Below, piece by piece: positions 1-64,000 of a stretch of 64,000 bases of DNA. This DNA comes from Stenopsyche tienmushanensis (taxonomy: Eukaryota > Arthropoda > Insecta > Trichoptera > Stenopsychidae). A model generated the notes under the pieces. It saw only the letters and a program-made list of their open reading frames with translations. It made no database searches and was not told the origin of the DNA. Location of the stretch: positions 62,001-126,000 of the forward strand of contig WACJ01000006.1 in the NCBI GenBank assembly GCA_008973525.1, read 5' to 3'. Made by a program: the position numbers and the translations under genes. The stretch's first letter is position 1. The number at the start of each line of letters is the position of its first letter.

Positions 1-69
1 GAGTACTCATGGCTATTATATGATATGACAAATAATATAGTAAATATCTACCTATATATAGGAGATTTG

Positions 70-760
70 AATGTATCGTTTTCACACATAAGTCCTATGT
101 CGTAAATGCCAGGATTGCTGATATAGATTTTTTTTTCAACATTTTGAAAAAATGACCAAAATTTCAACATTAAATCATCATATTTTTTAATGTATCGTTA
201 TAATAGCATGAAATAACTGTTACTTGTATTTTACAATGTATTTTAGATCTAAAAAAAAACATTATTTTATGCGATTGATTTACTTCTTCTGAGTTTCCAA
301 AGTCACATAAAATATGCAAACGAATGACAAATGTCAATTTCTAAATTCTTTAAACAAAAAACTAACAACTATTTTGAACTTACTTTAACTACTTTAGTTT
401 TAAAAACTTCTTTAAATTATACCCTTTCCAACGATATACGACATGTCATACAAATCATTCAATAAATCGTTAAATTTGAAGAGGTACCAGTTTAACAGGG
501 CCAGGGCTACGAAAATACTTTTTATGTATACTGTCGTGCAAAAATTAACTCTTTTGGCGACCTTATTCAGTGGCTCGCACGGTCTCCAGACCTGACACCA
601 CTGGATTTCTTTGTCTGACAAATCTGCAACTAAAGCGTCAAAAACTATTTAAAGGTGAAATTTTGGATATTTTTTTAAAATGTTGAAAAAATATTTTATT
701 TCGACAACTCTGTCACTTAGGACATAGGGTCTATGTGTGAAACGTAGCAAATGACCCCCC
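70..760 (+). mobile_element. Decayed DDE-type DNA transposon with inverted ends
   Basis: About 50 bases near 70-120 (containing TTTCACACATA then CCTATGTC) reappear reverse-complemented near 705-755 (GACATAGGGTCTATGTGTGAAA), which gives long imperfect terminal inverted repeats. Between them, 541-615 read on the + strand encode RSPDLTPLDFFV, the well-known SPDLTPLDFFLW block next to the last catalytic residue in IS630/Tc1/mariner-superfamily transposases of insects. Most of the transposase is missing, so this is an internally deleted, inactive copy. The superfamily is supported by the motif; the exact family is not known. Confidence 0.5.
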
Positions 761-934
761 TTAAACTTCAAAAAAAAATTTTAGTCCGTGTGCAGAATAC
801 CTGTATATATAATATACCCATATTTTGTCTAATACTATTGTTGTCGATGTCTGAAGTAGCATTCCATCTTTCATTTTTGCAAAGGCGGTGATTATTCTTT
901 CAATTAGAATTTCCATTGTGGGCACCTCTGTCGT

Positions 935-1075
935 ATAAATGAATTATTTTGGCGGCCCTATTCCATGGCTCACATGGTCTCCAGACCTGACACCAATGGA
1001 TTTTCTTGTCTGGGGATGTACCTTATTCCGTAACTCGCACGGTTTCCAGACCCAATACCATTGGATTTATTGCCT
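935..1075 (+). repeat. Two further copies of the SPDLTP transposase segment
   Basis: Positions 943-1012 encode WSPDLTPMDFLVWG, and 1020-1070 repeat the same nucleotide block in a more eroded form (LARFPDPIPLDLL). Together with the copy at 541-615 the same short transposase region occurs three times within about 530 bases, always on the + strand. This may be local duplication or nested insertion of related deleted elements. Confidence 0.45.
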
Positions 1076-1317
1076 GTAAATTTAAAAGTGAAATTTAGGC
1101 TATTTTTCAAAATGTTCAAAAAAATACTATTTTGGCAACCATTGGTTATTTATTTATAAAATTGTATCTGAATCTTTAAAATTATTACGTTGTCACATAA
1201 CATTCAATTTGGGCTATTGTACACATCATTTTAACCAAAATGCTTATCATACGATATTGAAAGTATATAGGTTTACAAAAAATGCCGTTTCATTTTTACA
1301 CAGATTTCATTTTACAC

Positions 1318-1400
1318 AGAGGAAGAGTGGGAAATTTGTAAAGACTGAGTAGTTTTCTTCAAGAGATAGTGAAAAACTACTCTTGACGACCTTAATGATT
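1318..1400 (-). repeat. Dispersed repeat shared with 48062-48135
   Basis: The reverse complement of this stretch (core CACTATCTC, then AAACTRCTCAGTCTTTA) matches 48062-48135 over roughly 70 bases with few differences. The copy at 48 kb lies upstream of an RTE-like LINE tail, so this may be a fragment of the same element family. No protein can be assigned. Confidence 0.4.
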
Positions 1401-2409
1401 TTACTGTAAAAGGCTTTCTTGAGTACAAATAGTCCAGTCTCCCCTTTCCTCGCGAGGGCTCTATCGGGCATATATAAATATATTTTTCAATAATAACTTT
1501 GTTGAAGTTGATGATATACAAGATTTAAATATAAAATTGGCTTCAGTTAATGTTTAATCTACGTTTTTTACCATTCTAAAATACTTAATGTAATTTCGTT
1601 GCATTATTGCGTCTTATATGTACTTTAAAACCCTTCATGCCGAAGCATTTTTTTATCGTGCATATAAGGCTTCTTCAGCTGTGTACTTATGATGCAATGA
1701 AGTATTTCTTATTCAAGCATAAGTGCGTTTTTCCGACAGTTTCATAACTTTGCGACGATCAAAAGGCATTCCGGTGCTATTTTATGTTCATTGAATTTAG
1801 ACGCTTGAACAATCATGATAAGCTTTCGTGTCAATTGAAGATCAAACATTGACAGGTCGGACGCTTAATCAAATACATATTTATTTACAATTTTGCACCG
1901 ATAACATCTGAACGATAAAATATTGACGTTAATTGTGTAAAAACTTGATGCATTACGAAAGAGGTTTTTGAGTTTATTCGTATTATCCCAATGAATTCTT
2001 CTTAACGTACCTTTATAATAAATTAAAATCTAACCCCATATATCAATCATCCATCTTCAACCATGATGATATGTGTGAAAATATAATAAAAAATGCTGAA
2101 AAACTAAATTTATAACGGATTTATGATTGATCAAATAAACGCTTTCAGCATTGTTTACATTGGCATTTCTTGTATCTATTGACTGCTCTATTTTAACAAT
2201 ATCGTAATCTATATGAAGCACTCATTGTTTTCATTAATTTCACTATGAAGTAGATAGCTGGATGTTATTCAATCCTAATATAGTTAATAATCTTTCAGAT
2301 CGGGACGCAAATATTAATAAAAACTTGTATAAAGGCTATTGCTATGAATACAACTGATAAGTTTGATGGACGTGTTTATTAAAAGGTTTTGAGAGTATAA
2401 TGTATATCA

Positions 2410-2622
2410 AAGATATCAACAATTTTGAATATCACAATGTATTTTATAAGGTTTGAGGGTATTATTTGAGCACCGAAAAGTAATACATTTTCTTGTAATT
2501 TTCATAGCATTTATTCTCATTTTTATAATATTCAAATAAATGATATTCAGAGGGTCCATAGGATGTTGAATAAGTTCCGGTGAGTAAGATGAATGGGGTA
2601 AAAGTTCTGAATCAAGCTCCAT
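2410..2622 (-). mobile_element. Mariner transposase fragment, decayed
   Basis: On the minus strand the frame contains ELLPHSSYSPEL and, after a frameshift, PSEYHLFEY. This corresponds to the mariner transposase signature of the type W-x-LPHPPYSPDLAPSDYHLF near the third catalytic Asp. The two halves lie in different frames and an extra few codons separate them, so this is a dead relic. No inverted ends were identified. Confidence 0.5.
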
Positions 2623-5600
2623 TTTTTTATTGTGTTAATTTTGTAGAAATATCCAAGAAATATCTTATCGATTACAACTGATCATTTTATGAGTTAGTAT
2701 TTAATTTGCTCTAATTCTTCATGATATATTACTCCTGTGAATGTCTGATCAGCTTAAGAAATTCAAATAGAATTCCTCCCGAGCAAAGGCACCATACTCA
2801 CTGAAATACTGTTTTATTCATGATAGTTTAATGTTAAGAAGAGGTAAGAGAGAAAATTTTAGAAATGTAGTTTATATTATTGTAAGTTTTTTTAGATTAA
2901 CTTTGATTCATATATTTTTAAAAAATAATCATACGGGGTGTTTTGCACATGGATCGATTTTTTTTTTTTGTTAGGGGGAGGTTTTTCTACGTTTTACACA
3001 GACCAAGTATCATGTCCTAAGTATCAAATTTTCACCCTTTAATCGTCATAACTTCGTAATAGCACGGTGATTAACAAGGTGGTGTTAAACTGTGATCGAT
3101 TTTCGATAATTACCAGTAAATGGGCTACAATACAGAGATTGTTTTCGTTTAATTAATTTATAATATTATAGTAACTAACTAACTAACTAGTTATAAAAAG
3201 AGAGCCAATTCCTAAATTCATGATGAGCAAGACCGTTTGTAAATAACAGATTTGCTTTAAATCTTATTTTAATGTAATTATAAATTTGCTACTCGTTCAT
3301 AGCCATTGCCAACTCCTATCTAAAAGCCCCTAGTCAAATAACTTTATCCTAATTAATTCATACGTGGAAAGCAATTAGAAACCGCCACATAAAATCTCTC
3401 ATTCCATAAGAAAATCTTATATAAAGATAACCTACATCCAATAACAGAATACCTTAAAGGATCGAAATTGTTTATATTTCGAATTTTGAGTAAAACTATA
3501 TTTTTTTCAATAGACTTTTGATTATTATTTACTTGAAATGCTTACAAAGAAGATATTTCATTTGTTGTAGAGGCGGAAAAAATATTTCGTACTGAATTCA
3601 GCGACCAAAATATTTACACCATATAGAACTTTTGAAAATAGTCTCATTCAGAAAGTTTACTCACAATGTCGAAATATATACAATCAAATTTTTTGACAAG
3701 AAAGTTTTCCTCAGTTCTTAAAAGAAATCCTTTGACATTCACGTAGGTGGTACTCTAGATAAAAGCTCTTGCAACAAAAGCTCAAGAAAAAATCCTCCCG
3801 TGTTTATTCTTTGTTTCATCTCTTAGCCGATAGCTACTCGAGTATAAAGGAAACGTAAAACCTACCACGTCATTGAAAAAAGGTCAAAGCCAAAGTATAT
3901 ACGTACAATAGAAACAACCTACTTATTAAAGACACCGTATAAATAACAGTCTTCGAAGGTAATCAAATATATTCAAAATCGTATTTTATGCTGCATGTAA
4001 ACAGAGATCTTCGCCGAATATCCAATTCGGTAAATAAACATCGGTGTTGACTAAAGAAAGCCTTCAACGCCTAAATTTGTTTTCACACCAATGAAAGCCC
4101 TTAATAATATTACTCGTATTTGCCCTTTGATCTATTATAACTTCAATATCATCTTTCAGGCTCATAATTAGAATCACGACGAAAAAAATCTCTGGAAATG
4201 CCGAAAACATTGATTTTATTCTCGAATCATATTTAAAATTGATACCTTTGATATAAGGCAAAAAATCGTATTGCATTTACATAATATAAAATATGATCAG
4301 CCAAACCAATTGTTACTAATAAAAATGAGATATTTTTCGGCAAATTTAAATATGGACAATTCAAAAGCAAGATTTAGACAGTATGTGACACGTTTATCAC
4401 TGGATTTAATAAATTAAAAATGGATTTTCAAATAATTCTTGCACCATTTTAAATTTTTCGCATTTTATTATATATAAGAATATACTATTTTTCATGCTGA
4501 AACAATGTTAAAAACACATGGCATATTCCAACGTTGTATTTAATGCATGTTTGTTCTTCAAAGCAAAGCTTTCCGCATCGTTTGAAGATTATAATTTTTT
4601 GCAGCTTTCAGATCCACTGAAAATGGTAGAGTTAGAGTGCATAATATCTTTCTTGGTGTTCATTGAGTGCTTGAAAAGCTTAATGCTCAAACCCTGTACG
4701 AATTAGGTCATCTGGAAAAAGCGACATCGATATACTTTGAGCCTTTTGGGGCCACGTCATAAATCCAACATGTACATTTGGGAATCAGTTTAATTATTTT
4801 TTTAAATACTTCAACGGCGCCAAATGGCATTCTTTCAGCGCAGTGGAAAATGTATGTAATTTATTTGTTTTTCTCAAATCCATAAAGCTCACCTGTGCGG
4901 TTAACTTTGATTGTAAAGCTAACGAAGCTTTTTATGTCACTTCAGCTGGAGTAGTTTTCCGGTGAATTTACTTTTAACGTATGTACATACGAACGTTCAG
5001 ACGAAATGTAACAAACAGACGTAAAAATAGAACAATGTATTTTTTTTTCTTCCAGGAAATTCAGCACACATAAATAACATATATTGCCTTAATCTTTGAG
5101 AGATCATGAACACGTAAGCCGAATTTAGTACGTAAGTCGTGGGAGTTTTTCAAGCATTACAAATAATAGTCATGATTTGCTCTTAAAATTACCGTTATTA
5201 AGGCCTTTACAGATCTCGTTATAATGTTTGTTTATGTACGTATTTGTGCCGAAATTCTTTGATGAAATATTCTCTATGTACAAATTGGTTCATTATGTAA
5301 GGAAAACATGTTATTTTAATCGACAATCTTTTTTTCATAGCGACGACAACAAAATTACACAGTCCCTGTGATCATTCGAGCATCCCTTATGAACCATCTC
5401 GAATATGATAAATGTTCTTTATAGTCATAGAAACAGAGGATCAGCGCAAAGCTCACGATGTCAATCAATCCTTACGAAATTGAATTCCGTTGATCCTTTA
5501 TTTTTTGCGACTCTATTGTAATACGATATAGTGCTCTTCAATTTATGTACAAAGGTAAAATATCCCATTGAAAGATTTCATCCCTTGTTTTATAAGCACC

Positions 5601-6299
5601 CGAGACATAAAACCTCCGACTTTAAAACCCACGCGTATTCTTAATTTGCAAGATCATACATAAAATCGTATAAATAATACAATCTCACTGAGCTTTCGGC
5701 AATTGTTGACACTCTGTGAGCCGTGTGATAAATTCCGTGCCCAGATTCATCGAGCCCCGTCGTATAAATAACCGCCGGCGAGCTTTTTTACTGCCATGGT
5801 AAAACTTTATTTATCAACGCCATTTTGAAAGCTTATGCAAATTTAACTGTTCTAAAAAAGATCTCTTGCATAAAAATGCGACATAAAACTTACTTTCGCA
5901 CAGAGCAATTGAGTCACAGCTAATCAAAGAAAATGGCATCTGATTATTCACGCGAGCGATGCTAATCGACGGTGTTTTCATACAGATTTTAATCGGTCGT
6001 TCAATGATGATTAAATATTTGAGATACGCATCAACAGCCCAATATGACTACTGAACAAAGAAAATGATGTTTTTTTATCATCCTGCAAAAACATGCAATA
6101 AACTACTGTTTTGCAAAAACATGTGATTTGTCTGTCCTTACAAAATTTAAATGATTTATGGTGCCGTTAGATAGTGTTTATTTTTATTATACTGATTGTA
6201 CGTATTTTATTCTTGGACTTTTAATTTAAAGATTCGGGTTCAAATAAGTATCCATATTTCCGATTAATCGTCACGATTCAAATTTAAGCTGATTTCCTG

Positions 6300-6760
6300 A
6301 CTTTTAAAAAAACTCGCAAAATTCCCGATTTCCTGACAAATGATCTATTTCCGACGCTGCAGATGAATATTTATATACTATTATACTTTGATGTGGTTCG
6401 TAATTATATTACGGAGGAATACAAAAATTTTGAACTCCGTATCTATTATATTTCATATCAATATTCCCATTATTAGAGTCGAGGTGTAGTAAATACATCA
6501 CCGGTAAGGAAAGGTTAATATACCAATTTGAAAAACATATATGTACTGTATATATATATATATAATATATATATATATATATAGATTAGACAGTTACTGC
6601 CCTTAGGTGTCGCCTAAGCTCGCCAATTAGTAGTTACGCCACTGTTTCCAAGCGTCCAGATTTCCGCGGAAATATCTCGATTTTTAATAGCCTTCATCGT
6701 GCTGGTGACGTTTGCTAATTCCGGGATTGGATTCCCTATTCCTGATCTCCCAATTTATTG
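6300..6760 (-). repeat. hAT-associated dispersed repeat, copy A
   Basis: This block is an inverted copy of about 25735-26095. It shares the stretches ATTACGGAGGAATACAAA, ATTAGAGTCGAGGTGTAGTA and the CAGTTACT...CGCCTAAG...AACGCC section. In the 25.7-26.3 kb copy the same sequence lies directly before a hAT dimerisation domain. Here the homology stops near 6308 and the coding part is absent. A (TA)n run at about 6550-6583 is embedded in it. A third, short copy lies at 13885-13955. Confidence 0.5.
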
Positions 6761-9700
6761 ATATGCTATTTTTCCCCACAACCTGAATTTAATTCAGAAC
6801 CTTTAAAATAACCGCCCAAGAACGAATCCTCTCTAAACTCCTCTCTCGGAATATAACCATGATATTTAATGTTACCATAAGGTGACAATCGTTCCTAAAA
6901 GGGTCAATCGGAACCATTGTTTTATCTACATTATCAGTACGATTTCAATCTAATCAATAAATATTTTTGCATGGTAACTATTATAAAAACAATCAAATTA
7001 AAATGATTTTAATTACAATCATGTATTTGATTGCATCTTGAAAAACGTGTTTTGAATTGAGCTTCCTTATGAACTGAATGTAAGTTTAAATTTTTAAAAT
7101 TCATATGAAGCCGCAGATTTATAATCTTATCTCGTTTTAAAAGAAATGGTTCATTTTAATGATTCCAATAAGATTTCAAAAAATGACTAGAGTGAAAACC
7201 CAAAAAAAATAACGTATCTTTACTACGAGATAATAACAATTAGAATTTCCCATGATTTGAATCTTTTTCGATGATATTGCTGTATAATAATGTTGCAAAC
7301 AATTCCGAGTATTTCGATTTAAAAAAGTAGATTTTCTGAGGTGATTTCGTATGGATATATTTTTAGGAAAAAACCAACATATTTACCTTTCTGGCTAGAG
7401 GTTAAAGTTGTTTGGACTAAAAAAAATCACGACTTACTACATGATTCAATATGTAATGGAAAATTGCCAAATGCTCCACCTACGCCTATCAAAACACAAT
7501 TAATCAGAAAACGACGATTTGTTCTATAAATATTATTTGTGCTTATACAAGCAGTATATATACATCTCTTTAATGAATGGATAAACGATCCTGTTTTCAA
7601 CCAATATGATCAGCCTGTGTCAATATTTTTAAATGTCAAATGTGTCGACGGGCGTATAAATGGGGTCAAATTCTATTTTTTTGCGAATAAATGGGTTAAC
7701 GCTTTGATGTGACAAATTAAAAAAACGTGCGACATTGCTTATTTATTTTTTTATATATTTGTCTTGGTCATTTGTTCCCTGTCAGACGTTCAAATTTGAT
7801 TTCTAGACATACTTCATTTGTGTGTATTTTGTCAATTGTGACAGAATACAGACCGTCTGGAAAAAAAGTATAATTACTTTGTTATATTTCAAGATGACCC
7901 AAACACACGAATTTAATGTGTTATTATATATAATTTTGAATAATTCATAATATGTACGTGTTTATGCAAGCATTTGAAGCAGCGAGTGACTATGATATCT
8001 ACTCAGGTCATAATTTGAGCCAATGCATACGTAGAAAAAATGATTATAGACTTAAAACATGGCCTTATTTTGACACAACATTGCCTTTATTCACCAGTAT
8101 TCAAATTGGTTGCTCTTGGGTAAATTTTTATAAAATATTGAATTAGCAACTAAGCTTGATTTTGTATTATCAATATTTCAATAACACGTTATTTATTAGA
8201 AAAAAATAAATAAATAAGGAATTTGGGTTAAATCATCATTAATGGCGTAAAAGGTCCTTCTCTATTGGAATATCATAGGATTTAAAGATTAATAGAACAT
8301 TTATTACGAAATTTAAAAAATATACTCACATCACTGACTTTATCTGTAACGCTTATAACGAGTATCATTATTAACTGTCAATTTACAATTCGTTGCTATA
8401 GCGCATTTTAAAGATATTTGATAAATCCTCATAGTTATAAAACACTCAAGTGTGGATGCAATCCATAGATTTATGCGATAAAAGATAATCGAAAAAATGT
8501 TACCTTGGTGATAATGTTTGACATTGGTGTTCTGAAGCAAGCTTTAATATTTATTATGAATTTAATAAAAGCGCACACAAACCTCCTCGTGGAATACATC
8601 TGTGCTGTAAATTTTGCGTCACTGAAAAAAATGCTTTCATGGAAGATATTTGGCGAAGCTTCATGTTATCCTGAAAATTCCAACCGGGCTCGAGGCGAGG
8701 GCTTTATTAGATTGCATCGGATATTCGGAATGAATACTACATTACATGATATAATACTTTCCATTATCGAACTGAGTCTTGAAGGCAATTTTTCATTGCC
8801 TTGACATGTTAAATCATAATACATTCGAAAAGAATTTCTTCTTAAAATTCAATTCAATCTAAATGAACATTAGGATCTTATCCTCGAATGCTACGCAATA
8901 AGAAAAAATCCGACAGCAAAAAGATTGGACTTAGTGTCAAGATTGTTTATGGTGTATTATATTTTTTGATATTAATTTTAATATACCAAAAAATGTTGCT
9001 TATATTTATTCAATTCCAAACGCGTTTAATTTTTTTGGCGAATACTCTTAACTATTGAGCTATGGGGCTCATTATTCATTCATCTACATAGATCAAATTT
9101 TCTATTAATTAAATGCTATATCGTTCTTATTTATAAGCTCTCAAAATATGAAGCTCAACTAGTTGCTTAAAACATTTTAAGCATAAGGAGTTTGAAATAG
9201 GGACCTATGATTCAATCAAAAAACGCAATGAAGCCAACCTCTTAAAACCGTCAAACTTCAATATGAAATAAAATTATTTAGAAAATAGCAACTAGCCTGA
9301 TAGGAATATTGAAAAGTGAGATGTAATTTTATACAATACAAGTAACATGATAAATTTGGCATCCAGTTTTAGTAAGCATCGGATACCAAACTGAGACAGT
9401 TGCGTAGTATAATAAAACCATATTTGGTTTCGATTCTAAAGAATAAATAACGAAATATATTATAATAGTCTGTGCAAATTGTTTTAATATACTTGATTTA
9501 CCTGATATTAATACATGGATCCTTTATAAATAAAAACAAGATATCAAGACAAGTATTTCTAATGTAATTAGCAAAAGAACTTGTCGAGGAATGTCACAAA
9601 TTTCTCCAAAAAGGAAAAGATATGCCAAATACCATTTTGCTAAGATAATACTACTAAATTTTGTATGATTTGTAAATAAAATATATGAGCAAAAAATGTA

Positions 9701-10174
9701 TGACACAGAAATCTACCGTCTGTAATTATTAAACGAAAATCATTAACATTATAACAAAAATTATGTCATTTTCATGATACATATAAAAATGTATGGTTGA
9801 TTATTAAAAAGCTATGTTGTGCAATATTTTTTATACGGACAACATACGCTATGATTTGATTTATATGAAATGCTGATATGATTAATTTTAAAGTCTTTAA
9901 TTTATTGTTTTTTCGAAATTTTACATCTAAAAGCTACGATTGTACAATGCGCCTGTAGGATCGATTGCTTTCAATCCAGGCCAAATTCAAAGGTCGATTG
10001 TGCTCAATAAAAAAGGTCGTACTTCTTCCATGTGTTCCCATTGTGTCTATGCTTTTGTCTTTTGAAGTGGATGGAAGAGGATTTTCGGCCCAAATACTTC
10101 GGGTTCAATCGATCGAAAGCTTTATTTTTACGCTCGAATACAGCATTTATTAATCTAATGTTACTTTGTTTCAG

Positions 10175-13100
10175 GTCCTATTTCGAGCGTTTTCGTCAAT
10201 TGGTACGGCTGCAGAATTGTGACAATATGCGGCTCAATATTGGCGTCAGCCTGCGTCATCATCAGCGTGTTTGCTCCGAGCGTCTTGATGCTTTTCTTCA
10301 CGATAGGAGTAGGCACTGGACTTGGCTTCGGTCTTATTTATCTGCCGGCTATCGTCAGCGTCACGGTCTATTTCGAAAAGTATCGCTCATTAGCGACGGG
10401 GATTGCCGTGTGTGGTTCGGGAGTAGGAACCTTCCTCTTTGCTCCACTCACGAGGAAGCTCATCTCCGAGTACGGATGGCGAGGGGCGATGCTCATCATC
10501 GGTGGTATCATCTTAAACTGTGTAATATTTGGATTACTGTTCCGTCCATTAGAGCAAGACATACCCGACGACTTCTTGGAGCCACCCACGGAAATGACAA
10601 TACTTCAACCGAGAATGTCAGAATTGAACAATGCGCAACACCACGATAGCATAGTCAAGAGCAATGGCAATTCAATGCATCGATCACATAGTTCCGACCA
10701 CATGCAGCCAAATCCAGTGATCAAAGTGTATAAACAAAATGGACAACAGGTTTCAAACGGTGCACTTTTGCAGCATATATCGAATGGTGCACCATCGAAC
10801 TCAGAAACGGCTAGATTAGCATTGAGCCAACCGATGTTGAACCAATCGGTGGAACAAAACCGAAATTATAGAAGCCAGTCTTTAAAGCGAGTGGGAAGCG
10901 GAGTGATGAACAGACCTGATGTCTTCTATCAAGGGAGCTTCTTGCATTTGGCTAGTCATCGAGCGGGATCGGTGACTCCCGAAGAACAAATTCTCATGGG
11001 TCACCATGGATCCAGAAGGAGTAGTATTCGCTCTCTTGGACCACCGCCGACTGGTCTTCCGACGACCAAAGATTTCAAAGACACGATATCGGCATTGATC
11101 GACTTCTCTCTGCTGTCAGATCCAATTTTCATCATTTTTACCGTTTCGAATTTCCTCACCAGTATTGGATTTTACATTCCATACGTATATATTGTTGCAC
11201 AAGCTGAAAAGAGTGGAATTTCCAAAGAAAATGCGTCGTACCTTTTGAGCATCATCGGTATTGCGAACTCAATAGGAAGAATAGTATTAGGCTACATATC
11301 AGACAAACCATGGGTCAACAGATTGATTGTATACAATTCCTGCTTGACCATCTGCGGAATAAGTAAGTATTCTTAAAGCAAACTATTTTTATTATTCAGA
11401 TTACTAAAATTATATCACCATGTATTTTCATATGAAATGTCCGATATTGTAAAACCTTAACAGAATCATTTAAAATGGCATATTTTACCAGTTTGCTGTA
11501 TTTTAATCTTATTCAAGATTATCATTACAAGCCAAAACATACAATTTAGGCTACAAAAGTGATAATTTTGGGAACATTTGTCTTATTTCCGGAAAATATA
11601 TGCGAATTTCATTTATATCGACTTCAAATTTGCTGAACGTATTTTTAAACATTAGTTCTTTCCGATACACGAAGAAAAAAAAAGATTTTTTTGAATCAAC
11701 AAGATAGAAACGTCCCTTAAGTAACGATAATATTATTTGAATAGGGGCTTTTAGGTAGGAGATTTTCTATGTATGAGTAAAAATGTATCATTATTTAAAA
11801 ATGCCATTTAAATTAGTTTTGCAAATTAGCCACTGGTAGATGACCCTATCTGAAAATATTAATACTTCTATTCTTTCAAATTGTTGGTATGTTAAAGAAG
11901 TATTCTACAATCTGGATTTAAACTCGAACCTTTTTAAAAATATTCCATAACGACTTGCATTATTCACTTTTATTTGTCCTTTAACTGAAGAAACCTTAAA
12001 GAACTATTTTTTAATTCATCTGAGCAAAGATTCTCGGAAGATGAAATTCTATTTTTAAATTTTCATCTTCTTTCAACGACGTCCTCTATGAAAGTTGTAC
12101 ACCATTTGTCCTTCCTATATAGGAATGCAGCAATTTTCCCGTTGTATATATTTTTTATTCTGAAATATCAAATTTATTCTGCACACAATTTGCTTTTGCG
12201 ATACCGCTTTGTCTTCGCAAATATAATAATTTCATACATTGCTGTGCTCAGCCTTGAATGATATTTTCTTTCCGTGTCTACTACACGCATGGAGGGATTT
12301 CCCGTAAAAATCTACGAATACATTTTCTCACGCGATACCGAAGGAAAACCTTTCGTGACTAATTCGCAAATAATTCATGAATTTCGCAGTTCGATCGTAA
12401 AATATTTAACTTTGATTTGCAGATCAAATAGTATGAAAAAAAGATATGATCCGATACTTTGCGTTAAATAATGCTTTATATGTAGAATATTAAACGTTTG
12501 CTAAACGGCAAAGTTACATTCGTGTTTTACGAATGCAAATAAATCATATCCGGATTAACATAGTAATAACATGTACCCTAAATTGGATAAAACCTTGGAT
12601 AAAAGCTCGGTCTATTATCGTGAAACGATGGCCTTCTTATGATTAATGGAATTTTCTTTGAAATTCGAGCATTTGAAATCCAGGTATTTTTCATTATATC
12701 ACGAACCGCATTATTTAGATCTTCAGTATTTAATACGACAATATAATTATTGTTGGTTAGAAGAGTTGGACAACTTTCAAATGTCCACTATATTCAATTG
12801 ACTTTTTATAAAAAGTAGACGTCTTTATGATGCATATTACGCAGGAAATAATGAGCGTGACCATATGGCAACGTTAGACATTATTATTTAACTATTAATC
12901 TATCTATCCTATTTCTATCTGACAATATAATATTATATGAACAAATAACGATTATTTTTAAATGTCCAATTAAAATTCTTTCATGAAACTGAATCCCTTA
13001 ATTTATATTATTTTAAATCTACTGCTAATAAAAATGTCTCAATGTTTTGCAAATTTTCGCTTAAAAATAATTCGATAAGATGAAACAATTTGAAAATAAA

Positions 13101-16100
13101 ACTAAATTATTTGATTTAAATTTTCAAAATATTAAAATGGTAGACTATAACTTTCTCGATTTATAAATATTTACTGAAACAAAAATTAGCTTTGTACAAA
13201 TTGGTGCAAAATTGTTTAGCGAAAAAGTTTATAAACTTTCCGTAATCAAGACCCCCCCTAGGTAATGCTTAGCAAATATGGCGAAACTTGTTTCAAATCG
13301 ATCTAAAAATCTACAAATAATCACGATAAAACCGTCTATCTATTTTTTCTAATACTATTATATCAAAATATATGTGTCTAAACATGAAGTAATCAATTTT
13401 TATCTATCCGATCACCAAACACGCCGCTTTTCGATGGCATCAGAATGTGAGATCTAATCACTACCCAGAAAACTATCATTCAATATTTCCGAAAAACGAT
13501 ACTTATCCAAAATCAACGCGCAGCACAAGTGGCAGATTATAATGAATATGACGCGTGCTGAAATTCCCATTTATATTTTTTCAGGTACAATTCTGAGCGT
13601 CTTCTGCAAGGACTTTTATTCGATGGCCGTTTATTCAACAGTATTTGGATTCACAATAGGCGCTTACGTTGGCCTCACATCGGTCATATTGGTCGATCTT
13701 TTGGGGCTCCATAAGCTGACTGATGCTTTCGGGCTTCTCCTGCTTTTCCAGGGATTTGCGTCGATAGTCGGCTCTCCGATAGCAGGTAAATATATAACTT
13801 AAAAGCACCCCACCCACCCCACAGTATAGATGGCGGTTGTTGTTTTAAAAAAACACCTACGCGCTACCATGATATGTATTTGGTACACTATATGAAATTC
13901 TGAACCCCGTATCTATTATATTTCATATCGATGTTCCCATTATTAGAGTCGAGTTGATTGTAAATGCGCAAGCTAGCAGACTTGTTAAGCCTTTCAAAAA
14001 ATGCTGAAAATTTTGACATGAGAAAGCAGTGCGCAAGATGGATGCCGCGTTTGCTTATAATGGAACAAAAACAAATATTCCGGAGTATGCCAACCCGTTC
14101 AACAAAAGTGCACAGCAAGGTGCAAAACCTGAATTTAATATCCATATCCGCAAGGATATGTAACGTTGAGGCGGGGGCGCTCTCAGGGGCAGAGTTCCCG
14201 GGCGGCTCCCCGCCCCCACGTGCTCGTCGGGATGGTCCATTCTTCTTTCGGGCCGTAATGCTACTGGACGAATGGATGGGAATGGACGAGCGTCAAATAG
14301 AAAGACTTTCTTCTGTAAATAACTATTTATTCCACACGAAAGAGAGATCTGGCTGCAGAAGGGATGACCTCCCACAGCCAAGGCTAACCGACAACTCTCC
14401 CCGACTCCCGCCTCCTGCGCGTCACTAGCGATCCGTCGGGCCTGTTGCTTGTCCGCAGGGCCACAAGAGATGGCGCTGTTAAAATAACACATTGCACCTG
14501 AAAAGAGACGGAAGATGTCGCTTTTAATCTGGAAAAATTAATCTGCTCAGACTAATAGCGCTATTGCGTGAAGATGTTAAATCGCCCATTCTCGCCCATC
14601 GTTCGCGACCTCATTTGCCGCGAGTCACCAATATAAGTTAGCCTCTGAGGGTGCTTCTGTGATTATACAGATGGCATCGGGTAAGCATTTATCCCCGAAA
14701 ATGCCTCTAAACCCCTAAAAAAAGACGGAGTGGCCAAAGGTCCAATCGGACCGCTTTTCGGACCGCTGACATGACGCCTAACTTGAACATTACAAAACGA
14801 AGTTGTCCAAAGAATACTGATCGGTTGAGCTATTTAAATCGGTATAAAATATATTTGCCTTTATTTTATTGCGGGCTGGGTCGGCTCAATGTTTAAGCGA
14901 TAAAGAAGAAAAGAGGGATTAGACAATTTAGCATATATTAATTAAAACGGACATAATCAATCAGTATTGATTCATATAAAGTTGAATGATCAAGTAATTT
15001 AAAAGCCGCCTGTTTTGCCACCCCTTTGTTACAGCCCTGTTTAGATTTTAAATGAGTATGTATATAATCCCAAAGGGAGTCGTTCTTAGTTCTACTACGG
15101 TGTTCAAAAAACTCTATTATATATCAAAAAGTTTTCCAAGCACTTCGAAATTTCAGATCATCGAAGAGCAAATAACTTTTCTTTCCAAACACTGAAGTTA
15201 GATCATATTTCTTATAATTGTATTTGATAAAAAAAATTGCTTATTTTTATTACACACCTCAGGCAATCATAAAACTATTTATTTATAAAATGCGTTTGAG
15301 TTATATTTATGATTTATGACTATTTAAAGACTATATATTGATTGGATTATATGGTAAACCCATTTCAAATCAAAATTTAGCACTCCATCATAAAATTTTC
15401 CTCATAATTTTGATAACGTTCAATATTCCACAGAAAATCTCCCAGAAGTATCTTTAAAATCATACAAATTGTGCCTCAAACCAATTTATCTATTTACTCA
15501 ACACTAAATATATCACACAACTTAATGATAACAATATAATTATTTAGATCCGGAAGCAGTTTATACATACAATACATATGGAGCTTGTGCTCCCTTAAAC
15601 ATTTGTATTGTTCGCTTCAACGATGCTTTTTGTTTACCTACATTTGCTTATGTACAACAAATCTGACTTGCGGCATCGACTGATATAACGGCTCTATACT
15701 GAAAAGTAAATATGTTCTTGTAACATGTGTGATTAGTGCTGTTTACACAGTATCCATTGGTGACCATTGCCAAATATTCACGACGAAAATATTTTCTGTT
15801 TATCCATCAAACATTTAAGACGTTAGAATGAATCTTTATACTAAATTAAAGCTTATTCTTGTCTCTGCAGTTCGCACGTCACACTTACGCATGTTTTCTC
15901 TATTTTTAAGTAATAATTTACTGCTTCATTTTTGTAAGTGTTTGCAAAACAATGACATTTTTACTTTTCAGGACATTATTTTTCAGTTTTTCATATTTGC
16001 TAATCTAAAAATGTGCGCTATCAATACTTGAATGAATGCACAAAACTGGCTTTTAAATTTGTCTTATAATATTTAATAAGTATGTTTTATCATGTTTGTG

Positions 16101-16855
16101 AAATCCCTATGAATTTAAATTAGCGAAGAAAAAAAACATACGTTATGTTTTTTGGAATACAAAAATGCTTTTTAATATTTGATACAAATTGCATACAAAA
16201 ACACAAACATCCTAATAATTTTATCCTGTATATAAATATGTATTATATTATAAAATTGCCTTCTTTTAAAATAAATATGAACTTACTTGCCTGAAAGAAA
16301 TCTTATTAAATACTGCCCCAAAAAAGACGTATAATTCATATCGTACAATCCAACCAAGCTAAGTCTCAATGAATTCCAATTGGATAGTAAATTTACATTT
16401 TATTATCAAGATCTATTTTGATAATTTTTACAAAATATCCATAAATTCAAATAAACATCATTATCATATCTCCGTTAGATTTCTGTATTGCACAAAAATG
16501 TCATTAAATCGATCCCTATCATCTCTATTTTGACCTGCTATCATTAATATATTTCACAATTTTATATGATATCATTCTCTAGTCTACAGTTTTAGCATTG
16601 AATTTATAAATAAATATGTATTTAATTGTTTTATGCATTATATTTTAATAATTTACTTAAATATCAATATTAATTATGCTTTATTATTATTTTCTAGGTG
16701 CTCTTTATGATGCTGTACAGTCATATAATCCTGGATTCTATGTATCTGGTATAACAATAACATTGAGTGGCATAATATTATTTACAATACCGCCGATCAA
16801 AAGATATCAAGCGAGAAAAGCCCACACACCACCACCAGAACTGCAAGCTCTTTGA
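10175..16855 (+). CDS. SLC16 monocarboxylate-transporter-like protein, 5' incomplete
   Basis: Three coding exons join in frame: 10175-11362, 13585-13785 and 16698-16855 (stop TGA). Each junction completes a split codon (G|GT, A|GT, G|GT). The visible 514 or so residues show major-facilitator architecture. Exon 1 starts after a TTTCAG acceptor with PISSVFVNWYGCR, the start of TM3 in SLC16 proteins, and continues with helices rich in Gly (GVGTGLGFGLIYLPA; GIAVCGSGVGTF). A hydrophilic Asn/Ser/Gln-rich loop of about 180 residues follows, as usual between TM6 and TM7. The second half of the fold spans the rest of exon 1 and exons 2-3, ending PPPELQAL. The family moves monocarboxylates or related small acids across the plasma membrane; the substrate cannot be read here. 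The N-terminal 80 or so residues with the GG-x-GW motif are missing upstream. Candidate AATAAA signals lie at 17238 and 17284. Confidence 0.82.
11655..11716 (-). repeat. Terminal fragment of a TTAA-bounded MITE-like element
   Basis: Inside intron 1 of the SLC16-like gene, this stretch (TCTTTCCGATACACGAAG ... AGAAACGTCCC, then TTAA at 11717-11720) is the reverse complement of the left end of the element at 37489-38187. Only the terminal 60 or so bases are recognisable. Confidence 0.55.
13885..13960 (-). repeat. hAT-associated dispersed repeat, short copy
   Basis: The sequence GAACCCCGTATCTATTATATTTCATATC followed by GTTCCCATTATTAGAGTCGAG (only the shared core is given) matches both copy A near 6430-6490 and copy B near 25930-25990. 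It lies just after the second SLC16-like coding exon. Confidence 0.5.
14005..14090 (+). mobile_element. Mariner transposase fragment
   Basis: The + frame reads MRKQCARWMPRLLIMEQKQ. This matches the mariner-family linker KVCARWVPRLLTxEQK between the helix-turn-helix and catalytic parts of the transposase. Only this short segment is recognisable. It is flanked on the right by an unrelated GC-rich LTR-like block. Confidence 0.5.
14159..14489 (-). repeat. Candidate solo LTR
   Basis: This 331-bp block is strikingly GC-rich against its neighbours. Read on the minus strand it begins TGTTATTTTAACAGCGCC and ends AACGTTACA, so it has the TGT...ACA ends of an LTR. It contains an AATAAA signal in the same orientation near its middle (14325). 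No flanking 4-6 bp duplication is visible and no second LTR or internal retroelement region was found nearby. It could instead be another GC-rich mobile fragment. Confidence 0.4.
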
Positions 16856-19225
16856 AGCGTCCAAGAAATATCGCTTTGTTGAAGAAAGCTTCCATAATAT
16901 TCAAGAGATTAAAAACAACATCCAACGTGTACTTGACAAATATAATATTGTACATACATTTAAAATTATATAAAGTTAAGGTTTACGTGAAATAAGCACA
17001 CCATAATAAATCAGTTTATAGGCCATATCACCGTAAACTTTTCAGAATTTCATAAGATTGACTGAAGACTGAAATTGAATAAGTGCAAAAATTTGAAAGT
17101 CTTAAGCGTTTGAATTGATTTATTTTTTAAATTGTATACTATAATATAATCTGGTGATGAACGTTGTTTTCTTCTTCTTTAAATTACTCAAAACAGTATC
17201 ATAATTCTTTGTGCCTTCTCGTGGGGATTGTTTTAAAAATAAAGGGACCGAATATAATAAGTAAAAAGTTGATAACAAATACCAATAAAGCGACTGAAAT
17301 TTTATACAGTGGAATAGCTAGATAAAAGACATCAATGTGTCTCAGTATTGAACATAAAACCTCCGGTTAAACACATTATAACTACATTGTTCGGGTGATT
17401 TAAGACGTTATGAAATGCATTATTTTGGCTATATATATTTATGTAGTATTGGAAATTCTTAAATAATACAAAAATCTTTTCTTCTTGAATTGTTCTGCCT
17501 TAAAGTGAAAGTGCCAATTTTTATATTAATTTTTTAGTTGTTATAAAATTTTGGTTATGATTAATTTATTATTATATATATTTTAAAAACATCATATTCA
17601 ACTGGATCATTAATCTTGTGATATAGTAATTTAATTTAATTCATTGTCTATATCAGCACAAATATATTTCTGTAAATTCTGCAAAAGGTTAAAACCAAAA
17701 ACTCAATAAATTATCTCTAAATATTGATTATTAATATTGGTATGGATTTGTATTATTTATCTGTTTTGAGTTTAAATAATTTTTGTGATCACTATGGCCT
17801 CTTTAAATCAAAATGCTTTTACACTACATATTATTTCAGTAAATACAATATACATCCGTATTGATATAACTATCGTTGTTTGAATGGATTAATGTGAAGA
17901 CTATTTAATAATATCCATGTTTGAATGTATGTAATATAACTCTAATTAAGCAATGGGAATAATCAGTCGATGTTAATGTAAAAAACAAGCCTATTAATCA
18001 TCGCAATGATGCAAAAATTATATTTTGTTAATATAAATAAAATATATTCAAGTCATAGCATCCCACATTGCGTAGGAAAGCATCGTTTTGAATAATCCTT
18101 AAGTTCTATTGTAAATGTGGTCCATTTGATGTGGTTAATGATTAAGGATCGATTAAAAATAAGCTTTCTTACACGTTATATTTTTTACATTTCTCACATA
18201 TCTGAACCAAATTAGAATAATAGATACGTTCTATTGAATATGTACATATTTACGCTACAGCCTTAAAATATTCATGTAAATAGTGCCAATGTATTAATTA
18301 AAAGTTGCTTATAAAGGGTCCAATGCAACTAATAATGTCTTTTCACTATTCCAACATAGACCAACTCTCTGTATACTATTTAAAGAACTTTTTTGTAAAT
18401 ATTGCTGTGCAATCATAATTGATTGTTTACTTCAGACAATAATGTTCTGGATCATTTCATATTATTATTTTGTCTTTTTACCTAGTTATATAAATATTTG
18501 AAGCACAATTCAATTGATTTCTATTAGCGTCAACAAATTTATGATCATTTTTCAATATGTTTTTAGTTTTATGATGGGAAATTTAGAATTTCATTATTTT
18601 CCATTTTATATATATAAATCATATTATTTTGTAAATATTAATGATTTTGTAAAATATTAAGGTATTGTAATTTTGTATGTAAGATTCGATATAATATGAA
18701 AGTACCTGCGAGGGTAGATGTTATAAATGCATGAGGAAATTTTTCATTTTTTATGAATGTGTCATGAAGTGTTCACATTTGCTCTTAATATTTCTTAGAC
18801 ATCAGCACTAAAAATATCTTCCTCTACCTAATAAGGAATTGTATGAAATAAGTATTTAATAAGACTTTCCCTAAGCCTTTTTTTCATCTTATACTGATTC
18901 ATTTTTAATCTCTTAACATTTATTATTTTAACACTAAGGAATAATTGTCAGGCCTTCATGACATCTGCGATGTTACCTATACAAATAATTAATAAGTTTG
19001 ATGTACAAAATTGAATAAAATATTTTTTTATTAGTGAATTACTGTTTTATTGCATTTTTTCTTCTTCTCGTACACTTTAAATTCTTATATAACAAGTACT
19101 AAAACCACACATGACGTATTTACAATGATCATACAATTATTTATTCTTACGCTTAAAATGCTTCTGACGTTAAAAATAATTCATACACAAATGTTTATAT
19201 TAGCTAACTTTAACACAATTGTTAA
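16856..19225. other. Convergent 3' region between SLC16-like gene and opsin-like gene
   Basis: No coding sequence was recognised. The left part is likely the 3' UTR of the SLC16-like gene, with AATAAA at 17238-17243 and 17284-17289. The right end holds the minus-strand poly(A) signal of the opsin-like gene (TTTATT on the + strand at 19140-19145). The rest is AT-rich without clear repeats. Confidence 0.5.
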
Positions 19226-21390
19226 CTATTGCTGATACGATATCATTGTGAAACCAGAAGTTCTTCTCCCTTTTTTAATAATCCCATAGTTCTTCTTACA
19301 ACGACCCAATAAAGCTGTTCGAATTCGTGGCTCTCCAGCCAAGTAGCACAATAATGGCACCATTGTAGAAGCCTTTAAAATTAACAAATAATATAGATTA
19401 ATAATGTATTGAATGTATATTTAGAAGATATTATTTGTTTTGATTTAATATACATACCTCAGAGCTGAGAGGAGCTAATATAACAATTGCTGTTGATGGT
19501 CTATGAAAGCGTAATGATCTTGTATAACTACTTGTAGCTATCCAAGCGGCTAAAATTGCTTGAGGAATCCAAAATAATAGTAAAAGACCAGCAACGGCGG
19601 CAGTGTTCTATAAAGAATATACTCTTACAATTATAAATAAACTAAAATTACCGTCTAACACAACATTTTAACAATCTCTTCCCATTATGTAAAGCAAATA
19701 ATAGAGTTGAAATTTAATATATGTATGTGGTCAGTAAGTACTTACCTTTGTAAGTGACCATTGCTCCCATTCCATATCAACCAACCGCTGACGCTTATTC
19801 AATAATAGGGCTTTCCAAAGAGAAACTATTCTAAAATATGTACATAAGAATAAATAATAAGATCACAAATGTTATAGATCAATATGCTCAATGTAATTAG
19901 ATTTAAGCATGCTAAATTTTATATAATTTATTATAAAAACTATTTGATACTTACATAACAATTATAGGAAGCAACCCTGCAATGATCACCACCAGAAAAT
20001 TAAAGCTTCCTTGTTTTAAATTATGATACCTCCAATCCAATGTGCAAACTGTGCCGGTTATATCGCATCCATACGAGCCGTAATCGATTAACGGAGGAAT
20101 AGAAAATGCCACAGAATACACCCAGCAAAAGACTATGCATCCAATGTAAAACTTTATACTCAGCTCTCTACCTAATAAATTAGATTTTATTACACCTCAA
20201 ATTAAATGTTCACTGAAGAACCAATTGCTACATATTATGCATGCAAAATATAAATAAAAATCACCATTTTTTGCACGTCTCGCTAGAAGAAATCTTTCAA
20301 AACATAAAACCATCAATGATGTCATTTGAAAAACGCCAGATAATTGATGCATGAATGCAAATAGCTTGCAACAATCTTGACCAAATAGCCATCTAAAATA
20401 TATATAAAATACAATGTATTATACAACATTCATTTTTTCATTGATATACATTTTGAAAATATGTTAATTTAAATTCTTACCTGCCCGCTATAGCTGACGG
20501 TCCAGCAAAGGGAAAACCTCCGATGATACCTCTTCCCAAGCTTGCGGTACACATATTCAAAATGAGTAAATGGCTTTTGAACGAAAGCAAATGACTCTGT
20601 ATAAATGTAACGATCATCCAACTATTTAAAAGAACGCCTCCGACCCCTATAAAAACATCATTTTATAATCATAATTTGAACAATCTCTATCGTCGTCGAG
20701 TATTAATATACGAATTAGATTAAATTACAGTTTCGTACCGGATGAAAATTGCTGCAGTGTGAATTAGCATGAAAGAACTTGATATACGGCATTCGTTGAA
20801 ATAAACAAGTATACTTTAAGAACTAAGAGATTTCCTTTCACTTTCTATGGAAAACTTGAAACGACACACCTCTTTAAACCTGATATTTTGAGTGATGCAC
20901 GGTGCAAAGAAAGCCAAATAATTTAATGTCGATAATATTAACGAGTGTTATATAGCAAATTTAAAATAGATAATTGAATGCATCAAACGTTTAACGGTAA
21001 ATTGATCATATTCAGCGATGAATTAGAAATCATCAACCAGATTAAATTGAAAGTAAAGCCAGTTCACACCATTTTAATTTATTCTCTATTCAATATGCAG
21101 ATCGATCATAGCATGATTATGATTAATATATGCGTGCATTTAATATTATGCCAATTTATTCATAATGTTTTATACAAACAAACAACGAGCAAAGCATAAC
21201 CGATACATGTTATTCATTTTTATGAGATGTATAATTTTGTTTGCGTTATATGCGAATTTATTAACATTATTTGAGGGAATTGAATAATATAATAAATAAA
21301 TCACTCACCGAATATAATAATACAAGAACCTAATAAGGTCTTGTATGAATTATCCAATGTGTACCAAGGACACTCAGATTCTGAATACAT
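19226..21390 (-). CDS. Opsin-like GPCR with Glu at the retinal-lysine position
   Basis: Seven exons on the minus strand join in frame: 21390-21309 (ATG), 20646-20481, 20392-20265, 20171-19955, 19830-19746, 19607-19458 and 19372-19226 (stop TAG), giving 324 residues. Seven hydrophobic segments are present. Opsin marks: Cys91 in TM3 paired with Cys168 in the loop-2 motif CTLDW, Asp162 at about the Glu181 position, and ERF at 115-117 in place of DRY, with the same 24-residue spacing from the TM3 Cys as in rhodopsin. In TM7, PLSSEASTMVPLLCY places Glu276 ten residues before the Tyr of NPxxY, exactly where opsins have the retinal-binding Lys. NPxxY itself is degenerate. The length fits RGR/retinochrome-type opsins. 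I recall an unclassified lepidopteran opsin group with Glu at this site and believe this is a member. Whether it binds retinal, and what it signals to, cannot be read here. The SLC16-like gene converges on it. Confidence 0.8.
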
Positions 21391-21716
21391 TTTCAACGTT
21401 AAAAGAACTCCTGTTGCAAATTTTCACAGATTTCGATTGTTTCTTAACCAACACTGGATAGCTAATGCCATCGGACTAGTTTGTCCTCACAAAAGATTTG
21501 AGTCTACACAGGCAGGATGGTGGACAATGGGATTTGAAATATGAGAACTTCAGATAGGAGACAACGTCGCAGGTAAGATTGTACAACATGGTGCCATGTT
21601 TGAATTCTAATTAAATTCATGATACATTTTAATATCACTTTATTTTAAAAAATATGCTTAAAAACTACTTAAATTTATGAAAAATCATTTTAAATCATTA
21701 TCATATTCTATCAGAC

Positions 21717-22098
21717 TTTGAACACTCGTATTGGCAAGCTTGGTCCTGGTTTCCAAATCCTTCGGTGCCAAGACGTCTCCTTTAAATATGGCATTGGACT
21801 TATTTATATGGGATACAACTTCCTTTTCAAGATCCTATATATTAAAAAAATAAATTATATTAAAAATATTCATAAAAATGTAAAATATTTCATTAATTTT
21901 ATGTAAGTAATTACCAAAATTTCATTGATTTGTGTTGGGGAATCAATCATTAACCTGCGGAGCTTCTCTAGGAGGCATCCGTGGAGCCGCAGGTGGAGGC
22001 GCGCGGCTAGGGTTCGCCGCCCCAAGTTGGAGGGCTTTGCACGTGGCCAGCACCTCTCGGCACAGCTCCTCCACGCGGGATTAGCCGACTGGCACTCA
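21717..22098 (-). pseudogene. Unrecognised two-exon coding fragment, possibly broken
   Basis: A GC-rich block (22098-21955) follows a TTTTTAG acceptor on the minus strand and runs in one frame to EKLRRLMIDSPTQINEIL, then a GTAATT donor near 21914. An in-frame partner after a TATATAG acceptor near 21836 reads DLEKEVVSHINKSN through KLANTSVQSLIE to a stop. The other frame of the GC-rich block looks better as protein (VEELCREVLATCKALQLG, then a Pro-rich tail), but a stop immediately precedes it. This conflict suggests a frameshifted remnant or a misread border. It lies just 5' of the opsin-like gene on the same strand. I do not recognise the protein. Confidence 0.3.
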
Positions 22099-22609
22099 CC
22101 TCTAAAAATAAAATGTTTTTTTTAAATACTAGTTATTTAAAACAATTAATTTCTGCTAATAAATTACTTGAAAAAATAATTTAGAACCACTGATCTAGTT
22201 AGTGAAATAAGAATTAACGCAAATTGCACTATATCATGAGCACATTGGTGTAAAACATATCCTGCTGCTAAAAAATTCAATGAAACACATATTAAAAAAT
22301 GCTGAAAATTGAAGTGCTAGAATGGAGTCTCAAAATAAGCGAATTTACAATACGCGAATTTGCAATAACACGCATAAAAATAAAATCCATAGATGAAATC
22401 GATCTTGAAATTCATTTGAACGCGTTGATATTTGACATATTTAGGCATTTTACTAATTAATAAGCCTTCTGATATGTTAAATATATGCAATATGTATCAA
22501 ATTAAATTTGTATTAAGAAAATAACGCGCGATAGAAATTTTTGCTTTCATTGCTTTTTTTATATGTTAATGGAAATTTGTTAGGTAAAAGATTAAGCTGT
22601 GTTCGTGTA

Positions 22610-22860
22610 ATCTAGTATATAAAAAATAATATTTGTTTGTTCGTGTTTAATGCGCTGCCATACCGTTCATCCAATTGCGATAAAACTTCATGAACTTATT
22701 GCTTATATTTGTGGGAACAACATAGACATAATAAAAATATCGTTTGTATGCGCAATTTGTTATGCGAGACGTTTAGCGTATGCACTATGTTAAGGCATAT
22801 TAAGTGTTCACAATGAGCATCACCAAGGCGTCGGCAGCTATTCCGCGTCCATGAGTCCAA
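22610..22860 (+). repeat. Dispersed repeat, Helentron-like, copy 1
   Basis: Begins TCTAGTATATAAAAAATAA and continues with TTGTTCGT...ATGCGCTGCCATACCGTTCATCC. Inverted copies occur at 38770-39130 and 41980-42175. A TC start followed by a TATA run and the CCGTTCATCC segment resemble non-autonomous Helitron2/Helentron repeats of insects, but no hairpin end was verified, so the class is tentative. Confidence 0.4.
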
Positions 22861-23199
22861 CAGGAGACTCGAAATATCGAAAATCTTGCACTGAGAATAC
22901 AAGACTTCAGTTGATGCTCAAATTCATCTCCAAAATCAATTCAAATATTTTATTACATATCAGATATTTGAGCTCGCGAACTATTTGGGAGTTACAAGTA
23001 TTTTTATTTTTGAATTCGAATAATCAGATTTTTAACCAAAAACGATTGGTAATTTAACGGCATATTGTTGATAAAACTTGTTTTGGCGAGTGCTTAAGGC
23101 TATAAAAATTATGTTATCGTTATCAAATAGTAAATCGAAACAAAGCGATAAAGTGAAATATTAACCTTTTGAGGAGTTCAGTCACGTATTTGCGATCAA

Positions 23200-23370
23200 A
23201 TTCCAGTGATTCAGAAAGAGCATTTTTACACTATGAGTTACGAAAGATACAGAGCCGGATAATGTATTGCACGATGAGTTTGAAGAGAGACAGAGACGGA
23301 AAGAGTGCTTGCGTACATCGTACGATTGTATAGTATAACCCAAATGTATCGACTAATAATATGTGAATGA
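23200..23370 (+). repeat. Repeat related to 52805-52960
   Basis: Shared landmarks occur in the same order: TTCAGAAAGAGCA, GAGACAGAG, GTACAATTGTA/GTACGATTGTA, and TATCGACTAATAAT. The two stretches are in the same orientation, with differing insert lengths. The copy at 52.7-53.0 kb has a 108-codon open frame that I do not recognise. Confidence 0.35.
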
Positions 23371-23591
23371 TATAATGAATCGATTTCAAATGTATTGTGT
23401 GCTATCGACAGTATTTATTTATTTATATACAAACTTCATACACGCTGCGCAGTCCTGTCAGATAAGTGGATTTGTACGGACGATAAATGGCGGACATACA
23501 AATATAGCATCTAAGTTTATTATGATTTTGAATTAGCTCACTACTCAAATGGTTAAGGAAATGAATTCATCTTTTTTTGATCGCGTGGTAA

Positions 23592-23758
23592 ATGATTGCT
23601 CTACAGTGCAAATACAAGAGGCCCTTGGCGCAATTTAAGTTTGAAGATCCCTGGACTCATTTGATAATATTTTACCTGGGTCAAACTCTGATATTTGATC
23701 CTCGATATGCGCGATTTCCTACGGACAGAAAACGACCTAGTTTTTCAATTGAAGGTTA
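23592..23758 (+). other. Possible small exon, unrecognised
   Basis: From an ATG at about 23592 the + frame is open for 55 or so codons (MIALQCKYKRPLAQF ... FDPRYARFPTDRKRPSFSIE) and ends at a plausible donor, GTTAGT, near 23757. An open frame of 67 codons at 23841-24044 lies after a TTTTTAG, but it does not continue this frame without a stop. No family was recognised. It may be a real small gene, a remnant or chance. Confidence 0.2.
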
Positions 23759-24660
23759 GTATTTCAACCACGATTTCTACATGCCACATAAAAGTAAAAC
23801 CATGTTAAAATAAACATATTTTTTAGCAATTTCTTAAATTATGAAGGAGTATGATCGGATGAAAAATTCTTTTACAACAAATATTCAGAAGACTGGTACA
23901 ATTTTCCAAGAAGAAATTAAATATGATGAAGAAAGTAAACATGATTTTGATAGTGGTGTATATGAAAACCTATGGCAAAATAAAAAAAATGCTTCCATTA
24001 TATCCGAATATATAGAAAATGATATTCAATTTCTCATCTTATGATCAAACCGAGAAATCGTCTGAATATTTCCGAAAGATGAGACCTTCGTTTGTTCCTT
24101 ACGAAAACTGAATCAGATATCAAATATTGGGATTCTCAGTATCAATCTCAAGAATCTCATCAATAAAAATTTGAATCTAACTTCAATAGATTCAATTTTT
24201 ATGCATGCAAAGTATAAATTTAACTACTGTAGAAATAAAAAGGTTGACCTCCCTGGTCACTTTTTTTAAAGTCGAGGAATTAAAGATGATAGATTAAAAT
24301 GCTTTCTTATTCTTGTATTTATTTTTTACTCGCATTTTCTAATCGATTCTTTCAAATTTTCTTCACAAACAACTAGTACTAATTTCAAACAAGTCGTAAA
24401 TTTCAATCCTCAAACGACGCAATATGTTTACATTTTCTTGTCAAAAGATTTATTGTTCCGCAATACATTAACGTAATTCTATCCTTGAAATGAATGTTCA
24501 TTGTTTGGCAAAAACAGAAAGCAAAAATTTAGTTCATTATACAAATGCGTCACAATAAAGCAAATACATAATATAAATACCAAAATGAAATAGTCTTTGT
24601 GATGTATTTTAATATTTTTCTTTGAAATAAATAATGTATTGGAATCAGTTGAGTTGAGAT

Positions 24661-25035
24661 CTAGCGAATGCTAAAGGTGTCTGTTGCAATTAGCACATGT
24701 GTCTTTGTCGTTGCAACTTGGTGCAATACTCTCATTAGGGGAACTTCCTCGACCATGTGCTCTTTGTTGCACCACTGCCAATTCTGGGTGATCTCAAAAT
24801 ATGAACAAAGACTTCGAACTACGTTTGAATATGAAAATAAACAGTCGAGCGAAACGCCTACCTCTTCATTGTGCAGTACATATTTGTATAGATTTGGCCC
24901 GAGAAATACGAGATAAATTCTGCAACCGCATTCCAATTCTAAAATATAAACTCCAAGTGTCCAATTGAAGCAATTTAAAAGCGTGCAAATCACAAGTGTG
25001 ATAAAAATTTCAACAATATCAAATGCAGCAAGCAT
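24661..25035 (-). pseudogene. Membrane-protein-like fragment, weakly odorant-receptor-like
   Basis: A 124-codon minus-strand frame opens with a hydrophobic helix (FDIVEIFITLVICTLLNCF) and a second one (YILELECGCRIYLVFLG). HNEEVG, a Trp-containing stretch and PLMRVLHQVATTKTHVLIA follow. This order loosely resembles the C-terminal half of insect 7tm_6 odorant receptors (helix, SEEVG-like, NW, LLLIxxRxQKPxxLxAG). No intron or start fits a complete receptor, and weak protein-like stretches upstream to 25435 are interrupted. I treat it as a possible receptor remnant only. Confidence 0.2.
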
Positions 25036-25689
25036 AAGACACGTCCAAGAGCGTTCATTTGCAATTTCATCTTGCGAATATCATTCTTGAAACATTTCAC
25101 GGATGAATTAAATTCAATAAGAGGATCATGCTTGGCGTGCAGATATTTCTTGGGCGAATTAAATGAATCGACATTCCGAAGAACTTAAATCAATGCTTTG
25201 AACGCCATCGGGACCTAATTCCATCGAATAAATCTCCTGGGCCAGTTTCTTAATTCGATGTACGAAAAATGTTAAAGAGGTGGACTTGTACTCTATATTG
25301 AATGTCGGCTGCACAACATTTAGAATGTAGGGCTGTTTCAAATCGGTATCTCATCGACCTTAATTGCCTACGATGGTTTCTAGGCAAATGGAGCATTCAA
25401 ACTATCCTGCGGAAGATGTCACGTAATTTGCAGGTCAATGCTACATAACAGCTTGAGTGCAAAGATCATTTTCTGACTGATGCTATAATACATTTCAATG
25501 CATATTTCCAGAATAAAAATAGAATATTTGTTGCAAATGTGCTTAAATTTACACAAAATCAAATATTAAATAATATCGATATTTTGATATGAACATACGG
25601 ATGCATCGCGACTAAAAAATCTAATCCCGAGATCCTGGACAGTTTTAGTTGCTCATGAATCCCGGTATTAGTAAGCGTAATCCCGAAAA

Positions 25690-26330
25690 AATCGGATTTA
25701 AATTTTTATCTAACAGAAATCGTACACCTCACCACCACGATGAAGGCTACTAAATCGAGACATTCCCGCCGAAATCTGAACGCTTGGAAACAATGGCGTA
25801 ACTCGAGCGAGCTTAGTCGACGCTTAGGTGTAGTAACTGTCTAATCTACGTATAATACATATATACAGTACATGTATGTTTTTCAAATTGTTATATTAAC
25901 CTTTCCCTACCGGTGGTGTATTTACTACACCTCGACTCTAATAATGCGAATATCGATATGAAATATAATAGATACCGGATTCAAAATATTTGTATTCCTC
26001 CGTAATATAATTACGAATCACATCAAAGTATTATATTATATAAGTATTCATCTGCAGCGACGGAAATAAATAATTTGTCGGGAAATCGGGAATTTTGCGA
26101 GTTTTGTCACATTGATGGTGTTATACGAAAATGGGGCCTCACGCGATCATCAACTCAAACTAGCATTTAAATATGTGATGATGATACCTCCAACGAGTGA
26201 GCATGCATTTTCAGCAGCAAATTGCCTGGCTTCCAAAATCAGATCCAGACTAAAAGACGAAACACTCGATGTGTTAATGTTACTTCGGGCATATTTTCAA
26301 AATAATATTTAAATCTTTAGTGATTTATTT
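25690..26330 (+). mobile_element. hAT transposon relic with dimerisation domain
   Basis: The open frame at 26112-26312 encodes MIPPTSEHAFSAANCLASK, then IRSRL and DVLMLLRAYFQNN. This is the hAT C-terminal dimerisation signature (P-x-T/S-SE-x-FS-x-A-x-x-x-x-x-x-R-x-R-L ... LLL). Nothing else of the transposase is readable. The preceding 25735-26095 is shared in inverted orientation with 6300-6760, so a defective family with this structure has spread in this genome. The copy is inactive. Confidence 0.6.
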
Positions 26331-27141
26331 ATCTATTTTTGAATTGTATTTTTACCTTTTCTTAAATAAATAAAATTATATTTCCAGAGTACTTTATCAT
26401 GATCCATTAGATGTTAGAAAAGATTAAAAGCAAAAGTTATCCTACCTAAAATTTCTAAAAACTGTGTCTTGGGTAAAGTATAATAAAATAGTCGCATTAT
26501 TTGTGTAGTGGTTGTTTTATGCCACATACAATAAAGAGGATTTAGATATGTTTCCACTTTTGTAAGAATTTTTAATTGCTGCTGACGTCGACATGAAAGG
26601 TGTTTGTAATAAGTCAACATTTAAAAGCATTGGTACTAAAAATGAGGATCATCGTAAAGGAAATCTTTGAATTAATGATCCATTCATGAAGGACGTCATT
26701 TCACGTACACTTATGAGTAGAGAAAAATAACAATTAATAGTCTTTGGATGCCACTCTGATATCCAGACACAAAACATTAACATTGCCTCAGATTTGGATA
26801 TTAGTGGAAGATGAATATCCATATTTAAGCTATAAAGCAATAAATTTATTACTCTTGAATTCCCTCTTCAAGCATGGACAAAGCCAACTTGAAGATAGCT
26901 GAAAAACGATGTCTTCAAATCTCAATGATCGCGACTTGTTTTCCCAATTTCTACGTACAAAGGTACTTTTGTTTCGCGATTGAACCACGTGTAGTGAGCA
27001 TTTTGGATAAGGATTGCTTGGAAGGAAATATTTCCTTACAACGATTGAAATAATTTGAGCAAAAGAAAAAATGTAAAAAAAGAGATTTATGTAATGGTTC
27101 TTTGAATTGCATCCAAACCCAAATAAATCCTAATGCGTTAA

Positions 27142-28066
27142 TCATTGGTATACTTTTGAAAGCTCCGACAGAATCGCATATAACGAGTTTGGGTCATTAC
27201 AAGCATTTGTGTCAATACAATTATGATTGTTATAACCGAGTTGCATAACTTCGCAATAAAGCGAATCCCTATAATTAAACTTTAATGGGATTTGTTGAAA
27301 TTGCGTGACGGAATGCGAAATAAATATTGGCATAACGCCTCTGTTTAATGGACGCATTGTGAGCAAATATATATATAAAAAAACAGCCAACTGCCGCTCA
27401 TTGCCCATGGAAATATTTTGCAAATGCATATGAATGTTGATATTTAAAGAGTTGCTGAATAAACATTTCAAATGTTCGATTGTCGAAAGACTGTGAGGGT
27501 CGAGGGCGTATTTATGTTGCGCGCGTTGTATGCCACTGTCCATAAATACATTTGAAACATTATGAAATACTTAGATTTTTAGCATAAATTCAAAATTATT
27601 TAGTTGATGATGTATTTTTTATCATTTATAATGCAAATAGGCATTGGCCTTGATGAAAAGAACAAAGAGTCATTTGAGGAAATCATAAAGAAATATCAGC
27701 TGATCGATTACTTGCAGTAAATTGAGTTTTTCCTCGAAGACGAGGACGAGTGTGGGCACATTTTTTTCGCATTGTTTTATTGAAGATTAAATGGCGAAGC
27801 ATTCCTTTAGACTGAGATAAGTATTTGGCACACAAAAAAATTGAACATTTGTCACAACGTATGGACGAATTCACTGTTCGATCATCCGTAAAATGGATCA
27901 GCATGGCCGGATATAAGTAGTGATCGAATCCAGGATATCGACGATCCGACCTCAAAGACACTGGCGATGAATTGTTGGCAACGAGCACGAGTAGGACAGT
28001 CCAAAGTAGATGGTATTGTTTGGCAATAAACGATATGCAATAACGGAGTTGGTTACATACGAGCAC
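27142..28066 (-). other. Two unrecognised minus-strand open frames
   Basis: Frames of 127 codons (28066-27683) and 133 codons (27543-27142) lie in tandem. The first has a hydrophobic stretch near its start (YHLLWTVLLVLVANNSSP) that could be a signal peptide, and four cysteines. The second contains MHLQNISMGNERQLAVFLYI and is otherwise featureless. I recognise neither. No consistent splice link between them was found, although 28070-28200 upstream is less AT-rich than average and could be a 5' flank. They could be exons of an unknown gene or chance. Confidence 0.2.
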
Positions 28067-28639
28067 GTTTCAGGTTCACCGAACCACCTGCTGACCACCG
28101 AGAGCCGCCCGACCTTACTGCTCGCTCCCATGACACTAACGGCTGATCAGATCCTTACTGAAAAAGCCTGCAAGTAGCATCGTCATCATCATGCTACCAC
28201 ATCTTTAATTCATTCAAATACATAGCGTTCCGCTAAGATTACTCCGCATCTGCGTCATACACCACAACAATGAAGCAGTTACGCTTTCAGCCTCGACGAA
28301 ATTCCCCATTCAACATCACTACACATTGCAAATCCGTTGTTTCGATATAACAAAAGATCATTGCAACATTCAGCATCATAAGAAAAATACTTTAGAAATA
28401 TCAGTCTCATACGAAGACCCATTCATGCTAGCCGTATTGTGTTGCCTCATCAAAGACACAATGCAACAGAAATTTCATTAAAATCGACGATCATCAATGC
28501 TCATAACATAAATTTGAAAAGCATACGAATATATATTGCTCATGTTATTGGAAATAATGAAGCTTTTACTAAAAAAAATCCGTTACAAATGCTCAATCAT
28601 ATGATCCAAGACACAGCAGAACCCAAAATATCTTAATAT

Positions 28640-28870
28640 ATTAGGTCTTCCCGGAAAAAATCCATTATTTTCGCAAGCTTGAGTTCAGTTTGTATACGGA
28701 CATAAGCTATTAACATGTCAACAAAGGCAATCCTAAAATTTTGATGACGTCATCAAAGCAAGATCACTGACACTCTCATCTCCAGCGTAGGTATTTGGAT
28801 GCCGCACGAACTGTCCGCAGACAACAATGAAGAGCGACAGACCACATTTGCATCATTGTTATGAAAATAA
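28640..28870 (+). mobile_element. Internally deleted mariner relic
   Basis: TTAGGTCTTCCCGGAAAAA at 28642 has the form of a mariner left terminal repeat beside a TA dinucleotide. Some 150 bases later the + strand encodes WMPHELSADN followed by RQTTFASLL, like the mariner transposase stretch GxWVPHELxxxNxxxRxxxxxxLL. The N-terminal domain and catalytic centre are missing. Confidence 0.5.
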
Positions 28871-29117
28871 ATAATACAAACGTTTTTTCCTGTAAATTAT
28901 TACTGGAGACGACAAATGGATCGAATATGATAATGTGAATTTAAAAATAACAATGAGATTTTAGAAAACAGACGTCCAAGTCAAGATTTACATTTCAGAA
29001 GGAAAATAATGAATTTATTTCGGGATAATTTATTTAAAAATTCTTCTCTCGGCGTCTTTTTCCATTGTTTATGTATCAAGATGAACGTCAAAAAATAAAT
29101 GGAAGTTAAAACCCTCC

Positions 29118-29336
29118 ATAATGGGCGAATTCCACGAGCGCGGTTTCTTGTGCATGGTTTACTAGCAACGATCACTTGTGAGATATCTTTTCAACACTAC
29201 ATAATGTCTTTGTTATTAATATTAATATACTTGATGACAGAGTAGCTAACAAAAGTAATATTGCGAGCCGGCATCGAATCGGCATGGTGATAAACCATGC
29301 ACAAAAAACCACGCTCGTGGAATCCGCCCATAAGCG
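29118..29336. repeat. Long inverted repeat, possible foldback MITE
   Basis: About 50 bases at 29118-29167 (ATGGGCGAATTCCACGAGCG, then TGTGCATGGTTTA) recur reverse-complemented at 29284-29331 (TAAACCATGCACAAAAAACC, then CGCCCAT). About 117 bases of spacer separate them. The arms differ at only a few positions, so the locus can form a strong hairpin. It may be a non-autonomous DNA transposon, but no coding sequence or target duplication is evident. Confidence 0.6.
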
Positions 29337-29671
29337 ATCTACTGGCTGATGTTTTCATATTTTTCTCTTCAATCTTATATATCAATTATTTTACTTACTT
29401 TCTTTTTTTGGTTCTAAACGCAGACATTATACCCAAAACAAATTGCTGTGTATCTAATAATTCTGGATAGATTTGTATTGGCTTAAAAATTATCACAAAT
29501 TTAATCCTGCATAAGGTTTTGTTAAAACAAACGAAAAACTACATTGTGGTGTGAAAAAGAATTTGAAGAAGAAAAATAATTTGAGAATGTCAATTTTTCA
29601 ATAAAATCTTTATATTTCTTATGCGGTTTTTGTATCATTTACATTGTAAAAGTGAGGATAATTGTATTTAA

Positions 29672-30239
29672 CCCTATCGGACCAGAAATCGTGAGACAGA
29701 GACAGGTGTCTTGCGTCTCATCATATACTCGTGCATCGATGGCAAAGTCATGCGGTAAAGGTATCCCTACACGTCTAAACATTCCCAATATATATATTTT
29801 TTTAATAGAAACTAGTACATGTTCAAAAAAAAAACGTATTCTAAAGAATCCTTTAACCGTCATAAAATTTAGGTATAATTAACTGAAATCACTATCGTCG
29901 GATAAGCTATTTCAGCGAAGATATGACGATTTTCGTTCGTGTTGTCTTGAGAGCAGGCGTTTGTTTTGATAATTGAGATACGAGCATCATTCTTATCTTT
30001 GACCAATTTTATTATTCCCCCTTGACTGTTCTGGAGTGGTGTCATTAGTCGAGTATCACCACTCCTTTGCGAAATCTACTCCTTCAAAAGTAAACTGACA
30101 GTATTGTGTACTATCAACAGTGTTAAGGTTCATTTATTGAGCTTTTTTCATTATCAAGCTTGTTACGCGTTGCGGCGGAGCTGACATAATAGTGGATTTA
30201 AATTAGAGCGTAGCGTGTATGTTCTCCGGTTTGAAAGGG
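29672..30239 (+). mobile_element. TTAA-flanked MITE family 1, copy 1 (568 bp)
   Basis: Both borders are TTAA (29668-29671 and 30240-30243). The ends read CCCTATCGGACC at the left and, complemented from the right, CCCTTTCAAACCGGAG, so they are short imperfect inverted repeats beginning CCCT. TTAA targets with CCCT ends are typical of piggyBac-type elements, so this is probably a non-autonomous piggyBac-like MITE. Other copies are at 49713-50400 (inverted) and 58522-58955 (3' part missing). Confidence 0.6.
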
Positions 30240-30369
30240 TTAAAATATGATCAGTTTTTAGTAATGAAACATACTATGCAAAAATATATTCTCTCGTGTG
30301 TGCCATGATGTTCTTCTTTATCTTTTTCCTCGATAGCCTTAAATATCATAATCTGCAAACATTTTTTTA

Positions 30370-30690
30370 TTTTAGAAGAATATCTGAAAAATGCCAAGCA
30401 TCTTCATCGTCATATGCCGTCGTATAAGATTTAATGACTCCATCGCTTGAATACGGATTACATCATTATCGGCATTAAGTCAAAAATATGCATTTATGAC
30501 TGTTTTAATTCTCATCAATGGCGAAAATTTAATGTTTGCCAAATGGACGAGAGCCAATCGACAAGTCAATATTAAATTGCAGATCTGAAGAATTCCACAA
30601 TTCTCATATTTTTTTATGCCCATGTCTCTCATATCAACATCCGTATTTCTTCTGGTCCAGTCCTTGAAAAGTCAAAAATATACATATCTT
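30370..30690 (-). pseudogene. Unrecognised helical coding fragment
   Basis: On the minus strand a frame reads DMRDMGIKKYENCGILQICN and continues through LANIKFSPLMRIKTVINAYF to a stop. It resumes as NDVIRIQAMESLNLIRRHM. The regular leucine/isoleucine spacing looks like HEAT-type helices from a real protein, but at least one in-frame stop interrupts it and no splice sites were fixed. It could be a pseudogene piece or one exon of an unrecognised gene. Confidence 0.2.
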
Positions 30691-30999
30691 TCGTCATATG
30701 CTAGAACAGCACTGTCAATTCAGATAGTATTACATGAAAACATTTATCAGCATGATTAGGAAGTAAATATATGACAGTTCAGTTCTGGTAGAGCGATATA
30801 GCCTTGGCACTCGCCACTGCAATTGTGTCACTGGTGCAGAATCGAACATTGGAATTCAAATGACTGATCCAAACTATGTATTAGATTTATGTTTTATATC
30901 AGTTATAGTAATTGATAGCATGTGCAAGCTTAGTGCGGAAATAATGTCATACGTGGACACGCACTAACGAGCCATCTGGTTTAGAACAGGAAGACGAAC

Positions 31000-33900
31000 T
31001 GTTCAAAGCTGTTAAGTAGCACGCCACTAACATAAACATATATTAAATGTCTCGTGAGAAAAAATATGTACGTATTCTTACGATATAAATATATATTGCT
31101 TTCTAACATGCGTATCGGCATTAACTTATTCCATGCGAAACATTTTTAGCGAACATAGAAAGCTTGAGTGTGAACTGGCGGCTTATACGTTCGAGGGCAG
31201 GGCTATCACTTGTGTTCTGCGATACTTGGAAGATGATTTCTGTTCACACGGTGTCATATAAATACACTTATTTGGGCAATATCTACGCATTACTATCTAC
31301 AAATCTAGAATCTATAGCATTCGATTTTTAACTAGTGCTTTGTGATACTTATTGTTTCTATGTGCAGAATTTAATGACCAAGTCTTAATTGCGAAGATAT
31401 TTAAGTAATTAATAATTCAAGATGAAAGGATTAACACCTTGTGTGCCATTAAATGAATTTGGTCAAAAATATATAGGAAATAAACTTATTTTTAGGAATA
31501 AATCTATACACATGACATTCATTGAATAGCAAAATACGAGGTCATTTACTCGTTTAATTTTTTGGCAACAAAAAATAAACACGCTTAATGCACTTCAGTG
31601 GAATTTCCAGATAAATCTCAAAACTATTATTCATAATCCAGATGTGTTTAGCCTTTAAATCGAGAACAATGATTTTTCGGATGTTAATCTAATCATTTAC
31701 GAATGTATGATTTCGAAGAGTCAAGCCGAAAGATATCAATCGAATTTAAAAGCAAACTATTAAATTGAGTGCCTCGCGAACTGTCGCTATTCGTATCGAG
31801 CATATAAAAACATGATATGGTTTTAATTTGTTCACAATTCACAGTCGATACATATTGTAAGTTCCTATTAGTTTTTTTTTGTATAATCATGAGCTGTTTA
31901 AAAATATGCATTCATTATTATTCACGGAGAATAAATTTCATCAACATAAAAAGCTGTTTGCAAAATATTCCTACAAATAGAAACTGTCTGTCTGTCATCC
32001 ATCGTCGTTTGTCTGTGGTCCGTATGTCGTTTATTTATCCGTCGTGACTACGTATGTATTTTCCAATTGTAAAAATGGACCAAAATGTGTTAATTCTTAT
32101 GACTTATGAGATTTCATTTTTTAAGAAATGAGAATTCTCGATTTCATTTCTCAAATTTCTCTCATTTAAAATTTTATGTTATTTTTAAAATAACCTTTTA
32201 AAAAAGCAGATTTTTTTTTAAAATTATATATATTTTTATGGCAAAATAAAAATGTCCAGGACGTATCTTTTGTTTTTGGAAAAGCTGTGCTTCGTGAAGC
32301 TGATGAGAGGCGAGACTTTAAACGCGTTTTTTCCGAAACTACTTTTTCCAAGCTCATGGAAGTATTCCCACACGCCTTATATAAGAAATCTTTATGAAAT
32401 TTAGCAGGCATGTGTATAATAAACGTCTTCATCGTTTAGACTATAATTATCCAAAAATATATAAAAGTTTTTATTTAATGAACAAAAAACTACAAAATAT
32501 GTTGGTAAAAACACAATTTTTTTTTTCGATCGCTTACTATTTTTTTATTTTCCAATGTTTTTCTTAATTGTAGTCTAAGCTATACACAATATTATACAAA
32601 ATAAAAATATGTTTAATTTTTTTACTACTAATCACTCTTTCAGAACTTAGGACTTCCATGGTGAAGAATGTCATCGCTCGGGCACCGACAAACGTGACTT
32701 CCCCTTTGACTGATAATAATCAATCAAATAATATCTTCCTTTTGGAATGAAATTTTTGGTTAAAACTGACGTTGTTTCCAACTATATAAATATATGCGAT
32801 AATAATTAATTTAAGAGATATATGTACAAAAGAACACAAATCAAAATTGTGAGGCTTATTTTTTCAAAGTAGGCTTGCTTCGAGACACGGTTCACGAAAC
32901 AGTTTTTTTTTGTTACCCTTAAGAAAGTGCATTTTATGAATATATAATAAATATTTTTATTTTTCGAAGTTACAAAAAGATTTATAGACATGTTTGGAGA
33001 CCAGGACAAGGAATCAAATCCTTGTTAAACAATTCGAGAATTGCCAATTAAGCACTTTCATCACATTATTTAATCAAATAAACTAAGAATTTGCATTCTC
33101 TGTAAATTGTCGCTAATCGCACTAAAGCAGCAAATGATAATCTGCTTATCAATCTTGTCCGCGTATGAAACCTGTATTTATGTAATAGTTATGATTTGTA
33201 GTGAGAAATGTATCTTGTACAAGAATCCTACGCAAAATAGCAATAATTTTCAATAGCAATTCATTTTGAATTGCTTAAATATGTCAAGCAACCATTGACA
33301 AAACCTCTTAGTATTAAAATCCCTGGATCATTTCATCACAAGCATTTCGCAAAATTTTGCTAGTTTATAAATATACATATTTTTCAGGTCGTTGCTATGA
33401 AAGTTCATTGAATCGAGTTTTTATTCTATTTGAAAAATATCATTTCTTTTTAGACCACATTATATTGATAGTATTTACATTCCGTTCAGAAGTAAATCGC
33501 CCGAAGAGCTTAGCGAAAAACGTTAGAATTGCATTTTTATTGAATGGCGAGCATGTTCATTCTTCCGAATAATGAATTTCTGTGAAGATTTATCGGATTT
33601 TTGATGCTGAAACCACGTAGTTTCCATGGACGAACTGCCAATTGCGCCACAAGTGCAGTACGCAAATCCGAGGCCGTTAAGTTCGAAGATATATGGCTCT
33701 ATTTACGAGAAATGATCTGTTCTAGTTTTTTTATTGCCCGTTTAATTTTGATATATTTGTAAATTGTTTGAAAACTGTTTTTGGAACGTATTTTTTGACC
33801 TAGTGATTTTTAGAATAAACAATATGTCATGCCTGGATATAAAAAGATTCGATCGTGGCGTTAAAATTGTACGCGAATAGTTAATGTAAACATAAATTTG

Positions 33901-34800
33901 CATCGACGGGTGGTTGCTCAATTTTTTGCAATGTTTTGGCAAGAATGACTCGGGTAAGATGAAATTTTATTAATATTCATAGCAAATATGAAATAAATCT
34001 ACCCTTTTTGCTGTGATTTTCATTAGAATTTCACACACAAATATTTGACGTCAATTCTGGTGGTAAAACAGTTGTGACCACATTTGCCTTTAACAGATAC
34101 ATAAAACGGATATAAACGAAAGGAAAGCATTAAAACGATCGTAAGCAACGTCTTTTGGCGTATCTGTCAACATAACTTCCTGATGTTTCTATTGCGTGCA
34201 ATCTTGTAGTTACGCATTTGGCCACACACACATAATGGCGCAATATGCAAAAAAATAAAATGTCTTATATAAATATTTACCTCCTAGTGTAAAATAATCA
34301 ATAGAATCATCGCCATTGATATTTCAACGACTCAATGTGCTTGGCAGACATTTTGCCATTAAATTGGCAAGAAAAATTATATTATAAATCATCTCATACT
34401 TAAGGCGAGATCGTTAATGTAGTAATTAATATTCTCGCAAATACCGTTTTATTCATATGTGGATCAATATGTCAGACCTAAAATTTCCAGTGCTTCTTAA
34501 ATTTTTCAATTATTTCTTCTAATATCAAAATGCCTGCTCATTTTTTTACACACTGTACTGAAAATGCCACAAAATGTAAAGCTTGAATGAGTTCGAGCTC
34601 GGCTAAATCCTTAATTGTTCATTTGGCTCATTAAAAAGGAAATTGAAGTTCGAGCGTTCAACAAGTTTTAACAATGATGCACGTTTGACGTATATTTAGC
34701 TCTCTCTTTTTGTCACTAAATATATACATACTAACCTAGCAAATAAACTAAAACGGAGATGATTTATGTTAGTATTAAATGAGCCATAGCTACTGATAAA
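31000..34800. other. Gene-poor AT-rich stretch
   Basis: I see no supported gene here. Apart from the repeat at 32259-32690, the stretch shows only short open frames and no splice structure. Confidence 0.4.
32259..32690 (+). repeat. MITE-like family 2, copy 1
   Basis: Matches 37520-38010 in direct orientation over about 430 bases: ACTTTAAACGCGTTTTT, TTTCCAAGCTCATGGAAGT, GTGTATAATAAACGTCTT, GAACAAAAAACTACAA and GAAGAATGTCATCGCTCG recur in the same order. The left end may be a worn terminal repeat (GGACGTATCTTTTGTTTTTGG). The right end beyond 32690 diverges from the complete copy. Confidence 0.55.
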
Positions 34801-34829
34801 GTTCATTTACGCCACTGTATTTTATAGGA

Positions 34830-35510
34830 ATTCAAACAAGGATGAAATGCTACAGAAGCGTGTAGAAATTTATTGAAAGTGTTTGATGAAGGCACAGTTT
34901 CTGATAGAATATGCAGAAGATGGTTCGAAAAATTTCAAATAGGTGATTTCGACCTTTCTGGTAAGCGACACACTCTATGCGATAATCTTTGATCGACGAA
35001 GATACTGTCAAGATCATATTAGAGTAAAATCCTTTTTTGACAACATCGGAGATTGCGGAAAGGCTTGATTCAGCTCAACAAACCATTTCATACCATATTC
35101 GGACCCTTCTTGGGCCGGATGATAACTGGGGATAAAAAGTGGATTACATACCTATGAAAACATCGCAAAGAAAGGGGCAAATTGTGAATCCGGAAAACCT
35201 CCACCTCTAAACTAAAGTTGAGTCTGAATAAGAGAATGTTGTGTATATGGTGGAATATTCGAGGATCAATACATTTTAAGCTGTTGAAACCAAACGAAAA
35301 GCTAAATTTGGAGAGGTACTGTCAGCAATTGGATAATTTAAAAGTAGCACTCCAGAAAAAGAGGTCGGCGATGTTCGATATCCAGGATATCATGCTCATC
35401 AGAAACTCACAGAGCCAGGCTAGGAAATTCTATTACATCCACCATGCACTCTCTACCTAACACTCTTTGATTATCACTTGCTTTTATACTTCTATCATAA
35501 ACGAAGAAGA
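34830..35510 (+). mobile_element. Mariner transposase pseudogene
   Basis: Successive + strand pieces follow mariner transposase order. First is GTVSDRICRRWFEKFQIGDF, the N-terminal domain linker. Then comes DKKWITY, the region of the second catalytic Asp (usual form DEKWxxY). RMLCIWWNIRGSIHF and YCQQLDNLKVAL follow (usual forms MLSVWWDxxGVxxxE and YCxQLxxLKxAL). Last is a broken HPPYSPDLAPSDYHL equivalent near 35450-35485. Stops and frameshifts separate the pieces, so it is inactive. The longest open part is 35218-35460. This is the most complete mariner copy in the window. Confidence 0.7.
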
Positions 35511-37488
35511 TTCATACGAGAAAGTCTTATTTCTGACATTTAACATACAACAACTCTAAGATCATTCATTTTTATAGTATCGCTTGAAGTTTGTACACAT
35601 TTTTCATCATAATAAGCGTGTATTTCTCGTATTCTCTCCACCAAATATAATTATCTGTCCATATTAATATTCTACTATGTAACATTGATGCAAAATCTAT
35701 ATTATCCAAAGAGATTACAGAATCAAATGTCCACATTATAGCAATACATTGTTATAATAGGAACTGTGTAACAAATAATTATACTATTTTATTATCTGTA
35801 TTTCTGTAAGATGGCTCAAAGAATGATATTTGTCAAGATTGTATGGCTTTCAAAATATATTTATAAATGTAACGTTTTGTCATAGAATTTATTAGCGATT
35901 TTTCAACAAATTTATCAACCCTCGTTATATATAAGATCCAAATCCGAATTTTGGAATACACAGAGCTACATCTATCCAACAAACTGAAATATTTGTTGAG
36001 AAATGGTTCAGTATATTGATAGAAATGTACAAAGATGTCATTTAAAAATATTTTTCCATTGTAAAATATATTTTATAAGTTCAAAAACATTAATTTTATA
36101 TATTTTAAAAATATTTTTTAAAGATACACGTGTTATAAAAATATTTCCATTTCCCTGTTTCCTATACATTTTCAATCGGATTCCAGTTTAAAGACTCATT
36201 TAATAGATGTCACTTTAATGACTGAAATATTTTCTTTATTTTGTTGATTTGTAACAATGCATTTCGATCGTAGGATTGCTTCGACTTTTTTTATAAATCG
36301 ACGTTGAATAATTTGACCAGAATCAAATTGACGACATCGTTAATACTACGATAAGCTCTTAATCTATTCCAAGCACTTATACTCTCAGTCATAACACTGA
36401 CCATTCACAACAATTGTAAAAATCATTATATTTTGATATAGAATATCATGTTTGTTTTCCTAATGCATAAAGAATGATTGACGTAGTATATTGGCTCGTC
36501 TGGAATCATTTTAATGTCCATTCTATAATAGCAGACTGTAAAATTCCCGAACCATTGCCAGCTGTAAATTTGAGGAATTTCTATACAGTTTCGATACTTG
36601 TTTCTTCCACTTTTTCTATTTATAATGGAGCTAAACCTCATTTGTAGTAGTAGTCTTTGATCCAATATTTCCCGAAAATTCTATTTGTAGTAAGATTTGT
36701 CCTGTTATATTTAGACACAAGCAAATTCGTGGGTGAAAACCAAGTAGACAAGGAATTGTGACAGACGTAACCAATGACGAATTATCTACCTCACTAAGGC
36801 GATTTATCTTATTTTTTGTTTCTTGTAAGAATTTGCGTAACATTTGTTATAGTTTGCCAATTTATTTTAATCACAAATGCATTGTATAACATAGAATATA
36901 TTTATTGGCGCCAAGGAGATCCTTTTTATTTCGCAATATATCAACGTTCTATAGCGATCATTCACATAAAAATATAAAACCATATATTACTTTTGCTCAA
37001 ATCCCAATTGAATCAAAAACAATCAATCATGCAGCACATATTTCATTATCATCAATATAAATGTTGATGACATAAGAGTATTTAAAAAGTTAAAGGAGAT
37101 AAAGGTGGGTGCAGAGATCAAAACTTTTCAAAGATAAAATATTTCATCCATCAAATGATACAATATCATGTCAATAGAATCATATCTGGAATTTTTTTAA
37201 ATAAAAATTTACTTTTAAAAACGGTGGTTTCCTAATAAATCTTATTTGTATTGTTGATACATGAAAATAGTCTAAATATAATTTTGAATCTGGGTTGAAA
37301 ATCTTTAACGATAGTGGGCAGGTCATGTCCCGAGGTGAACAGCAGGCAAATAGAAAAACACTTCTATACATATATTTCCTTAAATTTTATTAAAAAAAAC
37401 TATATTAGTCAAACATAAACAAGATTTTTCAAAACGATTAAAATTCTTTTTCATGCAATTCTTTTCACAAAAATGTAATTTAATTTAA

Positions 37489-38187
37489 TGGACGTTTCTA
37501 ACTTGTTGGTTCAAAAAAAACTTTTTTTTCTTCGTGTATCGGAAAGAATCAATGTTATATAATACCTTCAGCGAATTTCAAGACGATATAAATGAAATTA
37601 GCAAAGTTGCAGGCCGAGGAAGAGAGAGGAGAAACTTTAAACGCGTTTTTCTCGAAACTACTTTTTTCCAAGCTCATGGAAGTGCTCCCATACGCCCTAG
37701 ATTAGAAATCTCTATGAAATTTGGCAGGCACGTGTATAATAAACGTCTTAATCGTATAAACTACAATTATCCAAAAATATTTAAAAGTGTTTATTTAATG
37801 AACAAAAAACAACAACAAATGTTGGTAAAAACATATATTTTTCTTCAATCACTCACAATTTTTTTATTTTTTTATATTTCTTCTTAATTATAGTCTATAC
37901 TATACATGATATAATACAGAGTAAAAATATGTTTAATTTTTTTACTGCATATCACTTGTCCGGGACTTAGGACTTCCATGATGAAGAATGTCATCGCTCG
38001 TCAATCGATATACATGCCTCCCCCCACTCCCACTACTATACTTTGTAAACTTTAAAATATATTTTTATATTCAATAAAGATCGCCTAGTTAACATATTAA
38101 ATATCAACATTCTATATTTAATCCTTTATACATAAGGACATCCTAAAAAATCGATCTCTTTTGGGCCCAACAAGGTAGAAACGTCCC
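37489..38187 (+). mobile_element. TTAA-flanked MITE-like family 2, complete copy (699 bp)
   Basis: TTAA borders lie at 37485-37488 and 38188-38191. Inside them, TGGACGTTTCTAACTTGTTGG at the left is matched by the reverse complement of CAACAAGGTAGAAACGTCCC at the right, giving about 21-bp terminal inverted repeats. A 117-codon open frame inside (37534-37887) is not recognisable and not clearly conserved in the copy at 32259. The family also has a terminal fragment at 11655-11716. Confidence 0.6.
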
Positions 38188-38769
38188 TTAATCTATGCCA
38201 AACTTGTACTAAATAGTATGAAACTTATTTCCCACAATCGATTCCAATATTAAAGGAATTCAAGATAACTTCAGAGCAAAAGTAATTGATTCAGATGAAC
38301 CTGGAATGACTTTATAGACGAAGATGTAAAGAAAAAAAATCTCAAGATTCCCTGGATACTAATCCGCATATTTAAATGCACATTATTTTTAAACTTATGT
38401 GTGTCCAATGTCACAGCGTCCATGACCGAAATTTTTGAATACGAACGAAAAAATACTGATGGACAGTCGTTCATTTCTTTGTCGATCAGCTTTATTAATC
38501 GTCTCAGTATTAATACACTTTCCGAACCTGGAAATCAGGGATAAGCCTACTTAAATACGCTAAAAATATCTTCCGATCTCCCAAATTTATTGCCATAGTG
38601 ATTCATTTTTCAAGCTTTGAATTTGACGCTGAATATTTTCAACAAATGTCTCAGTCAGTTGATTGAATCAGCAATTGATGTTTTAATATGCGATATATTT
38701 ATATCACATAATATGACGTTTTAATAGCCCAATAAGATAATGATCAACTTTTATAAAATATCAGCGAAT

Positions 38770-39130
38770 ACCCGGCATGCGTTGTAATGCCATGAGCGCT
38801 TAATAATTATTTGAAAAGAAATGTGTTAGATGGTTTATTGCTTCAGGTCACGTGTAGCGCGAGCCAAAGAGCTAGGATCCAAAAACATATGCACACTCGC
38901 TATATTGCACCCGCATCCTTTCTTTCCTCGACCTGCAGCCCAAACTTCATATCACCAGACCAATATGCGCCAACATGGTGCATCGATACAATATTTTTAC
39001 TATACCTACATTATTCCCGCAAGTGTAAACAGTAAGTGGACGAAGTTTTATCGCAATCTGATGAACGGTATGGCAGCGCATTACATACGAACAAACATTT
39101 GCATTTGTACAAACATATATAATATGTAAG
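38770..39130 (-). repeat. Dispersed repeat, Helentron-like, copy 2
   Basis: Reads on the minus strand from about 39125 as TGTTTGTTCGTATGTAATGC, then GCTGCCATACCGTTCATC, and ends near 38775 with ACGCATGCCGGGT. It shares both ends with the copy at 41980-42175 but carries about 170 extra bases in the middle. The bases next to the GCCGGG end look like a fixed terminus. Confidence 0.45.
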
Positions 39131-39502
39131 ACATGAACTATAAGAATAAAGCCTTCCGTCCTGCACTAATCTGCATATAATTTTAAAACAGTTTTAATAT
39201 ATTTAATTCTACCATTTACTGTAAACCAAAATTTTATATCAAATTTATGTGACTTATATATTGTGTAAATCGGCTTCAGAAATCTCAATTTCATCCTCAC
39301 TTTAAGACAATTCGATTTCATTGTGTTCGGAACTTGTTTAAAATTAATCGAGCAAATTGCAAACTGAGATTGATATAGATTTGGGTATATATATTCGTAT
39401 CATTCCATAAACAATAATCAGCAAGAAACACTCGGATATAAACGCAAAAAACATCACTGAATCTATTTCCATGCATCAAATATTGAAGAAAGATCACATT
39501 AC

Positions 39503-40667
39503 CTCTCCATTTGTGGCCTTCAGCATCTCCGATACCCCAAATAATTCGCAATTTCAAATCCAGAACGATGTAATTGGATTCCGGCAGGAATTTGAGCAGA
39601 TGCGACGTGATAAAGTTGTCGATGCCATCAGGAGAATCGACCTGCATCGATCCTAGCAATCTTGCGATGGCAGTTTGCAGAATTCCGACATGGTCTGGTG
39701 TCACTTTGATTTCACATTTTTGGCACTTCCAGAGAGTATCGAAGCTGAGGGGATCAATGGGCAGTAGAATTCCTGTGCATTGGCGATTTAGGCAATGCAG
39801 AGCTGCTAAATTGGTTCCTAATTCGGTTTTGTCGCAGCATCTGAAGCAATCGCACAAGAAGTGCTTCGTTTCTTTTAAATGATGTCGTCGAGCAGGTGTG
39901 CCCCATATCAATCCGGTGTAAGATGTGAATATTTCTGATCCCTCTGGGATAAAAGCTGTTGCTACTAAGGTCATATTTCCGTTTACATCGAAGGAGATTC
40001 TTGTGTTTGGGGAGCAAGTGTGATTTAACAGGGCGGACATCGGGAATAGCCCTCTCAAATCGACGCAGTCTTTTTCTTCTGTCCGCATTAACATTTCGTA
40101 AGCGTTAGCATCCAAAACACGACAGGCATGCATCATTGTGTCTTCGTCTTCTTTTGATATTTGAAAATGTTTTTTTATGAATTCAACTTCTCTTCCGTGA
40201 CGTGGAGAATCGTGCACTGCCAAATCTAACAATAGTTCTTTTTGTGGTCCATTTAGAATCAATGAGCGTAATGGGACTATATTTCTTGCAAATTTTTTAC
40301 CATCGATTTCGATTGAATCTTCTTTTTTACCCCATGATGTAATCAATGCACATTCTGGCTTATGTTTGGATACATTTGGACAGTCTGAACACAGGAGAAG
40401 TCCACAGCCCATGCTGCACATTTTGAGAGGCTTGATGAGGGTATTGCAAGCGATGCATCCGATTGGTACATCTTCGGAGATCCTGGGGCCAGCAATCAGG
40501 GGATGATCCACGTAAATTAGATCGCCGGGAAATAAATCCCGCTTTGAAAACAATCCTCTTCCTTCGACTGGTGATTTCATAATCTTCCAAGTGTCCAAGC
40601 CGACATTTTCTGATATCTTCTGAAGATGTGTCGCGATGAGTCCGGAAATTTTCTCCAAGTCAGACAT
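39503..40667 (-). CDS. SmydA-like SET/MYND protein, first coding exon (3' incomplete)
   Basis: The minus-strand ATG at 40667 opens 388 codons that run to a donor, GAGAG|GTAATG, at 39503. A split SET domain is visible: GRGLFSKRDLFPGDLI (37-51), an inserted MYND-type zinc finger with C71, C74, C84, C88, C93, C96, H102 and C106, then NHTCSPN (215-221), EIFTSY (245-250) and the cysteine-rich post-SET part CDCFRC (272-277). This order is that of arthropod SMYD-family proteins (SmydA/msta type). Family members are lysine methyltransferases or, in the insect A class, proteins of uncertain substrate. The usual C-terminal helical region should follow in downstream exons, which I did not find before 36 kb. 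It either lies further away, is short, or has been lost. A Glu is absent from the usual YGE-type end of the SET motif (here SYTG), but that also varies in the family. Confidence 0.8.
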
Positions 40668-42966
40668 CTCTCGATGGAGTCACGAATCGACTGAAGTAAT
40701 TGAATGACGAAATTACAATACGAGCACTATAACAATATATATATTGTTATCACCTTGGGTTTATCTTGATCTATTTTTGATTTAAAACCGCAGCTTTCAA
40801 CTGCTGCGATAATAAAATACAACACTAAATGTCATAACATAACAAAAAATTAGCACCAAAGTTACATATATCTATTTTAAAACTGTAAAAGGTTTTTATA
40901 AATTAGTTAAACCAATGTACTTATTTAACCTTATGAACAATCACTATTGTGGAAAGAGACGAAATTTAATGTTCCAAGCTGCTGAAAATCTGAGCCAACA
41001 ATACATTAACTCGATGTGTTACGTTCTGACCCATTCACTAAATAGATTTACGTAAATCTATATTTTTGCAGATCGATAGCAACGCAGCATGACTATGAAA
41101 TCATAAATGATATATTTAAAAAATATTGAGAATCTTGGAATAATCACTCATTGTAATTAACAATCTAAAGGTAAGGTCATCGTATTAAATGAATTGTGCA
41201 AATTCAATTGGATGCCAATATCTTGTAAGAAGCCAACGCTAAATGGATTGTCTATCGAATTTGCTTCCATGCCAGATTTTCCCCAATAAAATAGATCTAT
41301 GAATGCCATCCAATTAATCATTGCACCATAAAATTCAATTGAATTTGTTTGAAATATCTGGAATATAATAGTAATTTCATATCAAGAAACAATATGTATT
41401 TCGTCGCCCAAATGAGAAGATATGAAAATATTTTTAATGTTAAAATTTGGTTTCAATCAACATGAAATCATACAGATAAGTTATCCTAAAAATTTCGGAT
41501 AATTTATGCCAAAAATTCAAAGAAATGGCAATAAAGCTGATATCCTTTAAAGTTAATCGAATGCAATAAATAGTAACAATTTAAACAATGACAAATCACA
41601 AGCACAATAAATTATTTTACACTCTAGAACTAAATCACAAGTTTAAAAATGAAATTGAATCGTTCGTTCAATAACTAACACAACTCATGTCTATTCGACT
41701 GACGATAAATTAAGTGACTACTCAATATCAATAGATAACATGAATTCAACTCAATATTTAAAACGTTTACGATTGGAGATAATAAATCTATTGACATAAG
41801 ATGATAGCACAAGCTTGGACCCTTTTCGGAAATCATTTTCCGAGTAAATAATGACGAATTAAATGTTTTGATAATGGCCACTCTGCGAGCATTACTTATG
41901 GAATTTTTGGGTACGTTAGTAAAAATATGAATCTTAAGATTTACAAATCATCAAGACATTAACATTTCTATTTTAAATAGTGATTGCCCGGCATGCGTTG
42001 CAATGCCACGTCTCGCATAACAAACTGCGTACACAAACAAAAAATTTACTATGCCTATGTTATTTCCACAAATGTAAACAATAAGTTGGCAAAGTTTTAT
42101 TGCAATCGGATGAATGGTATGGCAGCGCATTAAATACGGACAAACAAACATTGATTTTTATATATTAGATATAAAGCTTGCCAATTGTTGTTTTTGTTCA
42201 TTATCAGAGCGAAAAATACAATTATAAATTCATTGAGCTATGTTCTGAGTTAATCTCAATATCAAATAAGATTTAGATATTGATTCTTATAAATGCGTTT
42301 AAACGGAGTTTATATTTTTCTGCAAACAAAATCAATTTGGAAAAATATTTTTCTCTGCGATTAAAAATTATCACATGACTTTTAAAATCAAAAAATATTA
42401 ATTATTCTTATATTTTGGTTATGCCCGTTTTCATTGTTCGCAATAAAAAAATATTTATTCATTACATTAAAATGTATATTATTAATTAAACTTAATTTTA
42501 TAAACCATGAAAATAATATATATTTTTTATTACAAAAAAGTATTTTTTATTTATTTTTAAATTTGAATTTACATTATGGTATTTTTATTATATTGCAGTC
42601 TATACATTTATCAGAATAGTAAAAACGTCGACGGTTTATATATGATATTTATATTGAAATTGTACTGAACATTTAAATATAAAAAAATCCATTTTCACAT
42701 GTATTTAAAAATAATTGGTTCGTTATTGAATTTTACATTAAATAATATATTTATATTTATATCATAAAAATAAATATTACCTGTATACGAAAAGAAGAGT
42801 ATAAATTATTCAATATATTTTTCGCATAATTATAAATCGACATAACTGTTGAGTTTGACGTTTGTAATGTGCGTATGGCAACACCGTTGAGTGATATGTT
42901 GGGGTTGAGGGGTTGGAGGTGCTGGCAACTCCGGGCGGGTGTCAGCGGTGGTATGGTCTTGGTGTG
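40668..42966. other. Divergent intergenic region, SmydA-like and Flacc-like genes
   Basis: The 2.3 kb between the two divergent start codons is AT-rich except for 42860-42966, where GC content rises sharply upstream of the Flacc-like ATG. It contains the repeat at 41980-42175. No coding sequence was recognised. Promoters of both genes should lie here. Confidence 0.45.
41980..42175 (-). repeat. Dispersed repeat, Helentron-like, copy 3
   Basis: Minus-strand reading starts ATCTAATATATAAAAATCAATG at about 42173, passes GCGCTGCCATACCATTCATC and GTTATGCGAGACGTGGC, and ends GCAACGCATGCCGGGCA near 41985. It is about 190 bp long and the most compact of the three copies. Confidence 0.5.
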
Positions 42967-45900
42967 ATGTCGGGGCGGCGCGGGGGCGGCGGTGGCGGCG
43001 CTGGCGAGCGACCGTCGGTGTTCGCACGGCTGGGCACGAAGGCGCCCACGTGGGCTCAGCGCCCCAAGGATGACAAACGCTTACTCTCGGCTGTCGTCGT
43101 GCGCCCCGAACCCTGGGAACAGTGGGACCAAAACGACCTAGAATACGCCGACGCTGACGTGCTAGAGAAGCGGCGCGAGCAGCTCCAGCGCGAGCTCGAT
43201 CAAGAGATGGAGCAGGGTCAGGCTAAAGGCCGACCCAAAGAAAAGAAAAAGCCAGCTTCTAGCTCTTCTTCCTCGCGCAGCTCCAGCTCTACTAGCGTCA
43301 GCACTTCCACATCGGGAGTCACTACATCTTCGTCTTCTTCGGGCCGGTAAATATCACATACTATCCTATTCTTGTCTCATTACATTTGCATTCAAAAAAA
43401 TGTGAGATCAACAGATCATACATGTCAAGATCAAAGGCTAACATGGATCAAAATAAAAAGTTTTAAGTTTAGGTGAGCCGCCAAAAAATCTTCAGATTTT
43501 CATAGAAGCATAGGCTTATTTCAAAACGAAAGAACCAGGAAAATTTAGTCCAGTGATTACTTTCAAAGCTGATCCAAAGTGGTTGTCATTAATTCTGGAT
43601 CTTACAAGGAACTTATTTCCTTTCATAAATGTAACTGCTCGCCCTGACAAATACTTCCAAACGTGGAAATTATTTCACAAGAGAATTTTCAAGTATTTCC
43701 AAGCCTGACTGGTACCTGTAAAATTCTATAATGAATTCTGCATTCATATTTGAATCTCAATCATCTCTATTTGCATATGATTGGGTAGGTTCTGATCCTA
43801 TATTTATAGAGAAACTCAAAGAAAACAAAAAAATAAAATCTTCACGTCTTGTTTCAAATTCATTTCCAAGACTACTTTAAATCTTAATTTTTCAACTATT
43901 TTTCCCACAGAACTAGCGTGTATTTGAACGCTTTAACTTAGTTACACATGTTCGTAAGGACCTGATTTTTTTTTCTTTACTGCATTAAATTTAAATTGCA
44001 TTAATGTTTTGTTATACAATGATGTTGGATCAGAAAACAAGCTTGTGTCTAGAGTTTTAGTTATTAAAAATGGACATATTTCGTTCAAACCCCAGAATTG
44101 TTTAAGAATCTTAGAGCAGGTTCACCAGCATAATAAGACAGGCTAGAATATTTGCCTTTTAATTCACTTACGTGAAGTCGCTTGAATTGCCACTGATTTA
44201 AGCCTCGAGATCTTATAAAATTAATAACATTTGTGATATATGACAGCACATTTGCTTTTGTGCATAGTACTATAGGACTGTTTCGACTGCGACCCTGCCT
44301 GTTCTGGCTGGTCTTCTGCCGCTAGACTTGCGGCTGCAGCTGGGTGCCACTCCTTATAGGTTCACAAACCGTTTACAGGTTTTTATAAGCAATAATTACA
44401 TTGACACATCTTTTCTGGATAACCTCAAACCTTGTTTAGAATCCGATGTGCAAATACTAAAGAGGAGGATACTTGTTGCATCTAATACTACATGGCAGGA
44501 AAGATGGATGAACGAGAAAGATAGAAGACATTTATACAAGTTTTTTAGTTCCATTAAATATCGTTTTTCGTGTTGTTGGGTTGTTCCATGCTATTGAACT
44601 TCCCAGTTTCTCACAGGATACGGACAGTTCAAGGCTTCTTTCCGTCGGTTTGGTATAGGAAGTTTTTCAGTGTCCTTGCACAGATACGGACATGACAGCG
44701 GATCACGTATTATGGTCATGTCCAGGCATGGAGGCCGATCGAGAAGTGCTCCTGCGTTGTGTCAGAGGTTTCACTTCAGGACCTTTTGGACACACAGACC
44801 TAGCGGCTGATCCCTGCGCATACGACACATTCAAAAAGTTTTGTTAAATTTTGGCACCAAATGTATGGAAGGAGGATTCTATGGAGAATAATTGCGTAGT
44901 CTACTTCTTCAATTGCTGTTAAATATAGAATCTTGTAGATAACTTTCTAGCATTTGGACTTAATAATAGATTCCAGGACAACTAGTAAAATTTTATTTTA
45001 CAATAATATTACTGTATATATTTTTTTTGATTATCTATTCAATCTGTAAATGCAATTTTAATTCCAATTACAGAGATCAACGGAAGAAGATTAAAATAAA
45101 AGCAAAGAGGAATTCAAGTTCATCATCAGGCTCAGATCGAATCCCTAAAAAGAAACATTCAAAAGACGACCCAAACAAGAAAGTCAATTGTAAGCGAAAT
45201 ACTATAAAAAAAGATGACAGGCTTCCAAAAAAACATGAAATACCTGCAAATAAAAAGAAACCACCACCGAAACCTGTTACTAACAAAAAATCCCTTTCAC
45301 CTGTGAAAAAAGCAGGTGGAACACCACCAATAAGTAACAAAAACATACCCAAAGGATATATTCTCTCAAAACATCGATCACGCTCTAAATCCCCACGAAA
45401 AGATAAGAATAGAAGTCCTTCTCCGCGAGCAAGTAAGGATCGAGAAAAAGAAAAGGAACGGGAAAGAGAAAGGGAGAGAGAACGAGAACGCTTGAAAGAA
45501 AGAGAGAAGGAACGTGAAAAAGAACGGGAACGTGAACGAGAGAGAGAAAGAGATAAAGACCGTAATAAAAGAAGTAAATCGCCAAGGTCAAAAGCTCGTT
45601 CCAGATCCCCTCTGAGACGACATGGCTCCCATCCTCCTCGAGACCCTCGTCGAAAAGATAGCCCTACTAAAAGTAGAGGTTCTTCTCCTAAAGGCAACAG
45701 AGGAGGAAGACAAGATGTGGTAGATAAACACAGAGCTCGAATATCTCCGAGAGATGATCGCAAAGATGATAAACGTAAAGATAAAGACTACAAGGACCGC
45801 TCACTGGAGCGACGGAAAGATAAGCACTTAGAAAAAGATAGACACGAAAGAGATCGTAAAGAACGAGAACCACGCGTCGATAAAACTCAGCGTGAAAAAG

Positions 45901-48900
45901 AAAGGGAGGGAGCTCTGGCCAGATGTCAAGAGAGGCAGAGAGATCGGGAAAGAAAAGAACAAGCCAAACGTGAACAAGATGCGAAACGAAATCCCAGAGG
46001 GCGTGATAGAGACCGAGGCTTGAACAAGGGTCTAGAAAAACCCGGTCCGGACAAGCCTGTTGAACGATTACTTCCTAGACCAGAAGAACGGCTTGCTGCT
46101 TTAGCGGCGACAAATAAAAGTCTCGGCTTGGAAAGAGCCATTTCATCTAATAGAGACAGAGCTGATATTCACACGGATCGGAATTCTCGAAAAACTGATA
46201 GATCTGCAGATAGAGACAGAATGGATCGTTTACCAAAACGGCAAAGTGATCGGCGCAACAGTGTCGAAAGACCAGATCGCAGCGAATATGGGCACAGCTT
46301 GGATCGATCATACGATCATTCTCATTCTATGGATAGAAGCTATGAAAGACCAGGAGAGAGATATGAAGACCTAGTCAGTCTCGATAGAGAAAGAGGAGAT
46401 CGTTCACCGGGAGCATATCCTATTCCCGGACGAGAAAGAGATTTACGATATGATTCACCATATGATATACAAGGACCCCACAGCTATCTGGATGGAGATG
46501 ATCGGGATTATCCTGATCATTTAGATGATCATCATGGTGAGAATATAGATATTTATTTCTTATATATTTGAAAATTAAATTAAACACTGCATTAATTTTG
46601 CATCACATTTTTTAAAGGATTTATGGATGATAGACGGAATTGCGGAAGGAGGGATGATATTTCATGGGATGGTAGAGAAACATCAGTGGATCAAGATAGA
46701 CAATACATGCATCATGGTTCATTAACACATCCACACAAAGAATGGGATAATGAAGACTACGGAGATTGGAATCGTCAAGATCGACATTGGCAACACCGAG
46801 ATTCACAACATAAGGTAAAACAACATTTATTACTCGATATATGCATTTATTAATATTTTTAAAATATCATTGTCTTTAAATTTACTTTGAAAACATTGAG
46901 TTTAGTAAATGAATTAAATAAAAAAAATCTTTTTCAGGGATTAGATTGGGTTGATAAAGAACGTGATGGTATAGACGGTGCTTGGATTTCTCATCGACAA
47001 CCTTTACCTACCTCCAGCAAAGGTTCAAGGGGTCGGGTTCTTGGTATGATTTATACGTAAAAGATATTTACTTATCATTGAAAAGATATATATTTTATAT
47101 GTAAATGTTATTAACTTTGTTTAATTTAATTTTGATAGATGATGGAAATTATAGGGGTCGAATGGATCATGGTCGGATGGATCAAAATTCAATGCATTTA
47201 CATTCAGCTTCGTCTAAGAGGAACCGAGATATACCGGTTGAAGCACCAGAATCTAAAAAACCATGTACACCCATTGTCCAAACATCATCAACACACTCCA
47301 GTTCTGCACAACTTCCGCATACATCAATTGAAGCTGAAAATCCTCCCATTCCAGATGATCTCAGCGAAATTAGTGATGATGCTGATGAAATACTCAACAG
47401 GGACGATGTAAGTAATTTCTCAAATTACAAATTGTTTCTAACAGTGTTTAGTTGAATTTTAACTGTGCTTAAAATTTTAATCTATGGGACGCATTTGTGG
47501 TGTAGAACAATTTAACAATTAATTATTTTTACACCTCTCGCCTAATTTGGTGCAGGAATTATCTGAGGTAACAGAGTCTACTGCAGTGGCGAACGATCCG
47601 CCTGAAAATCAAAACTCTGTTGACCCATATGGAATGATTGATCTTCAACCATTCAAGCCTGACTATGAACCTGTAAGCTCTAATATCAACTTCTGCCTCC
47701 TGATTTTTGTAACCGCATGTATTTAAATGTTAAATTAATTTGCATGATGACCTCCCCGATCCTTGCTTTAAACCATGTGAAATGTGACTCTAACAAGAAC
47801 AGCTTTATTCATTTGAAATACTCGATGTATCTTGGAACATATGTGCGGTAGTGCAAGCGAATGGGATTTTTATGATTATTTACATGCTAGTGCGTAGTTC
47901 TAACAGTGTTAATGAGATGTTAGTTAGCTTCAGTTTGTGTTATCACCTGGGAAAAAATAGAAGCATAATAATACAAGTCTTCATTGATGCATTTTTTGCA
48001 GCAAATTTATTAAAAAAAATAAACTCAACGTATTTGTATTGTATTTTCAATAAAATCAAAAAGGTTGTCTAGAGTAGTTTTCACTATCTCCCGAGGAAAA
48101 CTGCTCAGTCTTTATAAACATCCCACACTTCCTATCAAGACGGTTGTGAAAGCACCCATCGATACATTCATTCAGGAGACCCGCTGGGTGATCATTCTAA
48201 ATGAAACTCGGAGGTTATGCTACCTTCAATATCGAGCAAATGGATGTAGCCCTTTCCTGTGAGTGGATATTGAAGAGCCCCATAGTTCTGCAGTGGACTG
48301 TTTGTGGCTGCACTATGATGATGATGATTATGACAAAAATATTTTGATTTTCCTTTATGAATTACTGTTTATATTAAAGCTTTCCGATCACATATATCCA
48401 GAGAAATCTCCAGTAACGACTACTATGAAGCAGCGTAATAAATATTTGTGCTGATAGAATAGATCAAGTATTCGGAAATTGGTTAACAAGATATTGTAAT
48501 AAAATCAAATCAATTGATGTTGCTGACCCCTTTTGTAGGTTTTGATTCGCATGTTGTATAAAATGTTATTGTTAGAAATAAGGATTTTTAGAAATAATAA
48601 ATTTTAAAATGTATGCCATTACTATTATGAAAATGACATGCATGCTTTTTATATCTATCTTGTTTCAATTCAAAATACAAAATGATCCCTTAAAATTTGT
48701 TATTATTGTTTAAAAAAAAATAGAGCCAATAAGTAATAATAGTCCATTTTTATTTAACTACACCTTAATTGTTTAGATGTAAATATTGTAGTAGTCAAGC
48801 AATTAATGTTTAAAATTATTGTTTATTTTTAAATAAAAACTTTGCTGTTTTTATTCATTTTTAGATGATTGAAAATATGTCATCTAAAGGTTCAGGGAAA

Positions 48901-51015
48901 CAACCGAAAGAAACGCCAAGTTCACAAAAAACTGAATCTCCAACTGTTTCACAAAAGGTAATTATTAATGATTTAATGTTAATTATAATACTAATTCAAT
49001 GTAATCATACATCTGCCTTAGTTTTAAAGTTTTATCATGTGTATAACACATGTTAGATGCTTCAAATACTGTGTACCTTATCTCAAAACAAAGTAAATGC
49101 ATGTAGAGAATCATTCAATACTTCTAAAATATAATCAAATTTGTTTCCCTTCAGATTATGACACTATTTGCGTTAAGAGACTTTATAACTCCATTTAAAC
49201 TATAAGTATATTTTTTTGCGAATGTCTGAACTCTGGGGCCGTTTTAATTTCGGCCGTCAGGGAATGCAGGTGATTCGAAATGTCGTACATTATAACTAAT
49301 CACTTTTGTAAATGCAAAATTTAATACTAATATAATATTGTCAATTCAATACTTTGACAAGAATTGCCAGCGTAATTTTCTAAAAATTGTTATTTGTTCG
49401 TAAAACAATGATTACTAAAATAATATCAACATTGGTTGTGTGATGATCAGGAAAATGGAACAGTCATAGAAACTAAAATAGACCAAGTAAACGAGCAGCC
49501 TGACGGAGAAGACGCATCAGATAATCTAGACTTTGAAGAAATATCTGATGGAGAGCTCGAAGAAGATCAACGCGCAAAAGGTAAGTCCGACTTTCAATTA
49601 TGAGACACGTTTATAAATATAAAAATTATAATAAAGGTTGACTAAGGTAATAGCAATAGTCATCACTGTTTCTTAACCTTAGTGTTAAACATATTTTTTA
49701 CTTACAACTTAACCTTTTTAAAGCGGAGAACATACATGCTACCCTCTAATATCAATCCACTTTTCTGTCAGCTTCGCCGCAGCGTATAAAAAGCTGATAA
49801 TAAATCTTAACACTGTTGATAGCACACAATATTCGTTCATTTCTTCAGAATATTTCTTTATTTATATAACTTGCATGGTATCCACTTTCTGTTGTTCAAC
49901 TATTTTTGCCTTTTAATGTGTTGCGAAAATAAAAGAACAGAGTTACCGTGCAAGCCTGTCAGTTTACTTCTGAAGGAATAGATTTTGCAAAGAGGTGATA
50001 CTCGGTTAATGTCACCACTCCAGAACAATCAAGGGGAATAACAAAATTGGTCAACAATAAAAATGATGCGAGTATCTTAATTATCAAAACAAACCCTTGC
50101 TCTCAAGACAACACAAACGAAAGTCATCATATCTTTGTTGAAAGAGCTTAATAGCTTATCCGACGATAGCGATTTCTGTCGATTATACCTAATTTTTATG
50201 ACGGTTAAAAGATTCTTTAGAATACCATTTTTTGTTGAATAGCAAGTATGAACATTTACAAGTTTCTATAAAAAAATTTAAAAACATATTGAGAATATTT
50301 AGACGTGTGTGTTTTACGGCACAACTTTGCCATCGATGCTCGAGTGTATGTTGAAACGCAAGACACCCGTCTCTATCTCACGATTTCCAGTCTGATAGGA
50401 TTAATTACATAATCAATGATTTTCTTTGACAAGTGTATGAATCTTTAATATTATAAGATCTGTATTCTTTTAAGGTTTGGGAGATGCTTTGGGAGTGGAC
50501 TGGGCGAGTCTCGTTGCTGAGGTTCGAGGAAAAGATGATTTAAATAAAGAAAAGACTGGAGCCAGAGAGTATTGGCAACCTCAAAAAGTATTGGCTAGAA
50601 TTGGAGTGTCCTTCCATTTGGCTGGTGAAACCATGATTAATGAAATATTCAATAAAAATGAAAATAAAGAAGCCATCCCTGCAAGTTCTGAGAACCACGT
50701 CGAGACTGGTTTCAAATTATCCCATCCGATAGCATCAATTCAGGTAATGCTTCATTTCGCCAAATAGGTCGTTAAATTAATATTCCTATTTATTTATCTA
50801 TTTGTTTTTAGGTGGCAATTGAAAGAAGACGAAAGCAACGAATGGCACTGTTCGGTACAGAAACTGGTTTCACAAGGGCTCTCTGTGCAAGACAGGATTT
50901 AGCACTTCGTCGCCATCTTTGCAATCTACCAATTAACGAATGTGGACATGACATACATCCGCCAGAACCGCACCTCTTTGCAATGGCGCAAAAACTCATC
51001 CAAAAAACTGCTTGA
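42967..51015 (+). CDS. Flacc: Flacc/ZC3H13-like m6A writer-complex protein
   Basis: Ten coding exons join in frame: 42967-43346, 45074-46536, 46618-46814, 46938-47043, 47139-47407, 47556-47672, 48865-48957, 49451-49580, 50475-50743 and 50812-51015 (TGA), about 1075 residues. The N-terminus has a Gly run and the conserved block PWEQWDQNDLEYADADVLEK. Exon 2 encodes a very long Arg/Glu/Asp/Lys/Ser-rich low-complexity region with RERERE runs and RS-type dipeptides. The C-terminus (LGVDWASLV, then WQPQKVLARIGVSFHLAG) is the conserved ZC3H13/Flacc domain. The family stabilises the WTAP/Fl(2)d-Virilizer complex that supports nuclear METTL3/14 RNA methylation. As in Drosophila Flacc, no CCCH zinc finger is visible. 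Flanking introns carry transposon debris. AATAAA lies at 51388-51393. The ATG at 42967 is preferred because an earlier in-frame ATG at 42913 precedes a less conserved leader. Confidence 0.85.
44290..44846 (+). mobile_element. R1/I-clade LINE remnant in Flacc intron 1
   Basis: Decayed + strand coding reads VLAGLLPLDLRLQLG, then ERWMNEKDRRHLYKFF, FLTGYGQFKASFRRFGIG and finally a CPCTDTDMTADHVLWSCP zinc knuckle followed by a stop near 44846. This is the order found at the end of the pol frame in R1/I-type LINEs (IPPxDL, LTGHGxFxxYL, CxxC...H...C). Frameshifts and stops break it. It is a different, older family than the element at 60.6 kb. Confidence 0.6.
48062..48345 (+). mobile_element. LINE 3' end (RTE-like) in Flacc intron 6
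   Basis: The stretch GAAGAGCCCCATAGTTCTGC, then AGTGGACTGTTTGTGGCTGC, runs into ATGATGATGATG (48317 on). This is the typical 3' end of RTE-type LINEs in moths and butterflies, where a GCAGTGGACG...GGCTG stretch precedes an ATG microsatellite. Upstream, 48065-48262 is one open frame without recognisable homology that shares about 70 bases with 1318-1400. Confidence 0.5.
49713..50400 (-). mobile_element. TTAA-flanked MITE family 1, copy 2, in Flacc intron 8
   Basis: The element is inverted relative to the 29.7 kb copy. It lies between TTAA at 49709-49712 and TTAA at 50401-50404. Ends are worn (CCTTTTTAAAGCGGAGAACA at the left; ACTGTCC-like AGTCTGATAGGA at the right). It lies 75 bases before the acceptor of exon 9 of the Flacc-like gene. 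Confidence 0.6.
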
Positions 51016-51387
51016 CAGTAGTTTCATTTAAGTAAATCGTTTTGTTTAGAGAAAAATATTTCGGCGTATATTATATGTATAAATATATATACGATATTAT
51101 TTGATTATCGATTGCAGTATTTTACCGGTTGCGTGAATTTTAAAATGTGAAATACTTTTTGTTTTTAGACAGTGCTGTTTGTTAGTGTTTTTGATGGTTT
51201 ATTCCAAGAACGATTCATTTGGATTGGAAATGTGTTTTTGGATTATTGCCGGATTTTGCTTAAAGAACATACAGTTTTTAAGTTTTTGTTTGAAACACAT
51301 ATTGTTTTGTGATTGATATACGATTTTAATAGAAAGCTCAACAGTGTACTTTTTAAGAAGAATATACGTTGAAAATAGTATATATAC

Positions 51388-51393
51388 AATAAA
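51388..51393 (+). terminator. Poly(A) signal of the Flacc-like gene
   Basis: AATAAA about 370 bases after the stop codon, the first good signal on that strand. Confidence 0.5.
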
Positions 51394-53653
51394 TAAACAA
51401 ATTTAAAAGTGAAATGTATTATTTATCAATTTATTTCATAGTGAGTTGAGCATGAATATTTTTTTTATAAATACATAGTGTTAGTGTTCACAACTTAAGT
51501 TTAAAAATTGAGTGTATTCTGATGTGCAGTACTAAAGTGTCTAAATAATATTTTAGAATGTCTTATCAAATATTTTGTGAATGAGCAAGAAAAACTACAT
51601 GAGCAGTTTTATTGTGATGGATCAAATTCTTATTATTTGTACATATAATGGTGACAATTTGTCATGCTAATCAATCTCCACATATTTTACAAGAGTAAGA
51701 TATTTTATTTCTGTAAAAATATTTATTTTACAAAATGGATTGTGTTTACTAAATATTTTACAAAGAAATAATGTAGTCACAATTGAAATTTTAATTTCTG
51801 TGAAATAAATACATGTATAAAAATGAATCGTATTTCAAATATGTATATTAAGAATAATGCATTTTATGAATGTTTAAAAGTTAGCCATGGAAATTATCAT
51901 AAATTTATTTCCAATAATTGTCCATGTTTATAGTTATATTTAATAACTATGTTTTAAAAGAACAAAAACATAGGTTGAATTTACTATTCAATATGTAGAC
52001 TGGGATTATTTTTGTAATTCCCTTAATAAAGTTTTAAAAAAGCCGATATGTTTATTTTTATTACAATCGTTACTCAAATTACTTTTTCCCTATTATTATG
52101 CTTTACAAAATTTTACCATCATTTAACACACTGAAAACCTTAAATTGCACTTTTACGCTGATTTATTAGTCAAATTTAAAATTATTATATATGAATACAT
52201 CTTTCTGAATTACTAAATTAAATTATAACAAGCATATAAAGTTAGTCAGAGTTCGAATATTGATGAGATAGTAATGTGTAACATTTATGAATATAGTAAA
52301 CAATTTTCAGTATATATTTTTAAAAATGTCAACCACATGTTCTGTAGATTTAAACCCAAGATTATTAAGCTACGAATCTAATTATTAAATCAAAGCACTA
52401 ACTATAGAAACAGATTTGTTAATCATTGTCAATAGAAATGCTTGAAGATTTCATACATTATAATAGTAATTGAGATTCAGGATTAAAATCAGATTCTTAA
52501 TAAAAACTGTGGTTGTTATTTATCACAAAAAACGTGTAATTTTTTACACTAAAATAACTAGAATTGATAATACAAAACGATTAAAAAAAGTATGCAAACG
52601 ATTAAGCCTAATATATTGTACATTTTAATTATGAAAACACATTTTTATGCCCCTGAAAACCTCGAAATTCGTCGAAATATCTGATTTGTATTGAATGAAA
52701 GCAGGTATAACAGGATACATTGTGACTTTGTGAAGGCTGAGGCTTCAGAATCCCTAGTAAATACTATGAATTTTTCAAAAAAAGCCTTACACAAATCAAA
52801 TTCTTCATATTCAGAAAGAGCACACTTGTACATTGAGCTCGGAGACAGAGAGAACGTAGCGCAATTTTGGAGACAGTCGGAGAGTTTTCCCAAATACATC
52901 GCACAATTGTACAGATCGTTACCCCAAATTTATCGACTAATAATGATTTTGATTTCAAGTTTGTTATTTGTAATCAGTGTAAAGCGATTATGGCATCAAC
53001 GACTTTATCGATTTTAAATTTGCTGTAAACGAGAAAAGAAATTAATAATACAGTTGAAATAATTCAACACAAAAGTATATTTACGATTGATGATTATAGG
53101 TGTTTAAGACGAAATAAGACATCAAAAATTTGGTTATGCATAAAATACAAGTTTTATTTTATATATATTAAATTACAGTCATTTGCAAAATTGAAAAAAA
53201 TTATAGTATTTCATAAAAAATGCTAAAAGATATGTACGTTTTTCACGTTTGCATATATGGATTAAATATTATATTCATATACGATAGAAAAATATATAAA
53301 GATAAGTGTCGACCTTTTTATTTGTGTTTGAAAGCAATTTATCAACTATGGTGCAACTATCAATACCACAATATACATTGCTTATAGATAAAAGTGTCAT
53401 AAAATTAGAATTCCAGAGCGATTTAAGTGTTTTATTTGATCTTTGATACAAATGCAGTCTTGTGGTTTCCTATGAAAAGCATTCCACAGTTGTTAACATC
53501 AATCAAAATTGCATAGAAACGTTTAATTGAATTATCTTGATAATTGAACATTTCATTTTCGTTAACATAACATGTATAAGCTGTTATGGTGATAGCTTAA
53601 ATTATATCATAAGATACACACATTAGCTCTCAATAAATAAACAGCTCTGTGCA
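51394..53653. other. Convergent intergenic region, Flacc-like and dipeptidase genes
   Basis: AT-rich, with no recognised gene. It includes a repeat copy at about 52690-53020, related to 23200-23370. That copy contains an unrecognised 108-codon frame with a hydrophobic end (LIMILISSLLFVISV). A minus-strand AATAAA for the dipeptidase gene lies at 53431-53436. Confidence 0.4.
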
Positions 53654-54732
53654 TCATACATTAGTGTCTTCAATTTGAAGCAAGAATGACAAATCAGATC
53701 CTACTTCATATTCCTTCGGTTTCTGACCTCTGCAAGATAAAATAATAGATTATTTCAATAAAAAACAGACTATTTTAAAGTAGATAAGTTGAATACTCAG
53801 TAAACTTATGATATACCACAGTATTTAAATCTAATATCGATGCAAAACATGTTATCAATCAAGAGTTATTAATGTTTTTGATTATTATTATTTGAGGTGG
53901 CTTTTAGCAATCCCTTTTATGAGACTATTGCCAACCATTTCGGCATTCAAATCATCAGTCTTATGCTACCATATTTTAAAATGTCAATATACTTACATTG
54001 CAAACAATTTTGAATTAGCAACACCTTTTAATGCAGCTTTATCACCTTCAATATGTATTGTTGCTCCTTCCCTAATTCCTAATACCGGACCCGTCGACGG
54101 TATTTCTAAATATTCCATAATTCTCGTTTCTCTTGATTCTCCTTGATGAGTGTCATTTGGTATGGGATCCACATAATGCGGGTTTATATTGAAAGGGATT
54201 AATTTTAAGGCATCAAAACTCGGTGGTTGAACTATGGGCATATCATTTGTTGTGCAAATATTCGGAGTAGCGACATTAGTACCAGCGCTGCTTCCAAGAT
54301 AAGGAATACCATCTTCCAATACGCGTCTTCTAATAGGCTCAATTAACTTGTTATCATAAAGTCCTTTGAGTAAATGGAAAGTATTTCCTCCGCCAACAAA
54401 AATTGCTTGGGCTGAATTAACAGCACAGACGGGATCCTCATAGGTATGAATACCCTCCACTCTATAATTCCATTGCTTTTCTAATACATTTTTCACTTTG
54501 TCTGTGTACTTGTTATAGTCGAGATATGCATATGGTACAAATAGTACTTGACTCACATTGTTCCTAAAAGCATAATCAATTATGTTTTAAACAGCTTGTG
54601 GTTAATTAAAAATATATATAAATATTATTACTTTTTGAATAATGCTTCTATGTCTTGTCTGGCGTAATTTAAATAGGTGTATCCATAAGGTGCTGATGAC
54701 GAGAGAAGAAGTAACTGTCGCTTCGGATACAT
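53654..54732 (-). CDS. Alpha-aspartyl dipeptidase (peptidase family S51)
   Basis: Three exons on the minus strand, 54732-54632, 54563-53997 and 53729-53654 (TGA), give 247 residues, the normal length of the family. The enzyme hydrolyses dipeptides with N-terminal Asp in the cytoplasm. The N-terminus MYPKRQLLLLSSS fits the family start. The nucleophile elbow YLGSSAGTN places Ser126; His163 in INPHYVDP and Glu199 in GIREGATIHIEG follow. The 37- and 36-residue spacings match the Ser-His-Glu triad of PepE closely. GGGNTFHLL near residue 91 is the conserved glycine loop. All key residues are present, so the gene looks functional. It is divergent from SYF1 with 450 bases between the start codons. 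A possible poly(A) signal lies 220 bases past the stop. Confidence 0.92.
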
Positions 54733-55182
54733 GGTGAAACGTCAGACTGATAAGATCATCTTTTTTGTTTAAAGCCTGACAATCCAAAAGCTGACCATAT
54801 ATAAACAAATACATTTTTACAACGATTCTTAAAATTATATTTTATGGTTGTTAGTTAAAATACAAAATATTTTATCATGTTTTTAATTGAATTATTTGTC
54901 ATTATATGATTTTTTAAAATTATATTTGATTTAAAAAAAAAAAACCTAACCAAATAAATTTGATTGTCAAATACATTTTTTTTTCTCAATTGATTAGTGA
55001 GTCGATTAATTAATACGTATATCTAATTTAAATACTTTGATAAAGTGTTAAGCGTTTATAAATTTAAGCGTAAATTCATGGTCGATCATTTTTAAGTTCG
55101 GATTGGACGCGTTTGGCTCGTTTGACTGTCGTTTGACAGTGATGTTTTAATTCGTTATTTACTGAGTTTGTGTTTAACTAAA
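54733..55182. promoter_or_regulatory. Divergent promoter region, dipeptidase and SYF1
   Basis: Only 450 bases separate the minus-strand ATG at 54732 from the plus-strand ATG at 55183, so both housekeeping genes probably share a bidirectional promoter. The sequence is AT-rich with A/T runs at 54930-54990. No clear TATA box or other site can be fixed. A less AT-rich patch at 55090-55150 (GGATTGGACGCGTTTGGCTC) is the likeliest core for SYF1. Confidence 0.45.
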
Positions 55183-58100
55183 ATGCCAGTTTTAGACGAA
55201 AATAGGATTGAAATCATATTCGTAAGTGTTGATGTTTTAGTCATAGTTTATTGTTGCTTATTAATGTATTAACACATAAACGAATGTTATTATAACCTAT
55301 AATTTCTTAGTATAAATGTCATTTTTTCAATAATACTGTCTGTTTTTATTCATATTTGAATATATGAAAGAGCAATTAGTATTAAAACTGTCATTCTATA
55401 ATGTTCTAATGGAAACGCTATAGAATAATCTTTAAAATTAGAATTAAATAGCTGTAATATTTTTTATTTAAAAGTACACCTGATCCTCTTTTTATAACGG
55501 GAATCCATTACAAAGACTAGCGTATCGAAAAAGGTGTATGTGTAAAAATGCTACATAGATTCTATGCTCAATATCAACTCAAAATATCAAATTCTTAGAC
55601 TCAAATGAATCTAATTTGTTTATTATTTATATATGCATGATTTTTTCTATGTACATATAAAGTCACATTAGATAGATACTTAACATGTACACCCCCTGTG
55701 ACGGGTGTTCTTCCGCTAGCACATTAATAGAGTTTATGCAGTATCGATTAAAATCTGATTGATGGCTGACTAATTTTTACTATATTTTATTTCAAAACGA
55801 CAAAAAGAGGATCGAGTGAAATAGTAAAAATTGTATTTTGTGAATATTTAAATGTTAAATTTACAATTCGAATTATTTTTCTAGAGTGAAGATGATTTGC
55901 CATACGAAGAGGAGATTTTAAGAAACCCTTACTCTGTAAAACATTGGCTACGATATATTGAACACAAAAAATCAGCGCCGAGATATGAAGTAAATCTAAT
56001 ATATGAAAGAGCGTTAAAAGAACTACCTGGATCATTTAAATTGTGGTACAATTACTTAAAACTGAGGAGAACTCAAATAAAAGGCAAATGCTTTACAGAC
56101 CCTGGATACGATGAAGTCAATAATGTTTTTGAAAGATCATTGGTATTTATGCACAAAATGCCAAGAATTTGGATGGATTATTGTTCATTCCTTACGTTCC
56201 AGTGTCGCATTACAGTAACTCGGAAAGCATTTGATCGAGCTCTCAGGGCTTTACCAATTACTCAACATCATAGAATATGGCCTCTGTATTTAGAATTTTT
56301 AAGGAAACATGACATACACGAAACTGCCGTCAGAGTATTTAGACGATACTTAAAGTTATGCCCAGAAAATGCAGAAGAATTCATAGAGTATCTTATATCT
56401 ATTGGGAGACTAGATGATGCAGCTGTTAAGCTAGCTAACATCGTAGATAATGAACACTTTCAATCCAAACATGGGAAATCAAATCATCAACTTTGGAATG
56501 AATTATGCGAACTAATTTCTAAAAATCCAGATAAGGTACATTCATTGAATGTAGATGCAATCATAAGAGGTGGATTAAGACGATACACTGATCAATTGGG
56601 TCACTTGTGGAATTCTTTATCTGATTATTATGTTCGAAGTGGTTTATTCGATCGAGCACGAGACATATACGAAGAAGCTATTCAGACTGTTACTACTGTA
56701 CGCGATTTTACACAAGTGTTTGATGCATATGCCCAATTTGAAGAGTTAAGTTTGAACAAAAAAATGGAAGATGTTGCTCTAAAATCGAATCCTACAGACG
56801 ATGATCAAATTGATTTAGAATTAAGATTGTCTCGGTTTGAATATTTAATAGAGCGAAGATTATTACTTCTTAATTCAGTTCTGCTTAGACAAAATCCTCA
56901 TAATGTACCTGAATGGCATAAAAGAGTAAAACTCCACGAAGGGAAACCCCATGAGATAATTAATACATATACTGAAGCAGTTCAAACTGTAGATCCAAAA
57001 TTAGCAGTGGGAAAACTTTTCACTTTATGGGTGTCATTTGCTAAATTCTACGAAGAAAACAATCAAATTGAAGATGCTCGATTAGTATTCGACAAAGCCA
57101 CGCTAGTTCCATATACACGAGTCGATGACTTAGCATCTGTATGGTGTGAGTGGGCTGAAATGGAAATAAGGCATGAAAATTATGAAGAAGCTCTTAAATT
57201 AATGCAAAAAGCCACTGTGTTACCAACCAGAAAAGTTGATTATCACGATGAAACAGTATCTGTTCAAATGAGATTATACAAGTCTTTGAAAGTTTGGTCA
57301 ATGTATGCAGATTTAGAAGAAAGTTTTGGAACATACAAATCGTGTAAAGCTGTATATGATCACATAATTGACTTAAAACTCGCATCCCCACAAATAATTA
57401 TAAACTATGGGCTATTTTTAGAAGAACACAAATACTTTGAAGAGGCCTTCCGGGCGTACGAAAAGGGAATAGCTCAATTTAAGTGGCCCAACGTTTATGA
57501 TATTTGGAACACGTATTTAACGAAATTTCTCAAGCGATACGGAGGCACGAAATTAGAACGGGCTCGTGATCTTTTCGAACAGTGCTTAGAAAATTGCCCT
57601 CCTGAATACGTGAAATCATTTTTCTTATTGTACGCCAAATTAGAAGAGGAACATGGATTGGCGAGACACGCAATGGCGGTTTATGAAAGAGCGACTAGTC
57701 GAGTGCCACAAAAAGAGATGTTTGAAATGTTTAACATTTACATTAAAAAAGCTGCCGAAATATACGGCGTTCCGAAAACTAGACAAATATATGAAAAAGC
57801 TATTGAAGTATTATCAGAAGTACAGTCTCGGGAAATGTGTCAACGATTTGCCGAAATGGAGACTAAACTCGGGGAAATTGATCGTGCTAGAGCAATATAT
57901 GCACATTGTAGTCAAATGTGTGATCCTCGGGTGACCAGCGAATTTTGGGACACATGGAAAGAATTTGAAGTTAGACACGGTAATGAAGAAACAATGCGTG
58001 AAATGCTAAGAATAAAACGTAGCGTACAAGCCACTTATAATACACAAGTCAACATGATGTCTGCTCAGATGTTGAATTCTGCTACTCAGTCTGCTGGAAC

Positions 58101-58410
58101 AGTTGCAGACTTGGCTCCAGGTGCAAAGGACGGAATGAGAATGCTAGAAGCAAAAGCAGCAGAAATGGGTATCATCCCACAGAATTTACCGTCTAAAGGT
58201 GGTAACATATTATTTGTTAGGGGTGAAACTCAAGGTCAAGATCGTGATGGAACCGATACTTCCAGAATTGTAAATCCGGATGAAATTGATATAGATGATG
58301 AATCTGAAGAGAGTGAAGATGATATTCCAATTGAGAAACAATCTGTGCCTGCTAAAGTATTTGGTAGTTTGGCCCAATCAAAAGATAGCGATCAAGAAAA
58401 TGAAAATTAA
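55183..58410 (+). CDS. SYF1: Pre-mRNA-splicing factor SYF1 (XAB2)
   Basis: A 13-codon first exon (55183-55221, MPVLDENRIEIIF) splices after GTAAGT to a single 2,526-bp exon (55885-58410), giving 854 residues, essentially the length of human XAB2. The second exon starts SEDDLPYEEEILRNPYSVKH, the strongly conserved SYF1 N-terminus. The rest is a superhelix of HAT (half-a-TPR) repeats with recurring W-x-x-Y/W-x-x-F/L and ARxIYExA motifs, for example RARDIYEEAI and KTRQIYEKAI. It ends in an acidic tail (DEIDIDDESEESEDDIP). SYF1 is a scaffold of the Prp19/NTC complex in the activated spliceosome, and XAB2 also takes part in transcription-coupled repair. No break was seen. AATAAA is at 58454-58459. 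Confidence 0.95.
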
Positions 58411-58453
58411 CTTAAAAATCAATTCATAATTATTGTGTGTTTAAAATCGTACA

Positions 58454-58459
58454 AATAAA
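58454..58459 (+). terminator. Poly(A) signal of SYF1
   Basis: AATAAA 44 bases after the stop codon. Confidence 0.6.
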
Positions 58460-58521
58460 TGATGTAATTTAAGATCGTTTTTTTTTCTTAAGCTGTTTTA
58501 TGATCATGACACCACTGTTAA

Positions 58522-58955
58522 CCCTATCGGATCGGAAATCATGAGACAGAGACGGATGTCTTGCGTCTCATCATACACAAGTGCATCGATGGCAAAGTCG
58601 TGCAGTAAAGGTACTCCTACACATCCAAACATTCTCAATATGTTTTTAATTTTTTTTTATAGAAACTGGCAAATGTGCATACTTACTATTTAAAAAAAAA
58701 TCGCATTCTAAAGAATCTTTAAACCGTCATAAAATTTAGGTATAATAAACTGAAATCGCTATCGTCGATATTTCAACAAAGATATGATGACTTTCATTTG
58801 TGTTGTCTTGAGAACAGGGGTTTGCTTTGATAATTAAGATACTCGCATCATTCTTATCGTTGACCGATTTCGTTATTTCCCCTTGATTGTTCTGGAGTGG
58901 TGTCATTAGTCGAGTATCACTACTCTTTTGCAAATCTACTCCTTCAAAAGTAATT
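58522..58955 (+). mobile_element. TTAA MITE family 1, copy 3, 3' part missing
   Basis: Starts at TTAA (58518-58521) with CCCTATCGGATCGG and follows the 29.7 kb copy closely to CTACTCCTTCAAAAGTAA, where homology stops. The right terminal repeat and its TTAA are absent. A 75-codon minus-strand frame (58963-58736) has counterparts in the other copies, see findings. Confidence 0.6.
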
Positions 58956-59259
58956 TGCACCAAATTTACACCAAATGCTAATACCCTATGTAACCTTACA
59001 CATTTAAAATTAAAGGTACATATAATATAATTAATTTAAAATATTGATTCAATTAGTTTTTCTCCTTAAAATAAAAGTTACACACATCCCCGCTTAACAC
59101 GGTATTCGCTTTAAAACGGTTTTCATTTTGTGGTTTTATAAAATTAATCTTGCATTGTAGCCCTATACTGTAACTGTAAAACATTTAAAAAAAGGTAACT
59201 TTATATACTAGTTTAAAAACAGCTTTCTCCTTATTACATGAAATAAAATTAAAGATAAA

Positions 59260-60110
59260 ATACATAATAAAACGGTAGCAAAGAACAATTGAATACGAGT
59301 CCGATCCACCTCTTGAATATAATAAAGGTGAGGTCGGTCAAGGCTACTCTAACCAAGGCGTTCCCTGACGAGAAGACGAGCAGCTCCAGCTCTACGAAGT
59401 AGCACCTCGAGTTGAGGAATGCACCCGTACAGGAACATTCCCGATGCACTGCAACTCCTGGGCATTCTGAATAGTGCTCTATAACATGCGTTATATTGCA
59501 TCTGGACCTGTCGCATGCTGCTCTGCCGAAAGTGTGTCCAAAGCTCTCCCGTGTAAAGGGATGTACAAAATGTTAGGAAAATCTGACGCTTGACAGTATT
59601 ATTGCATTTGTAAAATAAATGTCATTGATGAGATGCCTGAGATATTTAAACTCTTGTATTATCCTGAGCCGTCTTACTTTGATGGGTTTTGATCCGGAGC
59701 CTTCCCGTATCAAAACACCATCAGCACTGACTTAGATATATTGAAAGTCAGTTTGTGTGTGATGGTGTAATCCATGCAAACGTCTAATGGCGCTTTGATT
59801 GAAAGCGCCAACAGCACCATGTCATCTGCATACAGGATGTGATTGATGCACTTTCCACCCGTCTGGCAACTAACTGCGGTCTCTGAACCAAGGAGAGATT
59901 GTCAATGTAAAGGCTGAAAAGATCTGGCGACAGAGCCTCTTTGTATAACTCCGCACCCTATGCTGATGGTCCGGTCAACGCAAACGAATTCCTTGCTCAG
60001 GTCGAGAAAGCAAGCATAGAGGACTATCATTTCGCTGGTGTAATACCTGCCAACTTGCTTGAGCGTATAACTCAAGATCATTAGTCTCACAGACTACAGA
60101 CGTGGAATAC
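59260..60110 (-). mobile_element. Decayed LINE reverse transcriptase, minus strand
   Basis: Minus-strand pieces in order: CFLDLSKEF (RT motif A, usual form FxDLxKAFD), a frameshifted motif B (GVIQRGS then LSPDLFSLYIDNLSL), HILYADDMVLLALS (motif C with the catalytic YADD), NISKSVLMVF, and a C-terminal part ELWTHFRQSSMRQVQMQYN then RMPRSCSASGMF. The C-terminal WxxYxxSSxxKxxxxYNxxxR...RxCSAS pattern is typical of Jockey/CR1/RTE-group LINEs. Frameshifts, stops and an internal deletion between motifs A and B make it inactive. It lies 500 bases left of the younger R1-clade insertion. Confidence 0.65.
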
Positions 60111-60590
60111 ATTTGACATCTATACATATTACTGAACCTTCCCCATCCCGCTCTGCTTAGTACTTTTTTAAATTAGCAAATTAATAACTTGGGTGTACTC
60201 TCTGTGAATACGTGTCAATCGTCACGTAATGTATAGTGATGGTGTAACTTGAAGATAACGAAGCTAGCTATTTTATGAATTAGTTTTTAACCAAATCTGC
60301 ATAAATGAAAACTTTTTAACAGGCATAAATCTGATTATTACGATTCCTGACATTTATTCAGTTCACAATCTGTCAATCACAAATTTCTGTCAGCATTGGT
60401 GAAATTAATTATTTACTCATATAACTTTATATTTATGTTTACCATAATTAAAAACATCAATAACGATCATAAAATTAGCTCGCTAATGATGCAATTTGTA
60501 CTACATAATAATAGATATGTTTGTTTACAATTTTAGATATATATCAGATACTTAATAATATCATGAAAAGTGCACAGTTTGAAAGATCGT

Positions 60591-60605
60591 AGTTATGAAT
60601 AACAG
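60591..60605 (+). repeat. Left target-site duplication of the R1-clade LINE
   Basis: AGTTATGAATAACAG directly before the element, identical to 62994-63008. Confidence 0.85.
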
Positions 60606-62762
60606 TCTGAGTTACGGAGACAGTGCATCGCCTGGCACCGCCGGACGCAGCGACACCCGAGCTCCGATGAACTGCGCCTAGGATACAAGAATGCGAGGAA
60701 AGCACTGCGCGTTGCCATCAGGCAAAGCAAAGCACAGTGCTGGGACGAGCTATGCGAGTCTGTGAACGCAGATCCGTGGGGAAAACCCTACAAGATCGTG
60801 AGACGCAAACTCCGATCTGCGAAAATAGATCCGTTCCTGAGCAGCCCCGAAAACCTCAAAGCAACGGTAGACAAGCTCTTTCCGAGCCCACCACCAGTAG
60901 ACTCGGTAACCATATCCCTTGGAACACCTGAGGAGACGGGACTCCCCTTCACCGTGGAAGAGCTCGCCAAGGCTGCAAAGCGTCTGGCGACAAAGAAAGC
61001 CCCCGGACTGGATGGAGTGCCCAATATAGTCATCGGCCTGGTCGCCGGCATTGACCCGGACCTCCTGCTAACGGTATTTAATATTTGCTTATCGGAAGGG
61101 ATCTTCCCACCACCTTGGAAGCGCCAGAAGCTGGTGCTCATCCCCAAAGGGAAGACAACATCGGGACCGTCGGCCTATAGACCGCTGTGCATGTTGGACG
61201 GGCTAGGGAAACTGCTGGAGAGACTATTGCTCCAGCGACTCCAGCAGTTTATCGAACCTGCGTTATCCCCGCAACAGTACGGCTTCCGTGCAGGCCGCTC
61301 CACAATCGACGCTGTCACCGAGGTCGTTGACACGGTGAAACAGGCGTGGGGTGGCAGTATCAAGGCAAGTAAACACGTAGTAATGATAGCCTTGGACGTC
61401 AAGAACGCCTTCAACTCCGCAAGATGGAACTTAATAAACAAGGCCTTGAAGGAAATTGACGTCCCGCCATACTTAACCAGAATGGTGGAGAGCTACCTGC
61501 ACGAGAGGACACTAATATATACAGAAGCCGACGGGACGAGCAAACAAAGACCAGTCACCGCGGGAGTCCCACAGGGTTCGGTGCTCGGACCCACCCTGTG
61601 GAACGCAATGTATGATGGCTTATTGAGGACACCGCTCATGGAGGGCGCCAAAATGGTCGCCTTCGCTAACGACGTCGCAATACTAGTCACCGCCAAAACG
61701 GAGTACCTCGAAATAATCTGCGAAGACACGCTAAGGAGGGTCAGGAACTGGTTGACGGGGGCTGGACTGCAGCTCGCCGCCCAGAAGACTGAGGCCATCT
61801 TCTTTACTAGGCGAAGAAAGCTTGCTCCCCCACCTCTGAGTATCGAGAACTGTGAGATCAAGTTCTCAAGATCCATCCGTTACTTGGGGGTTGAAATTGA
61901 CGATAAGCTCCGTTTTGTTACACATACGGAGAAGGCCGCAACAAAGGCGGCTAGTATTGCGGAAGGTCTAGCTAGGTTGATGCCTAACATCGGTGGCCCT
62001 AAGACAAACCGTCGAAGACTATATAACGAGGTGGTGCACTCGGTACTATTGTACGGAGCTCCGATATGGGCCGAGGCACTACACTTCGAAAGGGCCAGGC
62101 TCAATCTGGCTAGAGTACAAAGGAGAAGCGCGATCAGAGTCGCAGCAGCATATCGCACAGTGTCAGAAGACGCAGTCCTGGCACTGACTGCCATTCCGCC
62201 AATCGACCTGCTCGCAAAAGAAAGGAAAGCTATACGCACCGGGGAAACCAGGCAAAGAGCTAGGCAGTCCACCATGGTGGAATGGCAGTCCCGATGGGAC
62301 AGCTCCACCAAAGGTCGATGGACCCATCGGCTCATCCCTGACCTTAAGCCCTGGACAGCTAGGAAACACGGTCAGCTGTGCTACCACCTTACCCAGGCAC
62401 TCACTGGGCATGGCTGCTTTGGTAGCTACCTGCACAGGATTCAAAAAGAGGCCGGTCCGAATTGTCACCATTGCGGAGCGGAGCTGGACGATGCCGCGCA
62501 CACGCTATTCGACTGCCCGGCTTGGAGCACAGAGAGGGATACACTGCGGGAGGAGCTTGAAGTCAATTCACTCACTCCCAGCAACATGGTCCCTACGATG
62601 CTAACCAATGCCAGGGCATGGAACGCGTTGTCCAGATACGTCGCGTGCGTTATGCTGCAGAAGGAGGATGCTGAACGACTGAGACGTCGGACACGAACCG
62701 AAGCATCCTCCTCCTCCTCAACCCATGAGCGAGAAAACCCAGCAGAGATATATCAAGAATAG
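60606..62762 (+). CDS. R1-clade LINE pol fragment: reverse transcriptase, mutated catalytic motif
   Basis: The frame is open from the first base of the insertion to TAG at 62760 (718 codons); an in-frame stop (60600-60602) lies just outside in the target DNA, so no host start is implied. It begins in the linker after the endonuclease (ARKALRVAIRQSKAQCWDEL). RT motifs: KKAPGLDG, then motif A IALDVKNAFN with Asp264, motif B GVPQGSVLGP from residue 320, and motif C FANDVAILV. Residue 355 of motif C is Asn (AAC, 61668-61670) where the first Asp of the F/YADD box is expected. That Asp binds catalytic metal, so the enzyme should be dead even apart from the truncation. Near the C-terminus, Cys620, Cys623, His632 and Cys637 form the CCHC knuckle usual for this clade. 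The IPPIDLLAKER and LTGHGCFGSYL stretches also fit R1/TRAS-type LINEs. Confidence 0.88.
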   Translation, partial: SELRRQCIAWHRRTQRHPSSDELRLGYKNARKALRVAIRQSKAQCWDELCESVNADPWGKPYKIVRRKLRSAKIDPFLSSPENLKATVDKLFPSPPPVDSVTISLGTPEETGLPFTVEELAKAAKRLATKKAPGLDGVPNIVIGLVAGIDPDLLLTVFNICLSEGIFPPPWKRQKLVLIPKGKTTSGPSAYRPLCMLDGLGKLLERLLLQRLQQFIEPALSPQQYGFRAGRSTIDAVTEVVDTVKQAWGGSIKASKHVVMIALDVKNAFNSARWNLINKALKEIDVPPYLTRMVESYLHERTLIYTEADGTSKQRPVTAGVPQGSVLGPTLWNAMYDGLLRTPLMEGAKMVAFANDVAILVTAKTEYLEIICEDTLRRVRNWLTGAGLQLAAQKTEAIFFTRRRKLAPPPLSIENCEIKFSRSIRYLGVEIDDKLRFVTHTEKAATKAASIAEGLARLMPNIGGPKTNRRRLYNEVVHSVLLYGAPIWAEALHFERARLNLARVQRRSAIRVAAAYRTVSEDAVLALTAIPPIDLLAKERKAIRTGETRQRARQSTMVEWQSRWDSSTKGRWTHRLIPDLKPWTARKHGQLCYHLTQALTGHGCFGSYLHRIQKEAGPNCHHCGAELDDAAHTLFDCPAWSTERDTLREELEVNSLTPSNMVPTMLTNARAWNALSRYVACVMLQKEDAERLRRRTRTEASSSSSTHERENPAEIYQE

Positions 62763-62993
62763 AAGAACCGTGAAGAATTCACGTTAACACGAGGCCCTAG
62801 AGGGACACATACCGCCACCCTAGAGCAATACTTCGCGGTAGCCGGGTGGCGGCGGAACCGGAGGAGGGGTTTAGTGAGTCTGGCGATGCTCAGTCAAATA
62901 CTAGCGAGACGCATTACCAATGCTTAGTCAAACCTCACACTACCTCAGAAGGAGGCGTCTTCTTGAAGATTCCCCTCCTTCGAAAAAAAAAAA
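60606..62993 (+). mobile_element. 5'-truncated R1-clade non-LTR retrotransposon
   Basis: A 2.39-kb insertion that is far more GC-rich than its flanks. It is bounded by a perfect 15-bp duplication (60591-60605 and 62994-63008) and ends in a run of about 12 A. The left boundary falls inside the pol frame, so the gag frame, the endonuclease and any 5' UTR are missing, the usual result of incomplete target-primed reverse transcription. A 3' UTR of about 220 bases precedes the A-run. Identical duplications and an uninterrupted frame suggest a recent insertion. Confidence 0.9.
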
Positions 62994-63008
62994 AGTTATG
63001 AATAACAG
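62994..63008 (+). repeat. Right target-site duplication of the R1-clade LINE
   Basis: AGTTATGAATAACAG after the A-run, identical to 60591-60605. Confidence 0.85.
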
Positions 63009-63764
63009 AAAGAGGTATTGACTTTCTAGTAATCCAATAGCATCCTTGTGCAATGTAGTGGTCAATTCAAGAGCATCATTATTTGTGAATTTCTTAAAAT
63101 ACGAGTGTTGTTATGTACCTCTAAATATTAGATCAATTCACACCTTTATTTCTGTATTCATGTCACATCTCTTCCTATTTATTCTATCACTAACCTATTA
63201 ATGACAGTATTTCCCGGTATTCCTTTTAGAGCTTTCCTTATTTTGAGCTCTTTCCATCAACTCATTCTCAAAAGTCGATACGTATTTCTTCACACGCAAC
63301 TTTGTATGAATTATCAATGGTTTCAATAAATCTAACAATTTATAATTTAAGAAGCGTCCCTTACATTGAAGATACACACTCTACACATTAGCGTTTGTAA
63401 TAAAGTTATCACCAGATATAGCAGTAAAATAATAGGATGACCATTTAAGTGCTCCGTATAATAATACACGGAGGATTGGCTGACATTCAATTTTCTCAGA
63501 TTTTCAAATAGGTTAAAATTATTTCAAGGTATTCTAATTGTCTACTTTTATAAAAATATTACATTTTCTTTATTTTATGTTTATTACAGTAAGTTTAAAA
63601 AAATATAAAAGTCACAAAGTGAATACTGTAAGGGATGAGGTAAAAAAATAAGGCAAAATACAGAAGTAAATTTATGAAATTTATTTTAATGATAATTTTA
63701 TTTAATGAGAAAATGGATGAAATATAATTTTATTTCAAAAATTTATATGGCAGTATTTATTCTT
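63009..63764. other. AT-rich stretch before the FBXO42-like exon
   Basis: No coding sequence recognised. It probably contains the minus-strand 3' UTR of the gene entering from the right. Confidence 0.4.
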
Positions 63765-64000
63765 TTATATAATGTCTTTTGGTGGCGTTATAAAGTGTAA
63801 TGAATTTGAAAACTTATTTGATATCATACAATAAAGACCACCAAACATAATCAATTCACCATTTCCTCGTACTAATGAATACATCATAATTCCTTCGGGA
63901 GCGCCTTCCGTTTCGGTATCTTTCTGAGGTTGAATCCAAGATACGGAAGAAAAGCAATTCTCATTTAGAACTGTCGAAATGTCTAACATGTGTAAGGCAA
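63765..64000 (-). CDS. Kelch-repeat protein, C-terminal exon (FBXO42-like), partial
   Basis: The minus-strand frame is open from the window edge to a stop at 63765, about 78 residues. It reads ALHMLDIS, WIQPQKD, then GIMMYSLVRGNGELIMFGGL and ends NSLHFITPPKDII. GELIMFGG is a Kelch blade motif, and the wording resembles the last blade and tail of F-box only protein 42, a substrate receptor of an SCF ubiquitin ligase. With so little sequence the family call is moderate and the specific name uncertain. The gene converges on SYF1, with the LINE insertions between them. Confidence 0.45.
   Translation of the reverse strand, partial: ALHMLDISTVLNENCFSSVSWIQPQKDTETEGAPEGIMMYSLVRGNGELIMFGGLYCMISNKFSNSLHFITPPKDII

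Follow-up and report, generated by a model that had tools for sequence, protein, structure and literature searches.

Organization of the locus

The stretch of DNA analysed here (the window) comprises 64,000 nucleotides of contig WACJ01000006.1 from the caddisfly Stenopsyche tienmushanensis. A seven-exon gene runs on its minus strand from 21390 to 19226 (Table 1); the joined frame obtained by hand splicing encodes 324 residues and ends in a stop, and all six introns are of the GT-AG type. The product is a class A G-protein-coupled receptor (GPCR), with a Pfam 7tm_1 match over residues 35-267 (62.8 bits, cut-off 30.5, E 4.4e-17). A first-pass annotation, made from the letters alone, had described a complete 324-residue opsin-like receptor at this site; the seven-exon splice open to the stop and the opsin-type profile and fold matches given below bear this out, and the Cys91/Cys168 pair, the CTLDW and the ERF that it listed are all found in the spliced protein.

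A profile built from 26 homologues, with the window row excluded, was compared with the 2811 stop-to-stop frames of the window, and six of the seven exons were recovered at E < 1e-8. Besides the gene, just three chance-level matches (E 0.41 to 0.66) appeared among these frames, none of them TM7, and no further TM7 exon was detected in them. Chance is excluded, because the protein is 62-66% identical over its whole length to an independent protein, that of the caddisfly Arctopsyche.

Table 1. Exons of the opsin-like receptor gene and neighbouring features, in window positions; E values are from the window-free profile scan
Feature	Position	Strand	Content	E value
Exon 1	21309..21390	-	Start codon; Cys7, Lys17, start of TM1	1.2e-9
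Exon 2	20481..20646	-	TM1-TM2; Ser63 (2.50), Arg66 (2.53)	5.7e-26
Exon 3	20265..20392	-	TM3; Cys91, Gln99, Gln105, ERF	2.4e-18
Exon 4	19955..20171	-	TM4, second extracellular loop with Cys161-Asp162 and Cys168, TM5	3.4e-25
Exon 5	19746..19830	-	Third intracellular loop; weak alone	0.16
Exon 6	19458..19607	-	TM6 and first half of TM7	5.2e-9
Glu276 codon	19458..19460	-	Site of the Schiff-base lysine (7.43); closes exon 6	
Exon 7	19226..19372	-	Remaining TM7 with PLLCY for NPxxY, C-terminal tail, stop	6.7e-12
Neighbouring pieces	10159..11376 and 13458..13802	+	Major Facilitator Superfamily matches; second below Pfam cut-off (20.6 vs 33.4 bits)	
Neighbouring frame	39318..40679	-	SET-domain protein	
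Neighbouring frame	44970..46571	+	RS/RE-rich, highly charged open frame, 533 aa; no Pfam match	
Neighbouring frame	53993..54586	-	Peptidase family S51 protein	
Neighbouring frame	55885..58410	+	Single-frame Syf1/CRNKL1-type splicing factor, HAT repeats, 841 aa	
Neighbouring frame	60603..62762	+	Open frame with reverse transcriptase domain	

Among the neighbouring features, the two Major Facilitator Superfamily pieces are probably exons of one transporter. We take the SET-domain protein to be probably of the SMYD type and the S51 protein to be a relative of aspartyl dipeptidase; the reverse transcriptase frame is presumably a LINE-like element.

Homologues and phylogeny

The closest match in the protein searches is the Arctopsyche grandis protein, with 62% identity in the local and 66% in the multiple alignment. 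Full-length lepidopteran homologues are 45-49% identical to the caddisfly protein, and further matches come from Lycorma, Cryptotermes, Periplaneta, Macrosteles and Ischnura. From 38 retrieved proteins and the window, 29 near-full-length rows were drawn for all counts given below, covering the five orders Trichoptera, Lepidoptera, Blattodea, Hemiptera and Odonata. Nine proteins were excluded as short, partial or differently spliced (P0024, P0026, P0027, P0029, P0030, P0032, P0033, P0034 and P0037; P0029 is without the Glu-bearing exon and P0032-P0034 stop short of TM7), and P0035 because it is not a gluopsin; P0025, with a different N-terminus, and P0001 and P0023, with inserts, were retained. 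The insert of P0001, the Arctopsyche protein, is 22 residues long, sits at the junction that corresponds to exons 5/6 and has its first residue precisely at the exon 5 boundary; it is probably intron sequence retained in the gene model. No retinochrome, vertebrate RGR or vertebrate peropsin, and no sequence named UnRh, was among the matches of the protein searches, two of which scored about 8000 candidates each; these two, a profile search and a search with a four-row alignment, were directed at retinochromes, RGR and UnRh, and they yielded insect gluopsins and, in the profile search, one unrelated Branchiostoma receptor.

A tree was computed from 25 rows, of which 13 were gluopsins, four were lysine opsins and eight were further GPCRs encoded in this genome. 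The 13 gluopsin rows, including Ischnura and the Danaus and Manduca RGR-like proteins, form a single group (100/100). Within it the caddisfly protein is paired with its nearest relative, Arctopsyche (100/99), and the pair, itself outside the Lepidoptera group, joins seven Lepidoptera (99/98); termite and cockroach (100/99), planthopper and damselfly fall outside, in an outer branch order that is weak (88/92). A 97/97 branch has the eight GPCRs on one side and gluopsins and opsins on the other, the four opsins cohering just at 52/4. The root is a midpoint root that serves the drawing only, and it sets the gluopsins outside both opsins and GPCRs.

Structural comparisons gave an opsin-type assignment. 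In a profile search of solved structures the best 25 of the 60 matches listed (69 found) are opsins. The structure modelled for the Papilio orthologue (pLDDT 79; below 50 for residues 1-14) has seven main helices, with TM7 split in two pieces; its closest fold is squid rhodopsin, and the best 20 of 50 listed matches are opsins.

Assignment to the gluopsins

Guhmann, Porter and Bok named the gluopsins in 2022 for 33 sequences with Glu at 296, most of them with PVxxY or PLxxY in the place of NPxxY; these are reported chiefly from butterflies and dragonflies, and from beetles and scorpionflies too (PMC9368030). The caddisfly protein has no Schiff-base lysine at 296 and carries Glu276 instead, and its PLLCY at residues 282-286 agrees with the gluopsin PVxxY/PLxxY criterion. 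Of the positions that mark chromopsins (tetraopsins; PMC9368030), Pro272, equivalent to 292 (7.39), is found in 24 of the 29 rows and Arg294, equivalent to 314 (7.64), in all of them. We regard it as virtually certain that this is the gluopsin gene of the caddisfly, orthologous to those of other insects, which also go by the names insect 'RGR-like' opsin and 'visual pigment-like receptor peropsin'.

The first-pass annotation had pointed to an unclassified lepidopteran opsin group with Glu at this site. An insect group with Glu does exist, namely the gluopsins (PMC9368030); its restriction to Lepidoptera does not hold, because gluopsins are reported also from dragonflies, beetles and scorpionflies, and the nearest relative of the present protein is from a caddisfly. 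The 'unclassified' label itself is probably misplaced. Macias-Munoz et al. (2019) keep apart two opsins of Lepidoptera, UnRh and RGR-like, neither of which has an orthologue in flies; UnRh is reportedly without the lysine, head-enriched and located in cone and pigment cells (PMC6698658). The names deposited for our orthologues are 'RGR-like protein' for Danaus (P0017) and the damselfly (P0038) and 'Retinal G protein-coupled receptor-like protein' for Manduca (P0025). Because the orthologues carry RGR-like names, the group pointed to is probably the sister gene rather than gluopsin, a judgement that rests on these deposited names, and the eye localisation of UnRh must not be transferred to gluopsins. 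The annotation was right in calling the function unsettled; that of gluopsins is stated to be unknown (PMC9368030).

Caddisflies are unnamed in the main text of the gluopsin paper (PMC9368030), and a literature search that covered main texts in part found no report of a caddisfly gluopsin. A survey of caddisfly opsins deals with the LW, SW, UV and RH7 clades only and makes no mention of RGR, peropsin, retinochrome or gluopsin (PMC11381090). According to a 2016 insect opsin survey, RGR/Go genes have been lost in Holometabola (PMC4824169); if gluopsins are counted as RGR/Go, the caddisfly gene and its lepidopteran orthologues contradict that loss.

The glutamate at the Schiff-base lysine site

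The first-pass annotation had placed Glu276 on the Schiff-base lysine site and had named a protein search and an alignment of TM7 as checks. The searches returned insect gluopsins with the Glu conserved, and two alignments agree on the placement: the family HMM sets Glu on the Schiff-base lysine of jumping-spider rhodopsin (AKASACYNPIVY) in an ungapped stretch of TM7, and MAFFT sets Glu276 opposite K321 of Kumopsin1. The reading of PLLCY as a degenerate NPxxY is likewise upheld. Glu stands at 7.43 in every one of the 29 near-full-length rows, one from the window and 28 from homologues; so it does in the three shorter rows that include the TM7 exon (P0026, P0027 and P0030) and in the two homologue isoforms with another 3' end (P0024 and P0037).

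Glu276 is the final codon of exon 6, and therefore an alternative exon 7 could not restore a lysine. Since the isoforms P0024 and P0037 diverge immediately after the Glu, the intron right behind its codon (19458/19372) may be common to Lepidoptera and Hemiptera. We also considered another conserved lysine in the pocket, and rejected it: none is conserved across the 29 rows. Lys17, which aligns with bovine Phe37, sits at the outer end of TM1, where 25 rows have Lys and two have Arg; Lys92 (3.26), present in the caddisfly protein, is Lys in four rows and Gln in the other 25. The gluopsin authors likewise found no other conserved lysine (PMC9368030).

A rebuilt pocket and a dismantled activation network

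Residues of the 29 rows were mapped on bovine numbering. Position 2.50, which is Asp in the bovine, spider and squid opsins, is Ser in 24 rows and Cys in five; 2.53 is Arg in 27, Lys in one and Thr in one (Ischnura); 3.32 is polar throughout (Asn 22, His 3, Gln 3, Arg 1); 3.33 is Gln in all; and 3.39 is Gln in 28 and Glu in one. Pro occupies 7.49 and Asp position 181 in every row. Three residues of the activation network, Asp 2.50, Asn 7.49 and Pro 7.50, have thus far been given up for others in the family. The Arg 3.50 of the ERY/ERF motif is retained in 28 of 29 rows, as is Tyr178, and Trp 6.48 in all 29. In class A receptors, 2.50, 3.39 and 7.49 make up the sodium and activation network; with these three changed, that network is therefore dismantled and new polar groups stand at the old Schiff-base region, where Arg 2.53 may pair with Glu 7.43. 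An extra pair of extracellular cysteines, Cys7 (28 of 29 rows, the other being a gap) and Cys161 (29 of 29), may form a Cys7-Cys161 disulfide.

On the ionone side, the contacts 208, 211, 212, 261 and 268 are smaller or polar in the 11 rows listed. The summed residue volume at six ionone-side positions is 658-923 cubic angstroms in the 29 rows vs 986-1080 in four lysine opsins, a sum to be taken as a lead, the six positions having been chosen after the alignment was seen. The gluopsin paper, which does not mention 2.50, disulfide, sodium, 'salt bridge' or 'cysteine', seemingly leaves the substitutions at 2.50, 2.53 and 3.39 and the additional cysteine pair undiscussed (PMC9368030).

Conservation within the family

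Within the membrane part of 11 diverse rows, conservation is higher at the retinal contacts than at the remaining positions (0.60 vs 0.44, permutation p 0.003); the contact list includes structural residues such as the disulfide Cys and Trp 6.48. The helix thirds of 11 gluopsins score 0.40 (cytoplasmic), 0.49 (outer) and 0.49 (middle); the cytoplasmic third is thus less conserved by 0.09 (95% interval 0.01 to 0.17), or by 0.11 (0.02 to 0.19) when a single row stands for each order. The difference is reversed in four signalling control sets (-0.09, -0.08, -0.09 and -0.15), two of them made up of reference opsins, with overlap, and two of further GPCRs that this genome encodes; the interval excludes zero for -0.15 only. 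These controls are small, partly paralogous and not orthologue sets, with three rows short of TM7 and one (L007) misaligned at TM6; in the aminergic-like set (thirds 0.34, 0.54 and 0.53) it is the outer third only that produces the effect, the middle being as conserved as the cytoplasmic third. The control-set, pocket-conservation and pocket-volume tests were all designed post hoc, after the alignment, and serve as leads. Read in this way, the gradient would favour selection on a bound ligand rather than on G-protein coupling.

Other receptors in the genome

Across the 451 Mb of the species' own genome, the strong matches are the seven exons alone (E up to 7.8e-10; the next is at 1.2e-4). A second gluopsin copy was rejected, strong matches among the best candidates scored being limited to the seven exons on their one contig (C6). 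Among 13 weaker matches, two other opsin loci have the TM7 lysine. Opsin pieces at 5393-5734 (L024) and 4138-9215 (L025), on contig C157, seemingly belong to a single gene interrupted by an intron of roughly 15 kb. AKSSICYDPIIY, with the lysine retained, stands in the TM7 piece, and the opsin looks to us like a ciliary-type one. An opsin frame with a long C-terminal tail and a retained TM7 lysine lies at 4458-5579 (L029) on contig C88, and we take it to be Rh7-like. A candidate on contig C58 (L028) was rejected as an opsin, since it looked like another GPCR. Dense class A GPCR exon matches between about 469000 and 671400 of contig C53 suggest a tandem array of receptor genes.

Proposed function

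Since a Schiff base with retinal is impossible at 7.43, we infer that the caddisfly gluopsin is not a classical photopigment. Our best explanation as a whole, which we hold to be reasonably probable, is a gluopsin orthologue that is no photopigment and would act as a non-covalent ligand binder with weak signalling, and such a binder with weakened classical signalling is favoured over a photopigment. That the ligand would lie non-covalently in the rebuilt old retinal pocket and that G-protein signalling would be weak or atypical has about an even chance; the ligand itself may be a retinoid, a case of low overall probability, or something else. The rebuilt pocket would be polar towards TM2/TM3/TM7, through Arg 2.53, the polar 3.32, Gln 3.33 and Glu 7.43, and wider than before towards TM5/TM6, and the protein might serve, for example, in binding, storage or exchange. 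Against this explanation, Arg 3.50 persists in 28 of 29 rows, as expected if the receptor still couples, and at 2.53, one side of the putative Arg-Glu pairing, the Ischnura row has Thr. More tentatively, and with the chances on balance against it, gluopsins might be opsins that have become membrane proteins which bind a ligand, do not depend on light and for the most part do not signal. Their Schiff-base site would have become part of a new polar core (mostly Arg 2.53, with Gln 3.33, Gln 3.39 and Glu 7.43) that replaces the Asp 2.50/Asn 7.49 network, the pocket would have widened towards TM5/TM6, and a second extracellular disulfide, Cys7-Cys161, may pin the N-terminus above the pocket. These features are common to the sampled orders, from dragonflies to caddisflies, except Arg 2.53, which the damselfly is without.

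A non-covalent retinal photoisomerase or retinoid store, related to retinochrome and RGR, would take up all-trans retinal without a Schiff base and pass on another isomer; this is our best explanation in its special retinoid form, and it seems rather improbable. It would accord with the published grouping of gluopsins with RGR-opsins and retinochromes, with which they have derived NPxxY motifs in common, and with the authors' discussion of the missing lysine as a possible gain in throughput (PMC9368030). Trp 6.48 (29 of 29 rows), Tyr178 (28 of 29) and the acid at 181 (29 of 29) are retained as well. The ionone-side contacts, however, have given way to smaller or polar side chains in those 11 rows, and free retinal aldehyde absorbs mainly in the UV, which we also count against a photoisomerase. 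Expression points the same way: RGR-like message is reported as low in Adelpha heads, where that of the unclassified opsin is intermediate (PMC11802900), and the three Heliconius head tests gave P values of 0.022, 0.159 and 0.058 for RGR-like, those of the unclassified opsin lying between 1.9e-18 and 6.6e-12 (PMC6698658). A light-independent G-protein chemoreceptor, like the nematode nemopsin sro-1 or lysine-replaced Drosophila Rh1, is a similarly doubtful candidate; such lysine-less precedents are published (PMC9368030), all but one of the 29 rows have the ERY/ERF Arg and the pocket is polar as well as conserved, but Asp 2.50, Asn 7.49 and Pro 7.50 are all substituted and the cytoplasmic third is, within the limits of the test described above, the least conserved. 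We see the isomerase and chemoreceptor readings as possible with about equal odds, and a displaced lysine as less likely.

In that last case the protein would be a photopigment with retinal bound covalently to a lysine elsewhere. The lysine is movable in cattle rhodopsin (PMC9368030), Lys17 is Lys or Arg in 27 of 29 rows, and Lys92 is present in the caddisfly protein; yet Lys92 occurs in just four of 29 rows, Lys17 aligns outside the retinal contacts used here, and the 2022 authors report no alternative conserved lysine (PMC9368030), which leaves a displaced lysine highly improbable. That a pseudogene, a misassembly or wrong splicing conceals a lysine has hardly any probability at all: we rejected a pseudogene or splicing artefact in view of the intact open frame, the six GT-AG introns and the 62-66% identity to another caddisfly, together with the Glu found throughout the family (29 of 29 and three shorter rows), whose codon in the caddisfly gene lies ahead of the exon 6 splice site.

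Significance

Gluopsins are a published clade of animal opsins that have lost the retinal-binding lysine (PMC9368030). The caddisfly gene is a further gluopsin, of the kind described in 2022, from an order that we did not find named for it in the literature search; it fills in the sister order of Lepidoptera, where the gene is present and intact. The rebuilt, conserved pocket and the reversed gradient predict that the protein would bind a ligand without retinal attachment and couple weakly to G proteins. Beyond these predictions and its presence in a caddisfly, the finding agrees with existing knowledge.

Comparison with known opsins

Among the matches listed, visual opsins (squid rhodopsin, jumping-spider Rh1 and bovine rhodopsin) are the best fold and profile matches to gluopsin, and they have the disulfide pair, Trp 6.48 and a DRY/ERY-type motif in common with the caddisfly protein. 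They differ from gluopsins in Asp 2.50, for which the latter have Ser or Cys. The jumping-spider opsin shows Lys 7.43 and NPxxY in the alignment, in contrast to the Glu and PLLCY of the caddisfly protein; squid and bovine rhodopsins likewise have Lys 7.43 with NPxxY. Retinochromes and RGR-opsins resemble gluopsins in their derived NPxxY and are closely related to them in the published account, but they are described as retaining the lysine where gluopsins have Glu (PMC9368030). UnRh, a candidate retinochrome, reportedly lacks the lysine like gluopsins and is retinochrome-related in the published tree; that study handles it as a gene distinct from RGR-like (PMC6698658). The lepidopteran RGR-like opsin is by name the same gene as the gluopsin orthologues, the full-length lepidopteran homologues being those compared above with the caddisfly protein (45-49%), and shows no clear head enrichment in Heliconius (PMC6698658). 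The nearest likeness is to the gluopsins themselves, which share with the caddisfly protein Glu 296 (7.43), PLxxY, Pro 292, Arg 314 and an insect membership that takes in dragonflies and butterflies (PMC9368030).
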